This document shows, in pieces, positions 1 to 64,000 of a DNA stretch of 64,000 nt. Location of the stretch: positions 1 to 64,000 of IMG/VR virus record IMGVR_UViG_3300045141_000199. One strand, written 5' to 3'. The notes below the pieces were generated by a model, which worked only from the letters and a program-made list of their open reading frames with translations, had not been told where the DNA came from and ran no database searches. The position numbers and the translations under genes are program-made. The stretch's first letter is position 1. Each line of letters opens with the position of its first letter. The DNA is from a virus.

Positions 1-76
1 AAACGCCTGTGGTACGAAGCTCTGCCCCTAATGGCAGGCCAGGCTTAGCGCCAGCGACGTTGCTAAAGTTCACTAA

Positions 77-274
77 ATGGCAATCGAAAAGCAGCCAACC
101 AAGGAACGTAAAAGGGTGTATTTGAGCCCAACTGGCCCCAAAAAGGTCGGCGTTTTGCCGGCCGCGGTGGCCGGACCGACCCGGCCGGTCAAAAAGAACG
201 CCTCCGGAGGCACCAAGAGCCGCCAGATGGCCCGTCCGGCGCAGGGCCGCCCGAACTTGCAATCCACGATCTAA
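77..274 (+). CDS. Small basic hypothetical protein (65 aa)
   Basis: A 65-residue Lys/Arg/Pro-rich protein with no recognised domain. The start is supported by an extended -10 box, TGCTAAAGT at 61-69, which ends 7 nt before the ATG, so the mRNA is probably leaderless. No Shine-Dalgarno sequence is visible. The composition would suit nucleic-acid binding, but that is only a guess. Bases 1-60 upstream hold nothing recognisable. Confidence 0.55.
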   Translation: MAIEKQPTKERKRVYLSPTGPKKVGVLPAAVAGPTRPVKKNASGGTKSRQMARPAQGRPNLQSTI

Positions 275-292
275 GGCCGCTATACTGCGAGG

Positions 293-451
293 ATGGAGCT
301 TTTCGTCCTCATCCTCTACTACTGCGTAATCGCCGTCTGCGCCCTGTTTGTGGCAGCTTTGGTTGCGTCCGTCTACTTGATCGTTGCCATCCTCGGCGGG
401 CTCTGGTACCTTGTGGAGCGCGTGAGGGGAAAGACCCCGGCCGCAGACTGA
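293..451 (+). CDS. Small membrane protein (52 aa)
   Basis: A 52-residue protein made almost entirely of hydrophobic residues (about 3-40), followed by a short charged tail (VERVRGK), so a one- or two-pass inner-membrane protein is expected. The -10 box TATACT at 281-286 lies 6 nt before the ATG, which points to leaderless transcription. The 3' end overlaps the first arm of a GC-rich hairpin at 435-474. Function unknown. Confidence 0.6.
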   Translation: MELFVLILYYCVIAVCALFVAALVASVYLIVAILGGLWYLVERVRGKTPAAD

Positions 452-730
452 CGGGGATTCAGGTGCGGCCGGGGCGCTTCTGCTAGGCTGGTCGATGACC
501 GGCTCTGGTCGAAACGCTAGGAACGCCGTCGAGGGCAACTTCGGCGGCGTTCTGCTAGTCTGGCGGGGCGCCGCTCGCCTCCGTGGCTCACAGGCAGGGA
601 CGGGCGGCGCTGTGGTAACGCGTCTAGGTCCCTCAGAGCCCCGCCGGTCGTGGTCTTCCTTCCAGCATGATCGGCGGGGCTCTGCTATGCTGTAGCGGTC
701 CTCCTCCTTTCCGAAGGACAAGCAGCCAGA
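435..730 (+). other. Tandem hairpin / extended -10 units without long genes
   Basis: Three similar units follow each other. Each has a GC hairpin (arms 435-445/464-474, 521-528/545-552, 635-646/672-683) whose 3' arm is followed by, or overlaps, an extended -10 box of the form TGCTANNCT (481-489, 553-561, 683-691). Each promoter would give a short transcript ending at the next hairpin, about 60, 120 and 70 nt long. No convincing coding sequence fills the gaps. I read this as possible tandem small-RNA units or stacked terminator/promoter insulators ahead of the uS12 gene. It is structural evidence only. Confidence 0.45.
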
Positions 731-770
731 AAGGCCCGCCCTCCTCATCCCGAGGGCGGGCCTTATTTCT
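731..770 (+). terminator. Intrinsic terminator upstream of the uS12 gene
   Basis: A perfect 13-bp stem (731-743 with 752-764) followed by ATTTCT. It directly precedes the extended -10 box TGCTACGAT at 770-778, which drives the uS12 gene. Confidence 0.8.
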
Positions 771-786
771 GCTACGATCGCCGCCG

Positions 787-1176
787 ATGGCGACGAACAA
801 TCAGCTCGTACGCAAGGGGCGCAAGGCCAAGCACCGGAAAGTCAAGCGGCCTGCGCTGGAAGGCGCTCCGCAGAAGCGCGGCGTCTGCATGCGCGTGTAC
901 GTCATCAAACCGCGCAAGCCGAACTCGGCCTTGCGGAAGGTCGCTCGCGTGCGCCTGGTCAACGGCATGGAGGTAACGGCCGCCGTACCTGGCGAGGGCC
1001 ACAACCTACAGGAGCACTCCGTAGTTCTGTTGAGGGGCGGAAGCGTGCCCGATCTCGGCGGAGTGAACTACAAGGTAATCCGCGGCGTGCTCGATTGCGC
1101 TGGCGTCGCCGATCGCGAGCAGTCGCGCTCGAAGTACGGTAAGAAGAAAGACGAGGCGCGCAAGAAAAAGCGGTGA
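787..1176 (+). CDS. rpsL: Ribosomal protein uS12 (phage-encoded variant)
   Basis: A 129-residue protein that aligns without gaps to bacterial S12 from residue 1 to about 120. The N-terminal [22 protein letters not shown] and [10 protein letters not shown] blocks and the C-terminal RSKYG are all present. uS12 sits at the decoding centre of the 30S subunit and contacts the codon-anticodon helix. In E. coli mature numbering K43, P44, N45, S46 and D88 are kept. K42 is Arg, R85 is Ser, K87 is Pro and P90 is Gly; K42, K87 and P90 are classical streptomycin-resistance/accuracy sites. The tail is extended and very basic. The start is fixed by TACGAT at 773-778, 8 nt upstream (near-leaderless). No other ribosomal protein gene adjoins it, so this is a single captured gene. 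Family assignment is certain; assembly into host ribosomes is inferred. Confidence 0.97.
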
Positions 1177-1181
1177 CAGAC

Positions 1182-1201
1182 GGGAGCGTAGAATCGCTCC
1201 C
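1182..1201 (+). promoter_or_regulatory. -10 box inside a perfect hairpin
   Basis: GGGAGCG and CGCTCCC form a 7-bp inverted repeat whose 6-nt loop is exactly the -10 hexamer TAGAAT (1189-1194). The repeat ends at the ATG of the next gene, leaving 7 nt between the hexamer and the start codon. It could be an operator or a chance palindrome. Confidence 0.5.
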
Positions 1202-2563
1202 ATGCGATTGAAGCGAATCATCGCAGTCATTGCAGGATGTGTCGCCTTCTCGGCAGGCACAGCTCAAGCGGCGGTCCCTGGGCCAGCTCTTTCCGCTGAA
1301 GGCCACTCTTTGAAATGGACGGCCGTAGCTAGCGCTACCCAATATAAGCTCTACGGCTCGTACGAAAATCAGCACGTCGCGTACGTGATCTCGGGCTTAT
1401 CGGCCACACCAAGTGAAATTGTCGGCCAATCCGTGCGCTGGAAAGTCAAAGCAATGGCGCCGGCCGTATCGCGTTGGTCTAATACAGTAACGATCGCTTA
1501 TTCTGAAGGCGAAAGCCAGAAAGAAAAAGAAGAACGCGAAGCTAAAGAAAAAGCTGAACGCGAACAGAAAGAACGTGAAGAAAGAGAACTGAAAGAAAAA
1601 ATCGAACGGGAAGAACGCGAAGCTAAAGAAAAAGAAGAACGAGAAAAAGAACAGACCGGCGAAGCTGGCAAGGTGAAAAACCGCTTAGATGCCAGAACGG
1701 AATACGATGGTATCCCGGTCGAATGGTTTCAGAAACTTACTAGATTATTAGCCTACCCAACGGCCGGCGACCGCTATCCGAAAGCCGGCGTTGAAACCGT
1801 TGCTTATCACGACGCATGGACGACCTGGGGCTCAAGCGGCGCTACTCATAAGAGTGAATACGTAGCCTGGGTTCACCGTGATAAGGAAATCGGCAAATAC
1901 GCCGGCCAATTCATGGACGATATCAACTATGGGCCTAGCGCTGGCAATAAGGCCGGAACGGACGCCCAATACCGTGAATTAGTCGAAGCCGTTCGAGCTG
2001 AGTTAGGGCCGGCCGGCATAATTGAGATGAACTCTCAATACGCCGATATCTGGCCGCAAATCAAGGCTAAAAACCCTGATGTGCTAAAAGCCCTTGAATA
2101 TGTCAATGTTGTTACTAAGGAGTTTAACGTTGATGCCACGTCAGGCATTAACAGCTCTGATAGATACCGAGAATTCATGGAATTCACTGATTTCCTAGAG
2201 AGCAAAAAAATTGGCATTACGATGTCGGGTGACTCGAATCATAATGGCAGCGCCGAACGTGAGTACAGTTTGGCAACTTACTACTTAGTGAATGACGGAC
2301 TAGACTATATCGGATTTGCTAAACAGTCACCATCGAGCCAGTATCCAGGATTACTGCTCAACATCGGCAACGCAACCAGTCCACGCGAACGCTCATCTAG
2401 TGGTGTCTGGAAACGTAGCTTCGCTAAAGGCGTTGCTTACACTGTTGAGCCGGGCGCAGCAACTCAGACGATAACCCTAGCTAAACCAATGAAAAGGCTA
2501 GACGGCACCACAGTTAGCAGCGTAACGTTGGCCCCCGCTAACGGCGCCGTGCTACAATTCTAA
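1202..2563 (+). CDS. Secreted glycoside-hydrolase-like protein with charged helix linker
   Basis: A 453-residue protein. Residues 1-23 form a classical signal peptide (basic start, hydrophobic core, ending TAQA). Residues about 24-98 resemble a fibronectin-like beta domain. Residues about 100-150 are an almost uninterrupted Glu/Lys/Arg segment that should form a single charged alpha-helix. The C-terminal 290 residues look like a TIM-barrel family similar to the GHL15/endo-galactosaminidase group (FMDDINYG, IIEMNSQYADIW, YYLVNDGLDYIGF). That family call is by eye and tentative. A secreted sugar hydrolase in a phage would most simply be a capsule or exopolysaccharide depolymerase released from the infected cell. 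The start is supported by TAGAAT 7 nt upstream. Base composition is more AT-rich than in the replication genes. Confidence 0.75.
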   Translation: MRLKRIIAVIAGCVAFSAGTAQAAVPGPALSAEGHSLKWTAVASATQYKLYGSYENQHVAYVISGLSATPSEIVGQSVRWKVKAMAPAVSRWSNTVTIAYSEGESQKEKEEREAKEKAEREQKEREERELKEKIEREEREAKEKEEREKEQTGEAGKVKNRLDARTEYDGIPVEWFQKLTRLLAYPTAGDRYPKAGVETVAYHDAWTTWGSSGATHKSEYVAWVHRDKEIGKYAGQFMDDINYGPSAGNKAGTDAQYRELVEAVRAELGPAGIIEMNSQYADIWPQIKAKNPDVLKALEYVNVVTKEFNVDATSGINSSDRYREFMEFTDFLESKKIGITMSGDSNHNGSAEREYSLATYYLVNDGLDYIGFAKQSPSSQYPGLLLNIGNATSPRERSSSGVWKRSFAKGVAYTVEPGAATQTITLAKPMKRLDGTTVSSVTLAPANGAVLQF

Positions 2564-2567
2564 GCAC

Positions 2568-2853
2568 AAGCAGCCCCAGCGACGATGGCTAAGCAACAGC
2601 TTAGAGGAAGTTCGGGGCACCCCCTATAGGGAAACCTATAGGTTCACAGGCCGGCGGGAGTTAGTAACCTAAACGTTAGAACCGCGAGCGCGCCGCACGG
2701 CGCAGTTGCCAAGGCTGGGTGCGATCCCAAAACAGGCACCTAAGGTTCGCTAGGGTGACTAAGGTAGGGAGCGGTACTCCGTTGGGAGGCGCGGCCGACG
2801 GCCGCAGATAGATCATCGTCTAAAACAGAACCCCGGCTATGCTGGGGCTGCTT
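2568..2853 (+). ncRNA. rnpB: RNase P RNA (compact, phage-encoded)
   Basis: The RNA component of RNase P, the ribozyme that cuts 5' leaders from precursor tRNAs. P1 is AAGCAGCCCCAGC (2568-2580) paired with 2841-2853, 13 bp. P2 is GACGATG (2581-2587) with CATCGTC (2814-2820). P3 is CTAAGC/GCTTAG (2589-2604). CR-I reads GAGGAAGTTCGGGGC (2604-2618). CR-V runs from AGATAGAT (2807) to ACAGAACCCCGGCTAT (2825-2840), matching the bacterial consensus AGAUGAAUG..GUC..ACAGAACCCGGCUUAU. P4 is CGGGG (2613-2617) with CCCCG (2831-2835). The strand order P1-P2-P3-P4...P2'-P4'-P1' gives the diagnostic pseudoknot. A CCTATAGG-GAAA-CCTATAGG hairpin (2623-2642) and a TAAGGTA segment (2760-2766, like the L15 loop that binds tRNA CCA) also fit. 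At about 286 nt it is much shorter than E. coli M1 (377 nt). No protein subunit gene was seen in the window. Confidence 0.88.
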
Positions 2854-2867
2854 GTAATATAAGGTAA

Positions 2868-3194
2868 ATGGCGAACCTCGTAGTCAAGCTAAATGACACC
2901 TACCCTCCTGTAGAAGCGACTCTAGAATCAACCGTTAGCGGGTCGCTGGCGCCAATCGATTTAACTCCCGCTACCTCGATCTTCTTTATTATGAAGCTGG
3001 GCGTAGTAAAAATCAAGGAATTAGCTACGGTTATCGATGCTGTAAACGGCAAGGTACAGTATAAATGGAAAGCTGGGGATACTTCCACAGTAGGCATCTA
3101 TCGCGTTGAGTGGGAGATACACTGGACCGGCGGCATCGAGACGATCCCTAACGAAGGCTACGATACGATCGAAATTCAGGAAGACCTTGGCTAA
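2868..3194 (+). CDS. BppU-like baseplate/fibre domain protein
   Basis: A 108-residue all-beta protein whose pattern (conversion of a diagnostic Asn-Gly-Lys-Val turn, then GIYRVEWEIHW) resembles the Ig-like N-terminal domain of phage baseplate upper proteins. TAATAT at 2855-2860 lies 7 nt before the ATG and an AAGG motif is also present, right after the RNase P RNA. It overlaps the next tail gene by 1 nt. It probably anchors the fibre proteins that follow. Confidence 0.6.
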   Translation: MANLVVKLNDTYPPVEATLESTVSGSLAPIDLTPATSIFFIMKLGVVKIKELATVIDAVNGKVQYKWKAGDTSTVGIYRVEWEIHWTGGIETIPNEGYDTIEIQEDLG

Positions 3195-4894
3195 TGGAGG
3201 TATTTGCTAATACCAAAGTTCCCTTAGGAAACCTGACCAAAGCTCTAACTGCTTCAACCGGCGACAACAAACTGAAAATCTCCACGGCCGCGCCCGTGGC
3301 TTTACGCGCTGGAACATTCCGCATCATGGTCGATCAGGAGATCATGATGGTAACAGTGGCGCCCGGGACCACCGTGGAATGGCAGGTCGAACGCGCGATC
3401 GAGGGCAGCCCGCTCGAAATACACGCCAACACGGCCCCCGTCTCGCACAAGTTCACGGCTGGGGCGGCTGCCCTGTTCCTACAGACAGCCAGCCCTACTC
3501 TAATTACAGGGTCTGTAGCTGAAAATTTTGTCCCGACAGGCACTTCTATACCGGGAGTTGCGGCCTGGGCCGAAAGCGTGGGGGCTACGAAAGCGTGGGT
3601 TGAAGAACATTTCCTAGAGAGCGAACACGTAACCGAACTCCGAGGCTTTGCAAATGGAGTCCCTAGCGGATCGGGCGGAGTAGCTAATGCCGGCACGATT
3701 CCTTTCGGAATTGGCCTCGGAATAATGAAGCAAATCCCTCTTGTGCTGTTAGTGCAAGAATTAGCGGGGCTAAGGCTAGATATAGAAACCACGCCAGTAA
3801 CTACTGCCATAACTTTGGCTTATGGTAAAGCCTACAAACTGGAAACGCCTGGCCTGGTGTACAAAATCGAAGTGGCTTCAACGTCTGGACTGGAAATCCT
3901 GGTTGAGAACACATCATCGGGCGAAGTCAAACTCAAAGGAAAGTTCGGCGAAGAAACCGAAACGACGATCATCCTTAAAAACAAAGAAGCCATAACGTAT
4001 AAGACGGACATTCACGGCTGGCTTTTCCCTCTAACTTACAGCCGAACGGCTGCTCAAATCCAGGAAATCGCGGTGCCAAAGGGCACAAACCGCGCTGCAA
4101 TTGGCTTCGCAGAAGGCTTTGAAGCCGGCGGTAAAGCCAACAGCTCGACTACGCTGCTGAAAGGCGCGTTTGTCGGCGTTGTAAACGGCAAAGCTCCAAC
4201 GGATGGCACATTCGCGTTGGGTGATTGGGTCATTGACCGCTCGAACGGCATGACCTGGGTGTGCTCGGTCGCCGGAACTCCCGGAACGTGGATTAACGAA
4301 TCTACTAATTACCTAACTAAGAATTCGATCGATGCGGTTGCATCCGGGTTTGACGCCCAAACATTCGATATTCCTAACGATGAAAAAGCACCTGTCAAAG
4401 AAAACGTGCATTTCGTGAAGATCATGATTCCGATCACCACGAAAATCGGTAAAGTCTACATGATTATTCCGACCGGCGGAAAAGGCGCCGCCATAGCAGC
4501 CACAAGTCGCCTAGGCATTTACGGCAAACCTGTAGCGGGCGTTTCTACGAGACTGTGGGAATCAGGCTCGATGGAAACACAATTTGCAGAAGAAAATACC
4601 ATGCTGAAAATAGCGGTGTCACCCAACATCAACATAACCGGCGGTCCCGAAGAATTCATATGGATAGCGGTTCTTGGTGTGGGAACCACAATGCCTAAAT
4701 TCGCCTCCGCGCTAGGAATTGGAACGCCGGCCGTGCAGAACACCGGAGTTACCGCAAGTGAAATGCGCTTCGGTATCGACAAAAATACACCAAAAACCAC
4801 GCTGCCTGCGTCATATACGACGGCTACCGAATTCTTAAAGACAAGCTCGACCGCGGCCGCGGCGCCGTTCTTTTGGGCGGCGGTGAGCAAATAA
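3194..4894 (+). CDS. Tail fibre / adsorption protein (566 aa)
   Basis: A 566-residue Thr/Ala/Gly-rich beta protein with no catalytic motif. The first 100 residues (FANTKVPLGNLTKALT, then VEWQVERAIEG) resemble an attachment domain seen in phage fibres. The rest looks like repeated beta structure. It lies in a five-gene adsorption cluster with overlapping or adjoining starts, so a receptor-binding or fibre role is inferred from context. Confidence 0.6.
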   Translation: MEVFANTKVPLGNLTKALTASTGDNKLKISTAAPVALRAGTFRIMVDQEIMMVTVAPGTTVEWQVERAIEGSPLEIHANTAPVSHKFTAGAAALFLQTASPTLITGSVAENFVPTGTSIPGVAAWAESVGATKAWVEEHFLESEHVTELRGFANGVPSGSGGVANAGTIPFGIGLGIMKQIPLVLLVQELAGLRLDIETTPVTTAITLAYGKAYKLETPGLVYKIEVASTSGLEILVENTSSGEVKLKGKFGEETETTIILKNKEAITYKTDIHGWLFPLTYSRTAAQIQEIAVPKGTNRAAIGFAEGFEAGGKANSSTTLLKGAFVGVVNGKAPTDGTFALGDWVIDRSNGMTWVCSVAGTPGTWINESTNYLTKNSIDAVASGFDAQTFDIPNDEKAPVKENVHFVKIMIPITTKIGKVYMIIPTGGKGAAIAATSRLGIYGKPVAGVSTRLWESGSMETQFAEENTMLKIAVSPNINITGGPEEFIWIAVLGVGTTMPKFASALGIGTPAVQNTGVTASEMRFGIDKNTPKTTLPASYTTATEFLKTSSTAAAAPFFWAAVSK

Positions 4895-5224
4895 ATGCAG
4901 ATTCCTAGCTTATTACCTGAATTGCTTGGTTCAACCTCTGGCGGCGGTGAATCGACATCGGTCGTTGAAATCTTTCAGGCGTCTGGTTATGGCGATGATT
5001 TCCTTGGAAACCTTGCCTGGGGCGGAGATTTCGTTGAAACCACCGTTACGATCATCGAAGTTACGCCGTCTCCGATTGAACCGCCGACAAAGGCACCTAT
5101 TTTTGGGTTGGTGTCGGCCGCGCCCCTCAGAGTGCTTATATCTAAAGGCAATTTGAACGACAGAAAATCGGGCGCAACCCTAACCCCTTACAAAGCTAAG
5201 AGCCACTTCTATGCCGGACAGTAG
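4895..5224 (+). CDS. Tail-associated hypothetical protein (109 aa)
   Basis: A 109-residue protein starting directly after the preceding stop codon (TAA then ATG). It has a Gly/Ser-rich N-terminus and a Pro-rich middle (EVTPSPIEPPTKAP). No domain recognised. It overlaps the next gene by 14 nt, so it belongs to the same translationally coupled fibre cluster. Confidence 0.5.
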   Translation: MQIPSLLPELLGSTSGGGESTSVVEIFQASGYGDDFLGNLAWGGDFVETTVTIIEVTPSPIEPPTKAPIFGLVSAAPLRVLISKGNLNDRKSGATLTPYKAKSHFYAGQ

Positions 5225-5888
5225 AAAGAATTTCTCAGTTAGCACGGTGGCGAAAGCCCCTGAACCGCCGACGACGGGCCTCAGCCTGGAAGTTACGGCC
5301 GGTGAGGGCGTACGCTTTCCTACGCCGCCATTCAATGCGGTGGTAGCTCCCGAAAAAGAAATCGCCACGCCCGAAAATGCTGAGGTTATTCGGGTGACGG
5401 CAATTTCTGTGAACAAATTCACGATCGTTCGCAAACAAGAGAGCAGCGTAGCTCAGCCAATAGCGGCCGGCTTCAGGATTTACTCGGGACAAACCGATAA
5501 GGTCCTGAAAGATATCGAAGCTGGCTTGGTTGGACCGGCCGGTCCTACGGGGGCTACTGGCCCGCCCGGAACCGAACTCGCGCTAGGCGTTGCGGTTACA
5601 ACTACCCCGCGGGTTGTTAAAAAAACCGACGCTGGCAAATCACTTGACGTAAACAGCGCCGTAACCGTGACCATCAAGGTCGAACCGTTCGGCGTAGAAG
5701 GCATACCTGAAGGTAGCGTGTTCGAAATTCTGAAACTAGGAACAGGTAAAGTCAAAATCGAATTTGTCAGCCCGGCAACTGCAATTCCCGTTGCTGCGAC
5801 TTACGAACTTAGGGAAACCGGATCGATCGCTGGTCTGCGGAAAATAGATGGAGCGAATAAATGGGCGATCAGCGGAGATTACGTCTAA
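5211..5888 (+). CDS. Fibre protein with short collagen-like segment
   Basis: A 225-residue protein. Residues about 105-117 form a short collagen-like Gly-X-Y run (GPAGPTGATGPPG), followed by a beta-rich C-terminal domain ending GANKWAISGDYV, typical of phage fibre tips. It is coupled to the genes on both sides (14-nt overlap upstream; its stop TAA shares an A with the next ATG). A trimeric fibre component is likely. Confidence 0.65.
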   Translation: MPDSRKNFSVSTVAKAPEPPTTGLSLEVTAGEGVRFPTPPFNAVVAPEKEIATPENAEVIRVTAISVNKFTIVRKQESSVAQPIAAGFRIYSGQTDKVLKDIEAGLVGPAGPTGATGPPGTELALGVAVTTTPRVVKKTDAGKSLDVNSAVTVTIKVEPFGVEGIPEGSVFEILKLGTGKVKIEFVSPATAIPVAATYELRETGSIAGLRKIDGANKWAISGDYV

Positions 5889-8089
5889 TGCGCGGCCGTA
5901 GGATTTCAACTGAGCGCGGCAAAGTAGTGAAACCGCCTCCTACGATTTTGCCGCAGGGATTGTACTCATGGGGGTTTGACTACGAGGGGGCGCTCGGCGG
6001 CGGCTACGAGCATTATGGCCAAGGTTTCTCTTTCCCTCAAGGCGTAATCACGGTCGATAAAGTAGTAGACATAGCCTGCGGCGAGCGCCATACGATTGTC
6101 GCCAAAGAAAATGGCGCGATCTACATGTGGGGTACCAAGAGGATTGGTGTTCAAGGCGACGGAGCCGGAACCGACCTAGCTGGCGAAGAATCACAGCCTA
6201 CCCCATTGCAGGTCATGGGCGGGATTCCGTTATGGAAAGACGAATTCTTTGAAGATAAATCGAAACCACCGAAAACATTTGAACTAAAAGAAAGTGAAGC
6301 GCCGGTAGCTCCGCTTATGGCGACTTCCCCAACAAACATTCTTATACCCTGCACGCAAGTTGCGGCCGCCAATATTACTGCCTTTGCTCGTACCGCCGAC
6401 GGTCGCGTGCTGGCGTGGGGTTCGGGCGCAGACGTAGGCTTGCTGGCTAACGGCTGGCACCCGGAACACTCAGAATTTCCCCAGCGTAAATACGAAGCTG
6501 GCAAATTACGGCCGCAGCGCGCCCCATGGTGGGTCCAAACTGGCCCGCCGATTCAGGCCGTAGCTCCTGGTGAAACGAATATCCTCAAAGGTGTCAAGGA
6601 AGTTGCTGCTACTTTCTTCTGCGCGTATTTCCTAAAGGAAAACGGCGAAGTTTGGTATTGCGGTTCACCTACTCAAGTAGAAGACGTTATCTACGCTGAA
6701 CCCGAGCCTCTATGGGCGGCGGAAGGTGATCTTCGCGCTGTAGAAATTGATTGTGGACACGATCAATACACTTTGCGGCTCAATAATGGTGAAGTTCGCG
6801 TAGTCGGCTATTGCAAGGAAGGTATGTGGGGAACCGGAGTCGAAGAGGAAAAAGAACTCAAAAAAAATGTTACTAGGGAAGTCAAGACACCAGAAATTTC
6901 TCCAGGCGTGCCGCTAACTGGCGTGATCCAGATATCACAGGGCCAATACAATGTAAAGGCGCTAAAAAGCGATGGAACCCTCTGGACATGGGGATCGAAT
7001 GGAACTTACCCCGGCAACAACCCAACCGTTTTCAACGATGAACCTTCGCAGGGGCTTGGCGCTCCCATAGAGCGGCCGCCTACAAAGCGGCCGGTTCAGA
7101 TAACCTCGCTAGGAAATCAAGTAAAAGAAATCCGTTGCGGAGGCATGATCCGCGGAACGGGAACTTTCGGGGGCGATGTGTGTATCGCGTTGATGAAAGA
7201 CGAAACCATTAGGACGTGGGGGAAGAACAACGACACCGATACCGGCCCTTCTAACTTTCACGGTCAGGGAACCGGAACTCTTGGCGATACAACCTACGAG
7301 AATAAAGGGGCGCCAACCCCGGTGGCGCTCAGCAACATTACCAAAGTAGAAACTGGACAGGCACATATGGTTGTCGTCCAGCAACCTGGAGCGCCCGCAA
7401 CGCCTACGATAAAAGCGACTATAGCCGGCAAAGTTGTAACGGTCGAATGGGAACCCGTAGCAGGAGCGGCCGGAGAAATGCCAACATGGAGGCTGCCGGA
7501 ATCGTGGGACGTTCTTATTCAACGCCAGGGAGAAAATCCCGCCACGAAAAAATCGGAGGCCGTCCAGCGTAAAAACAAACTGTCTTACGCTACGCGAAGT
7601 CAGGCGTTTACTGTCACGACCGAACCTTGGCCTGGAGCACCTAAAACGTTTGAAATAAGTGTTATCGAGAACGCAAAAGGAGAATCGCCGGCTATTACTA
7701 CGCCTGGTGCGATTCCTTACAGCGGTGATCCAGGGATAGGAATAAACGCAGTTTTGCTTTCGTCGTCGGGAGGCAAACTCAAAGTAGAATGGGCCAACCC
7801 CGTAAAAGAAGAATTAGGCTGGTATGTTGAGTGGCAACGTAACGAAGAATATCTCGACAAAAATGGCAAACTTACGAAAGACAACTTTGTCCGCGAGCCA
7901 GAAATCCAAAACCCGGCAGCGCGCTCATATGAATGGACCCCAACCCCTTCTCCTCACGGCCTTACTACTACACAGTTTGTCGTGGAAGTCTATGGAACCT
8001 TCGGCGGCCGCACAAAGGCCGGCGGATCAAATGAAGATGCAGGCTCGTATAGAAAGCGCGTAGCTTTCATCGAAGTTCCTACCTCGTAA
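5888..8089 (+). CDS. RCC1-like beta-propeller tail fibre with Fn3-like C-terminus
   Basis: A 733-residue protein. Residues about 20-510 carry repeated RCC1-type blades: YSWGFDYEGALGGG, VVDIACGERHTIVAKENGAIYMWGT, VLAWGSGADVGLL, GTLWTWGSN, and further variants. RCC1 repeats form a seven-bladed propeller used for protein or ligand binding. Residues about 510-733 look like two fibronectin-III-like domains. The start at 5888 is chosen because its ATG overlaps the preceding TAA. Its place at the end of the fibre cluster suggests a receptor-binding propeller. Confidence 0.75.
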   Translation: MRGRRISTERGKVVKPPPTILPQGLYSWGFDYEGALGGGYEHYGQGFSFPQGVITVDKVVDIACGERHTIVAKENGAIYMWGTKRIGVQGDGAGTDLAGEESQPTPLQVMGGIPLWKDEFFEDKSKPPKTFELKESEAPVAPLMATSPTNILIPCTQVAAANITAFARTADGRVLAWGSGADVGLLANGWHPEHSEFPQRKYEAGKLRPQRAPWWVQTGPPIQAVAPGETNILKGVKEVAATFFCAYFLKENGEVWYCGSPTQVEDVIYAEPEPLWAAEGDLRAVEIDCGHDQYTLRLNNGEVRVVGYCKEGMWGTGVEEEKELKKNVTREVKTPEISPGVPLTGVIQISQGQYNVKALKSDGTLWTWGSNGTYPGNNPTVFNDEPSQGLGAPIERPPTKRPVQITSLGNQVKEIRCGGMIRGTGTFGGDVCIALMKDETIRTWGKNNDTDTGPSNFHGQGTGTLGDTTYENKGAPTPVALSNITKVETGQAHMVVVQQPGAPATPTIKATIAGKVVTVEWEPVAGAAGEMPTWRLPESWDVLIQRQGENPATKKSEAVQRKNKLSYATRSQAFTVTTEPWPGAPKTFEISVIENAKGESPAITTPGAIPYSGDPGIGINAVLLSSSGGKLKVEWANPVKEELGWYVEWQRNEEYLDKNGKLTKDNFVREPEIQNPAARSYEWTPTPSPHGLTTTQFVVEVYGTFGGRTKAGGSNEDAGSYRKRVAFIEVPTS

Positions 8090-8099
8090 AGCACTCGTC

Positions 8100-8163
8100 G
8101 CTAAGATGTGCTATAGTTATCCGTCCGGTTGATAGCCGGCCTCGCCCCACAGGGATGTGGGGC
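8100..8163 (+). promoter_or_regulatory. Promoter and leader hairpin of the first tRNA array
   Basis: An extended -10 box TGCTATAGT (8109-8117) lies within a 34-bp block (8100-8133) that recurs, spaced identically, before the second tRNA array at 12674-12707. The leader then forms a hairpin GCCCCACA-GGGA-TGTGGGGC (8144-8163) just before the first tRNA. Confidence 0.75.
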
Positions 8164-8168
8164 TCCAC

Positions 8169-8241
8169 GGGGGTTTAGCTCAGTTGGGAGAGCGCCTGTT
8201 TTGCAAGCAGGAAGTCAAGGGTTCGAGTCCCTTATCCTCCA
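8169..8241 (+). tRNA. tRNA-Ala (UGC)
   Basis: Cloverleaf with acceptor GGGGGTT/ATCCTCC (one T-T mismatch), D-arm GCTC..GAGC, anticodon loop TTTGCAA and T-loop TTCGAGT. Discriminator A; CCA is not encoded. Confidence 0.95.
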
Positions 8242-8243
8242 TC

Positions 8244-8315
8244 GGACGATTAGCTCAGTGGGAGAGCTTTCGGTTTACACCCGGAGAGTCATAGGTTCGA
8301 ATCCTATATCGTCCA
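8244..8315 (+). tRNA. tRNA-Val (UAC)
   Basis: Acceptor GGACGAT/ATCGTCC is perfect; anticodon loop TTTACAC; T-loop TTCGAAT. CCA not encoded. Two bases separate it from tRNA-Ala. Confidence 0.96.
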
Positions 8316-8319
8316 TAAC

Positions 8320-8394
8320 GGTGAATTAGCTTAGTCCGGGCAAAGCACCCGTCTGATACGCGGGCGATCCAAGGTTCGAATCCTTGATTCACCA
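8320..8394 (+). tRNA. tRNA-Ile (GAU)
   Basis: Acceptor GGTGAAT/ATTCACC; anticodon stem CCCGT/GCGGG with loop CTGATAC; T-loop TTCGAAT. CCA not encoded. Confidence 0.96.
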
Positions 8395-8399
8395 CTCTC

Positions 8400-8472
8400 G
8401 GTTCCGTAGCTCAATGGGAAGAGCGTCCGTCTTATATGCGGTCGGTTCTAGGTTCAAGTCCTAGCGGAACTA
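8400..8472 (+). tRNA. tRNA-Ile (UAU)
   Basis: Acceptor GGTTCCG/CGGAACT; anticodon loop CTTATAT gives UAU, reading AUA directly. Bacteria normally read AUA with a CAU tRNA modified by TilS, so this species avoids that need. CCA not encoded. Confidence 0.9.
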
Positions 8473-8476
8473 CTTC

Positions 8477-8549
8477 GCAGCATTAGCTCAGTTGGTAGAG
8501 CGCCACCGTGCCATGGTGGAGATCATGAGTTCGAATCTCATATGCTGCT
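8477..8549 (+). tRNA. tRNA-Gly (GCC)
   Basis: Acceptor GCAGCAT/ATGCTGC; anticodon stem CCACC/GGTGG with loop GTGCCAT; T-loop TTCGAAT. Discriminator T; CCA not encoded. Confidence 0.96.
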
Positions 8550-8554
8550 TACTT

Positions 8555-8628
8555 GCCTCCGTAGCATAATTGGATAGTGTGGCGGACTTTTAATCCGAAA
8601 GATGTGGGTTCGAATCCCACCGGGGGTA
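8555..8628 (+). tRNA. tRNA-Lys (UUU)
   Basis: Acceptor GCCTCCG/CGGGGGT with G-T pairs; anticodon loop CTTTTAA; T-stem GTGGG/CCCAC. CCA not encoded. Confidence 0.94.
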
Positions 8629-8632
8629 CTTC

Positions 8633-8728
8633 GCGTGAGTAGCTGAATTGGCAGAGCGGCCGTCAAAACGTCGCCCCAGCACTGGTTTTTCACACCAGCG
8701 GATGCGGGTTCGAGTCCCGTCTTGCGCA
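8633..8728 (+). tRNA. tRNA-Glu (UUC) with 23-nt extra segment
   Basis: Acceptor GCGTGAG/CTTGCGC, anticodon stem CTGGT/ACCAG with loop TTTTCAC and T-stem GCGGG/CCCGT fit tRNA-Glu. Between the D-arm and the anticodon arm are 23 additional bases (8658-8680) that can form a small hairpin (GGC-CGT, loop CAAA, ACG-TC-GCC). A type II tRNA-Leu reading with anticodon CAA at 8664-8666 is possible but pairs worse. CCA not encoded. Confidence 0.75.
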
Positions 8729-8734
8729 CTACAC

Positions 8735-8807
8735 AGGCCGCTAGCTCAACTGGAAGAGCAAGACCCTCTTAAGGTCGAGGTTATGGGTTCGATTCCCATG
8801 CGGCCCA
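8735..8807 (+). tRNA. tRNA-Lys (CUU)
   Basis: Acceptor AGGCCGC/GCGGCCC (first pair mismatched), anticodon loop CTCTTAA, T-stem ATGGG/CCCAT. CCA not encoded. Confidence 0.9.
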
Positions 8808-8809
8808 TC

Positions 8810-8884
8810 GCACCCATAGCTCAGTGTGAGAGCACCTGCCGTTCTAAGGCAGGAGGTCCGGCGGTTCGATTCCCCGTGGGTGCA
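8810..8884 (+). tRNA. tRNA-Arg (UCU), first copy
   Basis: Acceptor GCACCCA/TGGGTGC; anticodon stem CTGCC/GGCAG with loop GTTCTAA. The T-stem needs one bulged C (CGG-c-GG with CCCCG). CCA not encoded. Confidence 0.92.
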
Positions 8885-8887
8885 TAC

Positions 8888-8960
8888 GCCATCGTAGCTC
8901 AGCCGGTAGAGCACTTCCTTGGTATGGAAGAGGTCCAGAGTTCGATTCTCTGCGTTGGCT
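8888..8960 (+). tRNA. tRNA-Thr (GGU)
   Basis: Acceptor GCCATCG/CGTTGGC; anticodon stem CTTCC/GGAAG with loop TTGGTAT; T-loop TTCGATT. CCA not encoded. Confidence 0.95.
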
Positions 8961-8962
8961 TC

Positions 8963-9029
8963 GCCTCCTTTTGTGGCAGCGGACGCGCCTTGTAAGCGTG
9001 GCAGCAGGGTTCGATTCCCTGAGGGGGCT
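8963..9029 (+). tRNA. tRNA-Thr (UGU) with degenerate D-arm
   Basis: Acceptor GCCTCCT/AGGGGGC, anticodon stem CGCGC/GCGTG with loop CTTGTAA and T-stem CAGGG/CCCTG are good. Only 14 nt lie between acceptor and anticodon stems, and no normal GCTC..GAGC D-arm can form, so the tRNA is only 67 nt. CCA not encoded. Confidence 0.82.
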
Positions 9030-9032
9030 TAC

Positions 9033-9104
9033 GCTCTCAAGGTGTTCATGGTGGCATCGCGCTTTCGTAATGCGCAGGATCGAGTTCGAATCTCGATGAG
9101 AGCT
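9033..9104 (+). tRNA. tRNA-Thr (CGU), likely
   Basis: Acceptor GCTCTCA/TGAGAGC is perfect and the T-stem TCGAG/CTCGA is good. The anticodon arm GCGCT-TTCGTAA-TGCGC has one T-T mismatch and gives CGU. A register shift would read UCG (Arg), but it pairs worse, and two Thr tRNAs precede it. CCA not encoded. Confidence 0.8.
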
Positions 9105-9112
9105 TTTACAGT

Positions 9113-9179
9113 GCCTATCGTCGCCGCGTTGACAGTAGACGATGGGCCGCATCCGAGCCATAACGCGGTAAAGCTCGGA
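9113..9179 (+). ncRNA. Two-hairpin kissing-loop RNA inside the tRNA array
   Basis: Two hairpins of tRNA-like total size. The first has a 10-bp stem (9113-9122 with 9138-9147, one T-G pair) and a 15-nt loop. The second has a 7-bp stem (9152-9158 with 9173-9179) and a 14-nt loop. Loop 1 contains CCGCGTT (9124-9130) and loop 2 contains its exact complement AACGCGG (9162-9168), so a 7-bp kissing interaction is possible. It does not fit a cloverleaf and carries no CCA end. It would be co-transcribed with the tRNAs. Function unknown. Confidence 0.55.
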
Positions 9180-9188
9180 CAGAATTTC

Positions 9189-9260
9189 GCAGGAGAGATG
9201 TTACTGGCTGCATATCGGCCTTCCACGCCGAGTGAGCGGGTTCGAGTCCCGTCTCCTGCT
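9189..9260 (+). tRNA. tRNA-Gly (UCC)
   Basis: Acceptor GCAGGAG/CTCCTGC; D-stem ATGT/GCAT; anticodon stem TCGGC/GCCGA with loop CTTCCAC; T-loop TTCGAGT. CCA not encoded. Confidence 0.93.
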
Positions 9261-9265
9261 TACAA

Positions 9266-9338
9266 GCTGCGATAGCTCAGTTGGTAGAGCTTGCCGTTGA
9301 AGCCGGCAGAGTCGGCGGTTCGAGTCCGTCTCGCAGCA
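9266..9338 (+). tRNA. tRNA-Phe (GAA)
   Basis: Acceptor GCTGCGA/TCGCAGC; anticodon stem TGCCG/CGGCA with loop TTGAAGC; T-loop TTCGAGT. The 3' end of the release-factor-like gene on the other strand runs through 62 nt of this tRNA. CCA not encoded. Confidence 0.96.
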
Positions 9339-9648
9339 CTTCGATATCTAGATTCTCAGGGCGCATTTGCTCGTTTATCCACGCGTCAAGATTTACTGTT
9401 ATTCGCGCGTGTTGTATTCTTACCCATCGTTGGAACTCGGCCGACTTTGCCATGCGCACAAACGCTTTCTTCTTGTTCTGAAGTTGCGTGCGCTCCTCAC
9501 GCGATTCGCCGCGGGCGCCGCTAGGCGAATGAATTACACGAACTCCTGTGTCCCGCTTGTCTTTATTCTGGCCACCCTTACCTCCGCAGCGGAAGGTCTG
9601 TACTACGCAATCTTTGATCGTGACGGTTAGTATCTTTTCACGCGCCAA
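9277..9648 (-). CDS. GGQ-domain release-factor-like / ribosome-rescue protein
   Basis: A 123-residue protein that is essentially a lone RF-1 catalytic domain. CGGKGGQNKDKRDTGVRV (about residues 21-38) contains the GGQ tripeptide that triggers peptidyl-tRNA hydrolysis in the ribosome, followed by a conserved basic stretch and QLQNKKKAF. The codon-recognition domains of RF1/RF2 are absent, as in ArfB/ICT1-type rescue factors, so it should release peptides independently of stop codons. The basic tail of ArfB is not obvious. Start is TTG, preceded by AGAGG, 11 nt inside the metallophosphoesterase gene, so the two are translationally coupled. The last 20 codons or so are read from the antisense strand of tRNA-Phe. 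Confidence 0.88.
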   Translation of the reverse strand: MAREKILTVTIKDCVVQTFRCGGKGGQNKDKRDTGVRVIHSPSGARGESREERTQLQNKKKAFVRMAKSAEFQRWVRIQHARITVNLDAWINEQMRPENLDIEVLRDGLEPPTLPASTASSTN

Positions 9649-10249
9649 CGAAAGCCTCTGGTGAATCGGCCTTCAAATGCTCGGGCTCGTAACAGCCGAG
9701 TATGTAGCCATCTAAGAGCGCCTTCAAATTCACGGGGCTGTAATGTGTTTGCTCGACCGACACATTAATCTGGTTGGCGCTAAACGGCGTAAAGTCCTGG
9801 CCCTTTCCGCCATATCCGTTGTTGTGGATATGGCCATGCACGCGAATATAAAACTTGTGGTATTCGTCGTGCTTGAGCGGATAGTGCGCAAAGCTCACAT
9901 GGTAAAGGCGGTTGCCGGCCGTGTAGGGGAGCGCGAACGGCTTTACGATTTTGAAACCGCACTCACGATAAAAGCTGGGGCGCTGCCGATCGTGATTACC
10001 GAGGATCAGATACTTAGGCGAGCCCGTGAGATGTTTCGAGATAACATGCTTGAACAGGCCGTTACTCTTCCAGACGAGATCGCCTAGATGTAAGAGAGCA
10101 GCGTCCGGCGGGACAGCGCTAGCCCATTCCTCCATAACGATCTGCTCATGGTCTGTCGGCCTGTGGCAGTACCCAATGATGTTGTTATGGCCGAAATGTG
10201 AATCAGATGTGATCCATGTGCTCGCTGGATCGATAAGTGGTACGCTCAT
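9638..10249 (-). CDS. Calcineurin-like metallophosphoesterase
   Basis: A 203-residue phosphoesterase with the metal-binding series SDSHFGH (15-21), LHLGDLV (about 53-59), GNHDR (about 79-83), FAHYP and VHGHIH (about 137-142). The family cleaves phosphodiesters or phosphomonoesters of nucleic acids or nucleotides, but the substrate is not predictable. Its coupling to the GGQ protein and its place between tRNA blocks raise the possibility of RNA-end processing (inference only). The minus-strand -10 box TATGAT (10256-10261) ends 6 nt before the ATG, suggesting a leaderless mRNA. Confidence 0.92.
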   Translation of the reverse strand: MSVPLIDPASTWITSDSHFGHNNIIGYCHRPTDHEQIVMEEWASAVPPDAALLHLGDLVWKSNGLFKHVISKHLTGSPKYLILGNHDRQRPSFYRECGFKIVKPFALPYTAGNRLYHVSFAHYPLKHDEYHKFYIRVHGHIHNNGYGGKGQDFTPFSANQINVSVEQTHYSPVNLKALLDGYILGCYEPEHLKADSPEAFVGA

Positions 10250-10290
10250 CTAGGAATCATATCATAACTATCTCGGCTGCGCTTGGTTTG

Positions 10291-10299
10291 TGATATAGT
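10291..10299 (+). promoter_or_regulatory. Extended -10 promoter of the Tyr/Ser/Cys tRNA block
   Basis: TGATATAGT, matching the boxes of both large tRNA arrays, begins 18 nt before tRNA-Tyr. It is divergent from the promoter of the metallophosphoesterase gene (TATGAT at 10256-10261, minus strand). Confidence 0.7.
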
Positions 10300-10308
10300 A
10301 TTTAGCTC

Positions 10309-10389
10309 GCTGCGATAGCGAAGTGGACAAACGCGGGTGGCTGTAAACCATCTCCCTCGGGTACCTAGGTTCGAATCCTAGCCGCAGCA
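10309..10389 (+). tRNA. tRNA-Tyr (GUA)
   Basis: Type II tRNA: acceptor GCTGCGA/CCGCAGC (one A-C mismatch), anticodon loop CTGTAAA, variable arm around CCCTCGGG, T-stem CTAGG/CCTAG. CCA not encoded. Confidence 0.94.
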
Positions 10390-10392
10390 TAC

Positions 10393-10476
10393 GGAAGGTG
10401 GCGGGCAGGTGCCCAAACTGGATTTGAACCCCAGGCTACGGCTAGCGTCGTAAGGTTTCGATTACTTCACCTTCCG
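10393..10476 (+). tRNA. tRNA-Ser (UGA), divergent
   Basis: Perfect acceptor GGAAGGT/ACCTTCC and a long variable arm indicate a type II tRNA. The anticodon arm CTGGA-TTTGAAC-CCCAG (one A-C mismatch) reads UGA. The D-arm is reduced to GGGC-AGGT-GCCC and the T-arm has one mismatch, so it may be partly decayed. CCA not encoded. Confidence 0.72.
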
Positions 10477-10480
10477 CTTT

Positions 10481-10569
10481 GGTTAGTTGGCAGAGAGGCC
10501 GAATGCACTGGTTTGCTAAACCAGCGTGGGACTAAAAGACCACCGAAGGTTCGAATCCTTCACTAACCG
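10481..10569 (+). tRNA. tRNA-Ser (GCU)
   Basis: Type II: acceptor GGTTAGT/ACTAACC, anticodon stem CTGGT/ACCAG with loop TTGCTAA, long variable arm, T-stem GAAGG/CCTTC. CCA not encoded. Confidence 0.95.
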
Positions 10570-10570
10570 C

Positions 10571-10645
10571 TTAATTCCGCTGTGGGCCACTGGTCTACAG
10601 GCGGGGCGATTTGCCCGCGTTTCGCCTTCAAGCAACCGGGTACAT
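10571..10645 (+). other. Structured spacer between tRNA-Ser and tRNA-Cys
   Basis: Two mutually exclusive pairings can be seen: CCGCTGT (10577-10583) with ACAGGCGG (10597-10604), and GCGGG (10601-10605) with CCCGC (10614-10618). No cloverleaf or coding sequence fits. It may be a decayed tRNA or a processing element. Confidence 0.3.
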
Positions 10646-10716
10646 GGCGCAGTGGCCGACTGGTTAGGCGGTTGCCTGCAAAGCTTCTAAATCCGGTTCG
10701 ATTCCGGGCTGCGCCT
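10646..10716 (+). tRNA. tRNA-Cys (GCA)
   Basis: Acceptor GGCGCAG/CTGCGCC perfect; anticodon loop CTGCAAA; T-loop TTCGATT. The anticodon stem GTTGC/GCTTC has two T-T mismatches. CCA not encoded. Confidence 0.85.
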
Positions 10717-11049
10717 CTAAATGTCGTCGTAAATCGGTTCAGGCCGATAGCCAATCCGGCGCCGAACGCGATCGAGATTCGGGCAGATAAACGACGGCTC
10801 GCAGCACCCGCCTTCTAAAGCAGTCAACTCGTCAAAGGTCATATCCGGCCGCAGTGGACAAGTACATTGCCTGGCCTCTTGTTCGCGTATCCCCTCTTCA
10901 ATGATTCGACGTATGCCGGCGTCTGAATGGGCTGCCGGCATTGCGTAGGCTGGTTTGTGCTCAGGGCAATTGCGCGGCCGCCTGCCGCGCTTGAGTGGCG
11001 CCTCGTAATCATGATCGCCGATCTCGCAGTAAAGGATTCGCGTGCTCAT
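10717..11049 (-). CDS. Cys-rich hypothetical protein (110 aa)
   Basis: A 110-residue protein with scattered Cys residues (YCEIGDH, NCPEHK, CTCP, GCCEPSFICP), suggesting metal binding of zinc-ribbon type, plus a basic patch KRGRRPRN. Not assigned to a family. The start is chosen for the GGGAG motif about 5 nt upstream. It overlaps the next upstream micro-gene by 4 nt. Its stop abuts the 3' end of tRNA-Cys on the other strand. Confidence 0.6.
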   Translation of the reverse strand: MSTRILYCEIGDHDYEAPLKRGRRPRNCPEHKPAYAMPAAHSDAGIRRIIEEGIREQEARQCTCPLRPDMTFDELTALEGGCCEPSFICPNLDRVRRRIGYRPEPIYDDI

Positions 11050-11177
11050 ACTCGCTCCCAGCCATCGAATCGACTCCTTGCGGGCAAGGCGCCTTTGTCG
11101 CCCTGCTCGCGCAGCAACGTCCAAGCGTCATCATACCCGATCGCGTAAAACTTGCCAGCCGGGGATTCGATCAGCAT
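11046..11177 (-). CDS. Micro-protein (43 aa), CCA-adjacent
   Basis: A 43-residue ORF (MLIESPAGKFYAIGYDDAW..) between the CCA-adding enzyme and the Cys-rich gene, overlapping the latter by ATGA. A better ribosome site (AAGGA) lies before an in-frame ATT at 11195, so translation could begin there. No family recognised. Confidence 0.45.
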   Translation of the reverse strand: MLIESPAGKFYAIGYDDAWTLLREQGDKGALPARSRFDGWERV

Positions 11178-11208
11178 CCGCGGCCGTGCTTGAATGACTT
11201 CCTTACTT

Positions 11209-12642
11209 TTAGTCAATTAACTTCCACGCCCTTTCGTACAGCCACTCGTTAGTGTTTAGCTTCGGTTGAGATAGAACCTCATGCAAAAGTTGACGCTGCA
11301 TCTCGCCGATCGCTCGGCCCTCATAGCCCATTTCGCGGAGTTCGGTTCCGTCGATCGCCAATTCCTTGACGCTGATTGGTACGCCGGCCTTCTGCGCTCG
11401 TACTTGCTCGGCGGCAATCCATGACAGCACTTCCATCGCCTCAGTGATATCTCCGCCCTTGCCAATCACGTCGCATACGCGATGCGTGATTAGATCGCGC
11501 AGTAGCTCATCCCCTAGTTCCGAGCGTAGCCGGCGTATCTTGAACGGACGGATGTTCTCATGCAAGGCGAGCATGTGGCGCTCGATTAGCGTTTTTACGT
11601 CCTGCATTAGACGGTGCGGGGCGTTCAAACGATGCAGGGCTTCATCGGCAAGTTTGGCGCTCCAATACTCATGCGAGTAAAGAGAAGGGACTCCGGCTCC
11701 TAGTTCGACAGCTCGCTTTGGTGCGAGCGCGTAGTAGTGCTGAAGCCCCTCCTCGTCAGTCCACGCCATCGTAGGCTTCCCGCAATCATGGAAAAGTAGC
11801 GCCATACGCACGCGCATGGGCGCGTGGGAGTGCATGTTAGCGGCCGCCTGCACAGCATCAAAGGTATGGTCGCTTGTCGTCTTTTCGTGATAGCGCGAGC
11901 GTTGGTTGTAATCGATCATCGGCGCTAGCTCAGGCAAGAGAATCTGAAGCACGCCAGTTGCGGCCGCTAGTTCAAGAGCGTAACCAGGGCTGGCACCCAT
12001 TAGAATTCCTTCCAGCTCGGTTAGTGCCGTGCCGCTAACTCCCTTTTGAGTCAGGCCAGTCACGGCTCCCGAATGCTCCTGCATTTGGCTATACGCTTCC
12101 GGCGACAGCCGGAAGTGCGGCAGCTTACTGATAAAACGAAGCGCCCGCAGCATCCTAAGTGGGTCTTCCTCGAAAGAGCCGGGGTGTGTCGTGTGAATTA
12201 GCTTTTCGTTGATATCCTTAGCGCCGCCTAGCGGATCGATTAGCGATCCACTGCGAACATCGCGATAAATAGCGTTGATCGTGAAATCGCGTCGCTGGGC
12301 GTCTAGCTCAAGCGGCAGGTTCTCGTTGATAATCATCTCGAAGGCATGCCGCCCATCGCCTGTAGAGCGCTCTGCGCGTGGCAGCACAACCTCAAGCAGG
12401 CCGAGTCCTCGGACCTGCGCCCGGACCCCGATCTGAGGGCCGTTGCCGCGGAGGCGAAGGGAGCCAATCTTGGCTCCTGCGCCCGATAGCGCAGCCGCTA
12501 CGTCCCATAGGGGCGCTCCTCGGACTACGTAATCGGAGTCCTTGCTTTGGCGGCCTAGCAGCTCATCCCGAACCGATCCGCCCACGCGATAGATTTCGGG
12601 AAGGTCGAGAGAGGCCATGAACTGATCGGGAGTCGTGCGCAT
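11209..12642 (-). CDS. cca: CCA-adding tRNA nucleotidyltransferase with HD domain
   Basis: A 477-residue class II nucleotidyltransferase that adds C, C and A to tRNA 3' ends. The catalytic signature is GGSVRDELLGR (about 21-31) followed by KDSDYVV, where the DxD pair binds Mg2+. RRDFTINAIYRD (about 117-128), DPLGG and RMLRALRF follow in order. A C-terminal HD phosphohydrolase domain is present (HTFDA, LFHDCGKP), as in bacterial Cca enzymes. All 34 tRNA genes around it lack an encoded CCA, so the phage tRNAs depend on this activity or the host's. The start at 12642 is chosen because TACGAT on the minus strand (12649-12654) lies 6 nt upstream; the earlier ATG at 12660 would lie upstream of the promoter element. 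Confidence 0.96.
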   Translation of the reverse strand: MRTTPDQFMASLDLPEIYRVGGSVRDELLGRQSKDSDYVVRGAPLWDVAAALSGAGAKIGSLRLRGNGPQIGVRAQVRGLGLLEVVLPRAERSTGDGRHAFEMIINENLPLELDAQRRDFTINAIYRDVRSGSLIDPLGGAKDINEKLIHTTHPGSFEEDPLRMLRALRFISKLPHFRLSPEAYSQMQEHSGAVTGLTQKGVSGTALTELEGILMGASPGYALELAAATGVLQILLPELAPMIDYNQRSRYHEKTTSDHTFDAVQAAANMHSHAPMRVRMALLFHDCGKPTMAWTDEEGLQHYYALAPKRAVELGAGVPSLYSHEYWSAKLADEALHRLNAPHRLMQDVKTLIERHMLALHENIRPFKIRRLRSELGDELLRDLITHRVCDVIGKGGDITEAMEVLSWIAAEQVRAQKAGVPISVKELAIDGTELREMGYEGRAIGEMQRQLLHEVLSQPKLNTNEWLYERAWKLID

Positions 12643-12648
12643 CGCTAA

Positions 12649-12659
12649 ATCGTACCACA
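12649..12659 (-). promoter_or_regulatory. TGTGGTACGAT promoter of the cca gene
   Basis: Extended -10 element 6 nt before the start codon. The same TGTGGTANNNT sequence recurs at 14518-14528 (-), 42187-42197 (+), 46799-46809 (-) and 48286-48296 (-), each just ahead of a gene start. Confidence 0.7.
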
Positions 12660-12673
12660 TCTCGCTAAGTGGC

Positions 12674-12707
12674 GCTAAGTTATGATATAGTTATCAATCC
12701 AGTTGAT
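12674..12707 (+). promoter_or_regulatory. Duplicated tRNA-array promoter (second copy)
   Basis: GCTAAG, 4 nt, GATATAGTTATC, 2 nt, TCC, 1 nt, GTTGAT. The same arrangement with identical spacing is found at 8100-8133. The block runs to the first base of tRNA-Gln. Confidence 0.8.
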
Positions 12708-12777
12708 GCGGAATCGTCTAAAGGCAGGACCGCGGGCCTTGAACCCGCTTGTCTAGGTTCGAATCCTAGTTCCGCAG
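12707..12777 (+). tRNA. tRNA-Gln (UUG)
   Basis: Acceptor TGCGGAA/TTCCGCA; anticodon stem GCGGG/CCCGC with loop CCTTGAA; T-stem CTAGG/CCTAG. Discriminator G; CCA not encoded. Confidence 0.95.
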
Positions 12778-12781
12778 CTAA

Positions 12782-12803
12782 CGGGAAGGGTTAAACCTTC
12801 CCG
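12782..12803 (+). other. Hairpin between two tRNA-Gln genes
   Basis: CGGGAAGG-GTTAAA-CCTTCCCG, a perfect 8-bp stem with no T-run, so it is more likely a processing or spacing hairpin than a terminator. Confidence 0.6.
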
Positions 12804-12808
12804 GCCAA

Positions 12809-12879
12809 TGGGGAGTCGTCTAACGGCAAGACGCGCGGCTCTGAATCGTAAAATGTGGGTTCGATTCCTACCTCCCCAG
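12809..12879 (+). tRNA. tRNA-Gln (CUG)
   Basis: Acceptor TGGGGAG/CTCCCCA; anticodon loop CTCTGAA; T-stem GTGGG/CCTAC. The anticodon stem has one mismatch. CCA not encoded. Confidence 0.9.
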
Positions 12880-12887
12880 CTTATCGA

Positions 12888-12960
12888 TCTAGCGTGGTGT
12901 CAACGGCAGCACGGTCGGCTGTTAACCGATTAGGTCCAGGTTCGAATCCTGGCGCTAGAG
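12888..12960 (+). tRNA. tRNA-Asn (GUU)
   Basis: Acceptor TCTAGCG/CGCTAGA; anticodon loop CTGTTAA; T-stem CCAGG/CCTGG. CCA not encoded. Confidence 0.95.
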
Positions 12961-12964
12961 CTTA

Positions 12965-13035
12965 CGGGGTGAAGTGTTATGGCTGCACCGGGCGCTTGGA
13001 ACGCTCTAGTCAGAGTTCAATTCTCTGCTCCCCGA
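12965..13035 (+). tRNA. tRNA-Pro (UGG)
   Basis: Acceptor CGGGGTG/CTCCCCG (one T-T mismatch); anticodon stem GGGCG/CGCTC with loop CTTGGAA; T-loop TTCAATT. CCA not encoded. Confidence 0.93.
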
Positions 13036-13040
13036 TATCC

Positions 13041-13124
13041 GCCGACATGATGGAATTGGTAGACGTGCTGGTCTTAGAAACCAGTGTCCGCAAGGACGTA
13101 AGGGTTCGAGTCCCTTTGTCGGCA
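13041..13124 (+). tRNA. tRNA-Leu (UAG)
   Basis: Type II: acceptor GCCGACA/TGTCGGC, anticodon stem CTGGT/ACCAG with loop CTTAGAA, variable arm GTCC-GCAA-GGAC. CCA not encoded. Confidence 0.96.
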
Positions 13125-13129
13125 TATAA

Positions 13130-13213
13130 GCCTGTGTGGCGGAATTGGTATACGCGGCGGACTTAAAACCCGCTGGTCTTCGGGCCTTTCGAGTTCGAGT
13201 CTCGACACAGGTA
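13130..13213 (+). tRNA. tRNA-Leu (UAA)
   Basis: Type II: acceptor GCCTGTG/CACAGGT, anticodon loop CTTAAAA, variable arm GGTC-TTCG-GGCC, T-stem TCGAG/CTCGA. CCA not encoded. Confidence 0.95.
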
Positions 13214-13216
13214 TAA

Positions 13217-13299
13217 GCGTGAGTGGTGAAACGGTATACACAGCGGGCTCAAATCCCGCCGGTCGGAAGATCATGCGAGTTCGATTCTCGCCTCACGTA
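13217..13299 (+). tRNA. tRNA-Leu (CAA)
   Basis: Type II: acceptor GCGTGAG/CTCACGT, anticodon stem GCGGG/CCCGC with loop CTCAAAT, T-stem GCGAG/CTCGC. CCA not encoded. Confidence 0.95.
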
Positions 13300-13303
13300 T
13301 TTC

Positions 13304-13377
13304 CCCTCTATAGCTCAGTGGACAGAGCACCAGGCTACGAACCTGGGTTGTCGTGAGTTCGAATCTCGCTAGGGGGT
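13304..13377 (+). tRNA. tRNA-Arg (ACG)
   Basis: Acceptor CCCTCTA/TAGGGGG, anticodon stem CCAGG/CCTGG with loop CTACGAA. A34 must be deaminated to inosine by host TadA to read CGC and CGA. CCA not encoded. Confidence 0.94.
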
Positions 13378-13382
13378 TACAA

Positions 13383-13456
13383 GCTGCTGTAGCTCAGTTG
13401 GCCAGAGCGTCCGCCTGTCGAGCGGAGAGTCGAGGGTTCGAGTCCCTTCAGTAGCG
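13383..13456 (+). tRNA. tRNA-Asp (GUC)
   Basis: Acceptor GCTGCTG/CAGTAGC, anticodon stem TCCGC/GCGGA with loop CTGTCGA, T-loop TTCGAGT. Discriminator G; CCA not encoded. Confidence 0.95.
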
Positions 13457-13458
13457 CT

Positions 13459-13532
13459 GTGACGGATGCCAAAGTGGTCGAGGCGTCAGGTTGTGATCCT
13501 GGCTAGAGCGGGTTCGAGTCCCGTCCGTCACC
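13459..13532 (+). tRNA. tRNA-His (GUG)
   Basis: Acceptor GTGACGG/CCGTCAC with discriminator C, anticodon loop TTGTGAT, T-stem GCGGG/CCCGT. The base before position 1 is T, so the usual G-1 of tRNA-His is apparently not encoded. CCA not encoded. Confidence 0.93.
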
Positions 13533-13625
13533 CTTCCCTTGCAAAGGAACGGTAGACTGCTTAAAGCAGTTGGCCGCAATGCTGCCGGCGGTCGAGGCTG
13601 AGACGCTTTCACTTGCCGGCATCCA
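13533..13625 (+). other. Structured spacer of unknown role in the tRNA array
   Basis: A 93-nt gap with possible hairpins ACTGCT-TAA-AGCAGT (near 13556-13570) and TGCCGGC (13583-13589) with GCCGGCA (13615-13621). No cloverleaf and no convincing coding sequence. Confidence 0.3.
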
Positions 13626-13694
13626 GGGAGATAGGTCATGGTGACCAAGCGGATTCCAAACCCGCAGGCGAGCGTTCAATTCGTTCATCTCCCG
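13626..13694 (+). tRNA. tRNA-Trp (CCA)
   Basis: Acceptor GGGAGAT/ATCTCCC, anticodon loop TTCCAAA, T-stem GAGCG/CGTTC. Only 69 nt, with a short D-loop. Discriminator G; CCA end not encoded. Confidence 0.92.
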
Positions 13695-13698
13695 CTCC

Positions 13699-13766
13699 GG
13701 CTCTGATTTTGGTATTCGACCGCGTTTCATACGCGCGGGATGAAGGTTCGACTCCTTCCAGAGCTA
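13699..13766 (+). tRNA. tRNA-Met (CAU), first copy
   Basis: Acceptor GGCTCTG/CAGAGCT, anticodon stem CGCGT/GCGCG with loop TTCATAC, T-stem GAAGG/CCTTC. Only 68 nt, with a reduced D-arm. A separate Ile(UAU) tRNA exists, so an elongator Met role is more likely than Ile2. CCA not encoded. Confidence 0.88.
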
Positions 13767-13768
13767 TC

Positions 13769-13840
13769 GCCTCTATAGCTCAGCGGAAGAGCTGCCGCCT
13801 TCTAAGCGGCCGGCCGTGAGTTCGAATCTCACTAGGGGCT
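13769..13840 (+). tRNA. tRNA-Arg (UCU), second copy
   Basis: Acceptor GCCTCTA/TAGGGGC, anticodon stem GCCGC/GCGGC with loop CTTCTAA, T-stem GTGAG/CTCAC. Its body differs from the first UCU copy at 8810. CCA not encoded. Confidence 0.95.
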
Positions 13841-13843
13841 TTC

Positions 13844-13916
13844 GTCCTTGTAGCTCAGCGGATAGAGCATCAACCTCCTAAGTTGATGGCCGTGGGTTCG
13901 ATTCCCACCAAGGACT
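13844..13916 (+). tRNA. tRNA-Arg (CCU)
   Basis: Acceptor GTCCTTG/CAAGGAC perfect, anticodon stem TCAAC/GTTGA with loop CTCCTAA, T-stem GTGGG/CCCAC. CCA not encoded. Confidence 0.96.
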
Positions 13917-13987
13917 TGCGGCGAAGTGGTCTGGTGACCATTCGAGCCTCATAAGCTTGAGAGGGTGGTTCAATTCCCCCGCCGCCA
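13917..13987 (+). tRNA. tRNA-Met (CAU), second copy; possible initiator
   Basis: Anticodon stem CGAGC/GCTTG with loop CTCATAA and T-loop TTCAATT. The acceptor TGCGGCG/CGCCGCC has a T-C mismatch at position 1-72 and discriminator A, features shared with bacterial initiator tRNA. The exact ends are ambiguous by one base. CCA not encoded. Confidence 0.82.
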
Positions 13988-13988
13988 C

Positions 13989-14063
13989 GCAGGGGTCTAC
14001 TAACTGGCCTAAGTGCCGACGTTCTCAGCGTCGATGATGCGGGTTCGAATCCCGTCCCCTGTA
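13989..14063 (+). tRNA. tRNA-Glu (CUC)
   Basis: Acceptor GCAGGGG/CCCCTGT, anticodon stem CGACG/CGTCG with loop TTCTCAG, T-stem GCGGG/CCCGT. The D-stem is weak. CCA not encoded. Last gene of the array. Confidence 0.9.
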
Positions 14064-14068
14064 CTCAG

Positions 14069-14097
14069 AAAGGCCCGCTAATTTAGCGGGCCTTTTG
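14069..14097 (+). terminator. Terminator of the second tRNA array
   Basis: AAAGGCCCGCTAA pairs with TTTAGCGGGCCTTT, followed by a T-run. Its core is the same as the terminator at 43180-43206. Confidence 0.92.
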
Positions 14098-14163
14098 TCG
14101 TTATGGAGAGCCCATATTATTTAGGGATTCGCGGGAGAAGGGCCTTAGCGCCGCTCTAACGAG

Positions 14164-14511
14164 CTAGTTTTTCCTCTTTTTGGTCCCTTTGCGCTGCATC
14201 TTCCATAACTTGCGGCGCTCCCGCTGCATTGCCCTCGAAATCTCTTTGATTTCTTCGCTAAGCGGCGAATTGAGGTAGACAAACATGGCCGCTTTACGGC
14301 GGATTGGGTACATTGCTAAGGCAAGCTTGTTCAGCGCCACGCGGATGTCTACTTCGCGTTGACGGGAGCCCGGCCGAGTTCGGCGAGCGTGCAGTTTGCG
14401 CACGGACAGCGCGTACTCGATCGCGTCTTCGGCTTCCTCTACGATCACAGCATCGGGCATTTCGATGCGGCCGCGCTTGTTCTTCTGCCAGGCGAATTTG
14501 CGTTCTTTCAT
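14164..14511 (-). CDS. Basic hypothetical protein (115 aa)
   Basis: A 115-residue protein, very rich in Lys/Arg, especially the last 25 residues (RERRKLWKMQRKGTKKRKN). No family recognised; nucleic-acid binding is plausible from charge alone. The start is fixed by the promoter element TGTGGTACACT on the minus strand (14518-14528), 6 nt before the ATG. It stands alone, convergent with the tRNA array and divergent from the head operon. Confidence 0.65.
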   Translation of the reverse strand: MKERKFAWQKNKRGRIEMPDAVIVEEAEDAIEYALSVRKLHARRTRPGSRQREVDIRVALNKLALAMYPIRRKAAMFVYLNSPLSEEIKEISRAMQRERRKLWKMQRKGTKKRKN

Positions 14512-14584
14512 GTAGCCAGTGTACCACATATTTGCGGCCGCGCTAAAATGGTATAAAGGGTTTGAAAGTGGTAAAGAAGTGGAT

Positions 14585-14704
14585 ATGAGATGTCGCTCTG
14601 CGCGCCCGTTTGATGTACCTGAACTTATTATGGGCCTTAGGAAGGCCCATAAGTTAAGGGACAGCACACGGATTGGTAATGTACGAATGTACCATTTTGC
14701 CTAG
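14585..14704 (+). CDS. Possible micro-protein (39 aa) before the portal gene
   Basis: A 39-codon ORF starting ATGAGATGTCGC. The ribosome site is weak and a strong hairpin lies within it, so it may be a leader region rather than a gene. Confidence 0.3.
   Translation: MRCRSARPFDVPELIMGLRKAHKLRDSTRIGNVRMYHFA
14628..14652 (+). other. Strong hairpin upstream of the portal gene
   Basis: TTATGGGCCTT-AGG-AAGGCCCATAA, an 11-bp perfect stem with a 3-nt loop and no T-run. It could stop or stabilise transcription before the portal promoter (TAAGAT, 14713-14718). Confidence 0.6.
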
Positions 14705-14725
14705 TTCGGCCGTAAGATACTCTTG

Positions 14726-16933
14726 ATGGATTATCGAATCAAGGCACTGCTGCGCGCTCAAGCTGAAGGCAAGGCATTAGGCCCTCATCCCGCTTTCATG
14801 GACCCCGGACGCCCTCTTGGCGTCACTGATCTAAATCTCGGCCGCATTGCCGGTCGGTCGCCTTCGGATGGCGGCGGTAAAGGCCAGCGTTTGGCCCAAA
14901 AAGGCGCCGAGCGCTATCTATCAGCCTTTGGTGGCGCGAATGCCATGGACTGGATCATGGACTGCACGCGCTATATGGCAGATACGGTCGCCTCGGCTGA
15001 ATATCACTTCGAGAAGCCCTCTGATCCTAACGTCGAAAAGAAGCCCGGCGACTCGACGCAGCCGCCGGAACGGCTAAAGAAGCTGTTCGAAAAGCCAAAT
15101 CCGTACATGGATTACATAGAGATGATGGAACTGCTGGTAATCGACTTGCTACTAGTAGGAAACGCTTATTGGCTGAAGTGGCGCACTAACGCGGCCGGGC
15201 AGCCCCTAGCAATCTATCGTCTAGCTCCGCCATACATCGAAATCGCGACTGAGCCGTGGGGTCCGGGCGCCTACATCTATCAAGTGCCAAATCACGACAA
15301 GTTAGCCTTCAATTCCGATGAAGTCATTCATCTCAAGCTTGCCAATCCTGAGGCTGAGAACCCTTATTATGGGCTGGGGCTGCTCCAGGGAGCCGGCCGC
15401 GCGGCCGATCTTGAGCTTGCGCTAACGGATTCGCAGTCAAGTTACTACGAAAACCACGCGATGCCGTCTGTGGCGGTCGAATCTGAACGCCGAGTGCCCC
15501 GTGACGTGTTCCACAAGATGCGAGCCCAGCTTCGCGCCCGTGCTCAGGGTCCAAGGAACGCTGGCGAACTGCTAGTGCTTGAGGCTGGCCTGAAGCTGAA
15601 CAGCTTTGCTCCTCACGCTGGGGATGCGGGCTTTGGTGAACTAAGTCAGATGTCGCGCGACCGCGTTTTCTCTTGGTTTAGGATCAATCCAAAACTACTA
15701 GGGATCGCAGAAGCGGGAACTGAATCAGTTTCTGAAGCTCAGAAACAATTTGATGACAAGACGGCGCGTCCTTTCATGAACAAGCTTCAAAAGAAGATTT
15801 CGGCCGAACTTACTAGGGATGCTTGGAACCTCGACTTCTGCATCGATTATGAATACCAGCTAAATCCCGAAGAACGTGCCAAGCTAGCAGGCATGGTCGG
15901 CCAATTGCCGGGAATCACGATCGATGAGAGCCGTGAAGCCGGCGGATTAGGTCCTCATCCCGATAAAACGATCGGCTCGATGACGATTAACCTGCCGGGC
16001 GAAAACGGCGGAGGCGGAGGCCCCGGCGAAACACCATCTCGCAACGGATTCCCTGATCCAGGACTACCGGGAGAGGCCGGAAGACCACCAAAGCGCGAAA
16101 ACACTAAAGCTTTTCCTCGCGCAGGCCGAGCTTTACCCTCAGGAGCGGCCGTTCGCAAAGGAAAAGAAACCAAAAAGGCGCTAAATAGCGCTGAAGTCCT
16201 GGCCGACAGCCTCAAGCGCCTTGAAAACGTGAAGATGCCAGAGGATGAACTGATAAGCAGGCGCACGACTGACGTTGATGCGGCCGCGGCGGCTTTCAAG
16301 GACGATTTAGCTAAGGCCGCCCGGGTTCTTGAGCGCGGATTGCTCGACACGATCGATGGTAAGGCGTTTCAGCCCAGCAAAATAGTCGAAAAGCTGCGCT
16401 ATTCCAAGGCATGGAAGGCATTTGACGAACTAGCCGAGGAAGCTTACGAAAACGCGCTGCTGAAGGTCATGAGCGCCGCGTCGATCCACCATGCCGAGAT
16501 CGGCCTCAAACCAGCCGGCGAAATCGATTACGAAGCTCTCGTAGATCAGCTCCTAGCTAATAAGGAGGGCGGTATTAGCGCGATCACGGGTACGCTGAAG
16601 GATTGGGTGTCAGCCCACGTCAAGGAAGCCCGCAAGGATGATCCAGCCCGTAGCAATCTCCAGGCCGAACTTCAAGCAGCAATTACGGATTGGATCGCTA
16701 ATAAGGCCGATATGATCTCGATAACTGAGGCTACCAGGGGCTATAACGAAGCTACCTTAGCGGTCGCTGAGCAAAGCGGAGCTTCGCATGTCCTAGTCTC
16801 AGACGGTACAGATGACGACGCACCGTGTATCGAGGCTAACGGGGAAATATGGCCGCTTAGCGAAGCCAAAGAACGCATCCTAGAGCATCCTCGTTGTCGC
16901 CGAGCATTTGTGCCGATAATCCCAAAGGCGTAA
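14726..16933 (+). CDS. Portal protein fused to MuF-like head protein
   Basis: A 735-residue fusion. Residues about 1-420 are an HK97-type portal (DWIMDCTRYMADTVASAEYHF; KPNPYMDYIEMMELLVIDLLLVGNAYWLKW; SEAQKQFDDKTARPFMNKLQKK), which forms the dodecameric DNA channel. A Gly/Pro-rich linker follows (about 425-480). The C-terminal region (about 480-735) ends with a MuF-type domain: ITEATRGYNEATLAVAEQSG, then CIEANGEIWPLSEA and HPRCRRAFVP. MuF domains are carried into the capsid and often bring effector functions, but here no extra toxin domain is visible. TAAGAT (14713-14718) lies 7 nt before the ATG. Confidence 0.93.
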   Translation: MDYRIKALLRAQAEGKALGPHPAFMDPGRPLGVTDLNLGRIAGRSPSDGGGKGQRLAQKGAERYLSAFGGANAMDWIMDCTRYMADTVASAEYHFEKPSDPNVEKKPGDSTQPPERLKKLFEKPNPYMDYIEMMELLVIDLLLVGNAYWLKWRTNAAGQPLAIYRLAPPYIEIATEPWGPGAYIYQVPNHDKLAFNSDEVIHLKLANPEAENPYYGLGLLQGAGRAADLELALTDSQSSYYENHAMPSVAVESERRVPRDVFHKMRAQLRARAQGPRNAGELLVLEAGLKLNSFAPHAGDAGFGELSQMSRDRVFSWFRINPKLLGIAEAGTESVSEAQKQFDDKTARPFMNKLQKKISAELTRDAWNLDFCIDYEYQLNPEERAKLAGMVGQLPGITIDESREAGGLGPHPDKTIGSMTINLPGENGGGGGPGETPSRNGFPDPGLPGEAGRPPKRENTKAFPRAGRALPSGAAVRKGKETKKALNSAEVLADSLKRLENVKMPEDELISRRTTDVDAAAAAFKDDLAKAARVLERGLLDTIDGKAFQPSKIVEKLRYSKAWKAFDELAEEAYENALLKVMSAASIHHAEIGLKPAGEIDYEALVDQLLANKEGGISAITGTLKDWVSAHVKEARKDDPARSNLQAELQAAITDWIANKADMISITEATRGYNEATLAVAEQSGASHVLVSDGTDDDAPCIEANGEIWPLSEAKERILEHPRCRRAFVPIIPKA

Positions 16934-16950
16934 TTTGCTAAGCTATCAGG

Positions 16951-17316
16951 ATGAATTTTCATCCTGAAGACTTCCAAGCACTATGTTACGCGGTCGAGAA
17001 GGAAAGGGGCGCCTTGCTTATGGAACCTTGCAAAGGCCGCTCGCTGCGCTATAAGCTTCCCGATCCTAAGGGCCGTCGAAGCTGGCGTTTCTACCAAACG
17101 ACCCACTGCAATAACTCTTCCCGCATGGAAATCCCTTATAACCCGGCAGCCACAGTACGCATCTACGATCCCGAGGAGCCGGACGTGATAATCGTTGACC
17201 ACGCTGGCGAACCTAAGCGAGACGCTAAAGCCACGGTTTGCGCTGTAGACGATTGCGTTGGGTTATGGCCGCGCTACAGACATCTCATGAGCGACCGCTC
17301 GTATCAAAAGCCCTAG
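16951..17316 (+). CDS. Hypothetical protein (121 aa)
   Basis: A 121-residue soluble protein without recognised domain, containing four Cys residues and a DPKGRRSWRFYQTTHC stretch. TAAGCT (16939-16944) lies 6 nt before the ATG, giving a probable leaderless mRNA. It sits between the portal gene and three small genes ahead of the RNR gene. Confidence 0.6.
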   Translation: MNFHPEDFQALCYAVEKERGALLMEPCKGRSLRYKLPDPKGRRSWRFYQTTHCNNSSRMEIPYNPAATVRIYDPEEPDVIIVDHAGEPKRDAKATVCAVDDCVGLWPRYRHLMSDRSYQKP

Positions 17317-17335
17317 GCCGCGCTAGCATTTATCT

Positions 17336-17530
17336 ATGCCCGTTTCTATCACCATGTCAGACACATTAGTTCAAACGGTAGTTGACGCGGATTTCATTTC
17401 GTCAATGAGAGAACTCAACTTAGCGTCTGCTAGCGGGAAGAACTTTGTGGCTTTCCCCGATATGAGCGGCAGCATGGTCATGCTCAACATCCCGAAGATT
17501 CTCATGGCTCAGGAGCTTGACGACAACTAA
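17336..17530 (+). CDS. Hypothetical protein (64 aa)
   Basis: A 64-residue soluble protein (MPVSITMSDTLVQTVVDADF..). TAGCAT (17324-17329) lies 6 nt before the start. Its stop overlaps the next start (TAATG). Function unknown. Confidence 0.55.
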   Translation: MPVSITMSDTLVQTVVDADFISSMRELNLASASGKNFVAFPDMSGSMVMLNIPKILMAQELDDN

Positions 17531-17661
17531 TGCCGGCGCCCGCCGTTACATGCCTGCTCGTTGCGGCCGTCCTGCTAGCCAGCGTTTCTGTCGCCGCTGC
17601 CGTGGGCCTAGCTGTTATCTGTGGCATCGTGCAGTTTGCTTTGCCGTATTGGGCTGAGTAA
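17530..17661 (+). CDS. Small membrane protein (43 aa)
   Basis: A 43-residue hydrophobic protein with one transmembrane segment (about residues 8-35). It is translationally coupled at both ends by TAATG overlaps. Function unknown. Confidence 0.55.
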   Translation: MPAPAVTCLLVAAVLLASVSVAAAVGLAVICGIVQFALPYWAE

Positions 17662-17900
17662 TGGAAACCATCGGCCGTCGCTGTGGAATCGGCTGCGCCA
17701 CTTGGCCTGACGATCTGAAATACGCTATCTGCCCTCGATGTGGTGAGCCAACCTCGCGTTTTCGAGGTATGACGCCGATGTCGGCCGCGGAGGCACGCAA
17801 AATGGCCCTCACGGAAGCCTTCGAGCACTACTACGAAACTGAACATGAGATTGATAATTCACCTCTTACCGCAGAGGAGCTAGCAAAATGCGGACTATAA
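17661..17900 (+). CDS. Zinc-ribbon-like small protein (79 aa)
   Basis: A 79-residue protein with a CxxxC...CPRC cluster (RRCGIGCATWPDDLKYAICPRCGEP), likely to bind one zinc ion, followed by an acidic helical tail. It may be an adaptor or RNA/DNA-binding factor; the substrate is unknown. Coupled to the membrane gene upstream. Confidence 0.6.
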   Translation: METIGRRCGIGCATWPDDLKYAICPRCGEPTSRFRGMTPMSAAEARKMALTEAFEHYYETEHEIDNSPLTAEELAKCGL

Positions 17901-17993
17901 CTCTCCGCCGAGAATCCTGCTAGTATTCACTGTCATCTGAAGTAGCCTCGCCGTCGCTGAGGCGTTCATATTCGTTCCGACCCAGCCCATCTT

Positions 17994-19730
17994 ATGGAGG
18001 ATTTCTTGTACCCTACTTTCGATTCCCAATTTGCCGATAACATCTATAAACAGCGCTACCAGCACCCTAACGATCAGAATTGGGACGGAACAGCCAAGCG
18101 TGTCGTTAGCAGCGTTGTAGGGGCTCTCTACGGCGCTCCAAAAGCTCAGGGTAACGTTGGAGCCATTGCTAATTTACAAGAGCGCTTATGGGACTCTATG
18201 GCTCGCCGGAAGTTCATTCCCGGTGGCCGCTACCTTTACGCGGCCGGCCGTGATCTACATCAAGTAAACAACTGCATCCTACTTAGGGCCGAGGATTCCC
18301 GTGAGGGATGGGCTGGCCTAGCTTACAAGTCAGCTATGGCGCTTATGACTGGCGCTGGAATAGGAGTTTGGTATGGAGACATTCGCGAGGCAGGGGCGAC
18401 TATTCGTAGAACTGGTGGGGTTGCCTCGGGGCCAATACCTCTTATGGAACTCGTTAACGACCAAGGGCGTTGCTATCTCCAAGGGGGCAACAGACGCTCT
18501 GCTATTTGGGCGGGACTTCCGTGGTCCCATCCAGACATCTTTGAGTTTATAGGCTGCAAGGATTGGTCAGACGAGCTAAAGGGTCTGAAGGAGCGCGATT
18601 GGAACTTCCGCGCGCCGATGGACACCACGAACATTTCTGTGACGTTGGATGAGCATTTCTTTACAGCATACAGTCGAGAAGATGTCGGCGAAGGCTACGA
18701 TAACTTTGCCACCGAAATGCCAGCTTGCGCGCCTGACGGTACTAATTGGGATCAGTGGGCGCGCAAGGTCTACCATGCCACGCTAAAGCAGATGCTTGCT
18801 CACGGTGAGCCTGGATTTACGATTGACACCGGTAGACATTCTGCTGAGGTTTTGAGAAATGCCTGCACAGAGATAACTTCTGCGGACGACAGCGATGTGT
18901 GTAACCTCGGTAGCTTAGTGCTGCCGCGGTTTGACACTCCTGCCGAGTTTGGTGAAGGTGTGCGCGACGCCGTTATGTTCCTGACGGCCGGCAGCATGTA
19001 CTCGCATGTGCCATATGCCAAGGTAGAAGAAGTCCGCGATACTAATCGCCGCCTTGGCTTAGGGCTAATCGGCGTGCATGAGTTCCTAATGAAGCATGGT
19101 GTCCGATACGGTTCTCCTGAGGCATTCGAGGTTATGGAGCCATATATGGATGAGTACGGCCGCGCGTTAGAATACGCTAATGAAGGACAAGCCGGATTCG
19201 GTATCTCAGGATCAATTGGAGCTACTGCTGTTGCTCCTAACGGTACCATCGGCATCATCGCTGAGTCAACACCCTCTGGCGACCCGCTTTTCAGCGCTGC
19301 TGAGCGACGTAGTGTTGTGGTGGCGTCGCCGCACGGTAACAAACACCAACAGCACGTAGTGGTCGATCCTACGGCCGCAAGACTAGTCAGAGAAGGCGTT
19401 GAGCCGGGCATGATTGAGGACGCGTACTCGCTTTCACTTCAACCCGAGCGTCGCTTAGCGCAGCAAGCATTTATGCAACGCTACACCGACCACGCTATCA
19501 GCTCTACGGTGAACCTGGCCGCTCCCATCCTTCACGATGAACAGATTAATGATTTCGGGCAGACACTCATGCACTACCTACCAGAACTAAGAGGCATTAC
19601 GTGCTACCCGGATGGTGCCAGAGCAGGTCAGCCTCGAACTCCGGTCGATCTGGCCTGGGCGATCGATAACGTAGGAACTGTCTTTGAGGCCGAGGAGGAA
19701 ACCTGCATAGGGGGCGTTTGCGGTTTATAA
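17994..19730 (+). CDS. nrdJ: Class II (B12-dependent) ribonucleotide reductase
   Basis: A 578-residue adenosylcobalamin-dependent RNR that reduces ribonucleotides to deoxyribonucleotides. Visible blocks: RRKFIPGGRYLYAAGR, NNCILLRAEDS (first redox Cys), GAGIGVWYGDIRE, NACTEITSADDSDVCNLGS (active-site region and second Cys), APNGTIGIIAESTPSGDPLF, and the C-terminal CIGGVC pair that re-reduces the active site. Class II enzymes need no separate radical subunit, and none is seen. An in-frame TTG at 18006 has an ideal GGAGG 5 nt upstream and may be the real start. Its place among head genes is unusual. No cobalamin riboswitch was found in the 93 nt upstream. Confidence 0.95.
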   Translation: MEDFLYPTFDSQFADNIYKQRYQHPNDQNWDGTAKRVVSSVVGALYGAPKAQGNVGAIANLQERLWDSMARRKFIPGGRYLYAAGRDLHQVNNCILLRAEDSREGWAGLAYKSAMALMTGAGIGVWYGDIREAGATIRRTGGVASGPIPLMELVNDQGRCYLQGGNRRSAIWAGLPWSHPDIFEFIGCKDWSDELKGLKERDWNFRAPMDTTNISVTLDEHFFTAYSREDVGEGYDNFATEMPACAPDGTNWDQWARKVYHATLKQMLAHGEPGFTIDTGRHSAEVLRNACTEITSADDSDVCNLGSLVLPRFDTPAEFGEGVRDAVMFLTAGSMYSHVPYAKVEEVRDTNRRLGLGLIGVHEFLMKHGVRYGSPEAFEVMEPYMDEYGRALEYANEGQAGFGISGSIGATAVAPNGTIGIIAESTPSGDPLFSAAERRSVVVASPHGNKHQQHVVVDPTAARLVREGVEPGMIEDAYSLSLQPERRLAQQAFMQRYTDHAISSTVNLAAPILHDEQINDFGQTLMHYLPELRGITCYPDGARAGQPRTPVDLAWAIDNVGTVFEAEEETCIGGVCGL

Positions 19731-19747
19731 CCGTTGCGCTGAAAAGC

Positions 19748-19756
19748 TGTTATAGT
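19748..19756 (+). promoter_or_regulatory. Extended -10 promoter TGTTATAGT
   Basis: Resembles the tRNA-array promoters and precedes the gene at 19789, which has an AAAGGAG ribosome site. Confidence 0.6.
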
Positions 19757-19788
19757 TAATTTTCCAAACACACAAAAGGAGATTGATT

Positions 19789-20055
19789 ATGGCAACGATT
19801 ATCTGGTGCGACAAGGTTCGCCACATCGTAAATGAGTCGCGTGGAGAGGTTGCAGCGCGGATAGCGGTTGCGCAAGCCAACAAAAGATTAGCGACCACTC
19901 AGGACGCAAGACAGGTTAGGGATACTGCTTTTCGTAAGGAACTTGCTGATGATCCTGAGGGGTTTATCTATTTTACCCTTGAAAACGATCACCAGCGAGC
20001 TTTGAATGTGAATCTGATTTCATCATTTGAGGCTGTACCTGGCGACGGCATATGA
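19789..20055 (+). CDS. Hypothetical protein (88 aa)
   Basis: An 88-residue soluble protein. The middle is helical and charged; the C-terminus (GFIYFTLENDHQRALNVNLISSFEA) looks like a small beta module. No family assigned. The ATG at 19789 is preferred because AAAGGAG lies 7 nt upstream. Confidence 0.6.
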   Translation: MATIIWCDKVRHIVNESRGEVAARIAVAQANKRLATTQDARQVRDTAFRKELADDPEGFIYFTLENDHQRALNVNLISSFEAVPGDGI

Positions 20056-20073
20056 TGCGCTAAGGTACACGTC

Positions 20074-20724
20074 ATGGGGAACACAATTACACGCGAAGGC
20101 AGCCGTACAACCGAGACAGTAAACCTCGGCGTAATGAAAAACGCGACCGAAGTTGAAGCCAATCCGACACTTGAAGGAGTAATTACCAGCGGTTCTAAGG
20201 AAATTACGAAAGTATCTAGCTTTGCAAAAGTTGCAGTAGGGACCGAAATCTCTTCAGCAGCTTTCCCAGCAAACACGCACGTTGTTGAACTTAGCTCAGC
20301 GAGCGAAACACTGACAGTTTCTAACGCAGCTACCGAAAGCAAAGCTCTAGCAGCGATCACTGCGCGCAACTTCCTACAGAACAGCTCCGGTGGCGCAGAA
20401 ACAAAGAGCATTCTTCTCGAAGCTGGTTATGCAAACGTCAATCTTCTCGACGTTGAGCTTAACGTTATCGTCGTAACTGGAACTCCTAAACTTGTCGTTA
20501 CTCTGGAGTCCAGCGTAGATAACGGTAAAACCTGGAATGCGGTTGAAGGTCTAAAGAACGCCACAGAAGCCGATGCAGCGTTTGCCGAAATTACGGCAGC
20601 AGTCCAGCTAAATCAGAGCTACAACATTGCCGGTCGCGCTACGGGACCATTGCTTCGTTTGAAGTCGGTCTTTGGTGCCAACGGCGGCGTAGCAGGATTT
20701 GCTTACGTAGCAACTGATAACTAA
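20074..20724 (+). CDS. Head-associated hypothetical protein (216 aa)
   Basis: A 216-residue Ala/Thr/Val-rich beta protein with no catalytic motif. The C-terminal half (PKLVVTLESSVDNGKTWNAV, then RLKSVFGANGGVAGFAYVATDN) resembles beta-sandwich virion decoration domains. Ahead of the protease and capsid genes it may be a head decoration or fibre protein (inference). TAAGGT (20061-20066) is 7 nt upstream; a terminator follows. Confidence 0.55.
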   Translation: MGNTITREGSRTTETVNLGVMKNATEVEANPTLEGVITSGSKEITKVSSFAKVAVGTEISSAAFPANTHVVELSSASETLTVSNAATESKALAAITARNFLQNSSGGAETKSILLEAGYANVNLLDVELNVIVVTGTPKLVVTLESSVDNGKTWNAVEGLKNATEADAAFAEITAAVQLNQSYNIAGRATGPLLRLKSVFGANGGVAGFAYVATDN

Positions 20725-20731
20725 GCCTCGC

Positions 20732-20758
20732 ACGGCCCGTCAATTGGCGGGCCGTTTG
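20732..20758 (+). terminator. Intrinsic terminator before the protease gene
   Basis: ACGGCCCG (20732-20739) pairs with CGGGCCGT (20748-20755), followed by a short T-run. Confidence 0.8.
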
Positions 20759-20771
20759 CCATTCTATAGGG

Positions 20772-21494
20772 ATGGAGTTACCTGCGGGGTTATTCGTATC
20801 TCAAGTTCCTAATAGCGACGATATTGTTGCGTTCAATTTTGGCTTTCAGCTTGAGGGAAAGTCTGCGGACGATCCGATCGTTGAGGAGCTTGAAGACGGC
20901 GACCTATTAATTGAGGGTTGGGCGGCCGAGTTCGATGGGGTTGACCGCCAGGGGGAGAACTTCATGGACGGCGCCTTTCAGCGCGGTATTAAGTCGTTTC
21001 TGAGTGGAGCGGCTTCACTGTGCTTTAACCACCAGCACGAAAAGGTGCTAGGTAAGGTACTCGATCTAGAAGAGGTTGAGGGCAAGGGTCTACGAATGCG
21101 CGCTCGCGTAGATGGCGCAATCAAAGACCATCCTGAGCTTGGCGTGATCTACAACCAGATCAAGAAGGGCACGCTAAGCGCGCTTTCAGTTGGTGGCTTT
21201 TTCAAGCGCCAATTGACCGTGGCCGGTACACGAATTAGTGATATGGATTTCACCGAGATTAGCGTCACGGGGGTTCCTGTTCATTCACGGCCGGCGTTCT
21301 CTGTAATTGCTGGCAAGGCCCTTGAGGGAACCAAAGGCCCTGAAGGCGCCGATGCAGGTTCCGGCGACGCTCTTATTGGGCCTCCGGGCTTAGATTATGG
21401 GGGCATAACAGCCTCACTTGACAATCTTTCCGCAGCACTTGATGTATTCGCGGGCGACACACCGTCGTCTGAAATTCCTTCAGTGTCACACTGA
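20772..21494 (+). CDS. HK97-type prohead protease (S78)
   Basis: A 240-residue capsid maturation protease. Typical blocks are LLIEGWAAEFDGVDRQGENF, CFNHQHEKVLGKV (catalytic His region), GTLSALSVGGFFKR (catalytic Ser region) and MDFTEISVTGVPVHSRPAF. It cleaves the scaffold part of the capsid protein encoded next. The C-terminal 60 residues are Gly/Pro-rich. Confidence 0.94.
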   Translation: MELPAGLFVSQVPNSDDIVAFNFGFQLEGKSADDPIVEELEDGDLLIEGWAAEFDGVDRQGENFMDGAFQRGIKSFLSGAASLCFNHQHEKVLGKVLDLEEVEGKGLRMRARVDGAIKDHPELGVIYNQIKKGTLSALSVGGFFKRQLTVAGTRISDMDFTEISVTGVPVHSRPAFSVIAGKALEGTKGPEGADAGSGDALIGPPGLDYGGITASLDNLSAALDVFAGDTPSSEIPSVSH

Positions 21495-21514
21495 ACTCTA
21501 AAGTAGAAGGACAA

Positions 21515-22897
21515 ATGGACCCACTAGAGCAGATTAACCAGAAGATCGAGGAGTTAGACGCCCGCGCTAAAGAGTTAGTTGCGGCGGCCGAGTCCGGTGA
21601 TAAACCTGCCGAGGAAGTCAAGAGCTTGCTCGACACGGAGATTCAGCCTAAGCTCGACTTACTTTTCAAAGATCGCGAAGCCGCTGTTCATGAGGAAGAG
21701 ATCAAGTCTCTTCACGGACAGGTTACAACACTTGAGAAAGCAATCGAGGAGCTTCGCAAGCCAGGCGATGGCTTTGTAGTAGCTGCCGATCCTGAGTCAA
21801 AGAGTGTTGCGGAACCGGATAATCCATATTCGGACGGCTCTCGTTCACCATACGTTGATATTCGTATGGCGGCTAAAGGTAGCTCTGAGGCCCGCGAGCG
21901 TTTGATCGCTGGCGCTAAGGCGTTCACTGACGCCGGCTTTAGCCTCGATGAAGAGGGCAAGGCCATGACCGAGGGTACTGGCTCACAGGGTGGATACCTT
22001 GTTCAGCCATTGCTTGAGCGTCAGATTGTTCTAGCGCGTGAGAAAGACAACGTACTACGTCCTCTTTGCTCAACGCTAAACATCAACACCAACGCCATCC
22101 AGCTTGACCAGCTAGGACTATCAACCACCGCTGGTTGGGTAGCCGAGCTTGCAACCAAGCCTGAAAGCACGGCGATGACGCTAGCGACCATTACGGCGTC
22201 TGTCTTCACAGCAGCCGGTCTGGCAACGATCTCGAATCAGCTCCTACAGGACTCTAACCCTTCAGTAGATCAGCTTGTAACGGCTGATATTGCTAAGCGT
22301 CTGGTAGCCCTAGAAGAGACAGCATTCCTAAGCGGTTCTGGCTCTGGTCAGCCACTAGGACTTCTGAACACTCCGGGAATCTCAACTACATCGATTACAT
22401 CGACTGAAGACCCGGCCGCGGCGGGCAGCATTCTAGACAAGATTCTAGACGCTATCGCTAACGTGCAGGAAAATTGGGGTCAGCCATCGGCTATCCTCAT
22501 GCACCCGCGCACATGGACGACCATCCTGAAGTCCCGTGACACAGCAGGTCACTACACCATCTCGCCACGTAACAACTTTGGCGCTGGTTACGATCCTGCA
22601 ACACCACGAACCTTCATCAACGGCCCACAGCAGACGCTATTCGGCGTAGAAGTGGTGCTAAGCAACCGTATGCCGATCAATCTTGGATCGGGTACTAACG
22701 AGTCAAGGATCGTCGTGGGAGACTTCCGCGAGGCACTGATCCTAGATCGTCAGGGAATTACGGTCGATGAGTCGCCACATGTTTACTTTACAAGCAACCA
22801 GACGGTATTCCGCGCCGAGAGCCGCGTAGGATTCACGGCCGCTCGAAGCCCGGTAGCGTATAACGTTATCGGTGGCGTAGGGCTCGTAAACCGCTAA
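21515..22897 (+). CDS. Major capsid protein (HK97 fold)
   Basis: A 460-residue HK97-type capsid precursor. Residues about 1-110 are a coiled-coil delta/scaffold domain (EQINQKIEELDARAKELV...) expected to be removed by the S78 protease. The mature region shows GSQGGYLVQPLLERQIV, LDQLGLSTTAGWVAELA, ATISNQLLQDSNPSVDQLV, AFLSGSGSGQPLGLLNT and ILMHPRTWTTILKSRD. The gene follows the protease after 20 nt, with AGAAGG upstream. Confidence 0.96.
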   Translation: MDPLEQINQKIEELDARAKELVAAAESGDKPAEEVKSLLDTEIQPKLDLLFKDREAAVHEEEIKSLHGQVTTLEKAIEELRKPGDGFVVAADPESKSVAEPDNPYSDGSRSPYVDIRMAAKGSSEARERLIAGAKAFTDAGFSLDEEGKAMTEGTGSQGGYLVQPLLERQIVLAREKDNVLRPLCSTLNINTNAIQLDQLGLSTTAGWVAELATKPESTAMTLATITASVFTAAGLATISNQLLQDSNPSVDQLVTADIAKRLVALEETAFLSGSGSGQPLGLLNTPGISTTSITSTEDPAAAGSILDKILDAIANVQENWGQPSAILMHPRTWTTILKSRDTAGHYTISPRNNFGAGYDPATPRTFINGPQQTLFGVEVVLSNRMPINLGSGTNESRIVVGDFREALILDRQGITVDESPHVYFTSNQTVFRAESRVGFTAARSPVAYNVIGGVGLVNR

Positions 22898-22906
22898 GGA
22901 GAAATT

Positions 22907-23206
22907 ATGGCCGACGAGAAAACAGCTACAACACCTAGCGCGGCGCCCAACGCTGTTGCGTCAGACGCATCTTTCGAGGTTGCGGTAAACACTGACGGCG
23001 AGAAAGCGCAAGTAACAGGCAAGCCACATCCGCCAAAGACGCTTACTGAGGTTCATGAGGTATCAGTTAGGACCGATCGCGTGATCCTCGACACATCTGA
23101 CCCGCTAGCAGTCCAGGTTCCACCGAAATCAGAGGTAGACGGTAAGACGCCTATCGCTCTGGCTTACGAAGAGGCTAAGACACCTGAGGAAAAACTAGCG
23201 GAGTAA
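22907..23206 (+). CDS. Hypothetical head protein (99 aa)
   Basis: A 99-residue protein with an Ala/Thr-rich N-terminus and acidic C-terminus, beginning 9 nt after the capsid stop with an AAGGAG site. Genes here often encode head decoration or minor capsid proteins, but no motif confirms it. A terminator follows. Confidence 0.6.
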   Translation: MADEKTATTPSAAPNAVASDASFEVAVNTDGEKAQVTGKPHPPKTLTEVHEVSVRTDRVILDTSDPLAVQVPPKSEVDGKTPIALAYEEAKTPEEKLAE

Positions 23207-23230
23207 CGTCTCACCTAGCCAACCCCGACT

Positions 23231-23263
23231 CGACAAAGGTCCGCTAATAGCGGACCTTTGTCG
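23231..23263 (+). terminator. Terminator after the capsid genes
   Basis: CGACAAAGGTCCGC-TAATA-GCGGACCTTTGTCG, a perfect 14-bp stem containing its own T-rich arm. Confidence 0.92.
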
Positions 23264-23285
23264 TGCATAGGACTAGCATCGAACT

Positions 23286-24959
23286 ATGGCAAGACTCATC
23301 AAAAAAGGACTTGAAGGACCACCGGGGCCAGAAGGAGCCACGGGCGAAAAAGGTGAAAAAGGTCTAACGGGATCGACCGGCCCCGAAGGGCCGCCGGGCG
23401 CTACCGGCGAAAAAGGTGAAAAAGGAACTACTGGTGCGACCGGAGCAACCGGCTCGACTGGACCTGAAGGACCGACTGGTGCTACCGGCTCGACCGGACC
23501 TGCGGGTTCGACTGGAGCCACGGGGGCCACTGGCGCGACCGGAGCTGAAGGCCCACGGGGGGAAATGCTATGGCGGGGCGTCTGGTCGTCCGGCACCACT
23601 TACGCTAAAGGTGATGCTGTAGAAGAAGGTGAAAGTTCGTATATCGCGATTAAAAGCGGAAATACCAACCACAAACCTAGTTTATTAGGTGAATGGTGGG
23701 AATTAGTCGCTAAGAAGGGCGCCACGGGAGCGACTGGAGCAACGGGTTCTACGGGAGCAACAGGAGCTACCGGCGAAAAAGGTGAAAAAGGAACAACGGG
23801 CTCGACCGGGCCTGAAGGTCCAGCCGGCGCAACGGGAGCTACCGGCGCGGCTGGGGCTACCGGAGCTGAAGGTCCGCGTGGAGAAATGCTATGGCGTGGC
23901 GTTTGGTCTTCTGGCACAACCTATGCCAAAGGCGATGCTGTAGAGGAAGGCGAAAGCTCGTACATCGCCATCAAAAGCGCCAACACCAACCATAAACCTA
24001 GCGAACTTGGTGAATGGTGGGAACTAATTGCTAAAAAGGGTGCGGCCGGCGCTACGGGCGCCACTGGTGCTACGGGGGCAACGGGAGCCACAGGCGAAAA
24101 AGGTGAAAAAGGTACAACGGGCTCGACTGGAGCCGAAGGCGCGGCAGGAGCAACGGGCGCTAAAGGCGAAGGAACGTGGCAAGGCGTATGGTCATCTGGC
24201 ACAACTTACGCCAAAGGTGACATAGTTGAAGCAGGTGAATCATCTTACATCGCCATAAAATCTGCCAACACCAACCATTCACCGGCCTCCCTTGGTGAAT
24301 GGTGGGAACTAGTAGCTAAAAAGGGTGCTACCGGAGCAACGGGCGCGACTGGCCCTACGGGTGCAGAAGGCCCAACCGGAGCAACGGGAGCTAAAGGCGA
24401 AGGTAAATGGGAAGGCGTTTGGTCTAGCGGCACAACCTACACTAAAGGCGATCTTGTAGAAGAAGGCGAATCATCCTACATTGCCATTAAAAGCGCGAAC
24501 TTGAACCACAAACCTTCATCCCTAGGGGAATGGTGGGCGCTTGTCGCTAAAAAGGGCGCTACTGGCGCGACCGGCTCTGCGGGGTCTACAGGATCGACCG
24601 GCCCCGAAGGCCCAGCGGGAGCTTCAACTAAACCGCTGATTGCAATGTCCTTTGCAATCAAAGGTGAACTACTGGAAACGACTTACCCCGGCCGCTTCAT
24701 CCGTATAACAGGTTCGGAAGAACTAGAACTTGTAGCCATTTACGCTGAACTTGGAGCTGGCACCAGTGCAGTCGTTACGTTGAAAAAGAACGGCTCAGAA
24801 GCTACAGGCTTCAAAGGCACGATCAAAAAAGAATTTTTCTCAGTGACTCCTACCGGAATCGCTCTCGCGGACAAAGACAGGCTTGCTATCAGCGTTGCGA
24901 CCGCGACAGAAAAACCCGGCGATCTCACGTTTACCGTCTTTATCAAGCAGTTGAAATAA
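23286..24959 (+). CDS. Collagen-like fibre with four carbohydrate-binding-like repeats
   Basis: A 557-residue protein. Gly-X-Y collagen segments ([13 protein letters not shown] type) alternate with four near-identical modules of about 45 residues beginning W[10 protein letters not shown], starting near residues 94, 201, 297 and 374 and ending in [10 protein letters not shown]. The W..W..Y.KGD.V..G..Y pattern is that of chitin/carbohydrate-binding modules (CBM5/12-like). The C-terminal 110 residues form a separate beta domain. It is probably a trimeric capsid or neck fibre that sticks to host or environmental glycans. TAGCAT (23274-23279) lies 6 nt before the ATG. Confidence 0.85.
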
Positions 24960-25648
24960 TGATACTTGAACAGCGCGGAACTACAACTACAGTCAGCGCT
25001 CTGAAAAAAACCTCTCTCACCGTGACCCCGCCTACCGGACTTGCAATAGGTGATCTTGTTTTTTATTTCATCACTTTCGCAGAAGTGCCGGCGGAAACCG
25101 AACCCGGCACCGTAATAACCATGATCGGTGGGGAAAGCTGGTCCCACACAGCTAAAGTCGAAATCACTACGGCTAAATTTCGCAAGAACAGTTGGGTTTA
25201 TTGGGGGGAACCAACCTTCAATGTCGAAGCACCAACCGTACCTATTCTTCCTAATGTTGAAACCAATAAAGAATCCCAAATGTATACGTCGTGCGTGGCG
25301 TTCAAGAAGGGCAGCTTCAATAAGACACACCCGGTACACCAGGAATCCGCTTCATGGTGGGTGTCCGAAACCGCCGGCACTACCACAACTATTCCAGGGA
25401 TTACTACGAATCAGCCAGGGTGTGAACTATTTGCTTATGTTCAGGGGGCTATTGGTTCCACTCCTTTTGCTGTTACGGGTGGATGGGAAGAACCAGCATC
25501 GAAAGACTCAATTTTTGTATTATTTAAGAAGCGGCAGGGTGCAGCAGGGGCAACAGAAGGAATGCAGCACAAAAAGGCGTCGGGTAAACTTACAGACGGT
25601 TATATGATTGCTGTAAATCCCCCCGACGAGTTTGTTTCAATGGTATAG
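24959..25648 (+). CDS. Virion-associated hypothetical protein (229 aa)
   Basis: A 229-residue beta-rich protein of the kind found at phage fibre tips (GLAIGDLVFYFITFAEVP; AGTTTTIPGITTNQPGCELFAYVQG). It starts in the TAATG overlap with the collagen-like gene, so the two are coupled and probably form one fibre. Its 3' end contains the promoter TGGTATAGT for the following gene. Confidence 0.55.
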   Translation: MILEQRGTTTTVSALKKTSLTVTPPTGLAIGDLVFYFITFAEVPAETEPGTVITMIGGESWSHTAKVEITTAKFRKNSWVYWGEPTFNVEAPTVPILPNVETNKESQMYTSCVAFKKGSFNKTHPVHQESASWWVSETAGTTTTIPGITTNQPGCELFAYVQGAIGSTPFAVTGGWEEPASKDSIFVLFKKRQGAAGATEGMQHKKASGKLTDGYMIAVNPPDEFVSMV

Positions 25649-25655
25649 TGTCACT

Positions 25656-26609
25656 GTGTATATCTACGCTACTCCCAACGAAGAAGTCGAGTCCTACATT
25701 GAAGGCGCTCCTTCTGGCCTAACTGGAACTGTCGGTTATCAGGTAATCAATCTTGAAACCGACGTAGCTATTGCTGCTAGGACTACTGCTGGCGTCGTAG
25801 AGATTCCGGCTGGGTCGGGCGCGTACTACGTAAAAGTCCTAGCTCCAAACAAACCGGGTAGCTATGCCGTAGTTTGGGACACTGGAGAAATCTCACCGGA
25901 AACGTCTGCGACGGACGTGCTGGTTGTCAACTCGACTGGTGTGGTGCCGCCGACTGTATCTGGCACTGGCAATCTAATCAGCCTTGAACAGCTTAGGATC
26001 GCCCATGGCATCCCAGCATCCACGATCGATCCCGAGCTAGATGCCAAATACGAACAGGCAATACGAGGCGCGAGCGCGGCAATCCGAAGCTACACCGATC
26101 GTTCATTTGGTGTACCAACCAAAACTTCCACCAAGCTCTTCGAATATGACTCATCCGGCTTCATCGATATCGATGACGCTATGGAAGTCAAAACCGTAGC
26201 CTTCCGTTTTGGGGCACTTACGCTACCCTTAGACGAATTCTACTGGCGTCCCGAGCCCCAGGATGGCCCGCCATATGAGTACATGACAATCCCGCATTGG
26301 GCCGGCATCTACTCGCCGCAAATGGGGTTCCGTTACAACCTCGATGTGATATCTAGAGAACGTGGCTGGCCTGGACTGATCCCGCTAATCGCAATCGAAG
26401 CGGTTTGGGGATGGCCGGAAATCCCTGCCGACGTAGAAGAGGCTGCCATCCTAACTGCGGCCGCTTTTGCTCAAAAGCCAGACGCTTTCGTTGGTGAGTC
26501 GATCGAGAACTACTCTTACACGATGGGTACACGTTCGAGCCTGAAATCTGAGGCGATCCCCGACCGAGCCCGCGATCTGTTGAACACGTTCGTAAGGTTC
26601 CAAATCTAA
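25656..26609 (+). CDS. Head-tail connector with N-terminal Ig-like domain
   Basis: A 317-residue protein. The first 105 residues look Ig-like. The C-terminal 200 residues (LISLEQLRIAHGIP, YEQAIRGASAAIRSYTDRSF, IEAVWGWPEIPADVEEAAILTAAAFAQ) match gp6-like head-tail adaptors that dock on the portal. The GTG start is chosen because TATAGT (25644-25649) lies 6 nt upstream, giving a leaderless mRNA; a TTG at 25632 is also open. Confidence 0.75.
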   Translation: MYIYATPNEEVESYIEGAPSGLTGTVGYQVINLETDVAIAARTTAGVVEIPAGSGAYYVKVLAPNKPGSYAVVWDTGEISPETSATDVLVVNSTGVVPPTVSGTGNLISLEQLRIAHGIPASTIDPELDAKYEQAIRGASAAIRSYTDRSFGVPTKTSTKLFEYDSSGFIDIDDAMEVKTVAFRFGALTLPLDEFYWRPEPQDGPPYEYMTIPHWAGIYSPQMGFRYNLDVISRERGWPGLIPLIAIEAVWGWPEIPADVEEAAILTAAAFAQKPDAFVGESIENYSYTMGTRSSLKSEAIPDRARDLLNTFVRFQI

Positions 26610-27052
26610 TGAATGAGGGCAACGTAATCACGAAAATTACCACGCGCGACGAGTTCGGTCGCTTCACGGCGATGTGTAGTCATGCCGGCGAGGAGATGCT
26701 GAAGGAAATGGCCCATGATGGGGCCGAGCTATCGCGTGAGCTAGCACCAGTAAGCGGTAAGCCTGATCCACGTTCGGTAAGCGTGAAAGACGGCATTCGC
26801 TATTACGTTACTCACGACACGGCTAGCTGGACTAGCATAGCTCGCCATGCGATGGCTGTCGAGAAAGGCTCAAAAAGGCATCCACAGAGTGGTAATGTGG
26901 GCTTCTTTTGGGAGAAGGAAGGCCGCCGTTGGGGGCCAGGCGATAACATCATCGACCACCCTGCTACCGAGGCTAAACCGTATCTACGGCCGGCGTGGGA
27001 GATTATCATGGATCGTTGGGATGAGTATGCTCGGCGTCATTTCGGGGGCTAA
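26609..27052 (+). CDS. HK97 gp10-like neck/tail protein
   Basis: A 147-residue protein with the gp10-like pattern: helical N-terminus, LAPVSGKP.., AVEKGSKRHPQSG, then NIIDHPATEAKPYLRPAWE, the usual conserved end. Such proteins join head completion or the tail neck. The TAATG overlap with the adaptor gene indicates coupling. Confidence 0.75.
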   Translation: MNEGNVITKITTRDEFGRFTAMCSHAGEEMLKEMAHDGAELSRELAPVSGKPDPRSVSVKDGIRYYVTHDTASWTSIARHAMAVEKGSKRHPQSGNVGFFWEKEGRRWGPGDNIIDHPATEAKPYLRPAWEIIMDRWDEYARRHFGG

Positions 27053-27508
27053 ATGACTGTTACAGCCCCCGAGACAGAAGCACGTCAGGCGCTAATTACG
27101 GCCGTCAAAGACGAGTTCACGCCCGAGAAACTGCCGGTGCTAGATGATCGTTTGCATGGTTCGCTGGGAGAACAGGAACCTGTAGCCGGTTGTTTCCCCG
27201 ATCATTCGACAGCGACGCGCGATCAAAAGCTAGTCAACGAGTATTTCATAACGGTTCAAGTCTTCTCTAGATGGGAGAAGATGGCAGACCGTGCTCAGAC
27301 CGTTTCGCCCGCACTTATCGAGGAATGGGCCGAGCGTTTTCGTCGCTGCATACAGAAAGAAGGCGTTGATCCTCAAACCGGGCGTGTCTGGTACTTCGAC
27401 CTTGAGATAATTCGTTATCGCCCTGATCCTACGGGCAATATTACGAGATTTGAAGCTACAGTTATCGCTCGGGGCAACAATAGTGCCTTAATTGAGACGA
27501 TAGGCTAA
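27053..27508 (+). CDS. Tail terminator / completion protein
   Basis: A 151-residue protein directly after the gp10-like gene, in the position of phage tail terminator genes. Its alpha/beta pattern (TAVKDEFTPEKLPVLDDRLHGSLG, EYFITVQVFSRWEK, ALIEEWAERFRRCIQ) is consistent with that family. The assignment rests mainly on gene order. Confidence 0.6.
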   Translation: MTVTAPETEARQALITAVKDEFTPEKLPVLDDRLHGSLGEQEPVAGCFPDHSTATRDQKLVNEYFITVQVFSRWEKMADRAQTVSPALIEEWAERFRRCIQKEGVDPQTGRVWYFDLEIIRYRPDPTGNITRFEATVIARGNNSALIETIG

Positions 27509-27541
27509 CTTTCTGTCGAGCCGCCGTCTAAAGTATATGGC

Positions 27542-28078
27542 ATGGCGAAGATTACTAAGTCTGCACATGCCCCTTCAGGCGACCTATTAGTTACAACGGC
27601 AGCGGGCGATTTCACAGTTTCAGATGGCGGTAGCTACGAAACTACCGATAAGGCTATTCTAGACAACGTTGGAGGCAATAACTTCCTCGTTGTCGAACTT
27701 GATAAAGCTGAAACTGCGCCAGCGGAAGAACTCAAAGGCGATCAGAATGACCCGCATGTAAACCCATCGGCTGACCACCTTAGCTCTCTAGCTTCACCTG
27801 AGGCCGTAGCGGCCGCAGACGCTAACGAGAAAGCCATTAGGGACACGGTTTCCCCGGAAATTGAGGTTACACCAAACCCTACGGTAGCTGAAATTCAGGA
27901 AAGCTTCTTTGACAATGTGGGGATCAACGCCGATCCCGTAGCTCCAACAGAGAATGCTCCAGTTGAAGAAGCCCCTAAAGCCGAAGAACCACCAGTAGAA
28001 GAAGCCCCTAAAGCCGAAGAACCACCAGTAGAACCAGCGCCGGTAGTCCCGGCTGAACCTTCAGGAGAAGAACACTAA
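27542..28078 (+). CDS. Hypothetical protein with Pro/Glu repeat tail
   Basis: A 178-residue protein. The first 60 residues form a small beta domain. Residues about 135-178 carry a repeat of PVEEAPKAEEP type, also visible as a DNA repeat at 27958-28032. TAAAGT (27529-27534) lies 7 nt before the ATG. It precedes the tail tube gene and may be a tail or neck ornament (inference). Confidence 0.55.
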   Translation: MAKITKSAHAPSGDLLVTTAAGDFTVSDGGSYETTDKAILDNVGGNNFLVVELDKAETAPAEELKGDQNDPHVNPSADHLSSLASPEAVAAADANEKAIRDTVSPEIEVTPNPTVAEIQESFFDNVGINADPVAPTENAPVEEAPKAEEPPVEEAPKAEEPPVEPAPVVPAEPSGEEH

Positions 28079-29077
28079 ATGGCCGGAAAGCGCGGAAATA
28101 CAGGTTGGATCATGTTCGGCCGCCAGTCGGCTAAGGGCACCCCCGCAACCCTCTCATTGATTGCGGAAGAAGAAAAACAGCCAGTTATTCGCTCGCCTTT
28201 CGCGGGCGGATCAATTGACCCTAGCCGTGAGTTCGGAGAGCTTGCGGAGACAGACTCCAACCGCGATAAAGGCCAGTCATACGTGAAAACAGGCGGCGTG
28301 GCTGGATCGCCTGAGATTTACGTGCGTGACGCGAGCATTGGAGCGCTCCTCTACTTCACCCTAGGTACCGACACCGTTTCAGGTACAGCCGGCAAACGAG
28401 TTCATACGGTCACGCCAGCTAACAACATTCCTTACGTTACATTTTGGGATAACGTAGCCGACACTCTTTTCGAGCGTCACGTTGATTGCTTCATCGACTC
28501 TCTAAACATCAAAGCTACGGCTGGCTCACCTTTGACGGCAACGGCCGCGATCAAAGGTCTGACAACCACCCGCTCTGAAACAGACTTCAACGCTACAGCG
28601 AAAGTACCGCTTCAGGCCGGCTACGTTTATAACTACAACGATGCAACGGTCGAATTATCTGGTGGTGCTACAGCACTCATCGGAAGTTTCGAGATCGTAA
28701 TCGAGAACAGCGTTACAGCGCAGCAGACTGACGATGTTCAGCCGATTGATGTTGTGGCTGGTAAACGAGCAGTTAGCCTGACGTTCGATATCATCTTCGA
28801 AACCCTAGCTGAGTACAACAAGTTCCACTATGGTGAAGCGGCCGGAACTACGATTTCTAACGCTCTTTACACCACATCGGCTAACTTCTCATTCTCACAT
28901 GGCGCTGATAACGGAGTCTCATTCGCACTGCCAAGCATTGCTTACGAGACATTCCCAATCACCCCCGACCCAGGCGGCGCACCGATCGTATCTAGCGTTC
29001 GTGCTGTTGCTCAGCGTCCGGCCGAAGGCTCGAATGTTCTGACTTCGGTAGTAAAAAATCAAGTAGAAAAATACTAA
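28079..29077 (+). CDS. Major tail (tube) protein
   Basis: A 332-residue protein with typical siphovirus tail-tube features: RESPFAGGSIDP-like N-terminus, GSPEIYVRDASIGALLYFTLG, ERHVDCFIDSLNIKATAGSPLTATAAIKGL, and a C-terminal SLTFDIIFETLAEYNKFHYG. It follows the neck genes and precedes the tail chaperones, as expected. Confidence 0.88.
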   Translation: MAGKRGNTGWIMFGRQSAKGTPATLSLIAEEEKQPVIRSPFAGGSIDPSREFGELAETDSNRDKGQSYVKTGGVAGSPEIYVRDASIGALLYFTLGTDTVSGTAGKRVHTVTPANNIPYVTFWDNVADTLFERHVDCFIDSLNIKATAGSPLTATAAIKGLTTTRSETDFNATAKVPLQAGYVYNYNDATVELSGGATALIGSFEIVIENSVTAQQTDDVQPIDVVAGKRAVSLTFDIIFETLAEYNKFHYGEAAGTTISNALYTTSANFSFSHGADNGVSFALPSIAYETFPITPDPGGAPIVSSVRAVAQRPAEGSNVLTSVVKNQVEKY

Positions 29078-29107
29078 GACAGTTGTCTACAAAAAGGAAA
29101 TTCTTTA

Positions 29108-29299
29108 ATGGCTAAGACTTCATACCAGACAAGCCCAGGCGCGATTCGTTCGCCCTCATTCAAAGCTAACCCGCTATCACCGCTAACTGTAGTGAGCCAG
29201 GGGAAGGTTTCTAAGCCTGTCCCTGTTCCAATCGGTAAGTACGGCCCTAAAGCCGTTCCGGGCACTGTAAAGGCCCCGGGCGCCAGCGGTACTATCTAA
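29108..29299 (+). CDS. Small Pro/Lys-rich protein (63 aa)
   Basis: A 63-residue low-complexity protein (PLSPLTVVSQGKVSKPVPVPIGKYGPKAV) with an AAAGGAAA motif upstream. No family. It is co-transcribed with the tail tube gene and ends before a terminator. Confidence 0.55.
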   Translation: MAKTSYQTSPGAIRSPSFKANPLSPLTVVSQGKVSKPVPVPIGKYGPKAVPGTVKAPGASGTI

Positions 29300-29320
29300 A
29301 CCACTCCCTAATCGACCCTT

Positions 29321-29356
29321 AGAAGCCTGCTAGGCCCCCCTAGCGGGCTTCTTTTA
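29321..29356 (+). terminator. Terminator after the tail tube genes
   Basis: AGAAGCCTGCTAGG pairs with CCTAGCGGGCTTCT (one T-G), followed by TTTATTTA. Confidence 0.92.
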
Positions 29357-29388
29357 TTTATGACGAGGGTTTCACTAGGATTAATTGA

Positions 29389-29562
29389 ATGGAACCTGAC
29401 CACGGCCTACAGGCGCAGGTCGATTTAGCGCTAGCAAACAGCAAGCGGGTCGCCCGCGAGGCGCGTATAGTAGTGAAAGACCTCGCGAGAATTCGCGACA
29501 CAATCAACGAGCTACAGTCCAAGGAGGACATAAGCGATGACAGCACAGAACGACACAGCTAA
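29389..29562 (+). CDS. Small coiled-coil protein (57 aa)
   Basis: A 57-residue helical protein (VDLALANSKRVAREARIVVKD..) whose end overlaps the tail chaperone start by 26 nt. TAGGAT (29376-29381) lies 7 nt before the ATG. Function unknown. Confidence 0.55.
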   Translation: MEPDHGLQAQVDLALANSKRVAREARIVVKDLARIRDTINELQSKEDISDDSTERHS

Positions 29563-29995
29563 CAGTAAGGTCGCCTCCCTAGCGAAGTGGAAGGCCGCGA
29601 AGACCCACACGATTACATTACCGTCAAACACGGTAGTCGAGATCGAGATTCCCGATTTGCCTAACTTAGTGAAGACGGGAACGATTCCTAACGAGCTGAT
29701 CGATGTAGCGATCGGCGTTGCTCAGGGTAAGCAGATTACCAAGCAGGATATCGAGCAGCAGGCCGATTTCTATAACAAGCTATGTGCTATTACGGTGAAG
29801 GCGCCGGCCGTCTCAGAGGAGGATTTCGCCGCGGGCGCTATTCCGTTTGAGGATAAGGAGATGATCGTAGAGATTGCTACACGCCAACGCGATCTCGATG
29901 CGGTCGGACACCACTTAGCAGGACTGGAGAAAGTGAAGGATTGGCGCACCTTTCGTGGCCTCTCCCTCGGCTACCCGGATGATGAGAGTTTGTAA
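29537..29995 (+). CDS. Tail assembly chaperone (gpG-like)
   Basis: A 152-residue protein immediately before the tape measure gene, in the gpG position. It has a strong ribosome site (AAGGAGG). The second half is helical and acidic. Tail chaperones coat the tape measure during assembly and are usually made in short and frameshifted long forms; here the second frame continues at 29955-30167. Confidence 0.8.
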   Translation: MTAQNDTANSKVASLAKWKAAKTHTITLPSNTVVEIEIPDLPNLVKTGTIPNELIDVAIGVAQGKQITKQDIEQQADFYNKLCAITVKAPAVSEEDFAAGAIPFEDKEMIVEIATRQRDLDAVGHHLAGLEKVKDWRTFRGLSLGYPDDESL

Positions 29996-30167
29996 GGAGT
30001 CCAAAAGACCATTTCCTCAGATGTCGGATGACGATGTAATCGATTATCTGATAACTGAGGCGGTAACCTTCAAGATGCTCAAAGAGCAACAGGAAGCCGA
30101 AAAGAAAGCAGAAGTTGACGAGTGGAAGCATGATATGGGTAGTTTAAGAGAGCGACTAGGACAGTAA
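29955..30167 (+). CDS. Tail chaperone frameshift extension (gpT-like)
   Basis: An open frame, +1 relative to the chaperone gene, ending one base before the tape measure ATG. It is helical and charged (TFKMLKEQQEAEKKAEVDEWKHDMG), like gpT domains. No ribosome site precedes its ATGs, so expression by ribosomal frameshifting near 29970-29995 is likely, perhaps at TTG-TAA or the CCCGG stretch. The direction (+1 or -2) follows from the frames; the exact slip site is not established. Confidence 0.65.
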   Translation: MASPSATRMMRVCKESKRPFPQMSDDDVIDYLITEAVTFKMLKEQQEAEKKAEVDEWKHDMGSLRERLGQ

Positions 30168-33100
30168 ATGCCAGAGAGGTTAGCGACCGGCGAGGTAGTA
30201 ATCAACCTCAGAGATGAGGCGTTGATTGCTGGCCTCGACCGGGCGCAAGCCAAGTACCACGCCACGATGGCGGCCCTTGATCGCGAGGAGGCGAAGATCA
30301 GGGTCGATCTCGATAGCAAAGGCTTCGATGATGGAATCAAGAAGCTGCGCGCTGAAAAGAAGGCTATTGAGAGTGAACTCCTAAGCATCCACCCCGACCA
30401 GTCAGACTCCAAGAAAATATCGGCGTTGATGAAGGAAGACCTTCGGACGCTAGAGGCGGAGCTGAAAAACCTTGAGTCACAAAAGTTACAGAACGATCGC
30501 ATTATTGGCGCTCGACGCGAATTGTTACAGATCGATGCCTTTCAGGCTAACCAGTCACAAAAGCGCTTCGAAACTGATAACAAGCTCCTAACCGATCGGC
30601 TACGGCTAGAAAAGCAGCAGGCCGCGCAGCGCGCGAATGAACAACGCGAACTGTACCAACTAAAACTGCCGGGTGAACGCGCCGAGGAGGAGCGCCGCCG
30701 CCGCGAGGTAACGTCTGACCGTGACCACGCGGCCGCCCTACGCGAGGCGGCCAGGCTCCGCGATCAGTTTGCTAAAAAGACTGACGAGATCGAGAAACGC
30801 GAACGCACGAAAACAGGCTTTATAGATTTCCTAAGCCGTGAGGAGAAAGTCAAAGTCGATCTTGATACTGGCGCTGCCCGCGCTGATCTAAAGCTACTCG
30901 AAGAGGAGATGAAGCTAAAAGGCATCGATATCCCTGCACACATCAAGGTCGATGAACGTGACATCAAAGACTTCTTCCTGAACCTGCCTAACAAGCTGAA
31001 AGCAGCCACAGGCTCGGGCTTCCGGGTACCGCTGCCATTCACTAGCTTACGAGCGCCCGCAGGAGCCCTAGCCGCGGCCGCACCATTGCTAGCGTCCGTA
31101 GCTGGTGGGATTACGAGTCTCGCTGGGGTTACTGGTGCTGGTGCCCTTGGCGCAGGCGCGGTAGGTGGTGGCGTGCTAGGAGGGCTCGTAGGTAACTTTG
31201 CAGGAATAGCGGCCGCAATTGTTCCAGTCAAGAAAGAAATGGAACAGCTTACGAAATCGACTGAAAAGTACGAAAAAGCTGTCAAGGAATACGGGAAGGG
31301 CTCAAAACAGGCTGTCATTGCGCAGGCTGAGCTAAACGAAGTTCTTCGCCATACTCCTAAATTACTGGTTGAAGGTCAACGCCAGTGGGAGGAAGTAAGC
31401 GACAAATTTATCAAAGACACAAGCGGTATACGTGACGCACTCGGGCGAGTAATCTCTGATGCAGCCAAAGCCGGCAAGGAGCTTGAGCCAATCGCGGCCA
31501 AGAACTCAACGGCGACTGCGAATATCCTCGCCGCCGGCTTTGGTCGATTCAGCCGTAACCTCAGCTCTCCTAAGGAAGCTGAAGGTCTAGATCAGCTAGG
31601 CAAATCTGCCAACGACTTCCTAAAGCCAGCACTAGAAGGCGTTGAAGGGTTTACTAAAGCACTGCTTCACATCGGAGAGTCGGCCGCCAGGCTGTTTGGT
31701 GGCCCGCTAGGCAAATGGATACAAGACCTTGGCCAAGATTTCGAAAAAGCCACGAAGCCGGGCAATAAACTTGATGAAAAAATCAGAATTCTCGGTAAAG
31801 ACGCTCAGGATGTAGGCAAGTTCTTCATCGCGTTTGGCAAAGTCATTACGACCGCGCTTGGCCTAGCAGCCCCTCAGGGAGACAAGCTAGCCAACACCAT
31901 GACCGGCGCGCTTACACGCTGGGATAGCAAGCTCAAAGACGATCAAGGGCGCAAAGGCTTCCAGACATTTATCCGCGAGTCAGATGAAGCACTTGAAAAA
32001 TTAGGCCCCGTCCTTGAGGCCGTGCTGAAGCTGTTTGGCTCATGGGCTATTGGACTGTTGCCGGCCGTCAAGACCGTAACTGAATTCTTCAAAGGCGTTA
32101 CAGACGTAGTAAACGGGCTCGGCAAACTGCTCGGACTACAATCAGGCGTTCAGTCTCTAGGTGTGCTGATCGGGGTGCTATTCGCCGCTAACAAGGCTTT
32201 AGCATTCGCGGCCGCATTGAGCAAGGTATACGCGATTATGAAGGGCATGGCTGCTCTTGGCGCGGCAGGCGATCTTACGGGCGCGCTGCAATTGCCGCTC
32301 GCTACCCGAGCCGGTGGCGCGGCCGCTAAAAAAGCTGAGGAAGACGCTGCTAAAGCTGTCGAGCAGAAAGGCGGCGGCAGTCTCCTAGCGAAGCTACTTG
32401 CCGGCGGCGCGGGCGCGGCTGGCGGAGGGATCGGAATCCGCGGCATCCTAGCGGCGCTTGGTAGCAGCGGCGCAGTCGTCGGTGGCGGTCTAGCACTAGG
32501 AGCGCTCGGGCTCCAACAGGTTACACATCTTGGCCCTAAAGGCATAGAGTTCGGCGCCGATACCGGCGGCTCTCCTCCTAGACATGCTGGGGAAGAACTT
32601 CACAAATTCCACGAAGCGTCGAAGTTGGCAGCTCAGGGTACCGGCGAACTCACCGGGCAGGTTCTCCAGTCTAACCTTACCTTCCACCAGGCCGAGCTAA
32701 GCGTCTCACGCGCCCGCGAAGCAATACACCTAGCTAAGCCAGGAACGGTTGAATACAAGGAAGCGATCCTTGCTTACAAGTCGGCCGTGTTACAGGCTAA
32801 CGAAGCCGAGCGCCAGCGCGCGACGATTATTAGGGAAATCAAGGCCGATAGTTCCGCTGGGGTTTCCGCAGTAAGAGCCCGTAAGAAGGTATTAGAAGAA
32901 TCGATCGCTGCGTCTAAGAACGCCTTTGCTGATCCTGAAAAGGAAGACCCGACATTCAACAAACGAGAAAAGGAACGCGCCGAAGCTGCTAAAGAACTTG
33001 TTGAATTGCTCAACAAGCAGGAAGTGGCGATCCTGAACATCAAGCGGGCCTACAAAAACCTTGAACCAATTACCGAACCTGAAGGAGTCAATGCGCTAGG

Positions 33101-36100
33101 TAGCTTGGCTCGTAAGCCTGGTGGTCAGCCTCTTGCGCAGAAAATCGCTCTTCAATTTCCTAACCCGGTCGATGCTGTCAAGGTTGCAAAAGGTGCGTTA
33201 GACGCCATCAATAGAGGCACGCCGATGAAGGTCGTGGTCAAGGCGGTTGGTGACACCAAGTCAGCCCACGATGCCCTGGCACAACTAGCGAGCGCAGCAA
33301 AAACAAACACAGATAAGATTAATGATGTAGTACGTAATGCTCTGAAACTCACCAAAAAGCTGTTCCACGATGGAGCGGGCAACGCAGTAAGTGCGTTCAT
33401 GGGAGGCTTCCAGGGCTTTGTAGGAGGCTACAAAGGTATCTGGACAGGCATGGAAAATGTCACCAGAACTGCATTGAAGAACATCAATAAGGTTCTACTT
33501 CAAGAACTGAAGGTGCTCAATGGTGGTAAGGTTCCTACGCTCGCTGAAGGTGGCCCTCCTCTTGCTCCAGGAGTCGAGAAACAGCTTCAGAGTGAAAAGG
33601 GCCATGCAGCCAAAGGCTTGATTCAGTACGGACGTGCAGGAGATAAAGGCGGCGACAATATTGCTACTCGAATGGTCGTTGGTTCGGGCGAGGTTGGCGC
33701 TGTATTTACCGGGCACCAGCAGAAGGTAGCTAACGAGTATCTAGCTCCTATCGGCGGACTGTCCGGGCTGTTCAAAAACGTCAACAAGCCGCACTACCAG
33801 ATGGCGTCCGGCGGCCTGATCCACGCTGCTACCGGATATTCAGAATCCTACGGCGGCCGTAAATTCAGTAAACCAGAGCTAGAACGCCTATGGGATCGAG
33901 CCGGCGGTAATCCTGGACAAGCACATCTTATGGCCGCGATTGCTCTAGCCGAGAGCAAAGGCTACTCAGGCGCTTCTAACACTGCGGGCGCGCATGGACT
34001 GTGGCAGATCAAAGGCAACCCATTCCCAGGCAATGAGTTCGACCCCTTAACCAATGCGCGTATGGCTGTAAGCAAGCTCAAGAGCCAAGGGCTAGGAGCA
34101 TGGGAAGTTTATACCAACGGCTCGTATAGACAGTATCTCGATAGCAAGTCCGCCGCAGCAGTAGGGGCGGCTGCCGGTGGCCCAGGCGGAGCTGGACATC
34201 CATTCAAACCAATTCCTAAGCAGAAGATTCCGCTTCATGGTCTAGTGGGGGCGGTTGTTACGGCCGGCGTTGAAAGAGTACGTAAGGCTGCAAACAAGAC
34301 GCTAAAGAAATTTGCCAATTCGCTTGGCGGGGAAGGCCCAGGTGGGCTGTTTAGCGGGCCTACACCAGCCGGCACAAGCATCCCTAACACAGCTTGGAAC
34401 CCTAGTCACAAGCCGATTGCTAACTGGATCGTGCCGATCCTGCGTTGGGCGGCCGCGCACGGTTGGCGAGGATCGGTTTCCAGCGGTTACCGTAGTTTCG
34501 CAGAACAAGCGCAGATTAACGCCGAAGGTAAGTTCTCGGCGGCCGCAGGATCGTCTAACCATGAGTTTGCTAACTACCCCGGTGGCGCCGTCGATGTCTC
34601 CGATGACTATGGTCTAGAACGGGTACTGAGCCGTTACCCTCGTTCGCCTAAGCTAATCGGTCATAAGCTAGGTGCTATCGATCCTGAGCACTTTAGCGCC
34701 ACGGGTAAAGCCCGAGGCGGACTTGTCAAGCGTCCGGCCTTACTGGTCGGAGAGCATGAGCATGAGTGGGTAATCAATCCTCATCGCGCAGATAACCACG
34801 CGTATCTCAAAGAAGCCGGCGAAGAAATGGGCTATCACGTTACGCCGGCTAAGAAGGGTAAGCCAAGCTTCTCCAAGACCTTCAAAGCCAAAGGCAAAAT
34901 TCCTGATACAAGCTGGGCTAACCTGCGAGCTATCCCGGCCGAGTTGATTAAAAAGCCCCTTGAAGAAGTCGAAGCTAACCTCAAGGCCGAGAAGGCGGCC
35001 TATCACAAACTAGAGGTTAAACGCGATAAGGCAATCGACGCTCTAAAGGACAGCAAAGACTCGGCCGCAAGATCACTAGCCAAGACACTAGCCAGCGGCA
35101 ATGAAACCGTGCAGCACGCGAGGAGCCGTGCCGGCAAAGCGGAATCTAAAGCTACCGAATACTACGTTGCACCAGGCATGCCTAACCCAGCGAAAAAAAC
35201 TGCCGAAGGCGCGGCTGAAGGTGTAAGCAGTGCAGAGCGAGCCCGTGATCGTAAAGTGCGCCAGGCAGAGGCGTCAGCTAAGGGCAAAATCGGCAAGGCT
35301 GAAAAGAAACTGAAGGAGATCGAGAAGGGACTTAAAGTCACCAAAGACGGTGGAGTGTTCGAACACACTCAGTACATTCCTTGGCGCGTTCTTGAACGCC
35401 AGCAGCACAAGGGTCGCGAAGCTGTAGCTGCCTTGGAAGCTAAAGAAGCTCAAGTTACTAATCTCAACAAAACGATCGGCTCAGAGACTCACTTGCTGAA
35501 TATCCTTCAGGGCCGCTATGGACACAAGGGCTCAGACAAGAAAGCGATCGAAGGCGAATGGAACAAGACGTTCGGCGTCCGCCAAGGCAACATCGAAGAA
35601 CTGAAGAAAATCATCAAAGACTCCGAAGGCAAGGCGAAGTCATTTGAGAAACTTCACCCATCCGCGGCCATCCACGCCTTCCTTGAAGGAGTAGCGGGCG
35701 AACTCGAAGGCATTGAAGATAAAGAATCTGAAGCAGAGGGCCAACAGGAAGTATTTAGCGAAGCCTCTAAAACAAAAACCGAAGCTCCGACTGGTGAACA
35801 ATTTGCTGAATCGCAGGGCATGCTCGCCAGCATCAAGGAAGCAGAAGAGCGCTACGCGCTATCGCAGGCCGCCGCTCGACCAGACGACCCCAACACTCCT
35901 CAGAACGAGGAACTGCCGTACCTGAAGAAAGAGCTGGTGCCGGCCTCAGACATCAAGGGTCTATGGGAAGGCGCGCTCGAACAGGCTCAGCGCCTACAGG
36001 AGCCTGTAAGCACGATTACTGAACTTGCGAACACCGTAACAGGCGCTCGCAGCACAGTCTTTGGTCTAGAACAGACGATCCAAGGCGCTGAAAAAGATGT

Positions 36101-36383
36101 AACCACTGTGAAATATGCCGAAGCAAAAGAATTTGGTAACCAGCGCTACGAACTACTGAAAAACTTCGGTTCCAATTTTGCACCAATTGCTGTAGCTCCT
36201 GGAATATCTGCCGCCGCGTCCATTAGCGGCGCTCTTACCCCGACACGCTCTGGTACACTAAATAGTCAACCACAAGTAGGGAAGACAGTGAATCTTGAAG
36301 TGAATAATCACTATCAGCAGCCACCAGCTAACCCGCATCATTGGAGCAAGGGCGTCGAGTGGGAGCTAGGAGCCATCATCTAA
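30168..36383 (+). CDS. Tape measure protein with transglycosylase and M15 peptidase domains
   Basis: A 2071-residue protein that sets tail length and enters the cell envelope during DNA delivery. Long coiled-coil regions cover residues about 10-290 and 1590-1960. An Ala/Gly-rich hydrophobic stretch lies at about 300-350 and others near 680-790. At about 1225-1320 is an SLT-like transglycosylase domain (HLMAAIALAESKGYSGASN, GAHGLWQIKG; catalytic Glu in ALAESKG). At about 1405-1515 is an M15-type peptidase domain (WRGSVSSGYRS, SSNHEFANYPGGAVDVSD, EHFSATGK). Two wall hydrolases in one tape measure suggest a thick peptidoglycan barrier. The M15 domain is a close relative of the endolysin at 40812. 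Confidence 0.94.
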   Translation: MPERLATGEVVINLRDEALIAGLDRAQAKYHATMAALDREEAKIRVDLDSKGFDDGIKKLRAEKKAIESELLSIHPDQSDSKKISALMKEDLRTLEAELKNLESQKLQNDRIIGARRELLQIDAFQANQSQKRFETDNKLLTDRLRLEKQQAAQRANEQRELYQLKLPGERAEEERRRREVTSDRDHAAALREAARLRDQFAKKTDEIEKRERTKTGFIDFLSREEKVKVDLDTGAARADLKLLEEEMKLKGIDIPAHIKVDERDIKDFFLNLPNKLKAATGSGFRVPLPFTSLRAPAGALAAAAPLLASVAGGITSLAGVTGAGALGAGAVGGGVLGGLVGNFAGIAAAIVPVKKEMEQLTKSTEKYEKAVKEYGKGSKQAVIAQAELNEVLRHTPKLLVEGQRQWEEVSDKFIKDTSGIRDALGRVISDAAKAGKELEPIAAKNSTATANILAAGFGRFSRNLSSPKEAEGLDQLGKSANDFLKPALEGVEGFTKALLHIGESAARLFGGPLGKWIQDLGQDFEKATKPGNKLDEKIRILGKDAQDVGKFFIAFGKVITTALGLAAPQGDKLANTMTGALTRWDSKLKDDQGRKGFQTFIRESDEALEKLGPVLEAVLKLFGSWAIGLLPAVKTVTEFFKGVTDVVNGLGKLLGLQSGVQSLGVLIGVLFAANKALAFAAALSKVYAIMKGMAALGAAGDLTGALQLPLATRAGGAAAKKAEEDAAKAVEQKGGGSLLAKLLAGGAGAAGGGIGIRGILAALGSSGAVVGGGLALGALGLQQVTHLGPKGIEFGADTGGSPPRHAGEELHKFHEASKLAAQGTGELTGQVLQSNLTFHQAELSVSRAREAIHLAKPGTVEYKEAILAYKSAVLQANEAERQRATIIREIKADSSAGVSAVRARKKVLEESIAASKNAFADPEKEDPTFNKREKERAEAAKELVELLNKQEVAILNIKRAYKNLEPITEPEGVNALGSLARKPGGQPLAQKIALQFPNPVDAVKVAKGALDAINRGTPMKVVVKAVGDTKSAHDALAQLASAAKTNTDKINDVVRNALKLTKKLFHDGAGNAVSAFMGGFQGFVGGYKGIWTGMENVTRTALKNINKVLLQELKVLNGGKVPTLAEGGPPLAPGVEKQLQSEKGHAAKGLIQYGRAGDKGGDNIATRMVVGSGEVGAVFTGHQQKVANEYLAPIGGLSGLFKNVNKPHYQMASGGLIHAATGYSESYGGRKFSKPELERLWDRAGGNPGQAHLMAAIALAESKGYSGASNTAGAHGLWQIKGNPFPGNEFDPLTNARMAVSKLKSQGLGAWEVYTNGSYRQYLDSKSAAAVGAAAGGPGGAGHPFKPIPKQKIPLHGLVGAVVTAGVERVRKAANKTLKKFANSLGGEGPGGLFSGPTPAGTSIPNTAWNPSHKPIANWIVPILRWAAAHGWRGSVSSGYRSFAEQAQINAEGKFSAAAGSSNHEFANYPGGAVDVSDDYGLERVLSRYPRSPKLIGHKLGAIDPEHFSATGKARGGLVKRPALLVGEHEHEWVINPHRADNHAYLKEAGEEMGYHVTPAKKGKPSFSKTFKAKGKIPDTSWANLRAIPAELIKKPLEEVEANLKAEKAAYHKLEVKRDKAIDALKDSKDSAARSLAKTLASGNETVQHARSRAGKAESKATEYYVAPGMPNPAKKTAEGAAEGVSSAERARDRKVRQAEASAKGKIGKAEKKLKEIEKGLKVTKDGGVFEHTQYIPWRVLERQQHKGREAVAALEAKEAQVTNLNKTIGSETHLLNILQGRYGHKGSDKKAIEGEWNKTFGVRQGNIEELKKIIKDSEGKAKSFEKLHPSAAIHAFLEGVAGELEGIEDKESEAEGQQEVFSEASKTKTEAPTGEQFAESQGMLASIKEAEERYALSQAAARPDDPNTPQNEELPYLKKELVPASDIKGLWEGALEQAQRLQEPVSTITELANTVTGARSTVFGLEQTIQGAEKDVTTVKYAEAKEFGNQRYELLKNFGSNFAPIAVAPGISAAASISGALTPTRSGTLNSQPQVGKTVNLEVNNHYQQPPANPHHWSKGVEWELGAII

Positions 36384-39300
36384 ATGGCCGTCAAACGTCA
36401 TATAGTCCCGATCGTAGATGAATTTACCCGCGCTGATGGACCGCTGGGCGTCAACTGGACGGTTGTAAAAGGCTCACCGGCCGTAAGCTCTAATCAGCTC
36501 GGCCTCAAAAAAGGCGAAAAAACGATTGCCTACTGGAACGCGCAGAAACTTCCAAGTGGAGGGCATGAGTCGTTCTTCAGAATCCTCGCCGTACCAGGAG
36601 CAGGCGGAACCACCTTCCTACAGGGTGTCATGGTTCACTGGAACCCAGCAACCAAAAAGGGCTATGCCGGGCTGATCTATGGGGAATTCAATTGGGAGAT
36701 TATCCGAATTGATTCCGAAACCGCCTTCACCATTTTGGCGAAAGGTTCGGCGGCCGCAAAATGGAAAGCTAAAGACCTGATTGGGCTAGAGTCCGTTGGC
36801 AGCGAACTAAGGCTATGGCGAGAAGGAGCTACTTCCAACGTACTCGTTGCGACTGTCAAAGACGAAACCGCTGGGCTCTTTAATGCTGAAGGGTATGCAG
36901 GAGTTTACGGCGAACCGGACGCCGTTGGAACCTACGCGCTGTTCGATGATTTCGGCGCGGGGATTCTCGTCAATATCACAAAACCAGAAGACCAAAGTAA
37001 CTCTACTGGCGAACCTGTAAACGTAAAAGTAAAATCTGAAGGCGCTACAGAATATGAAGCTACAGGATTGCCGCCAGGTATTAGCATTACAGGCGAAGGG
37101 CTAAACGGCTTTAACTTTACAGGTGAAGCTACCTCTGGCGCGGGCTCTCCCTACACAGTAAAAATTACAATCAAAGCTCCCAATCTCGGGACAGCCAAAA
37201 CTGAATTCAAATGGACGATCGCAGCGCCAACGGCGCCATCGTGGTCTGCTAAACCAGCCGATAGGACCGACACGGCTGGCGGCGGCCCGATTGCCTTTAA
37301 TGTGGCCGCTACTTCAGGCACGAAACCAATTACATATACGATGGAAAACGCGCCTAGCGGCGTAGTCATCGACGCTGAAGCTGGCGAAGAAGGAGAGATT
37401 TCTGGAACACCAGCGCCAACCGCAGTAAAAACAGTAACGATCAAAGCCACGAACGCTGCGGGCACTGCTTCTACCACCTTCAAATGGACCGTAAACTCGG
37501 GGCCGCCGCCAGTAATTACTAAACCGGCGAATCAGAACACACGTCAGGGTAAATACGCAGAACTTGTCGTAGTGTCAGAAGAAGCCGTTAGTTTCACAGC
37601 TACAGGACTACCGCCGGGCCTTATTCTCAACACTAAAAACGGGGGCATTTCGGGGATTCCTGAAACTACGGTTGGCTCCCCTTTCACGATCAAACTAACG
37701 GCGACGAACCTAAGTGGCTCAGACACAAAGGAATTTACCTGGACGGTAAAACCTGCCCTACCGCCGTTGATTACACCTATTGCGGATCAGACGGGCCATG
37801 AAGGCGATAGCGTAAGTATCCAAGTAGAAGCAGAAGAAACGTATCGTTACGAAGCAACCGGACTGCCGCCTGGTGTAGAAATTGATGAAGTTTCAGGATT
37901 GATTTCGGGAAAACTAGGCTTTGCTGGCGTCACAAATGTAGTAGTCAAAGTAACCGGCTATGGTGGAACCGAAACTGAGCCTTTCAAATGGACAATCCTT
38001 GGTTCTACAATCGTGCCAAGTGGACCTCAGATTGGTGCCGTCTATACGCTGACTGGCCCGGACGGCACGCAGGCTGTGTTCAATGATTCCACTGACCCCA
38101 GCTTTGTTGGCTATATTAGCGAAGCTTCAGGACTTGATTCTCCTGAAGTCAGGGAAAATGCTGAAAATCTAACCGGGCTCGACGGCGGTATCCATGGTAG
38201 CTTCTTCTACGGCCGCCGCCAGATCACACTCTCGGGGATTATCCCCAACGTACATTCCCCCAAAGATCGTAACCAGAAAATGACAAAACTTCTGCATGCA
38301 TGTAACGCGATGCGCGCGGACGCCACATTAGAATGGACCCCCGAAGGGGGAGAAGCACAATTTCTCAATGTACGCCGAGCCCAGCCGGTTAGAATTACGG
38401 GCAATTGGGTGAAGGAATTCCAGGTTCCTTTGGTAGCGGCCGATCCACGCATTTATAGCACTCTGGTTCAGACAGCCGCTACAACCGGCGAAACTCTTTC
38501 GGTCGAAAATCGAGGCGACCACAATACATACCCTGTGATCTCGATTGAAGGTGAACCTGCCGCAATGACGTTGGAAAACGAAACCACCAAAGAAAAATTC
38601 TCCTTCAACTTCCTAGGCAGCGCTTCTGCTAACAACTATTGGTATGGGCTGCAAAACGTGCAAGCTGTAATCGCCGGCACGGTCCTTGTCGCTGTTAGAT
38701 TTATTCCGGTGTTCGGCAGCACGGCTCTAGTAGCTAGTGTAATTACTACAGAAAAAGCTACTCTCAAAGCCGAATATGGAATAAATCCAGCCGCAGGAGA
38801 GGCTTTTGTAGCTCTATCGACTGCGGAGCTTACCTCGACAGAAGTGGTAATAGTTACAGCAAGCTCAAACGGTAAAGGACGATTCTGGTCCCTGAACATT
38901 ACAAACGGCGCCACAAGCGAAATGTTCAGCTTTACAGGCTATCCCTTTGGAGCCGTAAAGGGCAGCGGAAGCTCTTACTTCTGGTCCGATCTTGTAACTA
39001 AATGTATTGGCCGTCGCCCGACAGCGGGAAGCCCCGAACCAAGCTGGACTAGCGTGGCAAAAACTCCTAGAGGGCTCGCAATACAGGGCGGCAATCTTTA
39101 TTGGGGCTACTCGGGGGCTACTGGAATTGGCAAAATGACCGAAGCTGCCGGGTCTAAAAACGAAGCGTTCATCGCTACGACTTCTCCTGTTCTCGATGTC
39201 ACGGCCGACTCCACCTACATTTACTGGACGATGGAAAACAACAAGATCGGCCGAGCGCTGCTTGCCGGCACAAGCGTCAACAACGAATACTCTGAAACTG

Positions 39301-39587
39301 CTCTGTTCCCTGCGCACATTACCAACAACGGATTACAAGTATATTGGGCCAATCAAAACTCATGGTCGATCGGCCGACTGCTTAAATACGGCAGCGCTTA
39401 CACTCTAGACTTCGACTTCCGGAATAGGTCTGTAACCTCAGCTAGCGAGAACTTGTACCGCATAGTAAATGCTGCTTCTGAATGGTTCCCCTTGGAGCCA
39501 GGTGTCAATAACATCAAAATTACTTACGCTAACAAAGCAGGGGAAGCCGCCAAAACTACCTTTGAATGGCGAAATGCGTGGATATAG
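36384..39587 (+). CDS. Distal tail protein with Ig-like repeats and propeller-like C-terminus
   Basis: A 1067-residue protein. Residues about 1-190 look like a lectin-type beta-sandwich. Residues about 195-535 hold four putative Ig (He-PIG) repeats marked by ATGLPPGxxI. Residues about 545-720 resemble a Dit/siphovirus tail component (GIHGSFFYGRRQITLSGIIP, VPLVAADPRIYS). The last 250 residues contain YWTD-like blades (NLYWGYSGATGIGKM, YIYWTMENNKIGRALLAG, QVYWANQNSWSIGRLL). The gene starts one base after the tape measure stop, as Dit genes do. The Ig and propeller parts probably add host-surface binding. Confidence 0.8.
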   Translation: MAVKRHIVPIVDEFTRADGPLGVNWTVVKGSPAVSSNQLGLKKGEKTIAYWNAQKLPSGGHESFFRILAVPGAGGTTFLQGVMVHWNPATKKGYAGLIYGEFNWEIIRIDSETAFTILAKGSAAAKWKAKDLIGLESVGSELRLWREGATSNVLVATVKDETAGLFNAEGYAGVYGEPDAVGTYALFDDFGAGILVNITKPEDQSNSTGEPVNVKVKSEGATEYEATGLPPGISITGEGLNGFNFTGEATSGAGSPYTVKITIKAPNLGTAKTEFKWTIAAPTAPSWSAKPADRTDTAGGGPIAFNVAATSGTKPITYTMENAPSGVVIDAEAGEEGEISGTPAPTAVKTVTIKATNAAGTASTTFKWTVNSGPPPVITKPANQNTRQGKYAELVVVSEEAVSFTATGLPPGLILNTKNGGISGIPETTVGSPFTIKLTATNLSGSDTKEFTWTVKPALPPLITPIADQTGHEGDSVSIQVEAEETYRYEATGLPPGVEIDEVSGLISGKLGFAGVTNVVVKVTGYGGTETEPFKWTILGSTIVPSGPQIGAVYTLTGPDGTQAVFNDSTDPSFVGYISEASGLDSPEVRENAENLTGLDGGIHGSFFYGRRQITLSGIIPNVHSPKDRNQKMTKLLHACNAMRADATLEWTPEGGEAQFLNVRRAQPVRITGNWVKEFQVPLVAADPRIYSTLVQTAATTGETLSVENRGDHNTYPVISIEGEPAAMTLENETTKEKFSFNFLGSASANNYWYGLQNVQAVIAGTVLVAVRFIPVFGSTALVASVITTEKATLKAEYGINPAAGEAFVALSTAELTSTEVVIVTASSNGKGRFWSLNITNGATSEMFSFTGYPFGAVKGSGSSYFWSDLVTKCIGRRPTAGSPEPSWTSVAKTPRGLAIQGGNLYWGYSGATGIGKMTEAAGSKNEAFIATTSPVLDVTADSTYIYWTMENNKIGRALLAGTSVNNEYSETALFPAHITNNGLQVYWANQNSWSIGRLLKYGSAYTLDFDFRNRSVTSASENLYRIVNAASEWFPLEPGVNNIKITYANKAGEAAKTTFEWRNAWI

Positions 39588-40688
39588 ATGTTTGACTGGA
39601 CGTGGCAAGTCACAGACCTTGCGTTTCACCCTGTAGGGGAAGTCAAAAACGCTAGGTCGATGAAACTCAATCTGGCCCTTAATAAGGTAAACACGGCTAG
39701 TTTCCAGATCAGGCTAGACGATCCACTAGGTGAACCTGTCATGGCAACCCTAGGATATCTAAAGATTTACTTCAACAAAGTGCTGATATTCTTCGGGCCG
39801 ATAATCACTGCCACTGAAGTCGGCGAAGGTGACGTAGAGAACGCCAGTGTTCAAGTTAACGCCTCCGGTCCAGAATGGATTTTCGCTCAGCGCCTAGCGG
39901 CTCGAACCAAAGCGGCCGCGGTAAAAAGCGAACCAGCTCCCGAACTATCGGACATCTTCGCAGAATACATCGTGGCCTGCGACGCAGAAAACGACACTCA
40001 CATCTGGTTCCCTTCCGAAGCTATATCGGGAGGTTCCACATTCGGGTACGAAACTCCTCTATACCGCCAGCCATCTGAAATCCTCAATGACATGGTGAAC
40101 ACGACGGATGGTTTCGATTGGCGCGTTACCCCAATCGAGAACTACTTTGCAGGCGGCGTATCTAGCTCCAAGATCGGTAAGTTCGAAGCGGCTAAGGTCT
40201 TGAACACGTTCCAGCCGGGAACCATCTTCGAGTGGGGCACTGGCCTGCATAACGTCACAGCCTATTCACGCGCGGTTGATCGTTCTACGTTGCTAAACCG
40301 CGCATATCACATCCTTAGCGAAGGCCCGGAAGTTGAACATGGCTTGATTACCTCTGATCCTACGTTAGGCAAAGAAAGCATCGAACGCTGGGGGTTACAA
40401 GAGGGAGTGATCTCTGCTTCGCTTCTAAACGAAAGCATGCGCCAAGAGCTTGTGAACGAGCATGTTACAGTGCGCCGCAACCCACGCCAGACAATTACCT
40501 TCCAACCTAACGCCGATCCTGTTACTCCTAGCCTTGGTCGTGATTTTAACCTTGGTGATTCAGTAACCGCTAGAATTGGTTACCAGGGCTCCCTACGTTA
40601 TCAGTCTATGGTGAGGGTATGGGCGGCCGAATTCACGCTGGATGAGAACTTAAAGGAAACGCATACCCTAGTCCTATCGGACACATAA
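39588..40688 (+). CDS. Tail tip protein, Gp37-like
   Basis: A 366-residue protein following the Dit-like gene. Its N-terminus (MKLNLALNKVNTASFQIRLDDPL) and overall layout match minor tail proteins of the Gp37/Tal group found in actinobacterial siphoviruses. It would form part of the hub under the tail tube. Its stop overlaps the next start (TAATG). Confidence 0.72.
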   Translation: MFDWTWQVTDLAFHPVGEVKNARSMKLNLALNKVNTASFQIRLDDPLGEPVMATLGYLKIYFNKVLIFFGPIITATEVGEGDVENASVQVNASGPEWIFAQRLAARTKAAAVKSEPAPELSDIFAEYIVACDAENDTHIWFPSEAISGGSTFGYETPLYRQPSEILNDMVNTTDGFDWRVTPIENYFAGGVSSSKIGKFEAAKVLNTFQPGTIFEWGTGLHNVTAYSRAVDRSTLLNRAYHILSEGPEVEHGLITSDPTLGKESIERWGLQEGVISASLLNESMRQELVNEHVTVRRNPRQTITFQPNADPVTPSLGRDFNLGDSVTARIGYQGSLRYQSMVRVWAAEFTLDENLKETHTLVLSDT

Positions 40689-40807
40689 TGGCACCACCAA
40701 TCAGAGTCCCACAGCCAACTAATCCCCAGCAGGCCCTCGCCCAGCGTTTAGCTGAGATCGAAGCGCGCCTACGTGCGATCGAGACTGCACTCCGCGAAGT
40801 AACATAG
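40688..40807 (+). CDS. Small helical protein (39 aa)
   Basis: A 39-residue protein: a Pro-rich start, then an amphipathic helix (ALAQRLAEIEARLRAIETAL). It is coupled by TAATG to the tail tip gene, so it may be a small tail or lysis-regulation protein. No family. Confidence 0.5.
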   Translation: MAPPIRVPQPTNPQQALAQRLAEIEARLRAIETALREVT

Positions 40808-40811
40808 AGAT

Positions 40812-41462
40812 ATGGGTAACAAAGCAAAGCTGAAGATGTTAGAAGCTCGTCTTGCGTGGCACCGCGGTAAATACAACTACCGCAAACGCAAGATGGAAGG
40901 CTGGCAGCAGTCCGAGAAACGCGGAGAATACTGGCTAGATCAGCACCGTAAAAAGCACAATGCTAAGGGGGCTGAGAGCGCTAACGCTAGTATCATACGT
41001 GCGCGAGCGGGGGTATACAAGTGGGGCAAGCTTGTTAGTGAAGAGGCTAAGGAAATCAACAAGCTCAAGCCTGCAATTGCCAAGCTCAAGCCAAAGCCGG
41101 TAAAAAAAGCTGAAGGCTTCTCAACTCCTAGAGCCCGTTGGAACCCCAGCGAACGCCCGATCGCCAACTGGATCATCCCTGAATTAGAATGGGCGGCCGC
41201 CCATGGCTGGACTGGTTATGTAACGAGTGGTTATCGCTCTTATCAGAAGCAGAAAGAACTTTACGAACTCTACCAGCGCGGAGGAAACATCGCAGCTAGG
41301 CCGGGGCAGTCTAACCATGAGGGTTACGAATTCCCTAAGGGAGCCGTTGATGTGACGAATTACAACCAGTTCAACGCCGTGCTGTCGAAAAAGCCAGGCC
41401 ACAAACTGCGCTGGGGTATCGTCATCGCAGATTACGTGCATTTCAGTGGTACCGGGCGCTAA
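40812..41462 (+). CDS. Endolysin, M15 (VanY-like) peptidase
   Basis: A 216-residue protein. The basic coiled-coil N-terminus (about 1-100) may bind the wall. Residues about 108-216 form a D-Ala-D-Ala peptidase domain: GYVTSGYRS, SNHEGYEFPKGAVDVTNY (His and Asp zinc ligands) and YVHFSGTG (third ligand). It cleaves peptide bonds in peptidoglycan. The stretch WNPS..PIANWI.P...WAAAHGW is shared with the tape measure M15 domain, showing duplication within the phage. Confidence 0.88.
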   Translation: MGNKAKLKMLEARLAWHRGKYNYRKRKMEGWQQSEKRGEYWLDQHRKKHNAKGAESANASIIRARAGVYKWGKLVSEEAKEINKLKPAIAKLKPKPVKKAEGFSTPRARWNPSERPIANWIIPELEWAAAHGWTGYVTSGYRSYQKQKELYELYQRGGNIAARPGQSNHEGYEFPKGAVDVTNYNQFNAVLSKKPGHKLRWGIVIADYVHFSGTGR

Positions 41463-42196
41463 TGTTTGAACCTAACGAACGTTATCGTTACGCTTATAAG
41501 ATAGGCATGTCCGGAGCCGACGTTTGGTGCATCCAAGTAGCCTTAAACGCCGCGGCCGTATCTCCTCAGCTTGTAACCGATGGCTCTTTCGGCCCGCATA
41601 CCAAAGTAGCGGTTGAGCAGGTTCAGACGCGCTTAGGGATCACGGTCGATGGCGTATGTGGGCCTGAAACTCAGCACAAGCTTTGCGCCCGCGAAGCCAG
41701 CATCATCCAGAAAGGACGTTGCCCTAAAGGCTTGCTGTTAGGCATCTGCGATGGCGAGTCAGGATCGATAATCCCTGCTACGTCCGGGCGCTACGGCAAC
41801 GGCAGTCGCGACTATGGGCCTTACCAGGACAACAAAACTAACCCTAATGAAGCTGAATTGAAGGTAGCCTATGCCGTTAACCAGCAAACGCGCAAAACGG
41901 CTGACAAGATCAGCGGTATCTATGCGAAATATCGCACGATGCCCGGCGGATCGACCGACGAAAAAGCCTGGAGGCTAGCAGTTCTTTACCACAACTGGCC
42001 GGCCGCGGCCGAAAAGATCGCTAAAGGTGAAGGTAACACCTGGACATACCAGGCAGACGGTCGTAGTTACAAAATGAGCGATCCAGCGCAATGGGTGAAA
42101 AACATCGGCGTCGCAGGGGTTTCCACCGGATGGCAGTGGGCGGAATTTTACATAGACTCAAAGGTGATTTACGTAAGTAGCTGGACTGTGGTATGA
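41462..42196 (+). CDS. Endolysin with peptidoglycan-binding and lysozyme-like domains
   Basis: A 244-residue protein. Residues about 5-75 are a PG_binding_1 module (GMSGADVWCIQVALN, DGSFGPHTKVAVEQVQ, GVCGPETQHKL). Residues about 90-230 look lysozyme- or transglycosylase-like, with a candidate catalytic Glu in LLGICDGESG and a later RDYGPYQDN. It overlaps the M15 gene by 1 nt (TAATG), so the two hydrolases are co-translated and would attack glycan and peptide bonds together. Confidence 0.82.
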   Translation: MFEPNERYRYAYKIGMSGADVWCIQVALNAAAVSPQLVTDGSFGPHTKVAVEQVQTRLGITVDGVCGPETQHKLCAREASIIQKGRCPKGLLLGICDGESGSIIPATSGRYGNGSRDYGPYQDNKTNPNEAELKVAYAVNQQTRKTADKISGIYAKYRTMPGGSTDEKAWRLAVLYHNWPAAAEKIAKGEGNTWTYQADGRSYKMSDPAQWVKNIGVAGVSTGWQWAEFYIDSKVIYVSSWTVV

Positions 42197-42197
42197 T
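42187..42197 (+). promoter_or_regulatory. TGTGGTATGAT promoter before the holin-like gene
   Basis: Extended -10 element giving a leader of about 30 nt with an AAGGAG ribosome site before 42235. This allows the holin-like gene to be expressed separately from the endolysins. Confidence 0.65.
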
Positions 42198-42234
42198 TTT
42201 ACTAACTGCAAATTTCTAAGGAGTACACTCAATA

Positions 42235-42591
42235 ATGGCACCAGAAGAAAACACTCACACACTAGTACCGGACGCTGAAGAGCTTCTTGCGGAAGGTAAA
42301 GGAGTTGCTGGTAAGCCCAGCCTCGCAGGGGTTGCAGGGTTAGCTAGTTCGGCTAAGGCTTTCTCGGCTACACCTGACGTGCAGGAGTTAATCAAGGACG
42401 CATCGCCGCTCCTAAAAGAGACGAAGACGGGATACAAGACTACCGAGTTTTGGGGGGCAATCGCAGCAGTGATCGCCGATCTCGGGACTGACATCTCTAG
42501 CAAAAACAAGCTCATCGTGTCAGGCATTGCGGCGCTTTACGCGCTAGCACGCGGCCTAGCAAAGTCGGGCGTACCAACGTTTGAACGCTAA
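42235..42591 (+). CDS. Holin-like membrane protein (118 aa)
   Basis: A 118-residue protein with a soluble N-terminus and two hydrophobic segments near the C-terminus (TEFWGAIAAVIADLG and LIVSGIAALYALARGLA). Its size, position after the endolysins and own promoter fit a holin that times lysis. Segments are short and the N-terminus long, so the call is tentative. Confidence 0.6.
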   Translation: MAPEENTHTLVPDAEELLAEGKGVAGKPSLAGVAGLASSAKAFSATPDVQELIKDASPLLKETKTGYKTTEFWGAIAAVIADLGTDISSKNKLIVSGIAALYALARGLAKSGVPTFER

Positions 42592-43121
42592 TGCACGATG
42601 ATATCGACGTAATCCTTGTTATCGAGGATGACGATGATTGCAGCGATTTCGCACGTTTGGCTAGAGGACTAAAGCATCTATCAAGGAAAGTAGACCGAAT
42701 TATGACCGACCTAACAGACCTACGAAAGGCAGTAGCCGACGTACAGGCTACAGACACAGCAGCAGTTGAAGAGATCACATCGCTAGCGGCTAAGGTAGAA
42801 GAACTTACCGCAGGCAATGTAACTCAGCCAGAAATCGACGCTATCGCATCTGACCTTGAGTCAGCAGCGACAGCATTAGCGGCCGCAGGGCCTAAACCAC
42901 CGGCTCCGCCAGTGGAAGAACCTGCGCCTCCAGCGGAAGAACCAGCACCGCCCGCTGAAGAACCCGCGCCACCAGTTGAAACCCCAACTGAAACTCCAGC
43001 AGAACCTCCGGTTGAACCGCCAGTCGAAACTCCCGGTGAAGCGCCAGCTACACCGCCGACTGAAGGTCAGGTACCTAGCGGCACGGTACCAGCCGACGAA
43101 GCTGGTGAACCTAGCGAATAA
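42591..43121 (+). CDS. Coiled-coil protein with Pro/Glu-rich repeat tail
   Basis: A 176-residue protein. Residues about 20-100 form an acidic coiled coil. Residues about 100-176 are repeats of PAPPAEEP type (42900-43080), expected to be extended and to span cell wall or periplasm. An in-frame ATG at 42705 could be an alternative start. It is coupled to the holin-like gene (TAATG), so a spanin- or lysis-associated role is possible but unproven. Confidence 0.6.
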   Translation: MHDDIDVILVIEDDDDCSDFARLARGLKHLSRKVDRIMTDLTDLRKAVADVQATDTAAVEEITSLAAKVEELTAGNVTQPEIDAIASDLESAATALAAAGPKPPAPPVEEPAPPAEEPAPPAEEPAPPVETPTETPAEPPVEPPVETPGEAPATPPTEGQVPSGTVPADEAGEPSE

Positions 43122-43179
43122 GACTTTGTAAAGCTTCCTTGTCAAGTACGGCAGAAAGGAGGCGATCCATATCTCGGAG

Positions 43180-43206
43180 AAGGCCCGCTATTAGCGGGCC
43201 TTTTTC
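43180..43206 (+). terminator. Terminator of the late operon
   Basis: AAGGCCCGCTA/TTAGCGGGCCTT stem followed by five T. Same core as the terminator at 14069. Confidence 0.92.
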
Positions 43207-43215
43207 GTGCGTCAA

Positions 43216-43257
43216 TTATGATGCTTTAACGCCATTTAGCGCCCTAATGCATCATAA
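43216..43257. repeat. Inverted repeat between convergent operons
   Basis: TTATGATGC (43216-43224) and GCATCATAA (43249-43257) form a perfect 9-bp inverted repeat in an AT-rich gap between the late operon and the terminase stop codon. It may be a minus-strand terminator or protein site; no cos or pac evidence was found. Confidence 0.5.
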
Positions 43258-43263
43258 ATGATG

Positions 43264-44736
43264 CTAAATGCGGCCCATCTCAGAGCCAGTCCAAGCCTGT
43301 CGGCGCCCCATGAGCATTGCTGTAGTGTCGGCCTCGATCGTGGTATGAGTGGGAAGGCCGGTATCAAGCTGTTCCTCATAGATATCTACGAAATCTTCCG
43401 TTTCAGTTTCCTTGCGTTCTTCGGCCTGACTTACGGCATCGTCAGCCGCGATAGCTGTAATGTTCGGAGCGCCCTCTTTGACGATCCCCCAATGCTGAAG
43501 CATCTTGGCCGACACAGCATCGTCATGCTGGCCTTCTGGTGCTCCATACGTCCAGCGGCCGGCGTCAGTGATTTTGTAGGTATAATTTTCAAACTCATGC
43601 AGGGGTTCCTCGTAGTCCAACCGGACTACTCCCTGTTCCATATCCTTTGAGAGCTGCACCACCATGTGTTGCTTAGTTTTGGTAAAGTTGATAGGCACAA
43701 CATCGTAGCCGTCTGCTTCCATCTCCTCCACGATCGGATCGCCAAGCCCGGTCGAGTCAATTACTAACGTGACATGGGTAGCGCCTTCAGCTAGCAATTG
43801 TTTTACAAAGTTCCGCAGCCTTGCGCGCTGCATTTTCCAGGCAATCTCGTTGAAGCGATCGTAGCCACACGGCATCATGTCGTCACAGCTAGCGGCCGAG
43901 AACACAGTGAAGTCATTTGACTTAGCAAGATCAACACCAATTATCACGCGGCCTTTAGGTTTTGTTTTTGAGACGACTATATCGTCATGGAATCTAAAAA
44001 CAGCCCCAGCGCTTGAGATGAAGTCAGCCTCGACCTCCTGCTGATAGGTAAGTAGAGGCATGGAATCGGCCATCTCTCGAACCTCCTCATCTGGAATGAA
44101 GGGGTTAGAGCTGGTGGGAAATTTCCATGATCGATAGAGAGGCTTAGCGTCGTCCTGGCCGCGGAGCCACAGGTAGTAGAACCAGTTACGGCCGCGAGGA
44201 GTCGAGATCATTAGTGCCGAGCCTTCACGATCCATAAGCGTCGGACGGACAATCGTCTCCCATACACCCTTTGGCATCGTGGCAGCCTCATCGAGCACTA
44301 CGAAATCGACTCCCTCTCCAAGCATGGCCTCCGGGCGCTCGGCTGAATAGAACTCCATGCGCGAGCCATTCTTGAACTTCAGGATCACGCTTCGGCCAGC
44401 ATCAAAAGCCGAGTCTAGCTGGGGCGGGTGCGTTAATACGTCGTCGGGAAGCTGGCGAAGTACCTCTCGATAACCACGCTTTACAACCTTGTAGGTCGGG
44501 GCGCACCACCACACCATTTGCTTCGGGCGACGGCAGCGTAACAGCGCCTTCTTGGCGCCTATTACTGTCTTACCGAATCGTCGGCCGCAGCAAACGATCT
44601 GGAAACGTGCATGGTTTTCCATGATCTCCCGCTGGCCGCCGTCATGCGGAATGACAACCTTTTCTTGCAGCTCTAAGAGAAGTTTGGCGGCCGCGTCTGG
44701 ATCAGATTCAACTAATTGCTGAAGCTTACTGTCCAT
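43264..44736 (-). CDS. terL: Terminase large subunit
   Basis: A 490-residue DNA packaging motor. The N-terminal ATPase has Walker A CCGRRFGKT (about 49-57), VWWCAPTYKV, Walker B DFVVLDEA (about 143-150) and motif III STPRG. The C-terminal RNase H-like nuclease has GVDLAKSNDFTVF (about 267) and LVIDSTGLGD (about 318). It is encoded on the strand opposite to the head genes, next to the small subunit, with which it is coupled. Confidence 0.96.
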   Translation of the reverse strand: MDSKLQQLVESDPDAAAKLLLELQEKVVIPHDGGQREIMENHARFQIVCCGRRFGKTVIGAKKALLRCRRPKQMVWWCAPTYKVVKRGYREVLRQLPDDVLTHPPQLDSAFDAGRSVILKFKNGSRMEFYSAERPEAMLGEGVDFVVLDEAATMPKGVWETIVRPTLMDREGSALMISTPRGRNWFYYLWLRGQDDAKPLYRSWKFPTSSNPFIPDEEVREMADSMPLLTYQQEVEADFISSAGAVFRFHDDIVVSKTKPKGRVIIGVDLAKSNDFTVFSAASCDDMMPCGYDRFNEIAWKMQRARLRNFVKQLLAEGATHVTLVIDSTGLGDPIVEEMEADGYDVVPINFTKTKQHMVVQLSKDMEQGVVRLDYEEPLHEFENYTYKITDAGRWTYGAPEGQHDDAVSAKMLQHWGIVKEGAPNITAIAADDAVSQAEERKETETEDFVDIYEEQLDTGLPTHTTIEADTTAMLMGRRQAWTGSEMGRI

Positions 44737-45197
44737 TATTTCTTAGAGTTTTTCGCTAGGAGTTCTTGCAGCTCTTTAGCAAAGCCGGCGTCAGATTCGA
44801 TGGCGTCCATTGCCTCATTGATTGTGGAAACGTCCTTGGCACTGCCTTGAGTCTGAAGGCGTAGTGCTCCACCTAGATACTCCTTGCGAATCTTCAATAA
44901 CGTATCAGTGTCAAGTTCATCGGCGTTTAGCAAGCGTTGCTCCATAACCGAGTCCACCTTACGCGCCACTCGAATAACACGATCCTCTACAAACTTGAGT
45001 ACAACTGCCTTAACGATCGGGTTGCGCTTTTCTTCGCCGATCTTCGCTGTTGAGCATCCAAACAAGGACGCCATTTCCTTGTTGGTCATGCCGTTGGCAA
45101 TCGCCATTGCCAGCAGCTCAATTTCCTCGTCGTTCGCAAAAATGCGTTTGACGGCTCCGTTTATCGGATGGCGATGCGGAACAATGTCGTTACTCAT
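44736..45197 (-). CDS. terS: Terminase small subunit
   Basis: A 153-residue protein with an N-terminal helix-turn-helix (LLAMAIANGMTNKEMASLFGCSTAKIGEEKR) for recognition of packaging DNA and a C-terminal helical oligomerisation region. Its position next to terL supports the call. It overlaps the HTH regulator upstream by ATGA. Confidence 0.82.
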   Translation of the reverse strand: MSNDIVPHRHPINGAVKRIFANDEEIELLAMAIANGMTNKEMASLFGCSTAKIGEEKRNPIVKAVVLKFVEDRVIRVARKVDSVMEQRLLNADELDTDTLLKIRKEYLGGALRLQTQGSAKDVSTINEAMDAIESDAGFAKELQELLAKNSKK

Positions 45198-45544
45198 CTC
45201 AATATCATCCCATTTAGTCCGTCAAAATAGGGGGTAATCGACCCGTCAGGCCAAGATAGCCGGCAGGCCGCTAAGTGTGAATCCGCCGCTAGACAAAGCC
45301 GATCAGCCAGGTCAAGACTGATTGTGGGCGTGGACTCACTGAGAACTCGATACACCGTTCGAGTGCTGGTGTTAGCCTTCTCGGCTATCAGAGAGACGCT
45401 TGAGCCGGCGTCCTCATCGTCCGGGCGGACGATCTCCTTCAACACTGTGGCGACATCGATGGTGCAAATGCGTGGCTCAACTTCCTTGGAATTCTTTTCC
45501 TGTTTAGCCGGCTCGTATCCTTCGAGCAGGTATTTCTCTTCCAT
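45194..45544 (-). CDS. Helix-turn-helix DNA-binding protein
   Basis: A 116-residue protein with an HTH of the LIAEKANTSTRTVYRVLSEST type (about residues 53-73), followed by DLADRLCLAADSHLAACRLSW. It resembles small actinophage HTH proteins. It is first in the terminase operon. Its mRNA can hide the start codon in a hairpin (45541-45580), so self-regulation of translation is possible. Confidence 0.75.
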   Translation of the reverse strand: MEEKYLLEGYEPAKQEKNSKEVEPRICTIDVATVLKEIVRPDDEDAGSSVSLIAEKANTSTRTVYRVLSESTPTISLDLADRLCLAADSHLAACRLSWPDGSITPYFDGLNGMILR

Positions 45545-45580
45545 GCTGGCCTCCTAAATTAGCGTGATATTTCAGCATGG
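45541..45580 (-). promoter_or_regulatory. mRNA hairpin covering the start of the HTH gene
   Basis: On the minus strand CCATGCTG (45580-45573) pairs with CAGCATGG (45548-45541), which contains the ATG start; the AGGAGG ribosome site lies in the loop. A second inverted repeat, AGCGTGA/TCACGCT (45561-45567, 45581-45587), overlaps it and could be an alternative fold or operator. Confidence 0.55.
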
Positions 45581-45591
45581 TCACGCTCTCC

Positions 45592-46098
45592 TTAGGAGGC
45601 TTTGTTGTTGACAATTTTCCATTTGGTAGGCGGCCGGCGCCAGATGTTTTCTTCTGTCGTTACAGGTTCGCCGTATGGAATAGGTGGCGCGATATAAGGC
45701 GCCGCTGTTTCTGGATTAAAGTAAGGCGGAGCTTCCTCTTTGTAAAGCTCAAACGCCTCGAAGATGCCGGCAATATGAGGATCGTGCTTATCCACCAGCT
45801 CACAGCCGATTGCTGTAAGCGATAGACTTTCGATCTCCGTTCGACCCTCGTCAATGATCTTGGCGGCCGCAATGTCCCGATCGGTAACATAATCATACGC
45901 ATTGCGCATATGGCTCTCATTTTTACCGAGCAGGACAATCTTCTTGTAATGACCTGAGCGGTACCAGAGACGCAGCAGATTAGAGTCTGGAGGGGTCAGC
46001 CTGAAGCCCTCCACAGCCGCGTGAGCGGCCTGTGCGGCGATCTTTCCAGGAGACATACCCAAACCCCTGTTTACTATTAAATACATGCAAGGGTCCAT
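45592..46098 (-). CDS. pth2: Peptidyl-tRNA hydrolase, Pth2 family
   Basis: A 168-residue protein carrying the Pth2 signature MYLIVNRGLGMSPGKIAAQ..HAAVEGF (about 5-32), then KKIVLLGKNESHMRNAYDY, AAKIIDEGRTEIESLSLTAIG and ELVDKHDPHIAGIFEAFELY. Pth2 cleaves the ester bond of peptidyl-tRNAs that drop off ribosomes, freeing the tRNA. The family is typical of archaea and eukaryotes and is also found in some bacteria and phages; ordinary bacterial Pth is unrelated in fold. Here it would recycle the phage's own tRNAs. The last 45 residues are an extra tail. The ATG overlaps the preceding stop (TAATG). Confidence 0.92.
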   Translation of the reverse strand: MDPCMYLIVNRGLGMSPGKIAAQAAHAAVEGFRLTPPDSNLLRLWYRSGHYKKIVLLGKNESHMRNAYDYVTDRDIAAAKIIDEGRTEIESLSLTAIGCELVDKHDPHIAGIFEAFELYKEEAPPYFNPETAAPYIAPPIPYGEPVTTEENIWRRPPTKWKIVNNKAS

Positions 46099-46307
46099 TA
46101 GGCGGCCGCTATTCTATCGACTGCACAATCTATCGCTTTGCGCAATTCGGTCAGCTCTTTCAAAGATACCGTTCTAGTAGCTGTCATTCCGCTCTCTTCA
46201 TCTTCAAAGATGATGCGCGCCTTATCCATGCCCGGTAAACACCACACCAGCACTGAATATCTATCCTCCGTGGGATGATGGACTGTCGATTCTCCTAAGG
46301 TAGGCAC
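46098..46307 (-). CDS. Hypothetical protein (69 aa)
   Basis: A 69-residue alpha/beta protein (SVLVWCLPGMDKARIIFEDEESGM, then a helix). Start GTG with AAGGAG 8 nt upstream. It sits between the RuvC-like and Pth2 genes with overlaps on both sides. No family. Confidence 0.6.
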   Translation of the reverse strand: MPTLGESTVHHPTEDRYSVLVWCLPGMDKARIIFEDEESGMTATRTVSLKELTELRKAIDCAVDRIAAA

Positions 46308-46792
46308 AGTGTTGCTCCTTTTATCTCGACTTGACGGTAGAAAAACCCATGCATGATGCTGTCATTGCAGTGACGGTTTTCATGCTGAGGAGTAACGAAC
46401 AGCTCCTTAGCTCCGCCCGCTAAAGCGCGGTCCTTGATCTTTGCTGGCTGCGAGTAGAACTCGATGGCGTTGAGAGCAGCGATCAGCTTTAGCGCCCCGA
46501 TTAGCTGGACTGTTCGGAATTCATCGAACGCTAGCTCTTTAGCCTTCCAGGGATAGAGCGCGAAAATCTCACATACAATAAGGCTAATGGGGCCTACGTT
46601 CTGGTCGGCTCCAATGCCTGATCTGAGTAAGTCCGTCTCACCTTCAGCCAACGGACCTACATTATCCTCGATCGCGTCATGCACATCATGGGCGAACGGC
46701 CAGAGCTTAGTCTGGCCGCCGCCCAATAGCACATCTTCATTCCAAAGTGACCATCCGGTTTCCTCACCCGGGTCTACGCATAGCATTCGCAT
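46295..46792 (-). CDS. RuvC-like Holliday junction resolvase
   Basis: A 165-residue protein of the RNase H fold. The acidic residues expected for RuvC are placed in CVDPGEETGWSL (first Asp), IVCEIFALYPWKAKELAF (Glu) and HENRHCNDSIMHGFFY (final Asp). It would resolve branched DNA before packaging. The start is 6 nt after TAAACT of the promoter TGTGGTAAACT (46799-46809), so it opens an operon as a leaderless gene. Confidence 0.82.
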   Translation of the reverse strand: MRMLCVDPGEETGWSLWNEDVLLGGGQTKLWPFAHDVHDAIEDNVGPLAEGETDLLRSGIGADQNVGPISLIVCEIFALYPWKAKELAFDEFRTVQLIGALKLIAALNAIEFYSQPAKIKDRALAGGAKELFVTPQHENRHCNDSIMHGFFYRQVEIKGATLCLP

Positions 46793-46812
46793 ATATGAAG
46801 TTTACCACAAAT

Positions 46813-47259
46813 TCAATATGCTATCTGCCATTCCACTGTTCCAGTCCAAGAACAGCTAGCATGTGCTATATAGTGAGCGGCCGGGGCATACAAATCGATT
46901 GCGCGCGTGTGACCGTTAACCGATCCTCCGCCTCCGCCGATGTCGTTCTTCTCTAGCTTATGCTTACGGTGACTGCGGGGGTCACGGACGATGATTTTTG
47001 CCTTGTTAGGCAAACCGCCCATATTCGTTCCCATGCCTAACTCGGCGAATGAGTAAGGATGGTTAGGGAGATACGCTTCGCGATAGCCGGTGACCAATGC
47101 TGGCTCACAATCGCCCCCATAAATCGAGGCGCCCACAGTGTGCCAAGGTCGATGGTGCTTGGCCCACGCCCGGCTAACGTTTACGTCACAGCGATGTGAA
47201 TGGCAACCTTTGACATGCGCCGATGCTGGGGATGAAGCTGCAAACATTGCTATTAGCAT
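46813..47259 (-). CDS. Secreted RlpA-like (double-psi barrel) protein
   Basis: A 148-residue protein with a short hydrophobic signal-like start ending SPASAHV. The core matches RlpA/DPBB proteins: KAKIIVRDPRSHRKHKLEKNDIGGGGG followed by RAIDLYAPAAHYI, with the paired Asp residues seen in lytic transglycosylases of that fold. It could act on peptidoglycan during lysis or entry. The N-terminus lacks the usual positive charges, so export is uncertain. Confidence 0.65.
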   Translation of the reverse strand: MLIAMFAASSPASAHVKGCHSHRCDVNVSRAWAKHHRPWHTVGASIYGGDCEPALVTGYREAYLPNHPYSFAELGMGTNMGGLPNKAKIIVRDPRSHRKHKLEKNDIGGGGGSVNGHTRAIDLYAPAAHYIAHASCSWTGTVEWQIAY

Positions 47260-47264
47260 TACTG

Positions 47265-47531
47265 TTAGGAAGCGTCCGATACACCTTCACCATCCTTTAG
47301 TTTGAGGGTTGGCCTAATTGATGCTGGCACATAGCGCATGCGCAATGTGTGAGACTCTGATTGCACACGGCCGTTGTAAATGAGCGACAAGGCTTGTCCT
47401 GTTGTGTGAGCGTGGCCGTGATCTTCTAACCACTGCACAAGATCAATGGAAGCTGGTAAACGTCCCTTACGCAAGACTCGTTCGAGCTTGCGTATCTTTT
47501 TGTTGTCCCTTCGATTTTTGGCGCTCACCAT
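47265..47531 (-). CDS. S4-like RNA-binding domain protein (candidate)
   Basis: An 88-residue basic protein. After a Lys/Arg-rich start, IDLVQWLEDHGHAHTTGQA followed by LSLIYNGRV matches the S4 RNA-binding pattern (Leu-Asp-x-x-L, then A-x-x-L-I-x-x-G-x-V). S4 domains bind structured rRNA or tRNA, which would suit the translation theme, but the similarity is short. The ATG at 47531 has AAAGG 4 nt upstream. It overlaps the upstream basic gene by 65 nt. Confidence 0.55.
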   Translation of the reverse strand: MVSAKNRRDNKKIRKLERVLRKGRLPASIDLVQWLEDHGHAHTTGQALSLIYNGRVQSESHTLRMRYVPASIRPTLKLKDGEGVSDAS

Positions 47532-47733
47532 GCAACCTTTCAATAAATTTTTTCCAATTGGCTACGCCCTCCTCAAGCCTTTTAGTATGGCGTTCGAGTC
47601 GGACGGCCTTTTCCTCAGGAGTACGTCGTGCTATCCGTGCCTGCCGGCGAGCGTGCTTGGTTCGTTTGATAGGGCGGCCGTACAGCCGTTGACGCTGCTC
47701 GGACTTATTGAAACGGGGCGGAACTTTAGACAA
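47467..47733 (-). CDS. Very basic hypothetical protein (88 aa)
   Basis: An 88-residue protein with over a third Lys/Arg (TKHARRQARIARRTPEEKAVR). Probably helical and nucleic-acid binding. It overlaps the preceding gene by 8 nt and the S4-like gene by 65 nt; both frames look coding. Function unknown. Confidence 0.5.
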   Translation of the reverse strand: MSKVPPRFNKSEQRQRLYGRPIKRTKHARRQARIARRTPEEKAVRLERHTKRLEEGVANWKKFIERLHGERQKSKGQQKDTQARTSLA

Positions 47734-48100
47734 GCGGCGTCTCTTCCCGCTTCTCGCTTTGCGGACGCATGTCCTCAGCTCTGAATATATCCTCCGGAGA
47801 AGGACCGGGCTTCACCCGCGTAACTGTGAGGTTGAGATCGGGCTCATCGGGAGTGCTTACAACCTCGTAATCGCGCTCTAACTCGCGCTCGGGACGATCA
47901 AGTACCTCGCCAAACGTAGTCGGTTTGATCGAGATATTGTCACCACCCTGGTCGCCCCACTCCGCGCTACGCACGTTAGTCTGTACAGGGCTAGGGCCAA
48001 TTACTTCAACCTCGTTGTACGCGCGCATATCCACGGCGCCAGTCTTCGGCTCCTTGAATAGGTTCTTACGCTTTAGGATTGTTCCTCTTTGGTAGCTCAC
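47726..48100 (-). CDS. Hypothetical protein (124 aa)
   Basis: A 124-residue protein, beta-rich at the start (TILKRKNLFKEPKTGAVDMRAYNEVEVIG) with a Pro/Glu-rich disordered end. Coupled to the gene upstream by ATGA. No family. Confidence 0.6.
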   Translation of the reverse strand: MSYQRGTILKRKNLFKEPKTGAVDMRAYNEVEVIGPSPVQTNVRSAEWGDQGGDNISIKPTTFGEVLDRPERELERDYEVVSTPDEPDLNLTVTRVKPGPSPEDIFRAEDMRPQSEKREETPLV

Positions 48101-48279
48101 TTAGTGCTCGCTTTCTTCTTGATTAGGTTTGAGCGTCGGAAGGCCAAAACAGTGCGATGGTTCACCAATTCCGCCGCGATGCTCGGATGATAGTTCTCAT
48201 CGATTCCATTTATAGCCTGTGTTAGCTGTTCTATGCGAATCGAAATTCTATCGATTCGTTTTTGACGCCATTTATTCAA
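48097..48279 (-). CDS. Small basic helical protein (60 aa)
   Basis: A 60-residue helical protein from a TTG at 48279. The frame also holds an ATG at 48297, but that ATG lies upstream of the -10 of a TGTGGTACGAT promoter (48286-48296). TTG falls 6 nt after TACGAT, as in the other leaderless genes. Alternatively the ATG is used when transcription comes from the upstream operon. Confidence 0.5.
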   Translation of the reverse strand: MNKWRQKRIDRISIRIEQLTQAINGIDENYHPSIAAELVNHRTVLAFRRSNLIKKKASTK

Positions 48280-48296
48280 GCGTTTATCGTACCACA

Positions 48297-48695
48297 TTAT
48301 GCAGGCCCCATCTCGTTTACAAAGGCAACTGCTAACACATCCACAGCTTTCTCAAGCTCATGTGAAATGCGATTCTGGTAAAGCGTTCGGGCTTCTCGGG
48401 ACATGAATTCGCCACACGATAAAGCGGCTACTTGAATGTTGTGAAAGTGTAGGTGCATAAGCTCATGGCAGATAACCTCGTTGAGCTTAGTTATCGACCA
48501 GTTGGGCCATTCCGCATTGATCGCAAATTTGGCCGTCTCATAGTCTTTCGGCGTGTGTATTTCGGCATCGTTGTCTTCTTCAACCGTGTGTGACCAGTCT
48601 AATTCGATTGACCAGTGCGGCAGATTCAGTCGATCGATCCATACGTCGGTGATTCTCTCGACTTGTTTTTGGGTTAGCTTTTTAGCGGCCGTCAT
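48297..48695 (-). CDS. SprT-like zinc metalloprotease domain protein
   Basis: A 132-residue protein with the zincin motif HELMHLHF (about residues 77-84), preceded by the usual amphipathic strand region (HWSIELDWS) and followed by a helical bundle. SprT-like proteins bind one zinc ion through HExxH; several cleave DNA-crosslinked proteins. The role here is unknown. The ATG is chosen because it overlaps the polymerase stop (ATGA). Confidence 0.72.
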   Translation of the reverse strand: MTAAKKLTQKQVERITDVWIDRLNLPHWSIELDWSHTVEEDNDAEIHTPKDYETAKFAINAEWPNWSITKLNEVICHELMHLHFHNIQVAALSCGEFMSREARTLYQNRISHELEKAVDVLAVAFVNEMGPA

Positions 48696-50536
48696 GCGGT
48701 CACCCACTCAGGTACAAACAGGCTGCCATCTTTCATGGGCTTGGCATCCGACCAACGATCGTAGATTCCTCCGTCAGCTTCAAGTGGCACGATTGGTTTA
48801 TCTCCTTGCCACAGGCGCCCACCGGGCTCCGCCTGTTGGGTTAGACGTTTTATGATTAGCTGTTCGACTTCCTTGGCATCCTCGGCCGGCACATGAGCTA
48901 CAACCTCGTCATGAATGAGTGCCACTACCGGGACGCCATCCTTGTGCAAGCTCACGACCGCATCCTTGAGAATTTGGGCGGCCGTGCCCTGAATTAGGTA
49001 GTTCACGAATTTGTAGGCTTCCTTATCGGCGTTCCAACAACGATAACGTCGGCCCCACATGTCTTCGATGTAGCCCTGATCCTGAAGGCGATACTCGATA
49101 CGGTTCTGAAGATTCTCAACCTCAGGGTAAGCTTCGAAATAACGGCGCCGCAGTAGCCTGGCCTCTGCCTGATCTACTTTGAGCTGCCGTCTAACAGTTC
49201 TCAGCCCACCGCCATAGATAATTGAGAAGTTGTACTTCTTGCCTCGTTGCCGGGCAGATTCAATTCCCATGCCCGTGCGCTTCAAATCTTTGATCCCAAT
49301 TAGCTCCGCGGTCATGATGTGCTGATCGGCGCCTTCTCTAACCGCATCCAGCATCCGGCCTTCACCAGCGTAACCAGCGAAAACGCGCATCTCAATGTTC
49401 GAAAGATCGCAAGCTACGAGCTTGTAACCTGGCTCGGCGCGAATGTTGTAGCGCAGCCGTAGGTCATCGCGCGGCTGGTTCTGCATGTTGGGGCCGCTGC
49501 ATGACATGCGTCCGGTTTTAGCTCCGCTCTGACGGTAACTAGCGTGAATGCGGTCGTCGGGAGCAATGAACGGCTCGTTCCATGATCGCATTGCTTTGTC
49601 ATACGAGCGGCCGATCATCGGCCGAACATACGTCGAAAGCGTCTTGTATTCTGCTCTGAAATCCAGGACCGCACGCGCAAGCTCATCGTCGCAGGCTTCG
49701 AGGTTATCTTTGTCGGCTGATTTTACCTTGCCATCGTTGGTTTCCATGAAGCGCATATCTGCTCCGCGCTGTTCGAGCGCAGCAATGACCTGTGCTGAAG
49801 ACTTCGGATTGAACTCCGTAAGCTCCGTATTATCGGTAGCTAGGCTGTGACAGCGATCCTCAAGCTCATCAAGGTTGTTGATAACTTCATTCTCCAGCTT
49901 CCGATAAGCCTGTTCATCGGCTGGCAGCCCACGCTTCTCCATTGCATAAAGCGCGTCCATAACATCGCGTTCAAACTCGTACAATCCAGCAAGCTTTGGC
50001 TGTTGGGCCAGCACTTTGTCGTATTCATCGCAGATTGCGCGCGTCAGGTACACATCTTCTAATCCGTACGGGATCATTAGCTCGCGTGGTACGTCCGAGT
50101 AGTTAGGCTCAACTAATTCTTCACCTTTCTCGGTGGCCTCTTTCTTGCGCGTGGCGCGCTCGGCGATCAGCCAAGCCTTGACGGCCTTCTGGTGGTCCTT
50201 AGCGCTCTCTCCTTGTAATTCCTCCGCTACGTTCTTTAGTGCGACCGACCGGCGCTCATTTATGATGTGCGCAACCAGCATCCCATCGTGCCACGAACCA
50301 TCGCCTGGTAACTTAAATTTATTGGCCGCATCTGCAAATGCTCGGTCGAACTTGGTGTTCCAAGCACGTATGCCCTCAATCGCGCCCCGACCAAACCATT
50401 CTTGAATACGACCGTCGTCTTTCCCCGGGAACAAAGCCTCGCCCTCGCCCGTACCATCCCAAAATTGCATCATGAAGGCGCGCTGCTTTTGTGACCATGG
50501 CTGAAATCCTGTGGACTCTACATCAAACTCTATCAC
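48692..50536 (-). CDS. polA: Family A DNA polymerase (PolI-like)
   Basis: A 614-residue replicative polymerase with proofreading domain. The 3'-5' exonuclease begins at once (FDVESTG, residues 3-9; then WNTKFDRAFA). Polymerase motif A is KLVACDLSNIEMRVFAGYAGE (near 379), motif B RQRGKKYNFSIIYGG (near 429) and motif C PVVALIHDEVVAH (near 542). The 5'-3' exonuclease of bacterial Pol I is absent, as usual in phages. Start is GTG overlapping the upstream stop (GTGA), with GAGG ahead. Confidence 0.96.
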   Translation of the reverse strand: MIEFDVESTGFQPWSQKQRAFMMQFWDGTGEGEALFPGKDDGRIQEWFGRGAIEGIRAWNTKFDRAFADAANKFKLPGDGSWHDGMLVAHIINERRSVALKNVAEELQGESAKDHQKAVKAWLIAERATRKKEATEKGEELVEPNYSDVPRELMIPYGLEDVYLTRAICDEYDKVLAQQPKLAGLYEFERDVMDALYAMEKRGLPADEQAYRKLENEVINNLDELEDRCHSLATDNTELTEFNPKSSAQVIAALEQRGADMRFMETNDGKVKSADKDNLEACDDELARAVLDFRAEYKTLSTYVRPMIGRSYDKAMRSWNEPFIAPDDRIHASYRQSGAKTGRMSCSGPNMQNQPRDDLRLRYNIRAEPGYKLVACDLSNIEMRVFAGYAGEGRMLDAVREGADQHIMTAELIGIKDLKRTGMGIESARQRGKKYNFSIIYGGGLRTVRRQLKVDQAEARLLRRRYFEAYPEVENLQNRIEYRLQDQGYIEDMWGRRYRCWNADKEAYKFVNYLIQGTAAQILKDAVVSLHKDGVPVVALIHDEVVAHVPAEDAKEVEQLIIKRLTQQAEPGGRLWQGDKPIVPLEADGGIYDRWSDAKPMKDGSLFVPEWVTA

Positions 50537-51171
50537 TTGCTTACCTCAAACTCATTGATGATGGCAGGCCCCTTCATGAACCACTCGCCAACCATCCAAG
50601 CCATGTGGTAGGGCATAAACTTGCAGTGCAGTTCTCGCTCCTTTGCCTTGCCGCCGGGCATCGTTGCAATTACTTCTAGCTTGCGGGGGTTACCGGCCTG
50701 GTACTGACCTAAACGGCGGGGGATATTGGTAGAGTGGCCGATCTTGACAGCCGAGTTATCACCCTCCATGCCAACCAAATAGCACAGGTCCGGCTTGCCT
50801 TCCTCGCGTTCGCGTCGTTCCTGTAACTCTACTTTTGCTAATGGGGATAGCGGCGTAGAGTTGCCGTTACCGCGATGCCCTGCCCTATGAAAACTAGCGC
50901 CAGCATAGTCAGAGACATCGCCGCCAAGCGCTTCTCGAACCTCTTGATGCGAAGGATTTCGCTTGTTAGGCCCGTATCTTATTCGGAGTCCTTCCCTCGT
51001 CTTTGTGCAGCGGACGCAGAACGACTGGTAATAAGCATTGATCGTCTTTTTAGCCCTGCTCTTCTGTAAGTAGAAATCATTGGTTGGTTTCCAGTCCCTA
51101 CAAATAGAGCATTGAAGTTCAGCTCCGGGAATAGCATCAACCTTCTCCTTTACCCTAGTCTCGACTCTCAT
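50533..51171 (-). CDS. Zinc-finger GIY-YIG (T5orf172-like) nuclease
   Basis: A 212-residue protein. The N-terminus has a CSIC..CVRC zinc-binding pair. The C-terminal 80 residues (CYLVGMEGDNSAVKIGHSTNIPRRLGQYQ.., then KERELHCKF) match the T5orf172/MUG113 branch of GIY-YIG nucleases, with the Arg-Arg and Glu residues expected. It may be a homing-type endonuclease or a host-DNA nuclease. It is flanked by ATGA and GTGA overlaps. Confidence 0.75.
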   Translation of the reverse strand: MRVETRVKEKVDAIPGAELQCSICRDWKPTNDFYLQKSRAKKTINAYYQSFCVRCTKTREGLRIRYGPNKRNPSHQEVREALGGDVSDYAGASFHRAGHRGNGNSTPLSPLAKVELQERREREEGKPDLCYLVGMEGDNSAVKIGHSTNIPRRLGQYQAGNPRKLEVIATMPGGKAKERELHCKFMPYHMAWMVGEWFMKGPAIINEFEVSK

Positions 51172-51746
51172 ATTGAGAACTCAACCTTGCGCCGCAAGTC
51201 ATCTAGTGAGCCATCATTCACGATCGTCTTGGTGACTAACGATCTATCTAACTGAACCTCCGAAGCGTGGCCATCGGACTCAAGCCCCGGCCGCGTGATC
51301 TCCCACACCTTGCCGCCGAGATTCAGAACTCGCTCGGCCTCATTGGGGTAGCGAACGTCCGTAACTACGAGCAGCTTCGCTCCGGGGTAGCGGCGCTTAA
51401 GCATGCCGTCAGCCGGCAATACCTGATCGATCCAGAACGTATCTCCAAAGACTTCACGGGCTCCCTGTCCGAACCATTGCAGATACTCACGGCCGGTGAT
51501 CCAGTATTCAATTTCAGGCCATTCGGGTGCCTGGATTCTGAAATCCCAACCCTCCTTGCATTTATTCATTAGCGGGATGAGCCGCTGATCGTCTTCGGGC
51601 GCAAAGCCAAGGGCCTTAGCAGCCATTTCCTTGAGCTTATCGGCAAAGGCCACGCGCTGTACGGGCTCGGGCGTCAGCTCTTTTATGAACTCGGCTGCCG
51701 TGTCCTTACCGGATGTCTTGTAACCGTTGATGCCTATCAGTCGCAT
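51168..51746 (-). CDS. Deoxynucleoside monophosphate kinase
   Basis: A 192-residue P-loop kinase. NGYKTSGKDTAAEFI (residues 6-20) is the ATP-binding loop; RVAFADKLKEMAAKALGF, REYLQWFGQGAREVFGD and VVTDVRYPNEAERV are typical of phage dNMP kinases. It phosphorylates dNMPs to dNDPs, feeding DNA synthesis with the RNR product pool. Operon with the polymerase. Confidence 0.9.
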   Translation of the reverse strand: MRLIGINGYKTSGKDTAAEFIKELTPEPVQRVAFADKLKEMAAKALGFAPEDDQRLIPLMNKCKEGWDFRIQAPEWPEIEYWITGREYLQWFGQGAREVFGDTFWIDQVLPADGMLKRRYPGAKLLVVTDVRYPNEAERVLNLGGKVWEITRPGLESDGHASEVQLDRSLVTKTIVNDGSLDDLRRKVEFSI

Positions 51747-51758
51747 CGCTAAACCTTA

Positions 51759-52187
51759 TCAAAAATCGCTAAGTTCAGCATTTGAAACCGATATATCGTC
51801 TGCGGTTAGCAGGCATAATATCGGGCTCCCGTCAAAATCTTCGTCGTATTCGAAGACCTGCTTTTCGAGGAAGCTCAGCACGTACGCCTCAGCACGCGCT
51901 CCGCGGCTCTCTCGCCAGTCCTCTAAAAAGATGCCACCGATGCAGGCCGGATCAGCGCATATCGTTATATCGCGTGCTAGGAAGCTCATATACGGCCGCT
52001 CAACCGAATCGGGGGAACCAGTTTCCGATTCCATAGCTTCGCGCTCAACATGCTCATCGTCTAGCTCGGCCGGACTTACTATTGTATAGCCGCTAGCCCG
52101 TAACTTGTCCGCTACTTCCCGGAACCGCGGGAAATTGAAGCAAGGGATGCCAGTCATAGGGCCGCCCTCGTAAAAGTAGGGTTTCAT
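51759..52187 (-). CDS. DUF4406 / deoxyribosyltransferase-like protein
   Basis: A 142-residue protein beginning MKPYFYEGGPMTGIPCFNFPRF, which matches the DUF4406 family related to nucleoside 2-deoxyribosyltransferases (G-P-M-T-G-x-P-x-x-N-x-P). A nucleotide-salvage role is inferred from the fold. The start at 52187 gives the ATGA overlap with the ATPase gene. Confidence 0.78.
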   Translation of the reverse strand: MKPYFYEGGPMTGIPCFNFPRFREVADKLRASGYTIVSPAELDDEHVEREAMESETGSPDSVERPYMSFLARDITICADPACIGGIFLEDWRESRGARAEAYVLSFLEKQVFEYDEDFDGSPILCLLTADDISVSNAELSDF

Positions 52188-53353
52188 AGTGCTAAACCTC
52201 CATGGTCTGTGTTGTCGCCTGACGGGATTCTGTAACGGATGCCAGTGCTGCCAGCACCATCGCTTACTGATTTCATCTTCTTCAAACGATCTTCTGTGCA
52301 AAGCCGCGTCATAATCGGCCGCAGCTTAGCCTCCTTCTCTTGCAATTCTTCCGCGAGCTGCTTGAGAGTCATTGGGTCTTCCTGATTATCAGCCAGCACG
52401 CGCATGACGTTTTGCTCGATCTCATCCATTGAGACATGGCGATACCAGAGTGCGTCCGGGTCGTACTCAAGCCTGGCGGGTGGCGGCGGCTGTAAATAAC
52501 GCGCCTTGCTCCACGTCATTTCTTTGTAATCTCCCCCGACCACCTTTTGAAAGTTCTCCATGAGAGCCGCCACGCCCTCTAGCACGGTTGATCCACGGCC
52601 GGCGCTCATTAACTCTCCATCTTCGCCCGCTCCGCTCTTGCGCTCATGATGGCTTAGGATTACGCCGCAGCCGTAATCGGTCGCTAAGGCCACAAGATTG
52701 TCGGTCACAACGGCCATGTCGGTAGCGGAGTTCTCCTCGCCTTTCCACAGCGATCGAAACGGCTCCACAAATACAATGTCTGGCTCATGCTGCTCGACGC
52801 CCGTCCTGACTTGATTTAGCATCGCAGGGTCATCGATCTTCAGCCCGCTGTATCCGCCGTCGCCCCAAACTAGAACGTTCGCTCTAATTTCTTCGCGCTG
52901 CTCATCGGTGAACATGCGGCCGCTGTTGTTTAGCATGATGCCGATCTTCTGGTGAAACATGCCGGCGCTACCCTCGTTCTCCATTATCAAGATTCGCAGG
53001 GGCCTCTCAGGCTTCATATAAGCTTCCCCGTCTCCATTGGAAAACGTGTCAAACAGAGGCAGTCCAGCTCCCCAACGCAGAATACGGTTGAGGTTCATGG
53101 TCGTCTTCCCATAGCCGGCGCGGCCGAGGGTTACCGTTAGCTCGCCTCGAACCACGATCGTCGGCCAGACCAACGACGGTGGAATCTCGATCGGCGCATC
53201 AAGGTATTCACCCAGCGTTTGAACGGGAGGCTCGAAAATTTCAGGCTCAACCTCGTTTAGCGCAAGCATTCGGGCTCGCTTAATTAGTTGCTCGCGCTTA
53301 GCGGGCTCCTCTGTCTCGGCTAACAGTCGAGCAAAATCGTCTACTACGCTCAT
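52184..53353 (-). CDS. RecA-fold (RepA/DnaB-like) ATPase, probable replicative helicase
   Basis: A 389-residue AAA_25/RecA-type ATPase. Walker A is LGRAGYGKTT (near 78-87); LRILIMENEGS, Walker B DIVFVEPF and the sensor GVILSHHERKSG follow. A C-terminal winged-helix part is likely (EDPMTLKQLAEELQEKEAKLRPIMTRL). With the primase and polymerase beside it, a replicative helicase or loader is the simplest reading. Confidence 0.82.
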   Translation of the reverse strand: MSVVDDFARLLAETEEPAKREQLIKRARMLALNEVEPEIFEPPVQTLGEYLDAPIEIPPSLVWPTIVVRGELTVTLGRAGYGKTTMNLNRILRWGAGLPLFDTFSNGDGEAYMKPERPLRILIMENEGSAGMFHQKIGIMLNNSGRMFTDEQREEIRANVLVWGDGGYSGLKIDDPAMLNQVRTGVEQHEPDIVFVEPFRSLWKGEENSATDMAVVTDNLVALATDYGCGVILSHHERKSGAGEDGELMSAGRGSTVLEGVAALMENFQKVVGGDYKEMTWSKARYLQPPPPARLEYDPDALWYRHVSMDEIEQNVMRVLADNQEDPMTLKQLAEELQEKEAKLRPIMTRLCTEDRLKKMKSVSDGAGSTGIRYRIPSGDNTDHGGLAL

Positions 53354-53823
53354 AGCGGAATATTAATCAGATTTTCAGAACCACATTCAGCGCAAATTTT
53401 GCGATGACCACTACCATGGCGTGTATGTCTTATCTGTAGATTCTCGATTTGATTATCCTCCGTATTTCCGTTGATGTGGTGAACTTCCTCAGTAGAGACT
53501 AGAGGGCGCCCTAAATGCCGCGCCATTATCAATCTGTGCTCAGCCACACGATTCGTTTGTCTATTAATAGTTTTTGCGGACATGATGTGCATAGGATCGT
53601 CTGGTGCAACCCAAACATACCAATACTTTCCCTGTTTTGTTCTTCCCCCTGTCCAGCAATGATGTTGAGATGCCTGTTTTGGGCCGCGGGGTTTTAATTG
53701 ACGTATTTGAAGGTTTTGGTACAACGACCGATGAGTAAAACCGTACTCGTCTTCGAGATCGCAAACAGATTCCCCCTGAAAATAGCGTGGCAGTATCTCA
53801 TCCCAGGGATAGCGAGCGTTCAT
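53350..53823 (-). CDS. HNH homing-type endonuclease (first copy)
   Basis: A 157-residue HNH nuclease: HRLIMARHLGRPL, HHINGNTEDNQIENLQIR, then a zinc pair CAEC. The N-terminus has a small HTH-like segment (DLEDEYGFTHRSLYQNLQIR). It lies between the primase and ATPase genes with 4-nt overlaps, as expected for a free-standing homing gene. Related to the gene at 57488. Confidence 0.92.
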   Translation of the reverse strand: MNARYPWDEILPRYFQGESVCDLEDEYGFTHRSLYQNLQIRQLKPRGPKQASQHHCWTGGRTKQGKYWYVWVAPDDPMHIMSAKTINRQTNRVAEHRLIMARHLGRPLVSTEEVHHINGNTEDNQIENLQIRHTRHGSGHRKICAECGSENLINIPL

Positions 53824-54812
53824 TTAGGATTACCAATAGGACAAGAAGCACTAATGAATGGAGCCATAAGAGGATCGTCACAGCCTGTGCTCACAAATTT
53901 ACCACGTTCAGCATTACTAAGAATACGCTTTAATTCTGAGTCAGTTACATGTGACACTCCCTGCTGGTCAGCAGAATCACGTACTAATTTCATCATATAA
54001 AGAGCTTCTTCTCGGTCGCAAGCTTCCCAATTAGCAAGCATCTTTGCTAAGCAGAAATACACCACATTGCGATGTCCCTCACTAACGGGCACTTCATCAC
54101 GGCGCGCAATAATTTCCTGGCCGCAGATATGTAAATCTGAAGCAGTTCCAAACTCAGCAGCCTCATGTTCGCGCTCCTCGGGCGGAGCGATCATTAACCA
54201 ATCGGCGCGCTTACGCCACTCGATCGGACTATTAAGTTCCTTCATCGCTGCTCGTACGAACATCTCTAGGGTTACTTCGCCTAGCGGCGTTGGAAGGCCG
54301 CTCGGACGCGGCAAGGTACCGCCGTCAAGAGTCGGGATTAGTATCGGACGGGCCTCGCCATGATATGGCAGGTTGATGTAGTTACCAAACATGCCGGCCA
54401 GTAAACGATTTTGCTTAGGAAAGCACTCAACCGTTGGTTTACCTATGCCGGCGATGGCCTCCCGCATGATTCCTCGCGGAATCCACGCATCAATAGGCTC
54501 TTCGAAGAAGGCCCAAATGTGCGCATTTCCAGACCTTGAGCGCTCAATGAACGTATGTCCGAATTTCAAGAACTTTTGCAGCTCGCGAGCAGCATCAAAG
54601 TCAGGCTCATCTAAGTCGATCGCAGCAAACCACACCTTGCCGTTGTCGAGCAGCGGGGCTATGCCTAGACCGGGACCTATGCCTTGAAGGTGATTTTCAT
54701 AGACATAGCGCCGCGGAGGCTTCTTTATCCACCGGCCTTCGCCAGTTCCATAAGCATCCTGGCGACCGCGGAATAACCTCATATAAGTATCAACCATATT
54801 GTCGGTTATCAC
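53820..54812 (-). CDS. AEP-type DNA primase (TOTE-like)
   Basis: A 330-residue protein of the archaeo-eukaryotic primase superfamily. VWFAAIDLDEPDF supplies the metal-binding Asp pair; FIERSRSGNAHIWAFFEEPI contains the Ser-x-x-His motif; VECFPKQNRLLAGMFGNYINLPYHG matches the TOTE-primase block. It makes primers for the family A polymerase. The C-terminal helical part (HRNVVYFCLAKMLAN) resembles primase C-terminal domains. GTG start overlaps the preceding stop. Confidence 0.88.
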   Translation of the reverse strand: MITDNMVDTYMRLFRGRQDAYGTGEGRWIKKPPRRYVYENHLQGIGPGLGIAPLLDNGKVWFAAIDLDEPDFDAARELQKFLKFGHTFIERSRSGNAHIWAFFEEPIDAWIPRGIMREAIAGIGKPTVECFPKQNRLLAGMFGNYINLPYHGEARPILIPTLDGGTLPRPSGLPTPLGEVTLEMFVRAAMKELNSPIEWRKRADWLMIAPPEEREHEAAEFGTASDLHICGQEIIARRDEVPVSEGHRNVVYFCLAKMLANWEACDREEALYMMKLVRDSADQQGVSHVTDSELKRILSNAERGKFVSTGCDDPLMAPFISASCPIGNPK

Positions 54813-55093
54813 TTAACATCCAATTCGATCGCTATCAAGCGCCTGAATAACGCTCTGGTGAGCTTCTTGTCCAGCATCCAACGCCGAGGGCGTTGTCCCT
54901 CATCGAAGTTTGCTCGGTTTTTGATCGACCACATGATCCGCAGCTCGGCAGCATTGGCGAGAATGTAATCGATCGCCCAAAGTACCTCTGCTTCTCGTAG
55001 TCCGATAATGAAACGCTGACTGCCGTCTGGCGGGAACCAGAGCAGATGTTGGTCAAGCATTTCAACTGGAAATTCTATGGATTTATCGCTCAT
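54809..55093 (-). CDS. Hypothetical replication-operon protein (94 aa)
   Basis: A 94-residue helical protein (FIIGLREAEVLWAIDYILANAAELRIMW). It starts the primase run and is coupled to the primase by GTGA. AGGAGG precedes the ATG. Function unknown. Confidence 0.65.
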   Translation of the reverse strand: MSDKSIEFPVEMLDQHLLWFPPDGSQRFIIGLREAEVLWAIDYILANAAELRIMWSIKNRANFDEGQRPRRWMLDKKLTRALFRRLIAIELDVK

Positions 55094-55142
55094 ATTTCCT
55101 CCTGGGCGTATTTAAGGCGCCTGCTAGGTACCAGCCCAACTG

Positions 55143-55367
55143 CTAGTCCTCGAACCAGTAGCGTCCGTGGGCGCCTTGGTTTGATTTGTGTACCGCACTC
55201 GTTGCACGGTGCAACTGACGGCCGTACTGATCCGTCTTGCTGTCGTCAGTTTCGACGTACACAACGTTTAGCGACGGCGTATCGCCTCCGCCCCATACTT
55301 CCGTGACAAGCGCGTTATGGCCCTTGCCGTACTCATCAACGTAGACAACGTGGTTTCCAATCTCCAT
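55143..55367 (-). CDS. Small SH3-like protein (74 aa)
   Basis: A 74-residue beta protein (IGNHVVYVDEYGKGHNALVTEVWG..LNVVYVETDDSK) resembling a KOW/SH3-type barrel. The start is chosen for AAAGGGGGTGAG just upstream. Function unknown. Confidence 0.65.
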   Translation of the reverse strand: MEIGNHVVYVDEYGKGHNALVTEVWGGGDTPSLNVVYVETDDSKTDQYGRQLHRATSAVHKSNQGAHGRYWFED

Positions 55368-55394
55368 ATTCTCACCCCCTTTCGGGATGCGTGA

Positions 55395-55439
55395 CACCGT
55401 TCGGTTTCAGAATCAACATGAAACCGAACGGTGCCTTTT
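55395..55439. terminator. 15-bp perfect hairpin with T-run on the plus strand
   Basis: CACCGTTCGGTTTCA (55395-55409) pairs with 55419-55433; TTTT follows at 55436-55439 on the plus strand. The neighbouring genes are read on the minus strand, where no T-run follows, so it would stop antisense transcription or act as an mRNA 3'-end stabiliser. Confidence 0.65.
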
Positions 55440-55443
55440 AACA

Positions 55444-56265
55444 CTAGACTGCTAGTCCGCCTTTAGCGTCAGGCTCAGCAGCCTTGTCGTCCAGCGCATC
55501 CTCTGCGCCGGCCGAAACTGTGCGCCCCTGCATAACCGCAAACGCGAGCTGTGAGCCCATAGCCTTCTCTTCAGGCGAAGTCTCGCGGATGAACTTCAGG
55601 TTGCTAGGGTCGATTGTGTACGCTTGGTTCTTGCCGTAGGTTTCCTTCTTGGTCACCAAGCGAAGCACGCGATCCCACGGTGGCTTGTTGCGCAACATAG
55701 CACGCTGTAACGTGCGAATCTTGCGATGCGCCGGCACGTCGATCCGCTTCAGCGATAAGCGCACAGGCTGATAATCATCGTCTGCGACAACGAAACCTGT
55801 GTAGTTGTGAGTAGTGGAAACCTGGGGTCCCTTGCCCCACTCACGCTCCTTGCGGTTCACGGCGGCCTTGTACTGCTCCTCCGCCTCGGGGTACTCCGAG
55901 AACGGCTCGCCTACCCACTCCGGCCCAACCAATTCTTCCCATCGCTCGGGAATTGTTGAGTCGAACGCGACAAAGGTTTTGTCTTTGTCCTGGTTTGTGG
56001 CAAAACGCCCGCGGTTATAGTACACGGCAATGAACTCAACCGCGGTTCCAACGCCCTCATTGGATAGCGTGTTGATAAATTCACCGGCTTCAGCGTCACC
56101 CTCCTGTACCTCGCGGGTAAGAGGCTGGCCGATCTTCAGGATTGGGGTATTCAGATATTCATCATCGTCATACTCCTGCGCCTGGGCTGCTAATACTTCG
56201 GCGGCAATAGCGTCCTGGGCCTCTAACTCTGCGCTGTTTAGCTCTGCAATGTCTGTGGTGCTCAC
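55444..56265 (-). CDS. Probable phage ssDNA-binding-type protein (273 aa)
   Basis: A 273-residue acidic protein. The middle is beta-rich (TPILKIGQPLTREVQEGDA, EFIAVYYNRGRFA, TTHNYTGFVVADDDYQPVRLSLKR), the ends acidic and disordered, a layout like phage single-strand DNA-binding proteins. No firm motif. It has its own strong promoter, TGCTATAAT (56313-56305), and GAGGAG before the GTG start, so high expression is expected. Confidence 0.55.
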   Translation of the reverse strand: MSTTDIAELNSAELEAQDAIAAEVLAAQAQEYDDDEYLNTPILKIGQPLTREVQEGDAEAGEFINTLSNEGVGTAVEFIAVYYNRGRFATNQDKDKTFVAFDSTIPERWEELVGPEWVGEPFSEYPEAEEQYKAAVNRKEREWGKGPQVSTTHNYTGFVVADDDYQPVRLSLKRIDVPAHRKIRTLQRAMLRNKPPWDRVLRLVTKKETYGKNQAYTIDPSNLKFIRETSPEEKAMGSQLAFAVMQGRTVSAGAEDALDDKAAEPDAKGGLAV

Positions 56266-56304
56266 GTTCTTTTCTCCTCGTAGATTGTGTGCTGCTTACA
56301 GTGA

Positions 56305-56313
56305 ATTATAGCA
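56305..56313 (-). promoter_or_regulatory. Consensus extended -10 promoter
   Basis: TGCTATAAT on the minus strand, a perfect extended -10, about 40 nt ahead of the GTG at 56265. Confidence 0.7.
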
Positions 56314-56314
56314 G

Positions 56315-56734
56315 CTAGTTCTTCTTCGAAATTGTTAATCCACGGTTCGAGTAGAAGTCAATACCGGGCGGCATAGGGTCACCTTTGTCCAACAACTCTC
56401 TCACCAACTCATTCAGCCGGCGCTTCACAATGCTCGGCTTTGTCATGTCATCTATTCGGCCCCGCTCTTCGAAATACTCAAGGGCGGCGTCCGCATCAAT
56501 GATGCGGCCGAACTTGGTTTCGCGTGGCGTGAACGTTACGACTCCATGTGGGAATCCAAGATCAAAGCGGCGCGTTCCCTTCATCGGACTGTCTTCCAGC
56601 TCGTCAAACAATTCGGCCTCGTAAGCCCGGTACTCGCGCTCGGCAGTTTCGGCCGCTATTTTGGTCGAGTCACGCTTCTCACGTAACTCGACCAGGCGCC
56701 GGAACCTACTCGCAATGATCTCTTCCTCACTCAT
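56315..56734 (-). CDS. Hypothetical coiled-coil protein (139 aa)
   Basis: A 139-residue protein; residues 1-45 are a charged coiled coil (RRLVELREKRDSTKIAAETAEREYR), followed by a small domain ending YSNRGLTISKKN. Similar proteins accompany phage recombination or SSB genes, but no family can be named. Coupled upstream by ATGA. Confidence 0.6.
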   Translation of the reverse strand: MSEEEIIASRFRRLVELREKRDSTKIAAETAEREYRAYEAELFDELEDSPMKGTRRFDLGFPHGVVTFTPRETKFGRIIDADAALEYFEERGRIDDMTKPSIVKRRLNELVRELLDKGDPMPPGIDFYSNRGLTISKKN

Positions 56735-56976
56735 GAATCATTCTTTTTGGTGTAATTGGCCTTAGCAGCATCCCCTCGGATAATGCCTAAGGCGAAGGCG
56801 ACCCACCACGCGGTTATGAATCCGATCTTGCCAACGTGCCCGCCACAAATCTTCACCACTTCAGTCACGCCGAAGTTCCACGCCCACATCGTTATCAGGG
56901 CGCTAAGCGCCGCTACCGCAACGATTAGGACGATAATGCCGAGCACCATCCAGACTGTCTTAGCTCCGTCACTCAT
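56731..56976 (-). CDS. Two-pass membrane protein (81 aa)
   Basis: An 81-residue protein with two hydrophobic segments (VWMVLGIIVLIVAVAALSALI and KIGFITAWWVAFALGII). Overlaps both neighbours by ATGA. Role unknown; possibly envelope interaction in early infection. Confidence 0.65.
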   Translation of the reverse strand: MSDGAKTVWMVLGIIVLIVAVAALSALITMWAWNFGVTEVVKICGGHVGKIGFITAWWVAFALGIIRGDAAKANYTKKNDS

Positions 56977-57491
56977 AGGATCAGCTCTCCTTTGTCATTT
57001 ACGAAGTCCGCTTTAGCATAAGCTTCTTTTTCAGATGCATCGATGTATGGCCAGAATTCCTTCAGACGCTTGAGCTGGGCTGGGGCATTTTTCTTCAAGC
57101 GCATTACGTGGTCGCAACGTACAGGATCATAGCTTTGATCGATGGCCTCGTTCCACGCATCGAAATCGGCTGCTACCTTACCAATAGCGCCCGGAAGGAC
57201 TACGCCGTATTCAATCTCCTCGCCGAACGTAACCTCATCGACCTTTTTCAGGCCGAGCTTATTAGCGATTCTGTCACGCGTAGCCTCGTCCGTCCACATC
57301 GCCCAGCGATCTTGACTGTCAGGATTGACAAAGCAATTGAAGTTGAGATTCTTCGCAATCAAACACTGCTGTGGGTCCGCGGGAATGGCCGGCATTAATG
57401 CGTCGAGCGGGTTACCGCCGCCGGCCTTACGGACCTGATTCGCAAACTTCTTTAGTTCCGCTAGGGAAGCACGTTTCGTAGCCACTTTCAT
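56973..57491 (-). CDS. Hypothetical protein (172 aa)
   Basis: A 172-residue soluble protein with no recognised motif (KVATKRASLAELKKFANQVRKAGGGNP; FDAWNEAIDQSYDPVRC). Lies between the membrane gene and an HNH gene in the early operon, coupled to both. Confidence 0.6.
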   Translation of the reverse strand: MKVATKRASLAELKKFANQVRKAGGGNPLDALMPAIPADPQQCLIAKNLNFNCFVNPDSQDRWAMWTDEATRDRIANKLGLKKVDEVTFGEEIEYGVVLPGAIGKVAADFDAWNEAIDQSYDPVRCDHVMRLKKNAPAQLKRLKEFWPYIDASEKEAYAKADFVNDKGELIL

Positions 57492-57979
57492 ATCTCCTTG
57501 TATTCAATGTTTTGGTTGCCGCAATTGGCACAGACTGCTCGTTGATTTACGCCATGACGGCCTTTTCGTAGCTGCAAATTAGCTATTCGATTATCAGCCT
57601 TGTTACCGTTTAGGTGGTGGACCGTCTCATTTTCTAGTAATGGTCTACCGAGATGATGAGCCATTACCAATCTGTGCTCTAAGCAGTGATTCATCTTACC
57701 TAGCATAGCACGTCCGATAAGGTCGTTTAATGACACCCAAACGTAGTTATAGCCTTCTGTATGACCGCCTTTACCTCCTGCCCAACGTGAAGCTTCAGGA
57801 CCGAGGTTTAGTCCTTTTCGACTTCTCGTAGGTATGCCTCGTTCAGCTCTGAATCGCTGAAAACTATGAGGTTTTAGCTCTAACTCATTCAAAAACACTT
57901 TACACTGGCGGCCGCGTTCATACAGCTCAACGGCCTTCCAATAGTCATCTTCCCTAGGCCAACGTCTCATGAACCTCAT
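57488..57979 (-). CDS. HNH homing-type endonuclease (second copy)
   Basis: A 163-residue HNH nuclease: HRLVMAHHLGRPLLENETVHHLNGNKADNRIANLQLR split by the conserved HH and N residues, then CANC zinc pair. It shares layout and motifs with the gene at 53350 and likewise sits at a gene junction, overlapping the helicase 3' end by 26 nt. Confidence 0.92.
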   Translation of the reverse strand: MRFMRRWPREDDYWKAVELYERGRQCKVFLNELELKPHSFQRFRAERGIPTRSRKGLNLGPEASRWAGGKGGHTEGYNYVWVSLNDLIGRAMLGKMNHCLEHRLVMAHHLGRPLLENETVHHLNGNKADNRIANLQLRKGRHGVNQRAVCANCGNQNIEYKEI

Positions 57980-59798
57980 CCTGCTTTATTACAGAGCGGG
58001 TTATCGATTCCTTGAGCTTATTTGTGGGGAGTATGCTGCCGTCATCCACCGTTCGGGATGCCTGATAGATATAAATCGTGGCTGAGCCTTTCATACCCAT
58101 ACGATGGATTCTGTCCTCGGCCTGGGCATTATTGGCTGGAACCCAATTCCTCTCAACGAAATGTGCAGTATCAGATGCAGTTAGCGTTAGCCCTTCTTTC
58201 ATAGCACCGATCGTACCGACAATTACGTCGATCTCTCCACGCTGGAACGCCTCCTCTAGTTCGGATCGATCGCGCTGATCTGTCTCCCCGGTGTAAACCG
58301 CAACGTCAAGTGACTTACCGCGGAGACGGCCTGCAAGAATGTTGCAGGTATCCACAAACTCGCTAAAGACGACGTGCTGTTTGTGGGGGTTATCTTCGAT
58401 GGAGTCCGTAACGGCGTCGAGCTTTGCGCTTTCATCGGCGCCGCCCAGGAGGGCTGGCGTGGAGAGTATCTGACGCAGGCGTACTGTTCTCGCCGCTCCA
58501 TTCGGGATGGAATAGAGGCGCCGTCCGAGAACGGCGGCCTCAGCAAGCGCCTCAGCCGTTTTATCGCCTTCCTGTATCGCTGTTTCCACTTCAAGCCACA
58601 ACTCCTTCTCCGCTTGTTCGTAAAGTTTGCGCTGCTTGGCACCTAGCTTTACCGGAATAGTGATCCTCATCTTCGGCGGAAGGTCAAGTACCTGAGCCTT
58701 GGTGCGCCGGTACAGCTTGCCTTTCAGCTCAAAGCGCAAAGCGTCGGGGTTCTTCACTCCTTCAATTACACGGCCGAAGTATCCTTCTGTGTAGTCCGTG
58801 TACTGCTCAAAGAAGCGCCAATAGGACGTGTACTCCTTTGGGTACAGCCAATGTAATAAAGCCCATAGCTCGGCTGGATTATTCATGATTGGCGTGCCGG
58901 TGGCCGCTAACTCAAGCTCACCTTTCGCTTTGAACAGCCCGCGGGTCTGTGCCGCCTTACGGTTCTTAGCACGATGAGCCTCATCGGCGATGACTGACTG
59001 CCACTTGGTTTCAGCGAACAGCGGCTCCTTCATGATCTCTTTGGTCTTCTCGCCGCCGGCTTTGGTCTTCACCTTAATCTTCTTGGTGCGAAGCTGCTCA
59101 TAATTGACGATCACCCAGGCTTCCTCCTGGATGCCATTTACGAGCTGAAACTTACGAGCTTTCGGCGTGGTGCCATCAACGATTACTGCCTCATCGTCGC
59201 CTAACCAAAGCTCGATCTCGCGCGCCCACACCCCCTTGACAGAGTTCGGACAGACCACTAAGTGGGGGCCACCCATGCTAAAGCCAGTGTTACTCCAGAG
59301 AGCCGTACCCTTACGGATCGCGATCTCGGCGGCCGTTGAAATGGCCGTGCCCGTCTTACCAAGGCCCATGTCGTCCGCGACGATCGCTCCACGATCGCCG
59401 GCCACCAGAGCGTCCACTAGCACGCGTTGGTGGGCCTTCAGGCCAGTGAATGGTTCGCCCCTAACGGCCTCGGGCTGCCAGGGAGCGCGCTCGTAGGCCC
59501 ACGGGATTAGCAGACCAGAAGCGTCCTCGGGCAATGAGTTCACTAACTCCTGTTCGGCTTGTTGTTTGGAATCACGAATCCACTGAACGATCTCGGACGC
59601 AACCTCAGGCTGCGTAGCGTAGACTAGGCGCTCGGCTATAGCCGGGTCGATAGGGAGCTGCCAGACTTTGCGCTTTCCTTCATAGCGTCTACCGGGTAAG
59701 TCCTTGACCTTCGCGAGCACATCCGAGAACTCGGAGCCGCGGCAGGTCGATAAGTCCAGCTCTAGGGCCTCGTCTGTTCTGGTTAACGTCGGAGGCAT
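57954..59798 (-). CDS. SNF2-family helicase
   Basis: A 614-residue superfamily 2 ATPase. An N-terminal HARP-like segment (about 1-70) precedes motif I DDMGLGKTG (near 140), LVVCPNSVKGVWAREI, WVIVNYEQLR, DEAH (near 271), ATGTPIMNNPAELWALLHWL, and the helicase C motifs VVFSEFVDTCNIL, GTIGAMKEGLTLTASD and RIHRMGMKG. It likely remodels branched DNA or removes proteins during replication. Confidence 0.94.
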   Translation of the reverse strand: MPPTLTRTDEALELDLSTCRGSEFSDVLAKVKDLPGRRYEGKRKVWQLPIDPAIAERLVYATQPEVASEIVQWIRDSKQQAEQELVNSLPEDASGLLIPWAYERAPWQPEAVRGEPFTGLKAHQRVLVDALVAGDRGAIVADDMGLGKTGTAISTAAEIAIRKGTALWSNTGFSMGGPHLVVCPNSVKGVWAREIELWLGDDEAVIVDGTTPKARKFQLVNGIQEEAWVIVNYEQLRTKKIKVKTKAGGEKTKEIMKEPLFAETKWQSVIADEAHRAKNRKAAQTRGLFKAKGELELAATGTPIMNNPAELWALLHWLYPKEYTSYWRFFEQYTDYTEGYFGRVIEGVKNPDALRFELKGKLYRRTKAQVLDLPPKMRITIPVKLGAKQRKLYEQAEKELWLEVETAIQEGDKTAEALAEAAVLGRRLYSIPNGAARTVRLRQILSTPALLGGADESAKLDAVTDSIEDNPHKQHVVFSEFVDTCNILAGRLRGKSLDVAVYTGETDQRDRSELEEAFQRGEIDVIVGTIGAMKEGLTLTASDTAHFVERNWVPANNAQAEDRIHRMGMKGSATIYIYQASRTVDDGSILPTNKLKESITRSVIKQDEVHETLA

Positions 59799-59971
59799 TA
59801 GCCGCCTCTAATTAACCCGACGATTGACAGCCCGAAGCCACAAAGCCAGCAAAGGCTATAAGGTATAATCGCCGGCCAGATCGGGAGATTAATCACCGCA
59901 AAGAAAACTGCGAGCAGGATCATAAAGCATTGGATTCCAAAGCCGATCTCGACTTGTGTATCAGGATTCAT
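59798..59971 (-). CDS. Small membrane protein (57 aa)
   Basis: A 57-residue protein with two hydrophobic segments (CFMILLAVFFAVINLPIW and IIPYSLCWLCGFGLSIVGLI). Its ATG overlaps the MazG-like stop, and its TAA overlaps the helicase ATG, so it is embedded in the coupled operon. GGAGG precedes the start. Confidence 0.65.
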   Translation of the reverse strand: MNPDTQVEIGFGIQCFMILLAVFFAVINLPIWPAIIPYSLCWLCGFGLSIVGLIRGG

Positions 59972-60360
59972 TACTCACTACCTCCGTAACTAAGAAGGGG
60001 CTCCAACACTGGCTCTTCATAGTGTGGGCCTTTGATTATCTTTCCATCCGGCTGGCGCTCGATGCCGCCCTTGAGCTTGCTCATGTTGCTGGCATGGACC
60101 GCCTCGATAACACGGTCGAGTGGGATACCGTAGGCTCTGGCCGTACCGTAAAGCACGTAAACCAGGTCGGCTAGCTCCTTTGCAAGATTGATGTATGCCT
60201 CGCCGGTTACGGGCTCACTACCCATCGCCTCCATTACCTCTAGGTACTCCTCAGTAATCAGCGTGCGCCGTAGCGAATGAACCTCAAAGCCACCAGATAG
60301 GACGCTGGGCTCTCCGATGGTGTCATGCCACTCATCTAGCATCGCACCCACGTCAGTCAT
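59971..60360 (-). CDS. MazG-like nucleotide pyrophosphohydrolase
   Basis: A 129-residue all-alpha NTP-PPase. EEYLEVMEAM and LAKELADLVYVLYGTARAYGI supply the ExxE...ExxD metal-binding pattern of MazG/phosphoribosyl-ATP pyrophosphatases, ending with DRVIEAVHASNMSKL. It hydrolyses nucleoside triphosphates; in phages it may clear modified nucleotides or lower alarmone-type signals. Confidence 0.88.
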   Translation of the reverse strand: MTDVGAMLDEWHDTIGEPSVLSGGFEVHSLRRTLITEEYLEVMEAMGSEPVTGEAYINLAKELADLVYVLYGTARAYGIPLDRVIEAVHASNMSKLKGGIERQPDGKIIKGPHYEEPVLEPLLSYGGSE

Positions 60361-60532
60361 AATGCACCGCTAAGCACGCGATCCGAGACGGGTTTACAAA
60401 CAGCACGTTTTCTCGGCCTTCCTCCACCAGTGTGCCTGACTTGCCATAGGTTTCATCGTTGATGAAGACCACGGAATCTACTTTAGGGAAACGCTTTTCC
60501 GTTAAGTCCGGGCCTAATAATTCTACTTCCAT
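60353..60532 (-). CDS. Small hypothetical protein (59 aa)
   Basis: A 59-residue protein with a KOW/SH3-like strand pattern (DSVVFINDETYGKSGTLVEEGRENVLFVNPS). AGGAGAAG precedes the ATG, and it overlaps the MazG-like gene by 8 nt. First gene of this block; TATAAC upstream may be its -10. Confidence 0.6.
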   Translation of the reverse strand: MEVELLGPDLTEKRFPKVDSVVFINDETYGKSGTLVEEGRENVLFVNPSRIACLAVHYD

Positions 60533-60571
60533 ATCTTCTCCTAAGTTATAGTGACTTATAGTTTATCAAAA

Positions 60572-60781
60572 TTAGACAAAGCCCATCCACGCTTCGACAT
60601 CCTCGTCCCACTCCCAACCGAGTGCGTCGAGAACAAAAAGATCAACATCGGTCATGGCTCCAGGGTCTTGAGTTGAGCCATAGAGCACGTCGTGCTCAGC
60701 AGCAACAAGAAAGCCCTGTTCGCCTAACTTGTCGTACTTAGCGAATATCTTTAGGCCCTCAATCGCGTGAGATATCTTCAT
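60572..60781 (-). CDS. Small acidic protein (69 aa)
   Basis: A 69-residue protein (MKISHAIEGLKIFAKYDKLG.. to a Trp-rich acidic end LGWEWDEDVEAWMGF). Start chosen for GGAG 7 nt upstream. Similar small proteins are common in actinophages; function unknown. Confidence 0.65.
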   Translation of the reverse strand: MKISHAIEGLKIFAKYDKLGEQGFLVAAEHDVLYGSTQDPGAMTDVDLFVLDALGWEWDEDVEAWMGFV

Positions 60782-61094
60782 AATCAGGCTCCGGTGCATT
60801 GGGATCGTATTCGGCCGATTGAGCTAACTGCCTCAGCTTCACGCGCATGCCATGCGCGGCGTGTTCGAGCGCAATCAGTTTCTTACCTTGCGGGCTCTCG
60901 GTGAAGCCAATACCATCCGGCTCTTGTTCAGCGATAAGTTGGCGCTCCATCTCGGCTACGCGAGCCATCTTGAAGGCGTCCACGATCGCTGTTTTCAGAA
61001 GGACGGCCGTGGCTTCAGCTTGGCGGCACGCGGCGCCGGCAACCTCAAAGCATGTTCCATCTAGCTCGCGCGGGTCTGTGTAGATGAACTTCAC
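60759..61094 (-). CDS. Hypothetical helical protein (111 aa)
   Basis: A 111-residue mostly helical protein (AVLLKTAIVDAFKMARVAEMERQLIAEQ) with an acidic C-terminus. Overlaps both neighbours. No family. Confidence 0.6.
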   Translation of the reverse strand: MKFIYTDPRELDGTCFEVAGAACRQAEATAVLLKTAIVDAFKMARVAEMERQLIAEQEPDGIGFTESPQGKKLIALEHAAHGMRVKLRQLAQSAEYDPNAPEPDYEDISRD

Positions 61095-61288
61095 TCGCGC
61101 TCCTTCTTTTCGTTATTGCGGTTCCAACGGTGGTATGTCCACTCGGCTGGCGTGTAGATCGTTTCCGAGCCGTTACCAGGTAACCGTAAGTGCAAACAAT
61201 TGCGGCCGTTGGTCTTGCCGAACTTCACAATGCATTTGCTCTGCTTGGCAACCTGGCGGGCGAGCAGACGCGCCTCCTTGTCAGACAT
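61091..61288 (-). CDS. Small basic protein (65 aa)
   Basis: A 65-residue alpha/beta protein (DKEARLLARQVAKQSKCIVKFGKTNGRNCLHLRLPG). The ATG at 61288 overlaps the stop of the micro-gene upstream. Possibly nucleic-acid binding. Confidence 0.55.
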   Translation of the reverse strand: MSDKEARLLARQVAKQSKCIVKFGKTNGRNCLHLRLPGNGSETIYTPAEWTYHRWNRNNEKKERE

Positions 61289-61409
61289 CTCTAAGCATCT
61301 CAAAGAGATAGCGAACCTCTTCAATGATCTCTGCTTCGGTAGCGCCTAACTCCGTCCAACGGACTACCGCGCCCTCAAAGGCTATTCTGGCTCTTTCCTT
61401 ATCGTCCAC
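61281..61409 (-). CDS. Micro-protein (42 aa)
   Basis: A 42-residue helical acidic protein from a GTG start with AAGGA 6 nt upstream (DDKERARIAFEGAVVRWTELG..). It overlaps the genes on both sides, in keeping with the packed operon. Confidence 0.5.
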   Translation of the reverse strand: MDDKERARIAFEGAVVRWTELGATEAEIIEEVRYLFEMLRDV

Positions 61410-61548
61410 GCCATTCCTTTCGTAATGCTGCACGTTCGTTCACACGGCCGCGGCGCTTTTCCTGCGGGCGGTCTTTCTTAGTCGCGCCCTTTCGCCGATG
61501 CTCGGCTTCTGAGATGTGTTTGCGCCTGTAACGTCGCTTAGTTAGCAA
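61399..61548 (-). CDS. Very basic small protein (49 aa)
   Basis: A 49-residue Lys/Arg-rich protein (TKRRYRRKHISEAEHRRKG..). The TTG start has GGAGG 5 nt upstream; an ATG at 61569 without ribosome site is also in frame. Likely nucleic-acid binding by composition. Confidence 0.5.
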   Translation of the reverse strand: MLTKRRYRRKHISEAEHRRKGATKKDRPQEKRRGRVNERAALRKEWRGR

Positions 61549-61771
61549 AGTATCCTCCAGTTTCACCATAGATTGTGTTGCCCGAGCGACCGGCTTTGGC
61601 GAAGTCGCTGTAGATGCGGCGCACGTCAACCTCGACCATGCCGAAGTAGAGAGCCGCGTGAGCAAAGGCTTCATCCGGTGACTTGCCCTGTTCGATCAGG
61701 CCCTCGATGTAATGCACGATGCGCTCGATCGACTCTTTAGCCTTAGCGAAATCAGTCACGGGCTGACCCAC
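61538..61771 (-). CDS. Hypothetical helical protein (77 aa)
   Basis: A 77-residue helical protein (SIERIVHYIEGLIEQGKSPDEAFAHAALYFGM). GTG start with AGGG upstream; another in-frame GTG at 61759 is possible. Coupled to neighbours. Confidence 0.6.
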   Translation of the reverse strand: MGQPVTDFAKAKESIERIVHYIEGLIEQGKSPDEAFAHAALYFGMVEVDVRRIYSDFAKAGRSGNTIYGETGGYFAN

Positions 61772-62229
61772 GTCGCACCCTGCCTCTCAATGGTTAGAGC
61801 TTTAATGCGGTTGCCTAGCTCTAGGATCGCGTCGAGACTCACGTACATCTCATGGGCGCCCCTGAAGACGGCCGCGCTAATTAGGTCAGTGAGCGGATAC
61901 GCACCGCTCTTGATCCCGTAGAACGCCGGAAGAACCTGCTGCATTGCGTTCTCTCTTTGCGTGCGCTGCTTTGCTTGTTCCGCCTGCTTTATCTTTTCTT
62001 CAGCAACTTCATCAAGACGTGCAACACGTTTCAGCTCACGTTCTGCTGCCTCCTCCGCCCAGGTGGCTGTGAAGGCTTGCCGGTTCACTAACAGCGGCGA
62101 CCCGCTAACTGAACCGTAGAAATCTAACGGCTGTGCCATGACTGAGATGTCGCCGGCCTCTTCAATAATGCGATAGCGGCTGCGAAAGCCCGGCACGCTG
62201 CCGGCGGCATACTCCTCGCCCACCTTCAT
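61756..62229 (-). CDS. Hypothetical protein with coiled-coil middle (157 aa)
   Basis: A 157-residue protein: a beta-rich N-terminal module (EYAAGSVPGFRSRYRIIEEAGD), a charged helix (EEAAERELKRVARLDEVAEEKIKQ) and a helical C-terminus. No family. ATGA overlap upstream. Confidence 0.6.
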   Translation of the reverse strand: MKVGEEYAAGSVPGFRSRYRIIEEAGDISVMAQPLDFYGSVSGSPLLVNRQAFTATWAEEAAERELKRVARLDEVAEEKIKQAEQAKQRTQRENAMQQVLPAFYGIKSGAYPLTDLISAAVFRGAHEMYVSLDAILELGNRIKALTIERQGATWVSP

Positions 62230-62495
62230 AGCAAGCCTTTCAGATGGCGCTTTATCGTGTGGATTTCGGCTTGCTTAGACTCAATCTGTTCGCGCGCCAC
62301 TAAGAGCTGGCCCTCAAGAATCGATACAGCGTTCTCAAGATTTTCGATCTGCTCTTCATCTTCACGCGATCCGGCGCGTAAATTCTGGATTTCGAGGATG
62401 TAATCTTTGTTCCTCGACTCAACTAACTCGATCTCTTCTGTAAATCGCTTAGCAAACGATGCCTTCTCGGCGGTATAGCGCTCAACGATCCCCAT
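62226..62495 (-). CDS. Coiled-coil protein (89 aa)
   Basis: An 89-residue almost continuous coiled coil (EEIELVESRNKDYILEIQNLRAG.., then NLENAVSILEGQLLVAREQIESKQ). GAGGAGG lies 10 nt before the ATG. Function unknown. Confidence 0.6.
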   Translation of the reverse strand: MGIVERYTAEKASFAKRFTEEIELVESRNKDYILEIQNLRAGSREDEEQIENLENAVSILEGQLLVAREQIESKQAEIHTIKRHLKGLL

Positions 62496-62616
62496 CGCGC
62501 TCTTCCTCCTCGTCTTTCTTCTTGTTTTCAAGGTCTAAGTTGTTTAAGGCTTGTGCAAAGCCGAACGTGTAGATTTCGCGGGCGCTCTTAGCGTCCCTGA
62601 TCTTGATAATCGCCAT
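62482..62616 (-). CDS. Micro-protein (44 aa), first gene of the minus-strand block
   Basis: A 44-residue protein (MAIIKIRDAKSAREIYTFGF.. with an acidic Glu-rich end) with AAGGAG upstream. It overlaps the coiled-coil gene by 14 nt. Confidence 0.55.
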   Translation of the reverse strand: MAIIKIRDAKSAREIYTFGFAQALNNLDLENKKKDEEEERDGDR

Positions 62617-62697
62617 AATCTAGCCGCTCCTTATCGATTGATGCCGGTAGCTTAGCACATTTAGCAATCGGCCGCAGCGCGCTCTAAAATGGGGGTT

Positions 62698-63411
62698 ATG
62701 GACTCCGATGCGGCCCTTTCACCACTAGACGCTCAAACAGCTAATACCCGCGTTGGCTCGGTAGAAAACAGGCTATCCGACAGCGACCGCCTAGCCAAAA
62801 TCGAGGCGGCGTTGGCCGCCCATGCCGCCATCTTCGCCGAGCGCGAAAAGGCCGAGCAGCAGGCTCAAACTGAGCGCCAGTTGGCGGCCGCGGCCGTCCA
62901 GCAGGCCCTTCAAGAGGCTGCGAGCGCTAGCGCTAAGGCCCTGGAAGCAGCGCTAAAAAACGCTAACGAGCTGGAGCTTGAGCGTGTTGCCCGCGTCCGC
63001 GATGAGGTAAAGGAGGTCAAGGACGCCTCGACAAAGCTGGTCAACGAGCGCCAAACAGCCCAGCAGAAGTTCGAGGAAAACGTCAAAGAGCGCTTCGCTC
63101 AGGTCAACGAGTTTCGTGGTTCTCTGGATGACTTAGGCAAATCTATGGGTACCCGCCGCGAACTAGAACAAGCCGTGGACGCCCAAAGATTATCGGCCGC
63201 TACCCTGGCTAAGGAAATCTCCGCGCTGCGCAGCCGAATAGATGTAGGCCCGGAGGACTTACGAGCCTTACAGTCAAAGTCAGACGAATCGTCCGGGAAG
63301 GATGCCGGCGAGGCCAGCCGCCGGGCTCTGCGAGCAGTTTCTGTGGCTATTGTCTCTGCGGGGGTCGCTGGGGTCGCAGTCATTGTGGCGATCGTCCAAG
63401 CGCTTCACTAG
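62698..63411 (+). CDS. Coiled-coil membrane-anchored protein (237 aa)
   Basis: A 237-residue protein: Ala/Glu/Gln-rich coiled coil through about residues 25-190 and one C-terminal transmembrane helix (VSVAIVSAGVAGVAVIVAIVQAL). TAAAAT (62685-62690) lies 7 nt before the ATG at 62698; the ATG at 62689 lies inside the promoter. Tail-anchored topology suggests an envelope function. Unknown. Confidence 0.68.
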   Translation: MDSDAALSPLDAQTANTRVGSVENRLSDSDRLAKIEAALAAHAAIFAEREKAEQQAQTERQLAAAAVQQALQEAASASAKALEAALKNANELELERVARVRDEVKEVKDASTKLVNERQTAQQKFEENVKERFAQVNEFRGSLDDLGKSMGTRRELEQAVDAQRLSAATLAKEISALRSRIDVGPEDLRALQSKSDESSGKDAGEASRRALRAVSVAIVSAGVAGVAVIVAIVQALH

Positions 63412-63437
63412 CCGCATCGCGCTTTAGAATGGGAAAT

Positions 63438-63467
63438 ATGACCTATCGAACACTGTCTAATGAATGA
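63438..63467 (+). CDS. Nine-codon leader peptide (candidate)
   Basis: ATG ACC TAT CGA ACA CTG TCT AAT GAA TGA. TAGAAT (63425-63430) lies exactly 7 nt before this ATG, and its TGA overlaps the next ATG (ATGA). It may load ribosomes for the membrane gene that follows. Confidence 0.4.
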   Translation: MTYRTLSNE

Positions 63468-63643
63468 ACTTCCAATGGTATTGGTTCACCCGCAGCATCG
63501 GCGCTGTAACAGTGCTCTACGAGCTGGTGCTCGACAAGGGCGGCGCCGAACGTGGCGTTATCATCGCGGCCGCCTTGAGCTTCATAGGGGTCGAGTGGGT
63601 AGCCAAGAAAGATCAGCGCAAAGGTGACGATGCTCAAGCCTAA
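63464..63643 (+). CDS. Small membrane protein (59 aa)
   Basis: A 59-residue protein with two hydrophobic segments (SIGAVTVLYELVL and GVIIAAALSFIGVEWVA) and a basic, then acidic tail. Coupled by ATGA to the leader ORF and followed by another micro membrane protein. Confidence 0.6.
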   Translation: MNFQWYWFTRSIGAVTVLYELVLDKGGAERGVIIAAALSFIGVEWVAKKDQRKGDDAQA

Positions 63644-63737
63644 GACCGTCATCCACGACTACCCGCTCACGACGATCTACGTCGCGATTGCGGCCACGCT
63701 CAACACGACTCTCTTCTTGCTGGTGAAGTTCGTATGA
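63630..63737 (+). CDS. Micro membrane protein (35 aa)
   Basis: A 35-residue single-pass protein (TTIYVAIAATLNTTLFLLVKFV) with AAAGGTG upstream, overlapping both neighbours. Confidence 0.55.
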   Translation: MLKPKTVIHDYPLTTIYVAIAATLNTTLFLLVKFV

Positions 63738-64000
63738 ACAAAGTTAAGTTCCACGTCTCCAAGGCCCTGATTGGCTATGTCATCCTAGGGGCCAGCTTTG
63801 GCGTCGCCGGCACAGAACTCGCGCATAACGCCAACCACGCGAAAGTCAAAGCGACCGAAACCTGCCGCATCCAGCGCCGCGGCCTCGAAGCTACCAGGTA
63901 TCTCGTAGGGTTCACCGAAGGCGTCCGCGCCCTCCTTACCCCGCAGCCTGGCCAGCCGCAGAAACCTGTGCCAAAGGTGTACAAAGACATCATCGATCGC
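63734..64000 (+). CDS. Membrane-anchored protein, cut by the window end
   Basis: At least 89 residues, open at the right edge. An N-terminal transmembrane or signal anchor (ALIGYVILGASFGVAG) is followed by a basic region and a Pro-rich stretch. Start overlaps the preceding TGA. Part of a run of small envelope proteins. Confidence 0.55.
   Translation, partial: MNKVKFHVSKALIGYVILGASFGVAGTELAHNANHAKVKATETCRIQRRGLEATRYLVGFTEGVRALLTPQPGQPQKPVPKVYKDIIDR

What the first reader, a model, noticed from the sequence alone, without database searches (positions are those of the whole stretch)
8169..14063. Thirty-four tRNAs covering all 20 amino acids, none with encoded CCA
By eye I find anticodons for every amino acid; with usual wobble rules and inosine at Arg ACG only CGG lacks an obvious reader. 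Ile(UAU) replaces the TilS-dependent route, and two Met(CAU) species are present, one with an initiator-like mismatched first pair. The absence of CCA in every gene matches the phage-encoded CCA-adding enzyme placed inside the array.
Basis: partly seen in the sequence, partly recalled or inferred. Interest (0 to 1): 0.78.

Follow-up and report, generated by a model that had tools for sequence, protein, structure and literature searches.

The report
Phage array of 34 tRNA genes
This phage genome carries 34 tRNA genes for all 20 amino acids plus its own tRNA-finishing and tRNA-recycling enzymes; such arrays are known, but one of its tRNAs has an extra fifth hairpin arm that recurs in unrelated phages and that I could not find described.

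Summary
ARAGORN tRNAs at 8169-14064. Two more, Glu(UUC) 8633-8728 and Ser(UGA) 10393-10476, are supported by Rfam, folding and a sister phage. That makes 34 genes, 20 amino acids, all on the + strand, none with an encoded CCA. They are not pseudogenes: against a colinear array in a related phage (portal 63% identical), 184 of 544 stem pairs changed on both sides and still pair. The CCA-adding enzyme lies inside the array, but on the opposite strand.

Two inferences need correction. CCA-less genes are normal in the likely host lineage (2 of 38 encode CCA), so they do not point to the phage enzyme. "Only CGG uncovered" needs U34 to read whole four-codon boxes; by strict wobble 11 codons (17.5% of codons used) lack a reader.

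Clusters with all 20 isotypes are already published, so the array is of a known kind. New here: a five-armed tRNA-Glu(UUC), with a hairpin inside the D loop, in four phages including unrelated ones; conserved D-arm-poor Thr(UGU), Met and Trp tRNAs; and elsewhere in the genome a phage uS12 with changed decoding-centre residues and a Pth2. Best reading: a self-sufficient, recyclable tRNA supply for when the host pool fails.

The parts
8169..9338 (+). tRNA sub-array 1 (14 genes): Ala-UGC 8169-8241, Val-UAC 8244-8315, Ile-GAU 8320-8394, Ile-UAU 8400-8472, Gly-GCC 8477-8549, Lys-UUU 8555-8628, Glu-UUC 8633-8728, Lys-CUU 8735-8807, Arg-UCU 8810-8884, Thr-GGU 8888-8960, Thr-UGU 8963-9029, Thr-CGU 9033-9104, Gly-UCC 9189-9260, Phe-GAA 9266-9338
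   Evidence: ARAGORN, Rfam, arm fits, coordinates and 3' trailers
8633..8728 (+). five-armed tRNA-Glu(UUC): D stem GCUG/CAGC closes a loop holding an extra hairpin (about 8656-8674)
   Evidence: Rfam 55.1 bits; fold; same layout with other hairpin sequences in L003, G067 and (variant) G002
8963..9029 (+). tRNA-Thr(UGU) with a 14-nt D region (normal 18-21)
   Evidence: same 14 nt in L003 1566-1632
9277..9648 (-). RF-1-domain protein with GGQ motif, 123 aa
   Evidence: Pfam RF-1 4.2e-13, phrog_3122 1.4e-38; GGQ kept in the sister phage
9638..10249 (-). calcineurin-like phosphoesterase, 203 aa
   Evidence: Pfam 2e-6, phrog_547 5.7e-35; 59% identical homologue at the same place in G003
10309..10716 (+). 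tRNA sub-array 2 (4 genes): Tyr-GUA 10309-10389, Ser-UGA 10393-10476, Ser-GCU 10481-10569, Cys-GCA 10646-10716
   Evidence: Ser-UGA only as a weak tRNA-Sec-like Rfam match, orthologue Ser-CGA in L003
11209..12660 (-). CCA-adding enzyme (tRNA nucleotidyltransferase), 483 aa
   Evidence: phrog_2244 5.5e-60; Pfam PolyA_pol 9.4e-20 and HD; 66% identical in the sister phage
12707..14063 (+). tRNA sub-array 3 (16 genes): Gln-UUG 12707-12777, Gln-CUG 12809-12879, Asn-GUU 12888-12960, Pro-UGG 12965-13035, Leu-UAG 13041-13124, Leu-UAA 13130-13213, Leu-CAA 13217-13299, Arg-ACG 13304-13377, Asp-GUC 13383-13456, His-GUG 13459-13531, Trp-CCA 13626-13694, Met-CAU 13699-13766, Arg-UCU 13769-13840, Arg-CCU 13844-13916, initiator-like Met-CAU 13917-13987, Glu-CUC 13989-14063
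13626..13766 (+). Trp and elongator Met tRNAs with reduced D regions (16 and 15 nt)
   Evidence: the same lengths in L003
8106..8124 (+). putative extended -10 promoter of sub-array 1 (TGNTATAGT); similar motifs at about 10289 and 12686 before sub-arrays 2 and 3
   Evidence: sequence and motif listing, with motifs at matching places in L003; the sigma-70 scan did not list them: weak
14070..14101 (+). terminator-like hairpin GGCCCGC..GCGGGCC-TTTT closing the array
   Evidence: sequence; matching hairpin with a changed loop at the same place in L003; not listed by the scan
45592..46098 (-). Pth2 peptidyl-tRNA hydrolase (outside the array, functionally linked)
   Evidence: Pfam PTH2 4.5e-20; homologue in the sister phage, 66%
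787..1176 (+). phage uS12 ribosomal protein (outside the array) with R43, P88, G91 (E. coli numbering with Met)
   Evidence: PF00164 3.1e-37; residues; groups with the G002 phage uS12 at 100/98 support

Best explanation
A tailed phage carries a near-complete, functional tRNA set in three co-directional sub-arrays, probably each with its own promoter. Shown: 34 tRNA genes for 20 amino acids, under strong structural selection, none with encoded CCA, kept in the same order in a relative together with a CCA-adding enzyme and a GGQ protein; a Pth2 elsewhere. Inferred: host RNase P and RNase Z cut the tRNAs from polycistronic RNA, host plus phage enzymes add CCA, host synthetases charge them, and Pth2 and the GGQ protein free tRNAs from stalled or dropped-off peptidyl-tRNA. 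The set lets phage translation go on when the host tRNA pool is depleted or badly matched, whether by host tRNA-cutting defences, by phage-induced decay, or by codon bias. The extra arm of Glu(UUC) and the reduced D arms are kept structural changes, most likely altering recognition by host enzymes (nucleases, or modification or turnover enzymes) while leaving decoding intact.
For: 32 ARAGORN plus 2 Rfam-supported genes, 20 amino acids. Expected discriminators and identity marks: G3:U70 in Ala, G-1:C73 in His, C1-G72 with A73 in Pro, G73 in Asn, Asp, Gln, Ser and Trp, U73 in Gly and Cys. Colinear array with the same three enzymes in the same places in sister phage G003. 184 of 544 stem pairs changed on both sides; of 216 pairs with a changed 5' base, 211 still pair in the relative, against 67 if the 3' base had stayed. 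CCA enzyme, GGQ protein, Pth2. All phage codons but CGG are readable with U34 four-box reading.
Against: No expression, charging or CCA-end data. No synthetase or tRNA ligase was seen among the proteins scanned (not every ORF was scanned). The host is unknown, so depletion and codon mismatch cannot be told apart. Superwobble is assumed. The GGQ protein and the phosphoesterase might serve other ends.
Confidence: 0.72

Rival explanations
1. Codon compensation: the array mainly lifts supply for codons rare in a G+C-rich host (phage G+C 54%, GC3 57%).
For: AUA, AGA and similar codons are used and matched by Ile-UAU, Arg-UCU and others. The nearest uS12 relative and the best CCA-enzyme relatives in the sampled class lie in Thermoleophilia, known to me as mostly G+C-rich.
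Against: The set covers every amino acid, including those with one codon or common codons (Met, Trp, Phe, Asp), which plain compensation does not call for. The host is not known.
Confidence: 0.25
2. Nuclease evasion: the array replaces host tRNAs cut by defence nucleases, and the five-armed Glu(UUC) and D-arm-poor tRNAs are resistant forms.
For: Published for mycobacteriophage tRNAs, by anticodon-loop changes (PMC10264068). Structural departures sit on specific isoacceptors and are conserved.
Against: The departures lie in D arms, whereas the published changes lie in anticodon loops. No host nuclease is known here. Ser(UGA) and Ser(CGA), avoided by the published mycobacteriophages, are present.
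Confidence: 0.35
3. Decaying or selfish passenger array: many genes are pseudogenes kept by hitch-hiking.
For: Five genes miss Rfam's tRNA cut-off; two more are missed by ARAGORN; the sister array shows extra and lost genes.
Against: 184 compensated stem changes in 544 pairs, also in the odd genes; identity marks kept.
Confidence: 0.04

Closest known systems
Viral tRNA gene clusters (Morgado and Vicente 2019, PMC6409571)
   Same: 15-37 tRNAs at 2 or more per kb; eight published clusters already hold all 20 isotypes. This array has 34 in 5.9 kb.
   Different: Split into three sub-arrays around antisense CCA-enzyme, phosphoesterase and GGQ genes; five-armed Glu(UUC); reduced D arms.
Mycobacteriophage cluster C1 (Bixzunavirus) tRNA cluster, e.g. 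Erdmann KX721256
   Same: About 30 tRNAs in several runs, with a peptidyl-tRNA hydrolase gene inside the cluster; average 33 tRNAs per phage (PMC10264068).
   Different: Has a tmRNA and a tRNA with anticodon CUA annotated as tRNA-Pyl; no CCA enzyme among the genes of the stretch shown; its Glu(UUC) is 77 nt, without the extra arm.
Huge phages with translation genes (Al-Shayeb 2020, PMC7162821)
   Same: Up to 67 tRNAs, CCA-adding enzymes, release factors and ribosomal proteins in phages.
   Different: Those genomes exceed 200 kb; this contig is 90 kb. The ribosomal proteins named there are S1, S4, S21 and L7/L12, not uS12.

Membership tests
Viral tRNA gene cluster | at least 15 tRNA genes at 2 or more per kb | tested here: met
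   34 genes in 8169-14063, 5.8 per kb
Viral tRNA gene cluster | universal set of 20 isotypes (subset of eight published clusters) | tested here: met
   published subset in PMC6409571
Canonical cloverleaf tRNA | four arms with a D region of normal length (18-21 nt in a Thermoleophilia genome) | tested here: not met
   not met for Glu-UUC (42 nt, extra hairpin), Thr-UGU (14), Met (15), Trp (16); met for the others
CCA-adding enzyme (tRNA nucleotidyltransferase) | PolyA_pol head and HD domains, GGxVRD, DxD and RRD motifs | tested here: met
   GGSVRD, DSD and RRDF read in the alignment
CCA-adding enzyme (tRNA nucleotidyltransferase) | adds CCA, not poly(A) or CC alone | not testable with these tools
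   needs an enzyme assay
Bacterial initiator tRNA | unpaired 1-72 | tested here: met
   U1-C72 in the window, U1-U72 in L003 (and sequence)
Bacterial initiator tRNA | three G-C pairs in the anticodon stem (29-31 with 39-41) | tested here: not met
   anticodon stem CGAGC/GCUUG in the window, CGGGC/GCCUG in L003
RF-1/ArfB-type peptidyl-tRNA hydrolase | RF-1 domain with GGQ motif | tested here: met
   which of release, rescue or recycling it performs was not tested
Ribosomal protein uS12 | PF00164 above cut-off over the family's length | tested here: met
   but residues 43, 88 and 91 are R, P and G
Nuclease-resistant phage tRNAs (van den Berg 2023) | changes at host anticodon-nuclease sites relative to host tRNAs | not testable with these tools
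   host and its nucleases unknown

The most novel reading that the evidence does not exclude
Phages of one host group run a semi-private translation system: their own tRNA set with altered architecture (five-armed Glu(UUC), D-arm-poor Thr, Met and Trp tRNAs), finished and recycled by phage enzymes, working on ribosomes that take up a phage uS12 whose decoding-centre loops are changed at residues linked to fidelity and streptomycin response. The fifth arm of Glu(UUC) would be a new tRNA architecture that shields it from, or marks it for, a host factor.
Probability: 0.2. Interest if true: 0.85.

Novelty: new variant of a known kind. Interest (0 to 1): 0.5.

Why it matters
Why phages carry tRNAs has been argued for decades. 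Here is a compact phage with a full set, processing and recycling enzymes, and conserved structural departures in named isoacceptors, so depletion, nuclease-evasion and codon-bias ideas can be told apart tRNA by tRNA. The five-armed Glu(UUC), kept with unrelated hairpin sequences in four phages, would test which part of a tRNA a host enzyme sees. The phage uS12, if it enters ribosomes, would place phage control at the decoding centre itself.

Tried and rejected
tRNA-Sec reading of 10393-10475: rejected (anticodon UGA, sub-threshold). Further missed tRNAs in the spacers: no unassigned T-loop there; three hits lie inside the CCA gene. The A-C mismatch at 31-39 (Trp, Ser-UGA, Leu-UAA) as a sign of RNA editing: dropped, since a Thermoleophilia Met(CAU) gene has the same mismatch. 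Absence of CCA as a special trait: dropped. G001 as a uS12 phage: rejected, by its sequence it is a bacterial ribosomal-operon contig. Long-D-loop tRNA pattern in 296 genomes of the same phylum: no match, but the pattern assumes a TAGCT D stem, so this is a weak control. A first pattern for host Glu(UUC) caught mostly Asp genes and said nothing. A single-sequence search for the CCA enzyme in IMG/VR found nothing; with an alignment only the sister phage came up. A sigma-70 scan did not list the proposed promoters. A first stem comparison used wrong 3' ends for His and Ser-NGA and was redone. A pair count on alignment A5 failed on the length of the structure string and was not repeated.
Full report
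What is there. ARAGORN tRNA genes from 8169 to 14064, all on the + strand, and none in the rest of the 89.8-kb contig. Rfam adds two genes that ARAGORN misses: 8633-8728, a tRNA with anticodon UUC and a long D region, and 10393-10475, which scores as a weak tRNA-Sec but has anticodon UGA, a long variable arm and G73, that is, tRNA-Ser. The count of 34 and the coverage of 20 amino acids are right. No gene is followed by CCA (0 of 34). Most spacers are 0-8 nt, so the tRNAs must be cut from joint transcripts (inference). Three sub-arrays (14, 4 and 16 genes) are parted by genes on the opposite strand: a GGQ-motif RF-1-domain protein and a phosphoesterase between the first and second, and the CCA-adding enzyme between the second and third.

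Are they real tRNAs? The best test came from a relative. The portal protein led to an 80.4-kb IMG/VR contig (G003, locus L003) with 63% portal identity and dozens of shared genes. It holds the same array in nearly the same order, with the CCA enzyme, GGQ protein and phosphoesterase in the same places. For 32 orthologous pairs I compared 17 stem pairs each: 184 of 544 changed on both sides and still pair; of 216 pairs whose 5' base changed, 211 still pair, whereas only 67 would if the 3' base had stayed. The five genes that miss Rfam's cut-off show the same signal: Thr(UGU), Ser(UGA/CGA) and both Met genes and Thr(CGU). Discriminator bases and known identity marks agree with the anticodons: G3:U70 in Ala, G-1:C73 in His, C1-G72 with A73 in Pro, G73 in Asn, Asp, Gln, Ser and Trp, U73 in Gly and Cys. 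U73 in Thr, odd by E. coli rules, also occurs in the Thermoleophilia genome examined; U73 in three Arg genes does not.

What is odd. First, Glu(UUC) has a D region of 42 nt (38 in the relative; 18-21 in all 38 genes of a Thermoleophilia genome). The predicted fold has a D stem GCUG/CAGC closing a loop that holds an extra hairpin, with the same shape in the window and in L003. Pattern scans of IMG/VR found the same layout in a third phage (G067), and an unrelated phage (G002) has a hairpin of another sequence in the D loop of its Glu(UUC); the minimum-energy fold of the G002 gene on its own is not a cloverleaf, so there the extra arm rests on reading the sequence and on its Rfam score (67.1 bits). 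The hairpin sequences share almost nothing while the flanking D stem and loop are well conserved in three of the four. Among the tRNAs read in these phages the insertion is seen only with anticodon UUC. G002 shares just a handful of proteins with the window phage. The nearest annotated Glu genes of cultured phages that I looked at are 75-77 nt, without it. Second, Thr(UGU), Met and Trp have D regions of 14, 15 and 16 nt in both relatives. These are kept features, not decay.

CCA-less genes are the rule in the plausible host lineage (CCA in 2 of 38), and phage G002 lacks it in all but one of its 30 genes while showing no homologue of this CCA enzyme; so the absence of CCA is compatible with the phage enzyme but is no evidence for it. 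'Only CGG lacks a reader' holds if U34 reads all four codons of the Ala, Val, Pro, Ser and Leu boxes; otherwise 11 codons, 17.5% of codons used, lack a phage reader. The relative fills several of these with Val-GAC, Leu-GAG, Pro-CGG and, by my reading of its sequence, an Arg-CCG at L003 8105. The second Met has the unpaired first position but not the three G-C pairs of an initiator, so it is initiator-like only. Arg-ACG would need host TadA; no TadA was found in the phage.

Wider setting. The same genome encodes a Pth2 peptidyl-tRNA hydrolase and, near the contig start, a full uS12. The uS12 of this phage and of G002 form one supported clade (100/98, but few columns and a long G002 branch) and share R43, P88 and G91, where the 80 nearest bacterial proteins have K43 in 79, K88 or R88 in all 80, and P91 in all 80. 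These positions border the decoding centre and are known to me as streptomycin-response and fidelity sites. The main text of the survey of viral ribosomal proteins does not name uS12. No published work on a phage uS12 or on five-armed phage tRNAs turned up in the searches made, which cover open-access papers only.

Mechanism. Shown: gene content, order, structural selection, lack of CCA, enzymes. Inferred: transcription in three units from extended -10 promoters (motif TGNTATAGT before each sub-array, weak evidence), RNase P and RNase Z cutting, CCA addition by host and phage enzymes, charging by host synthetases, recycling by Pth2 and the GGQ protein. The most likely purpose is to keep phage translation going when host tRNAs are scarce. 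Three causes of scarcity remain open: host tRNA-cutting defence, phage-induced decay, codon mismatch. Full isotype coverage favours the first two over simple compensation.

Standing. Clusters of 15-37 tRNAs are published, eight with all 20 isotypes (PMC6409571); CCA-enzyme relatives are found in 472 phage records; a peptidyl-tRNA hydrolase gene sits in the tRNA cluster of Mycobacterium phage Erdmann. The array as such is therefore a new member of a known kind, and the tRNA architecture makes it a new variant. The host is not known; uS12 and CCA-enzyme relatives point weakly to Thermoleophilia.

Noticed in passing
window 787-1176 (+); L006 1450-1842: Phage-encoded uS12 in two otherwise unrelated phages, sharing R43, P88 and G91 at decoding-centre positions; they form one clade apart from bacterial uS12.
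   Followed up: partly
window 45592-46098 (-): Pth2-type peptidyl-tRNA hydrolase, conserved in the sister phage.
   Followed up: partly
L012-L016 (G002, 82.8-kb phage): A second, unrelated phage with 30 tRNA genes for all 20 amino acids in several clusters; its Leu(CAA) and Leu(UAA) have short variable arms, unlike normal bacterial tRNA-Leu.
   Followed up: partly
L191 (G067 6618-6740): A 123-nt tRNA with anticodon UAA and a very large variable arm, in the phage that also has five-armed Glu(UUC).
   Followed up: no
window 9105-9188, 10570-10645, 13532-13625: Spacers of about 76-94 nt inside the array with hairpin or pseudoknot-like repeats (for example CCGC..CCGAGC..GCGG..GCTCGG near 9150-9180); no T-loop, so not ordinary tRNAs.
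   Followed up: partly
L003 8105-8173 and about 683-752: The sister array seems to hold two more tRNAs not called by ARAGORN: Arg(CCG) with a short D arm, and a Pro-like gene.
   Followed up: partly
window 5861-8089 (+): RCC1-repeat protein (WD40_RLD 2.7e-43) just upstream of the tRNA array, possibly a virion surface part.
   Followed up: no
window 23286-24959 (+): Collagen triple-helix repeats joined to a carbohydrate-binding module CBM_5_12, likely a virion surface protein.
   Followed up: no
window 53820-54812 (-): Archaeo-eukaryotic primase domain of the TOTE conflict-system type (Pfam AEP-TOTE 1.3e-19), next to an AAA protein and a family A DNA polymerase.
   Followed up: no
L135 (G005 C123 1328-2841): A small cluster of six tRNA genes, mostly of odd sequence, in a Thermoleophilia genome bin, perhaps a remnant of a mobile tRNA array.
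   Followed up: no
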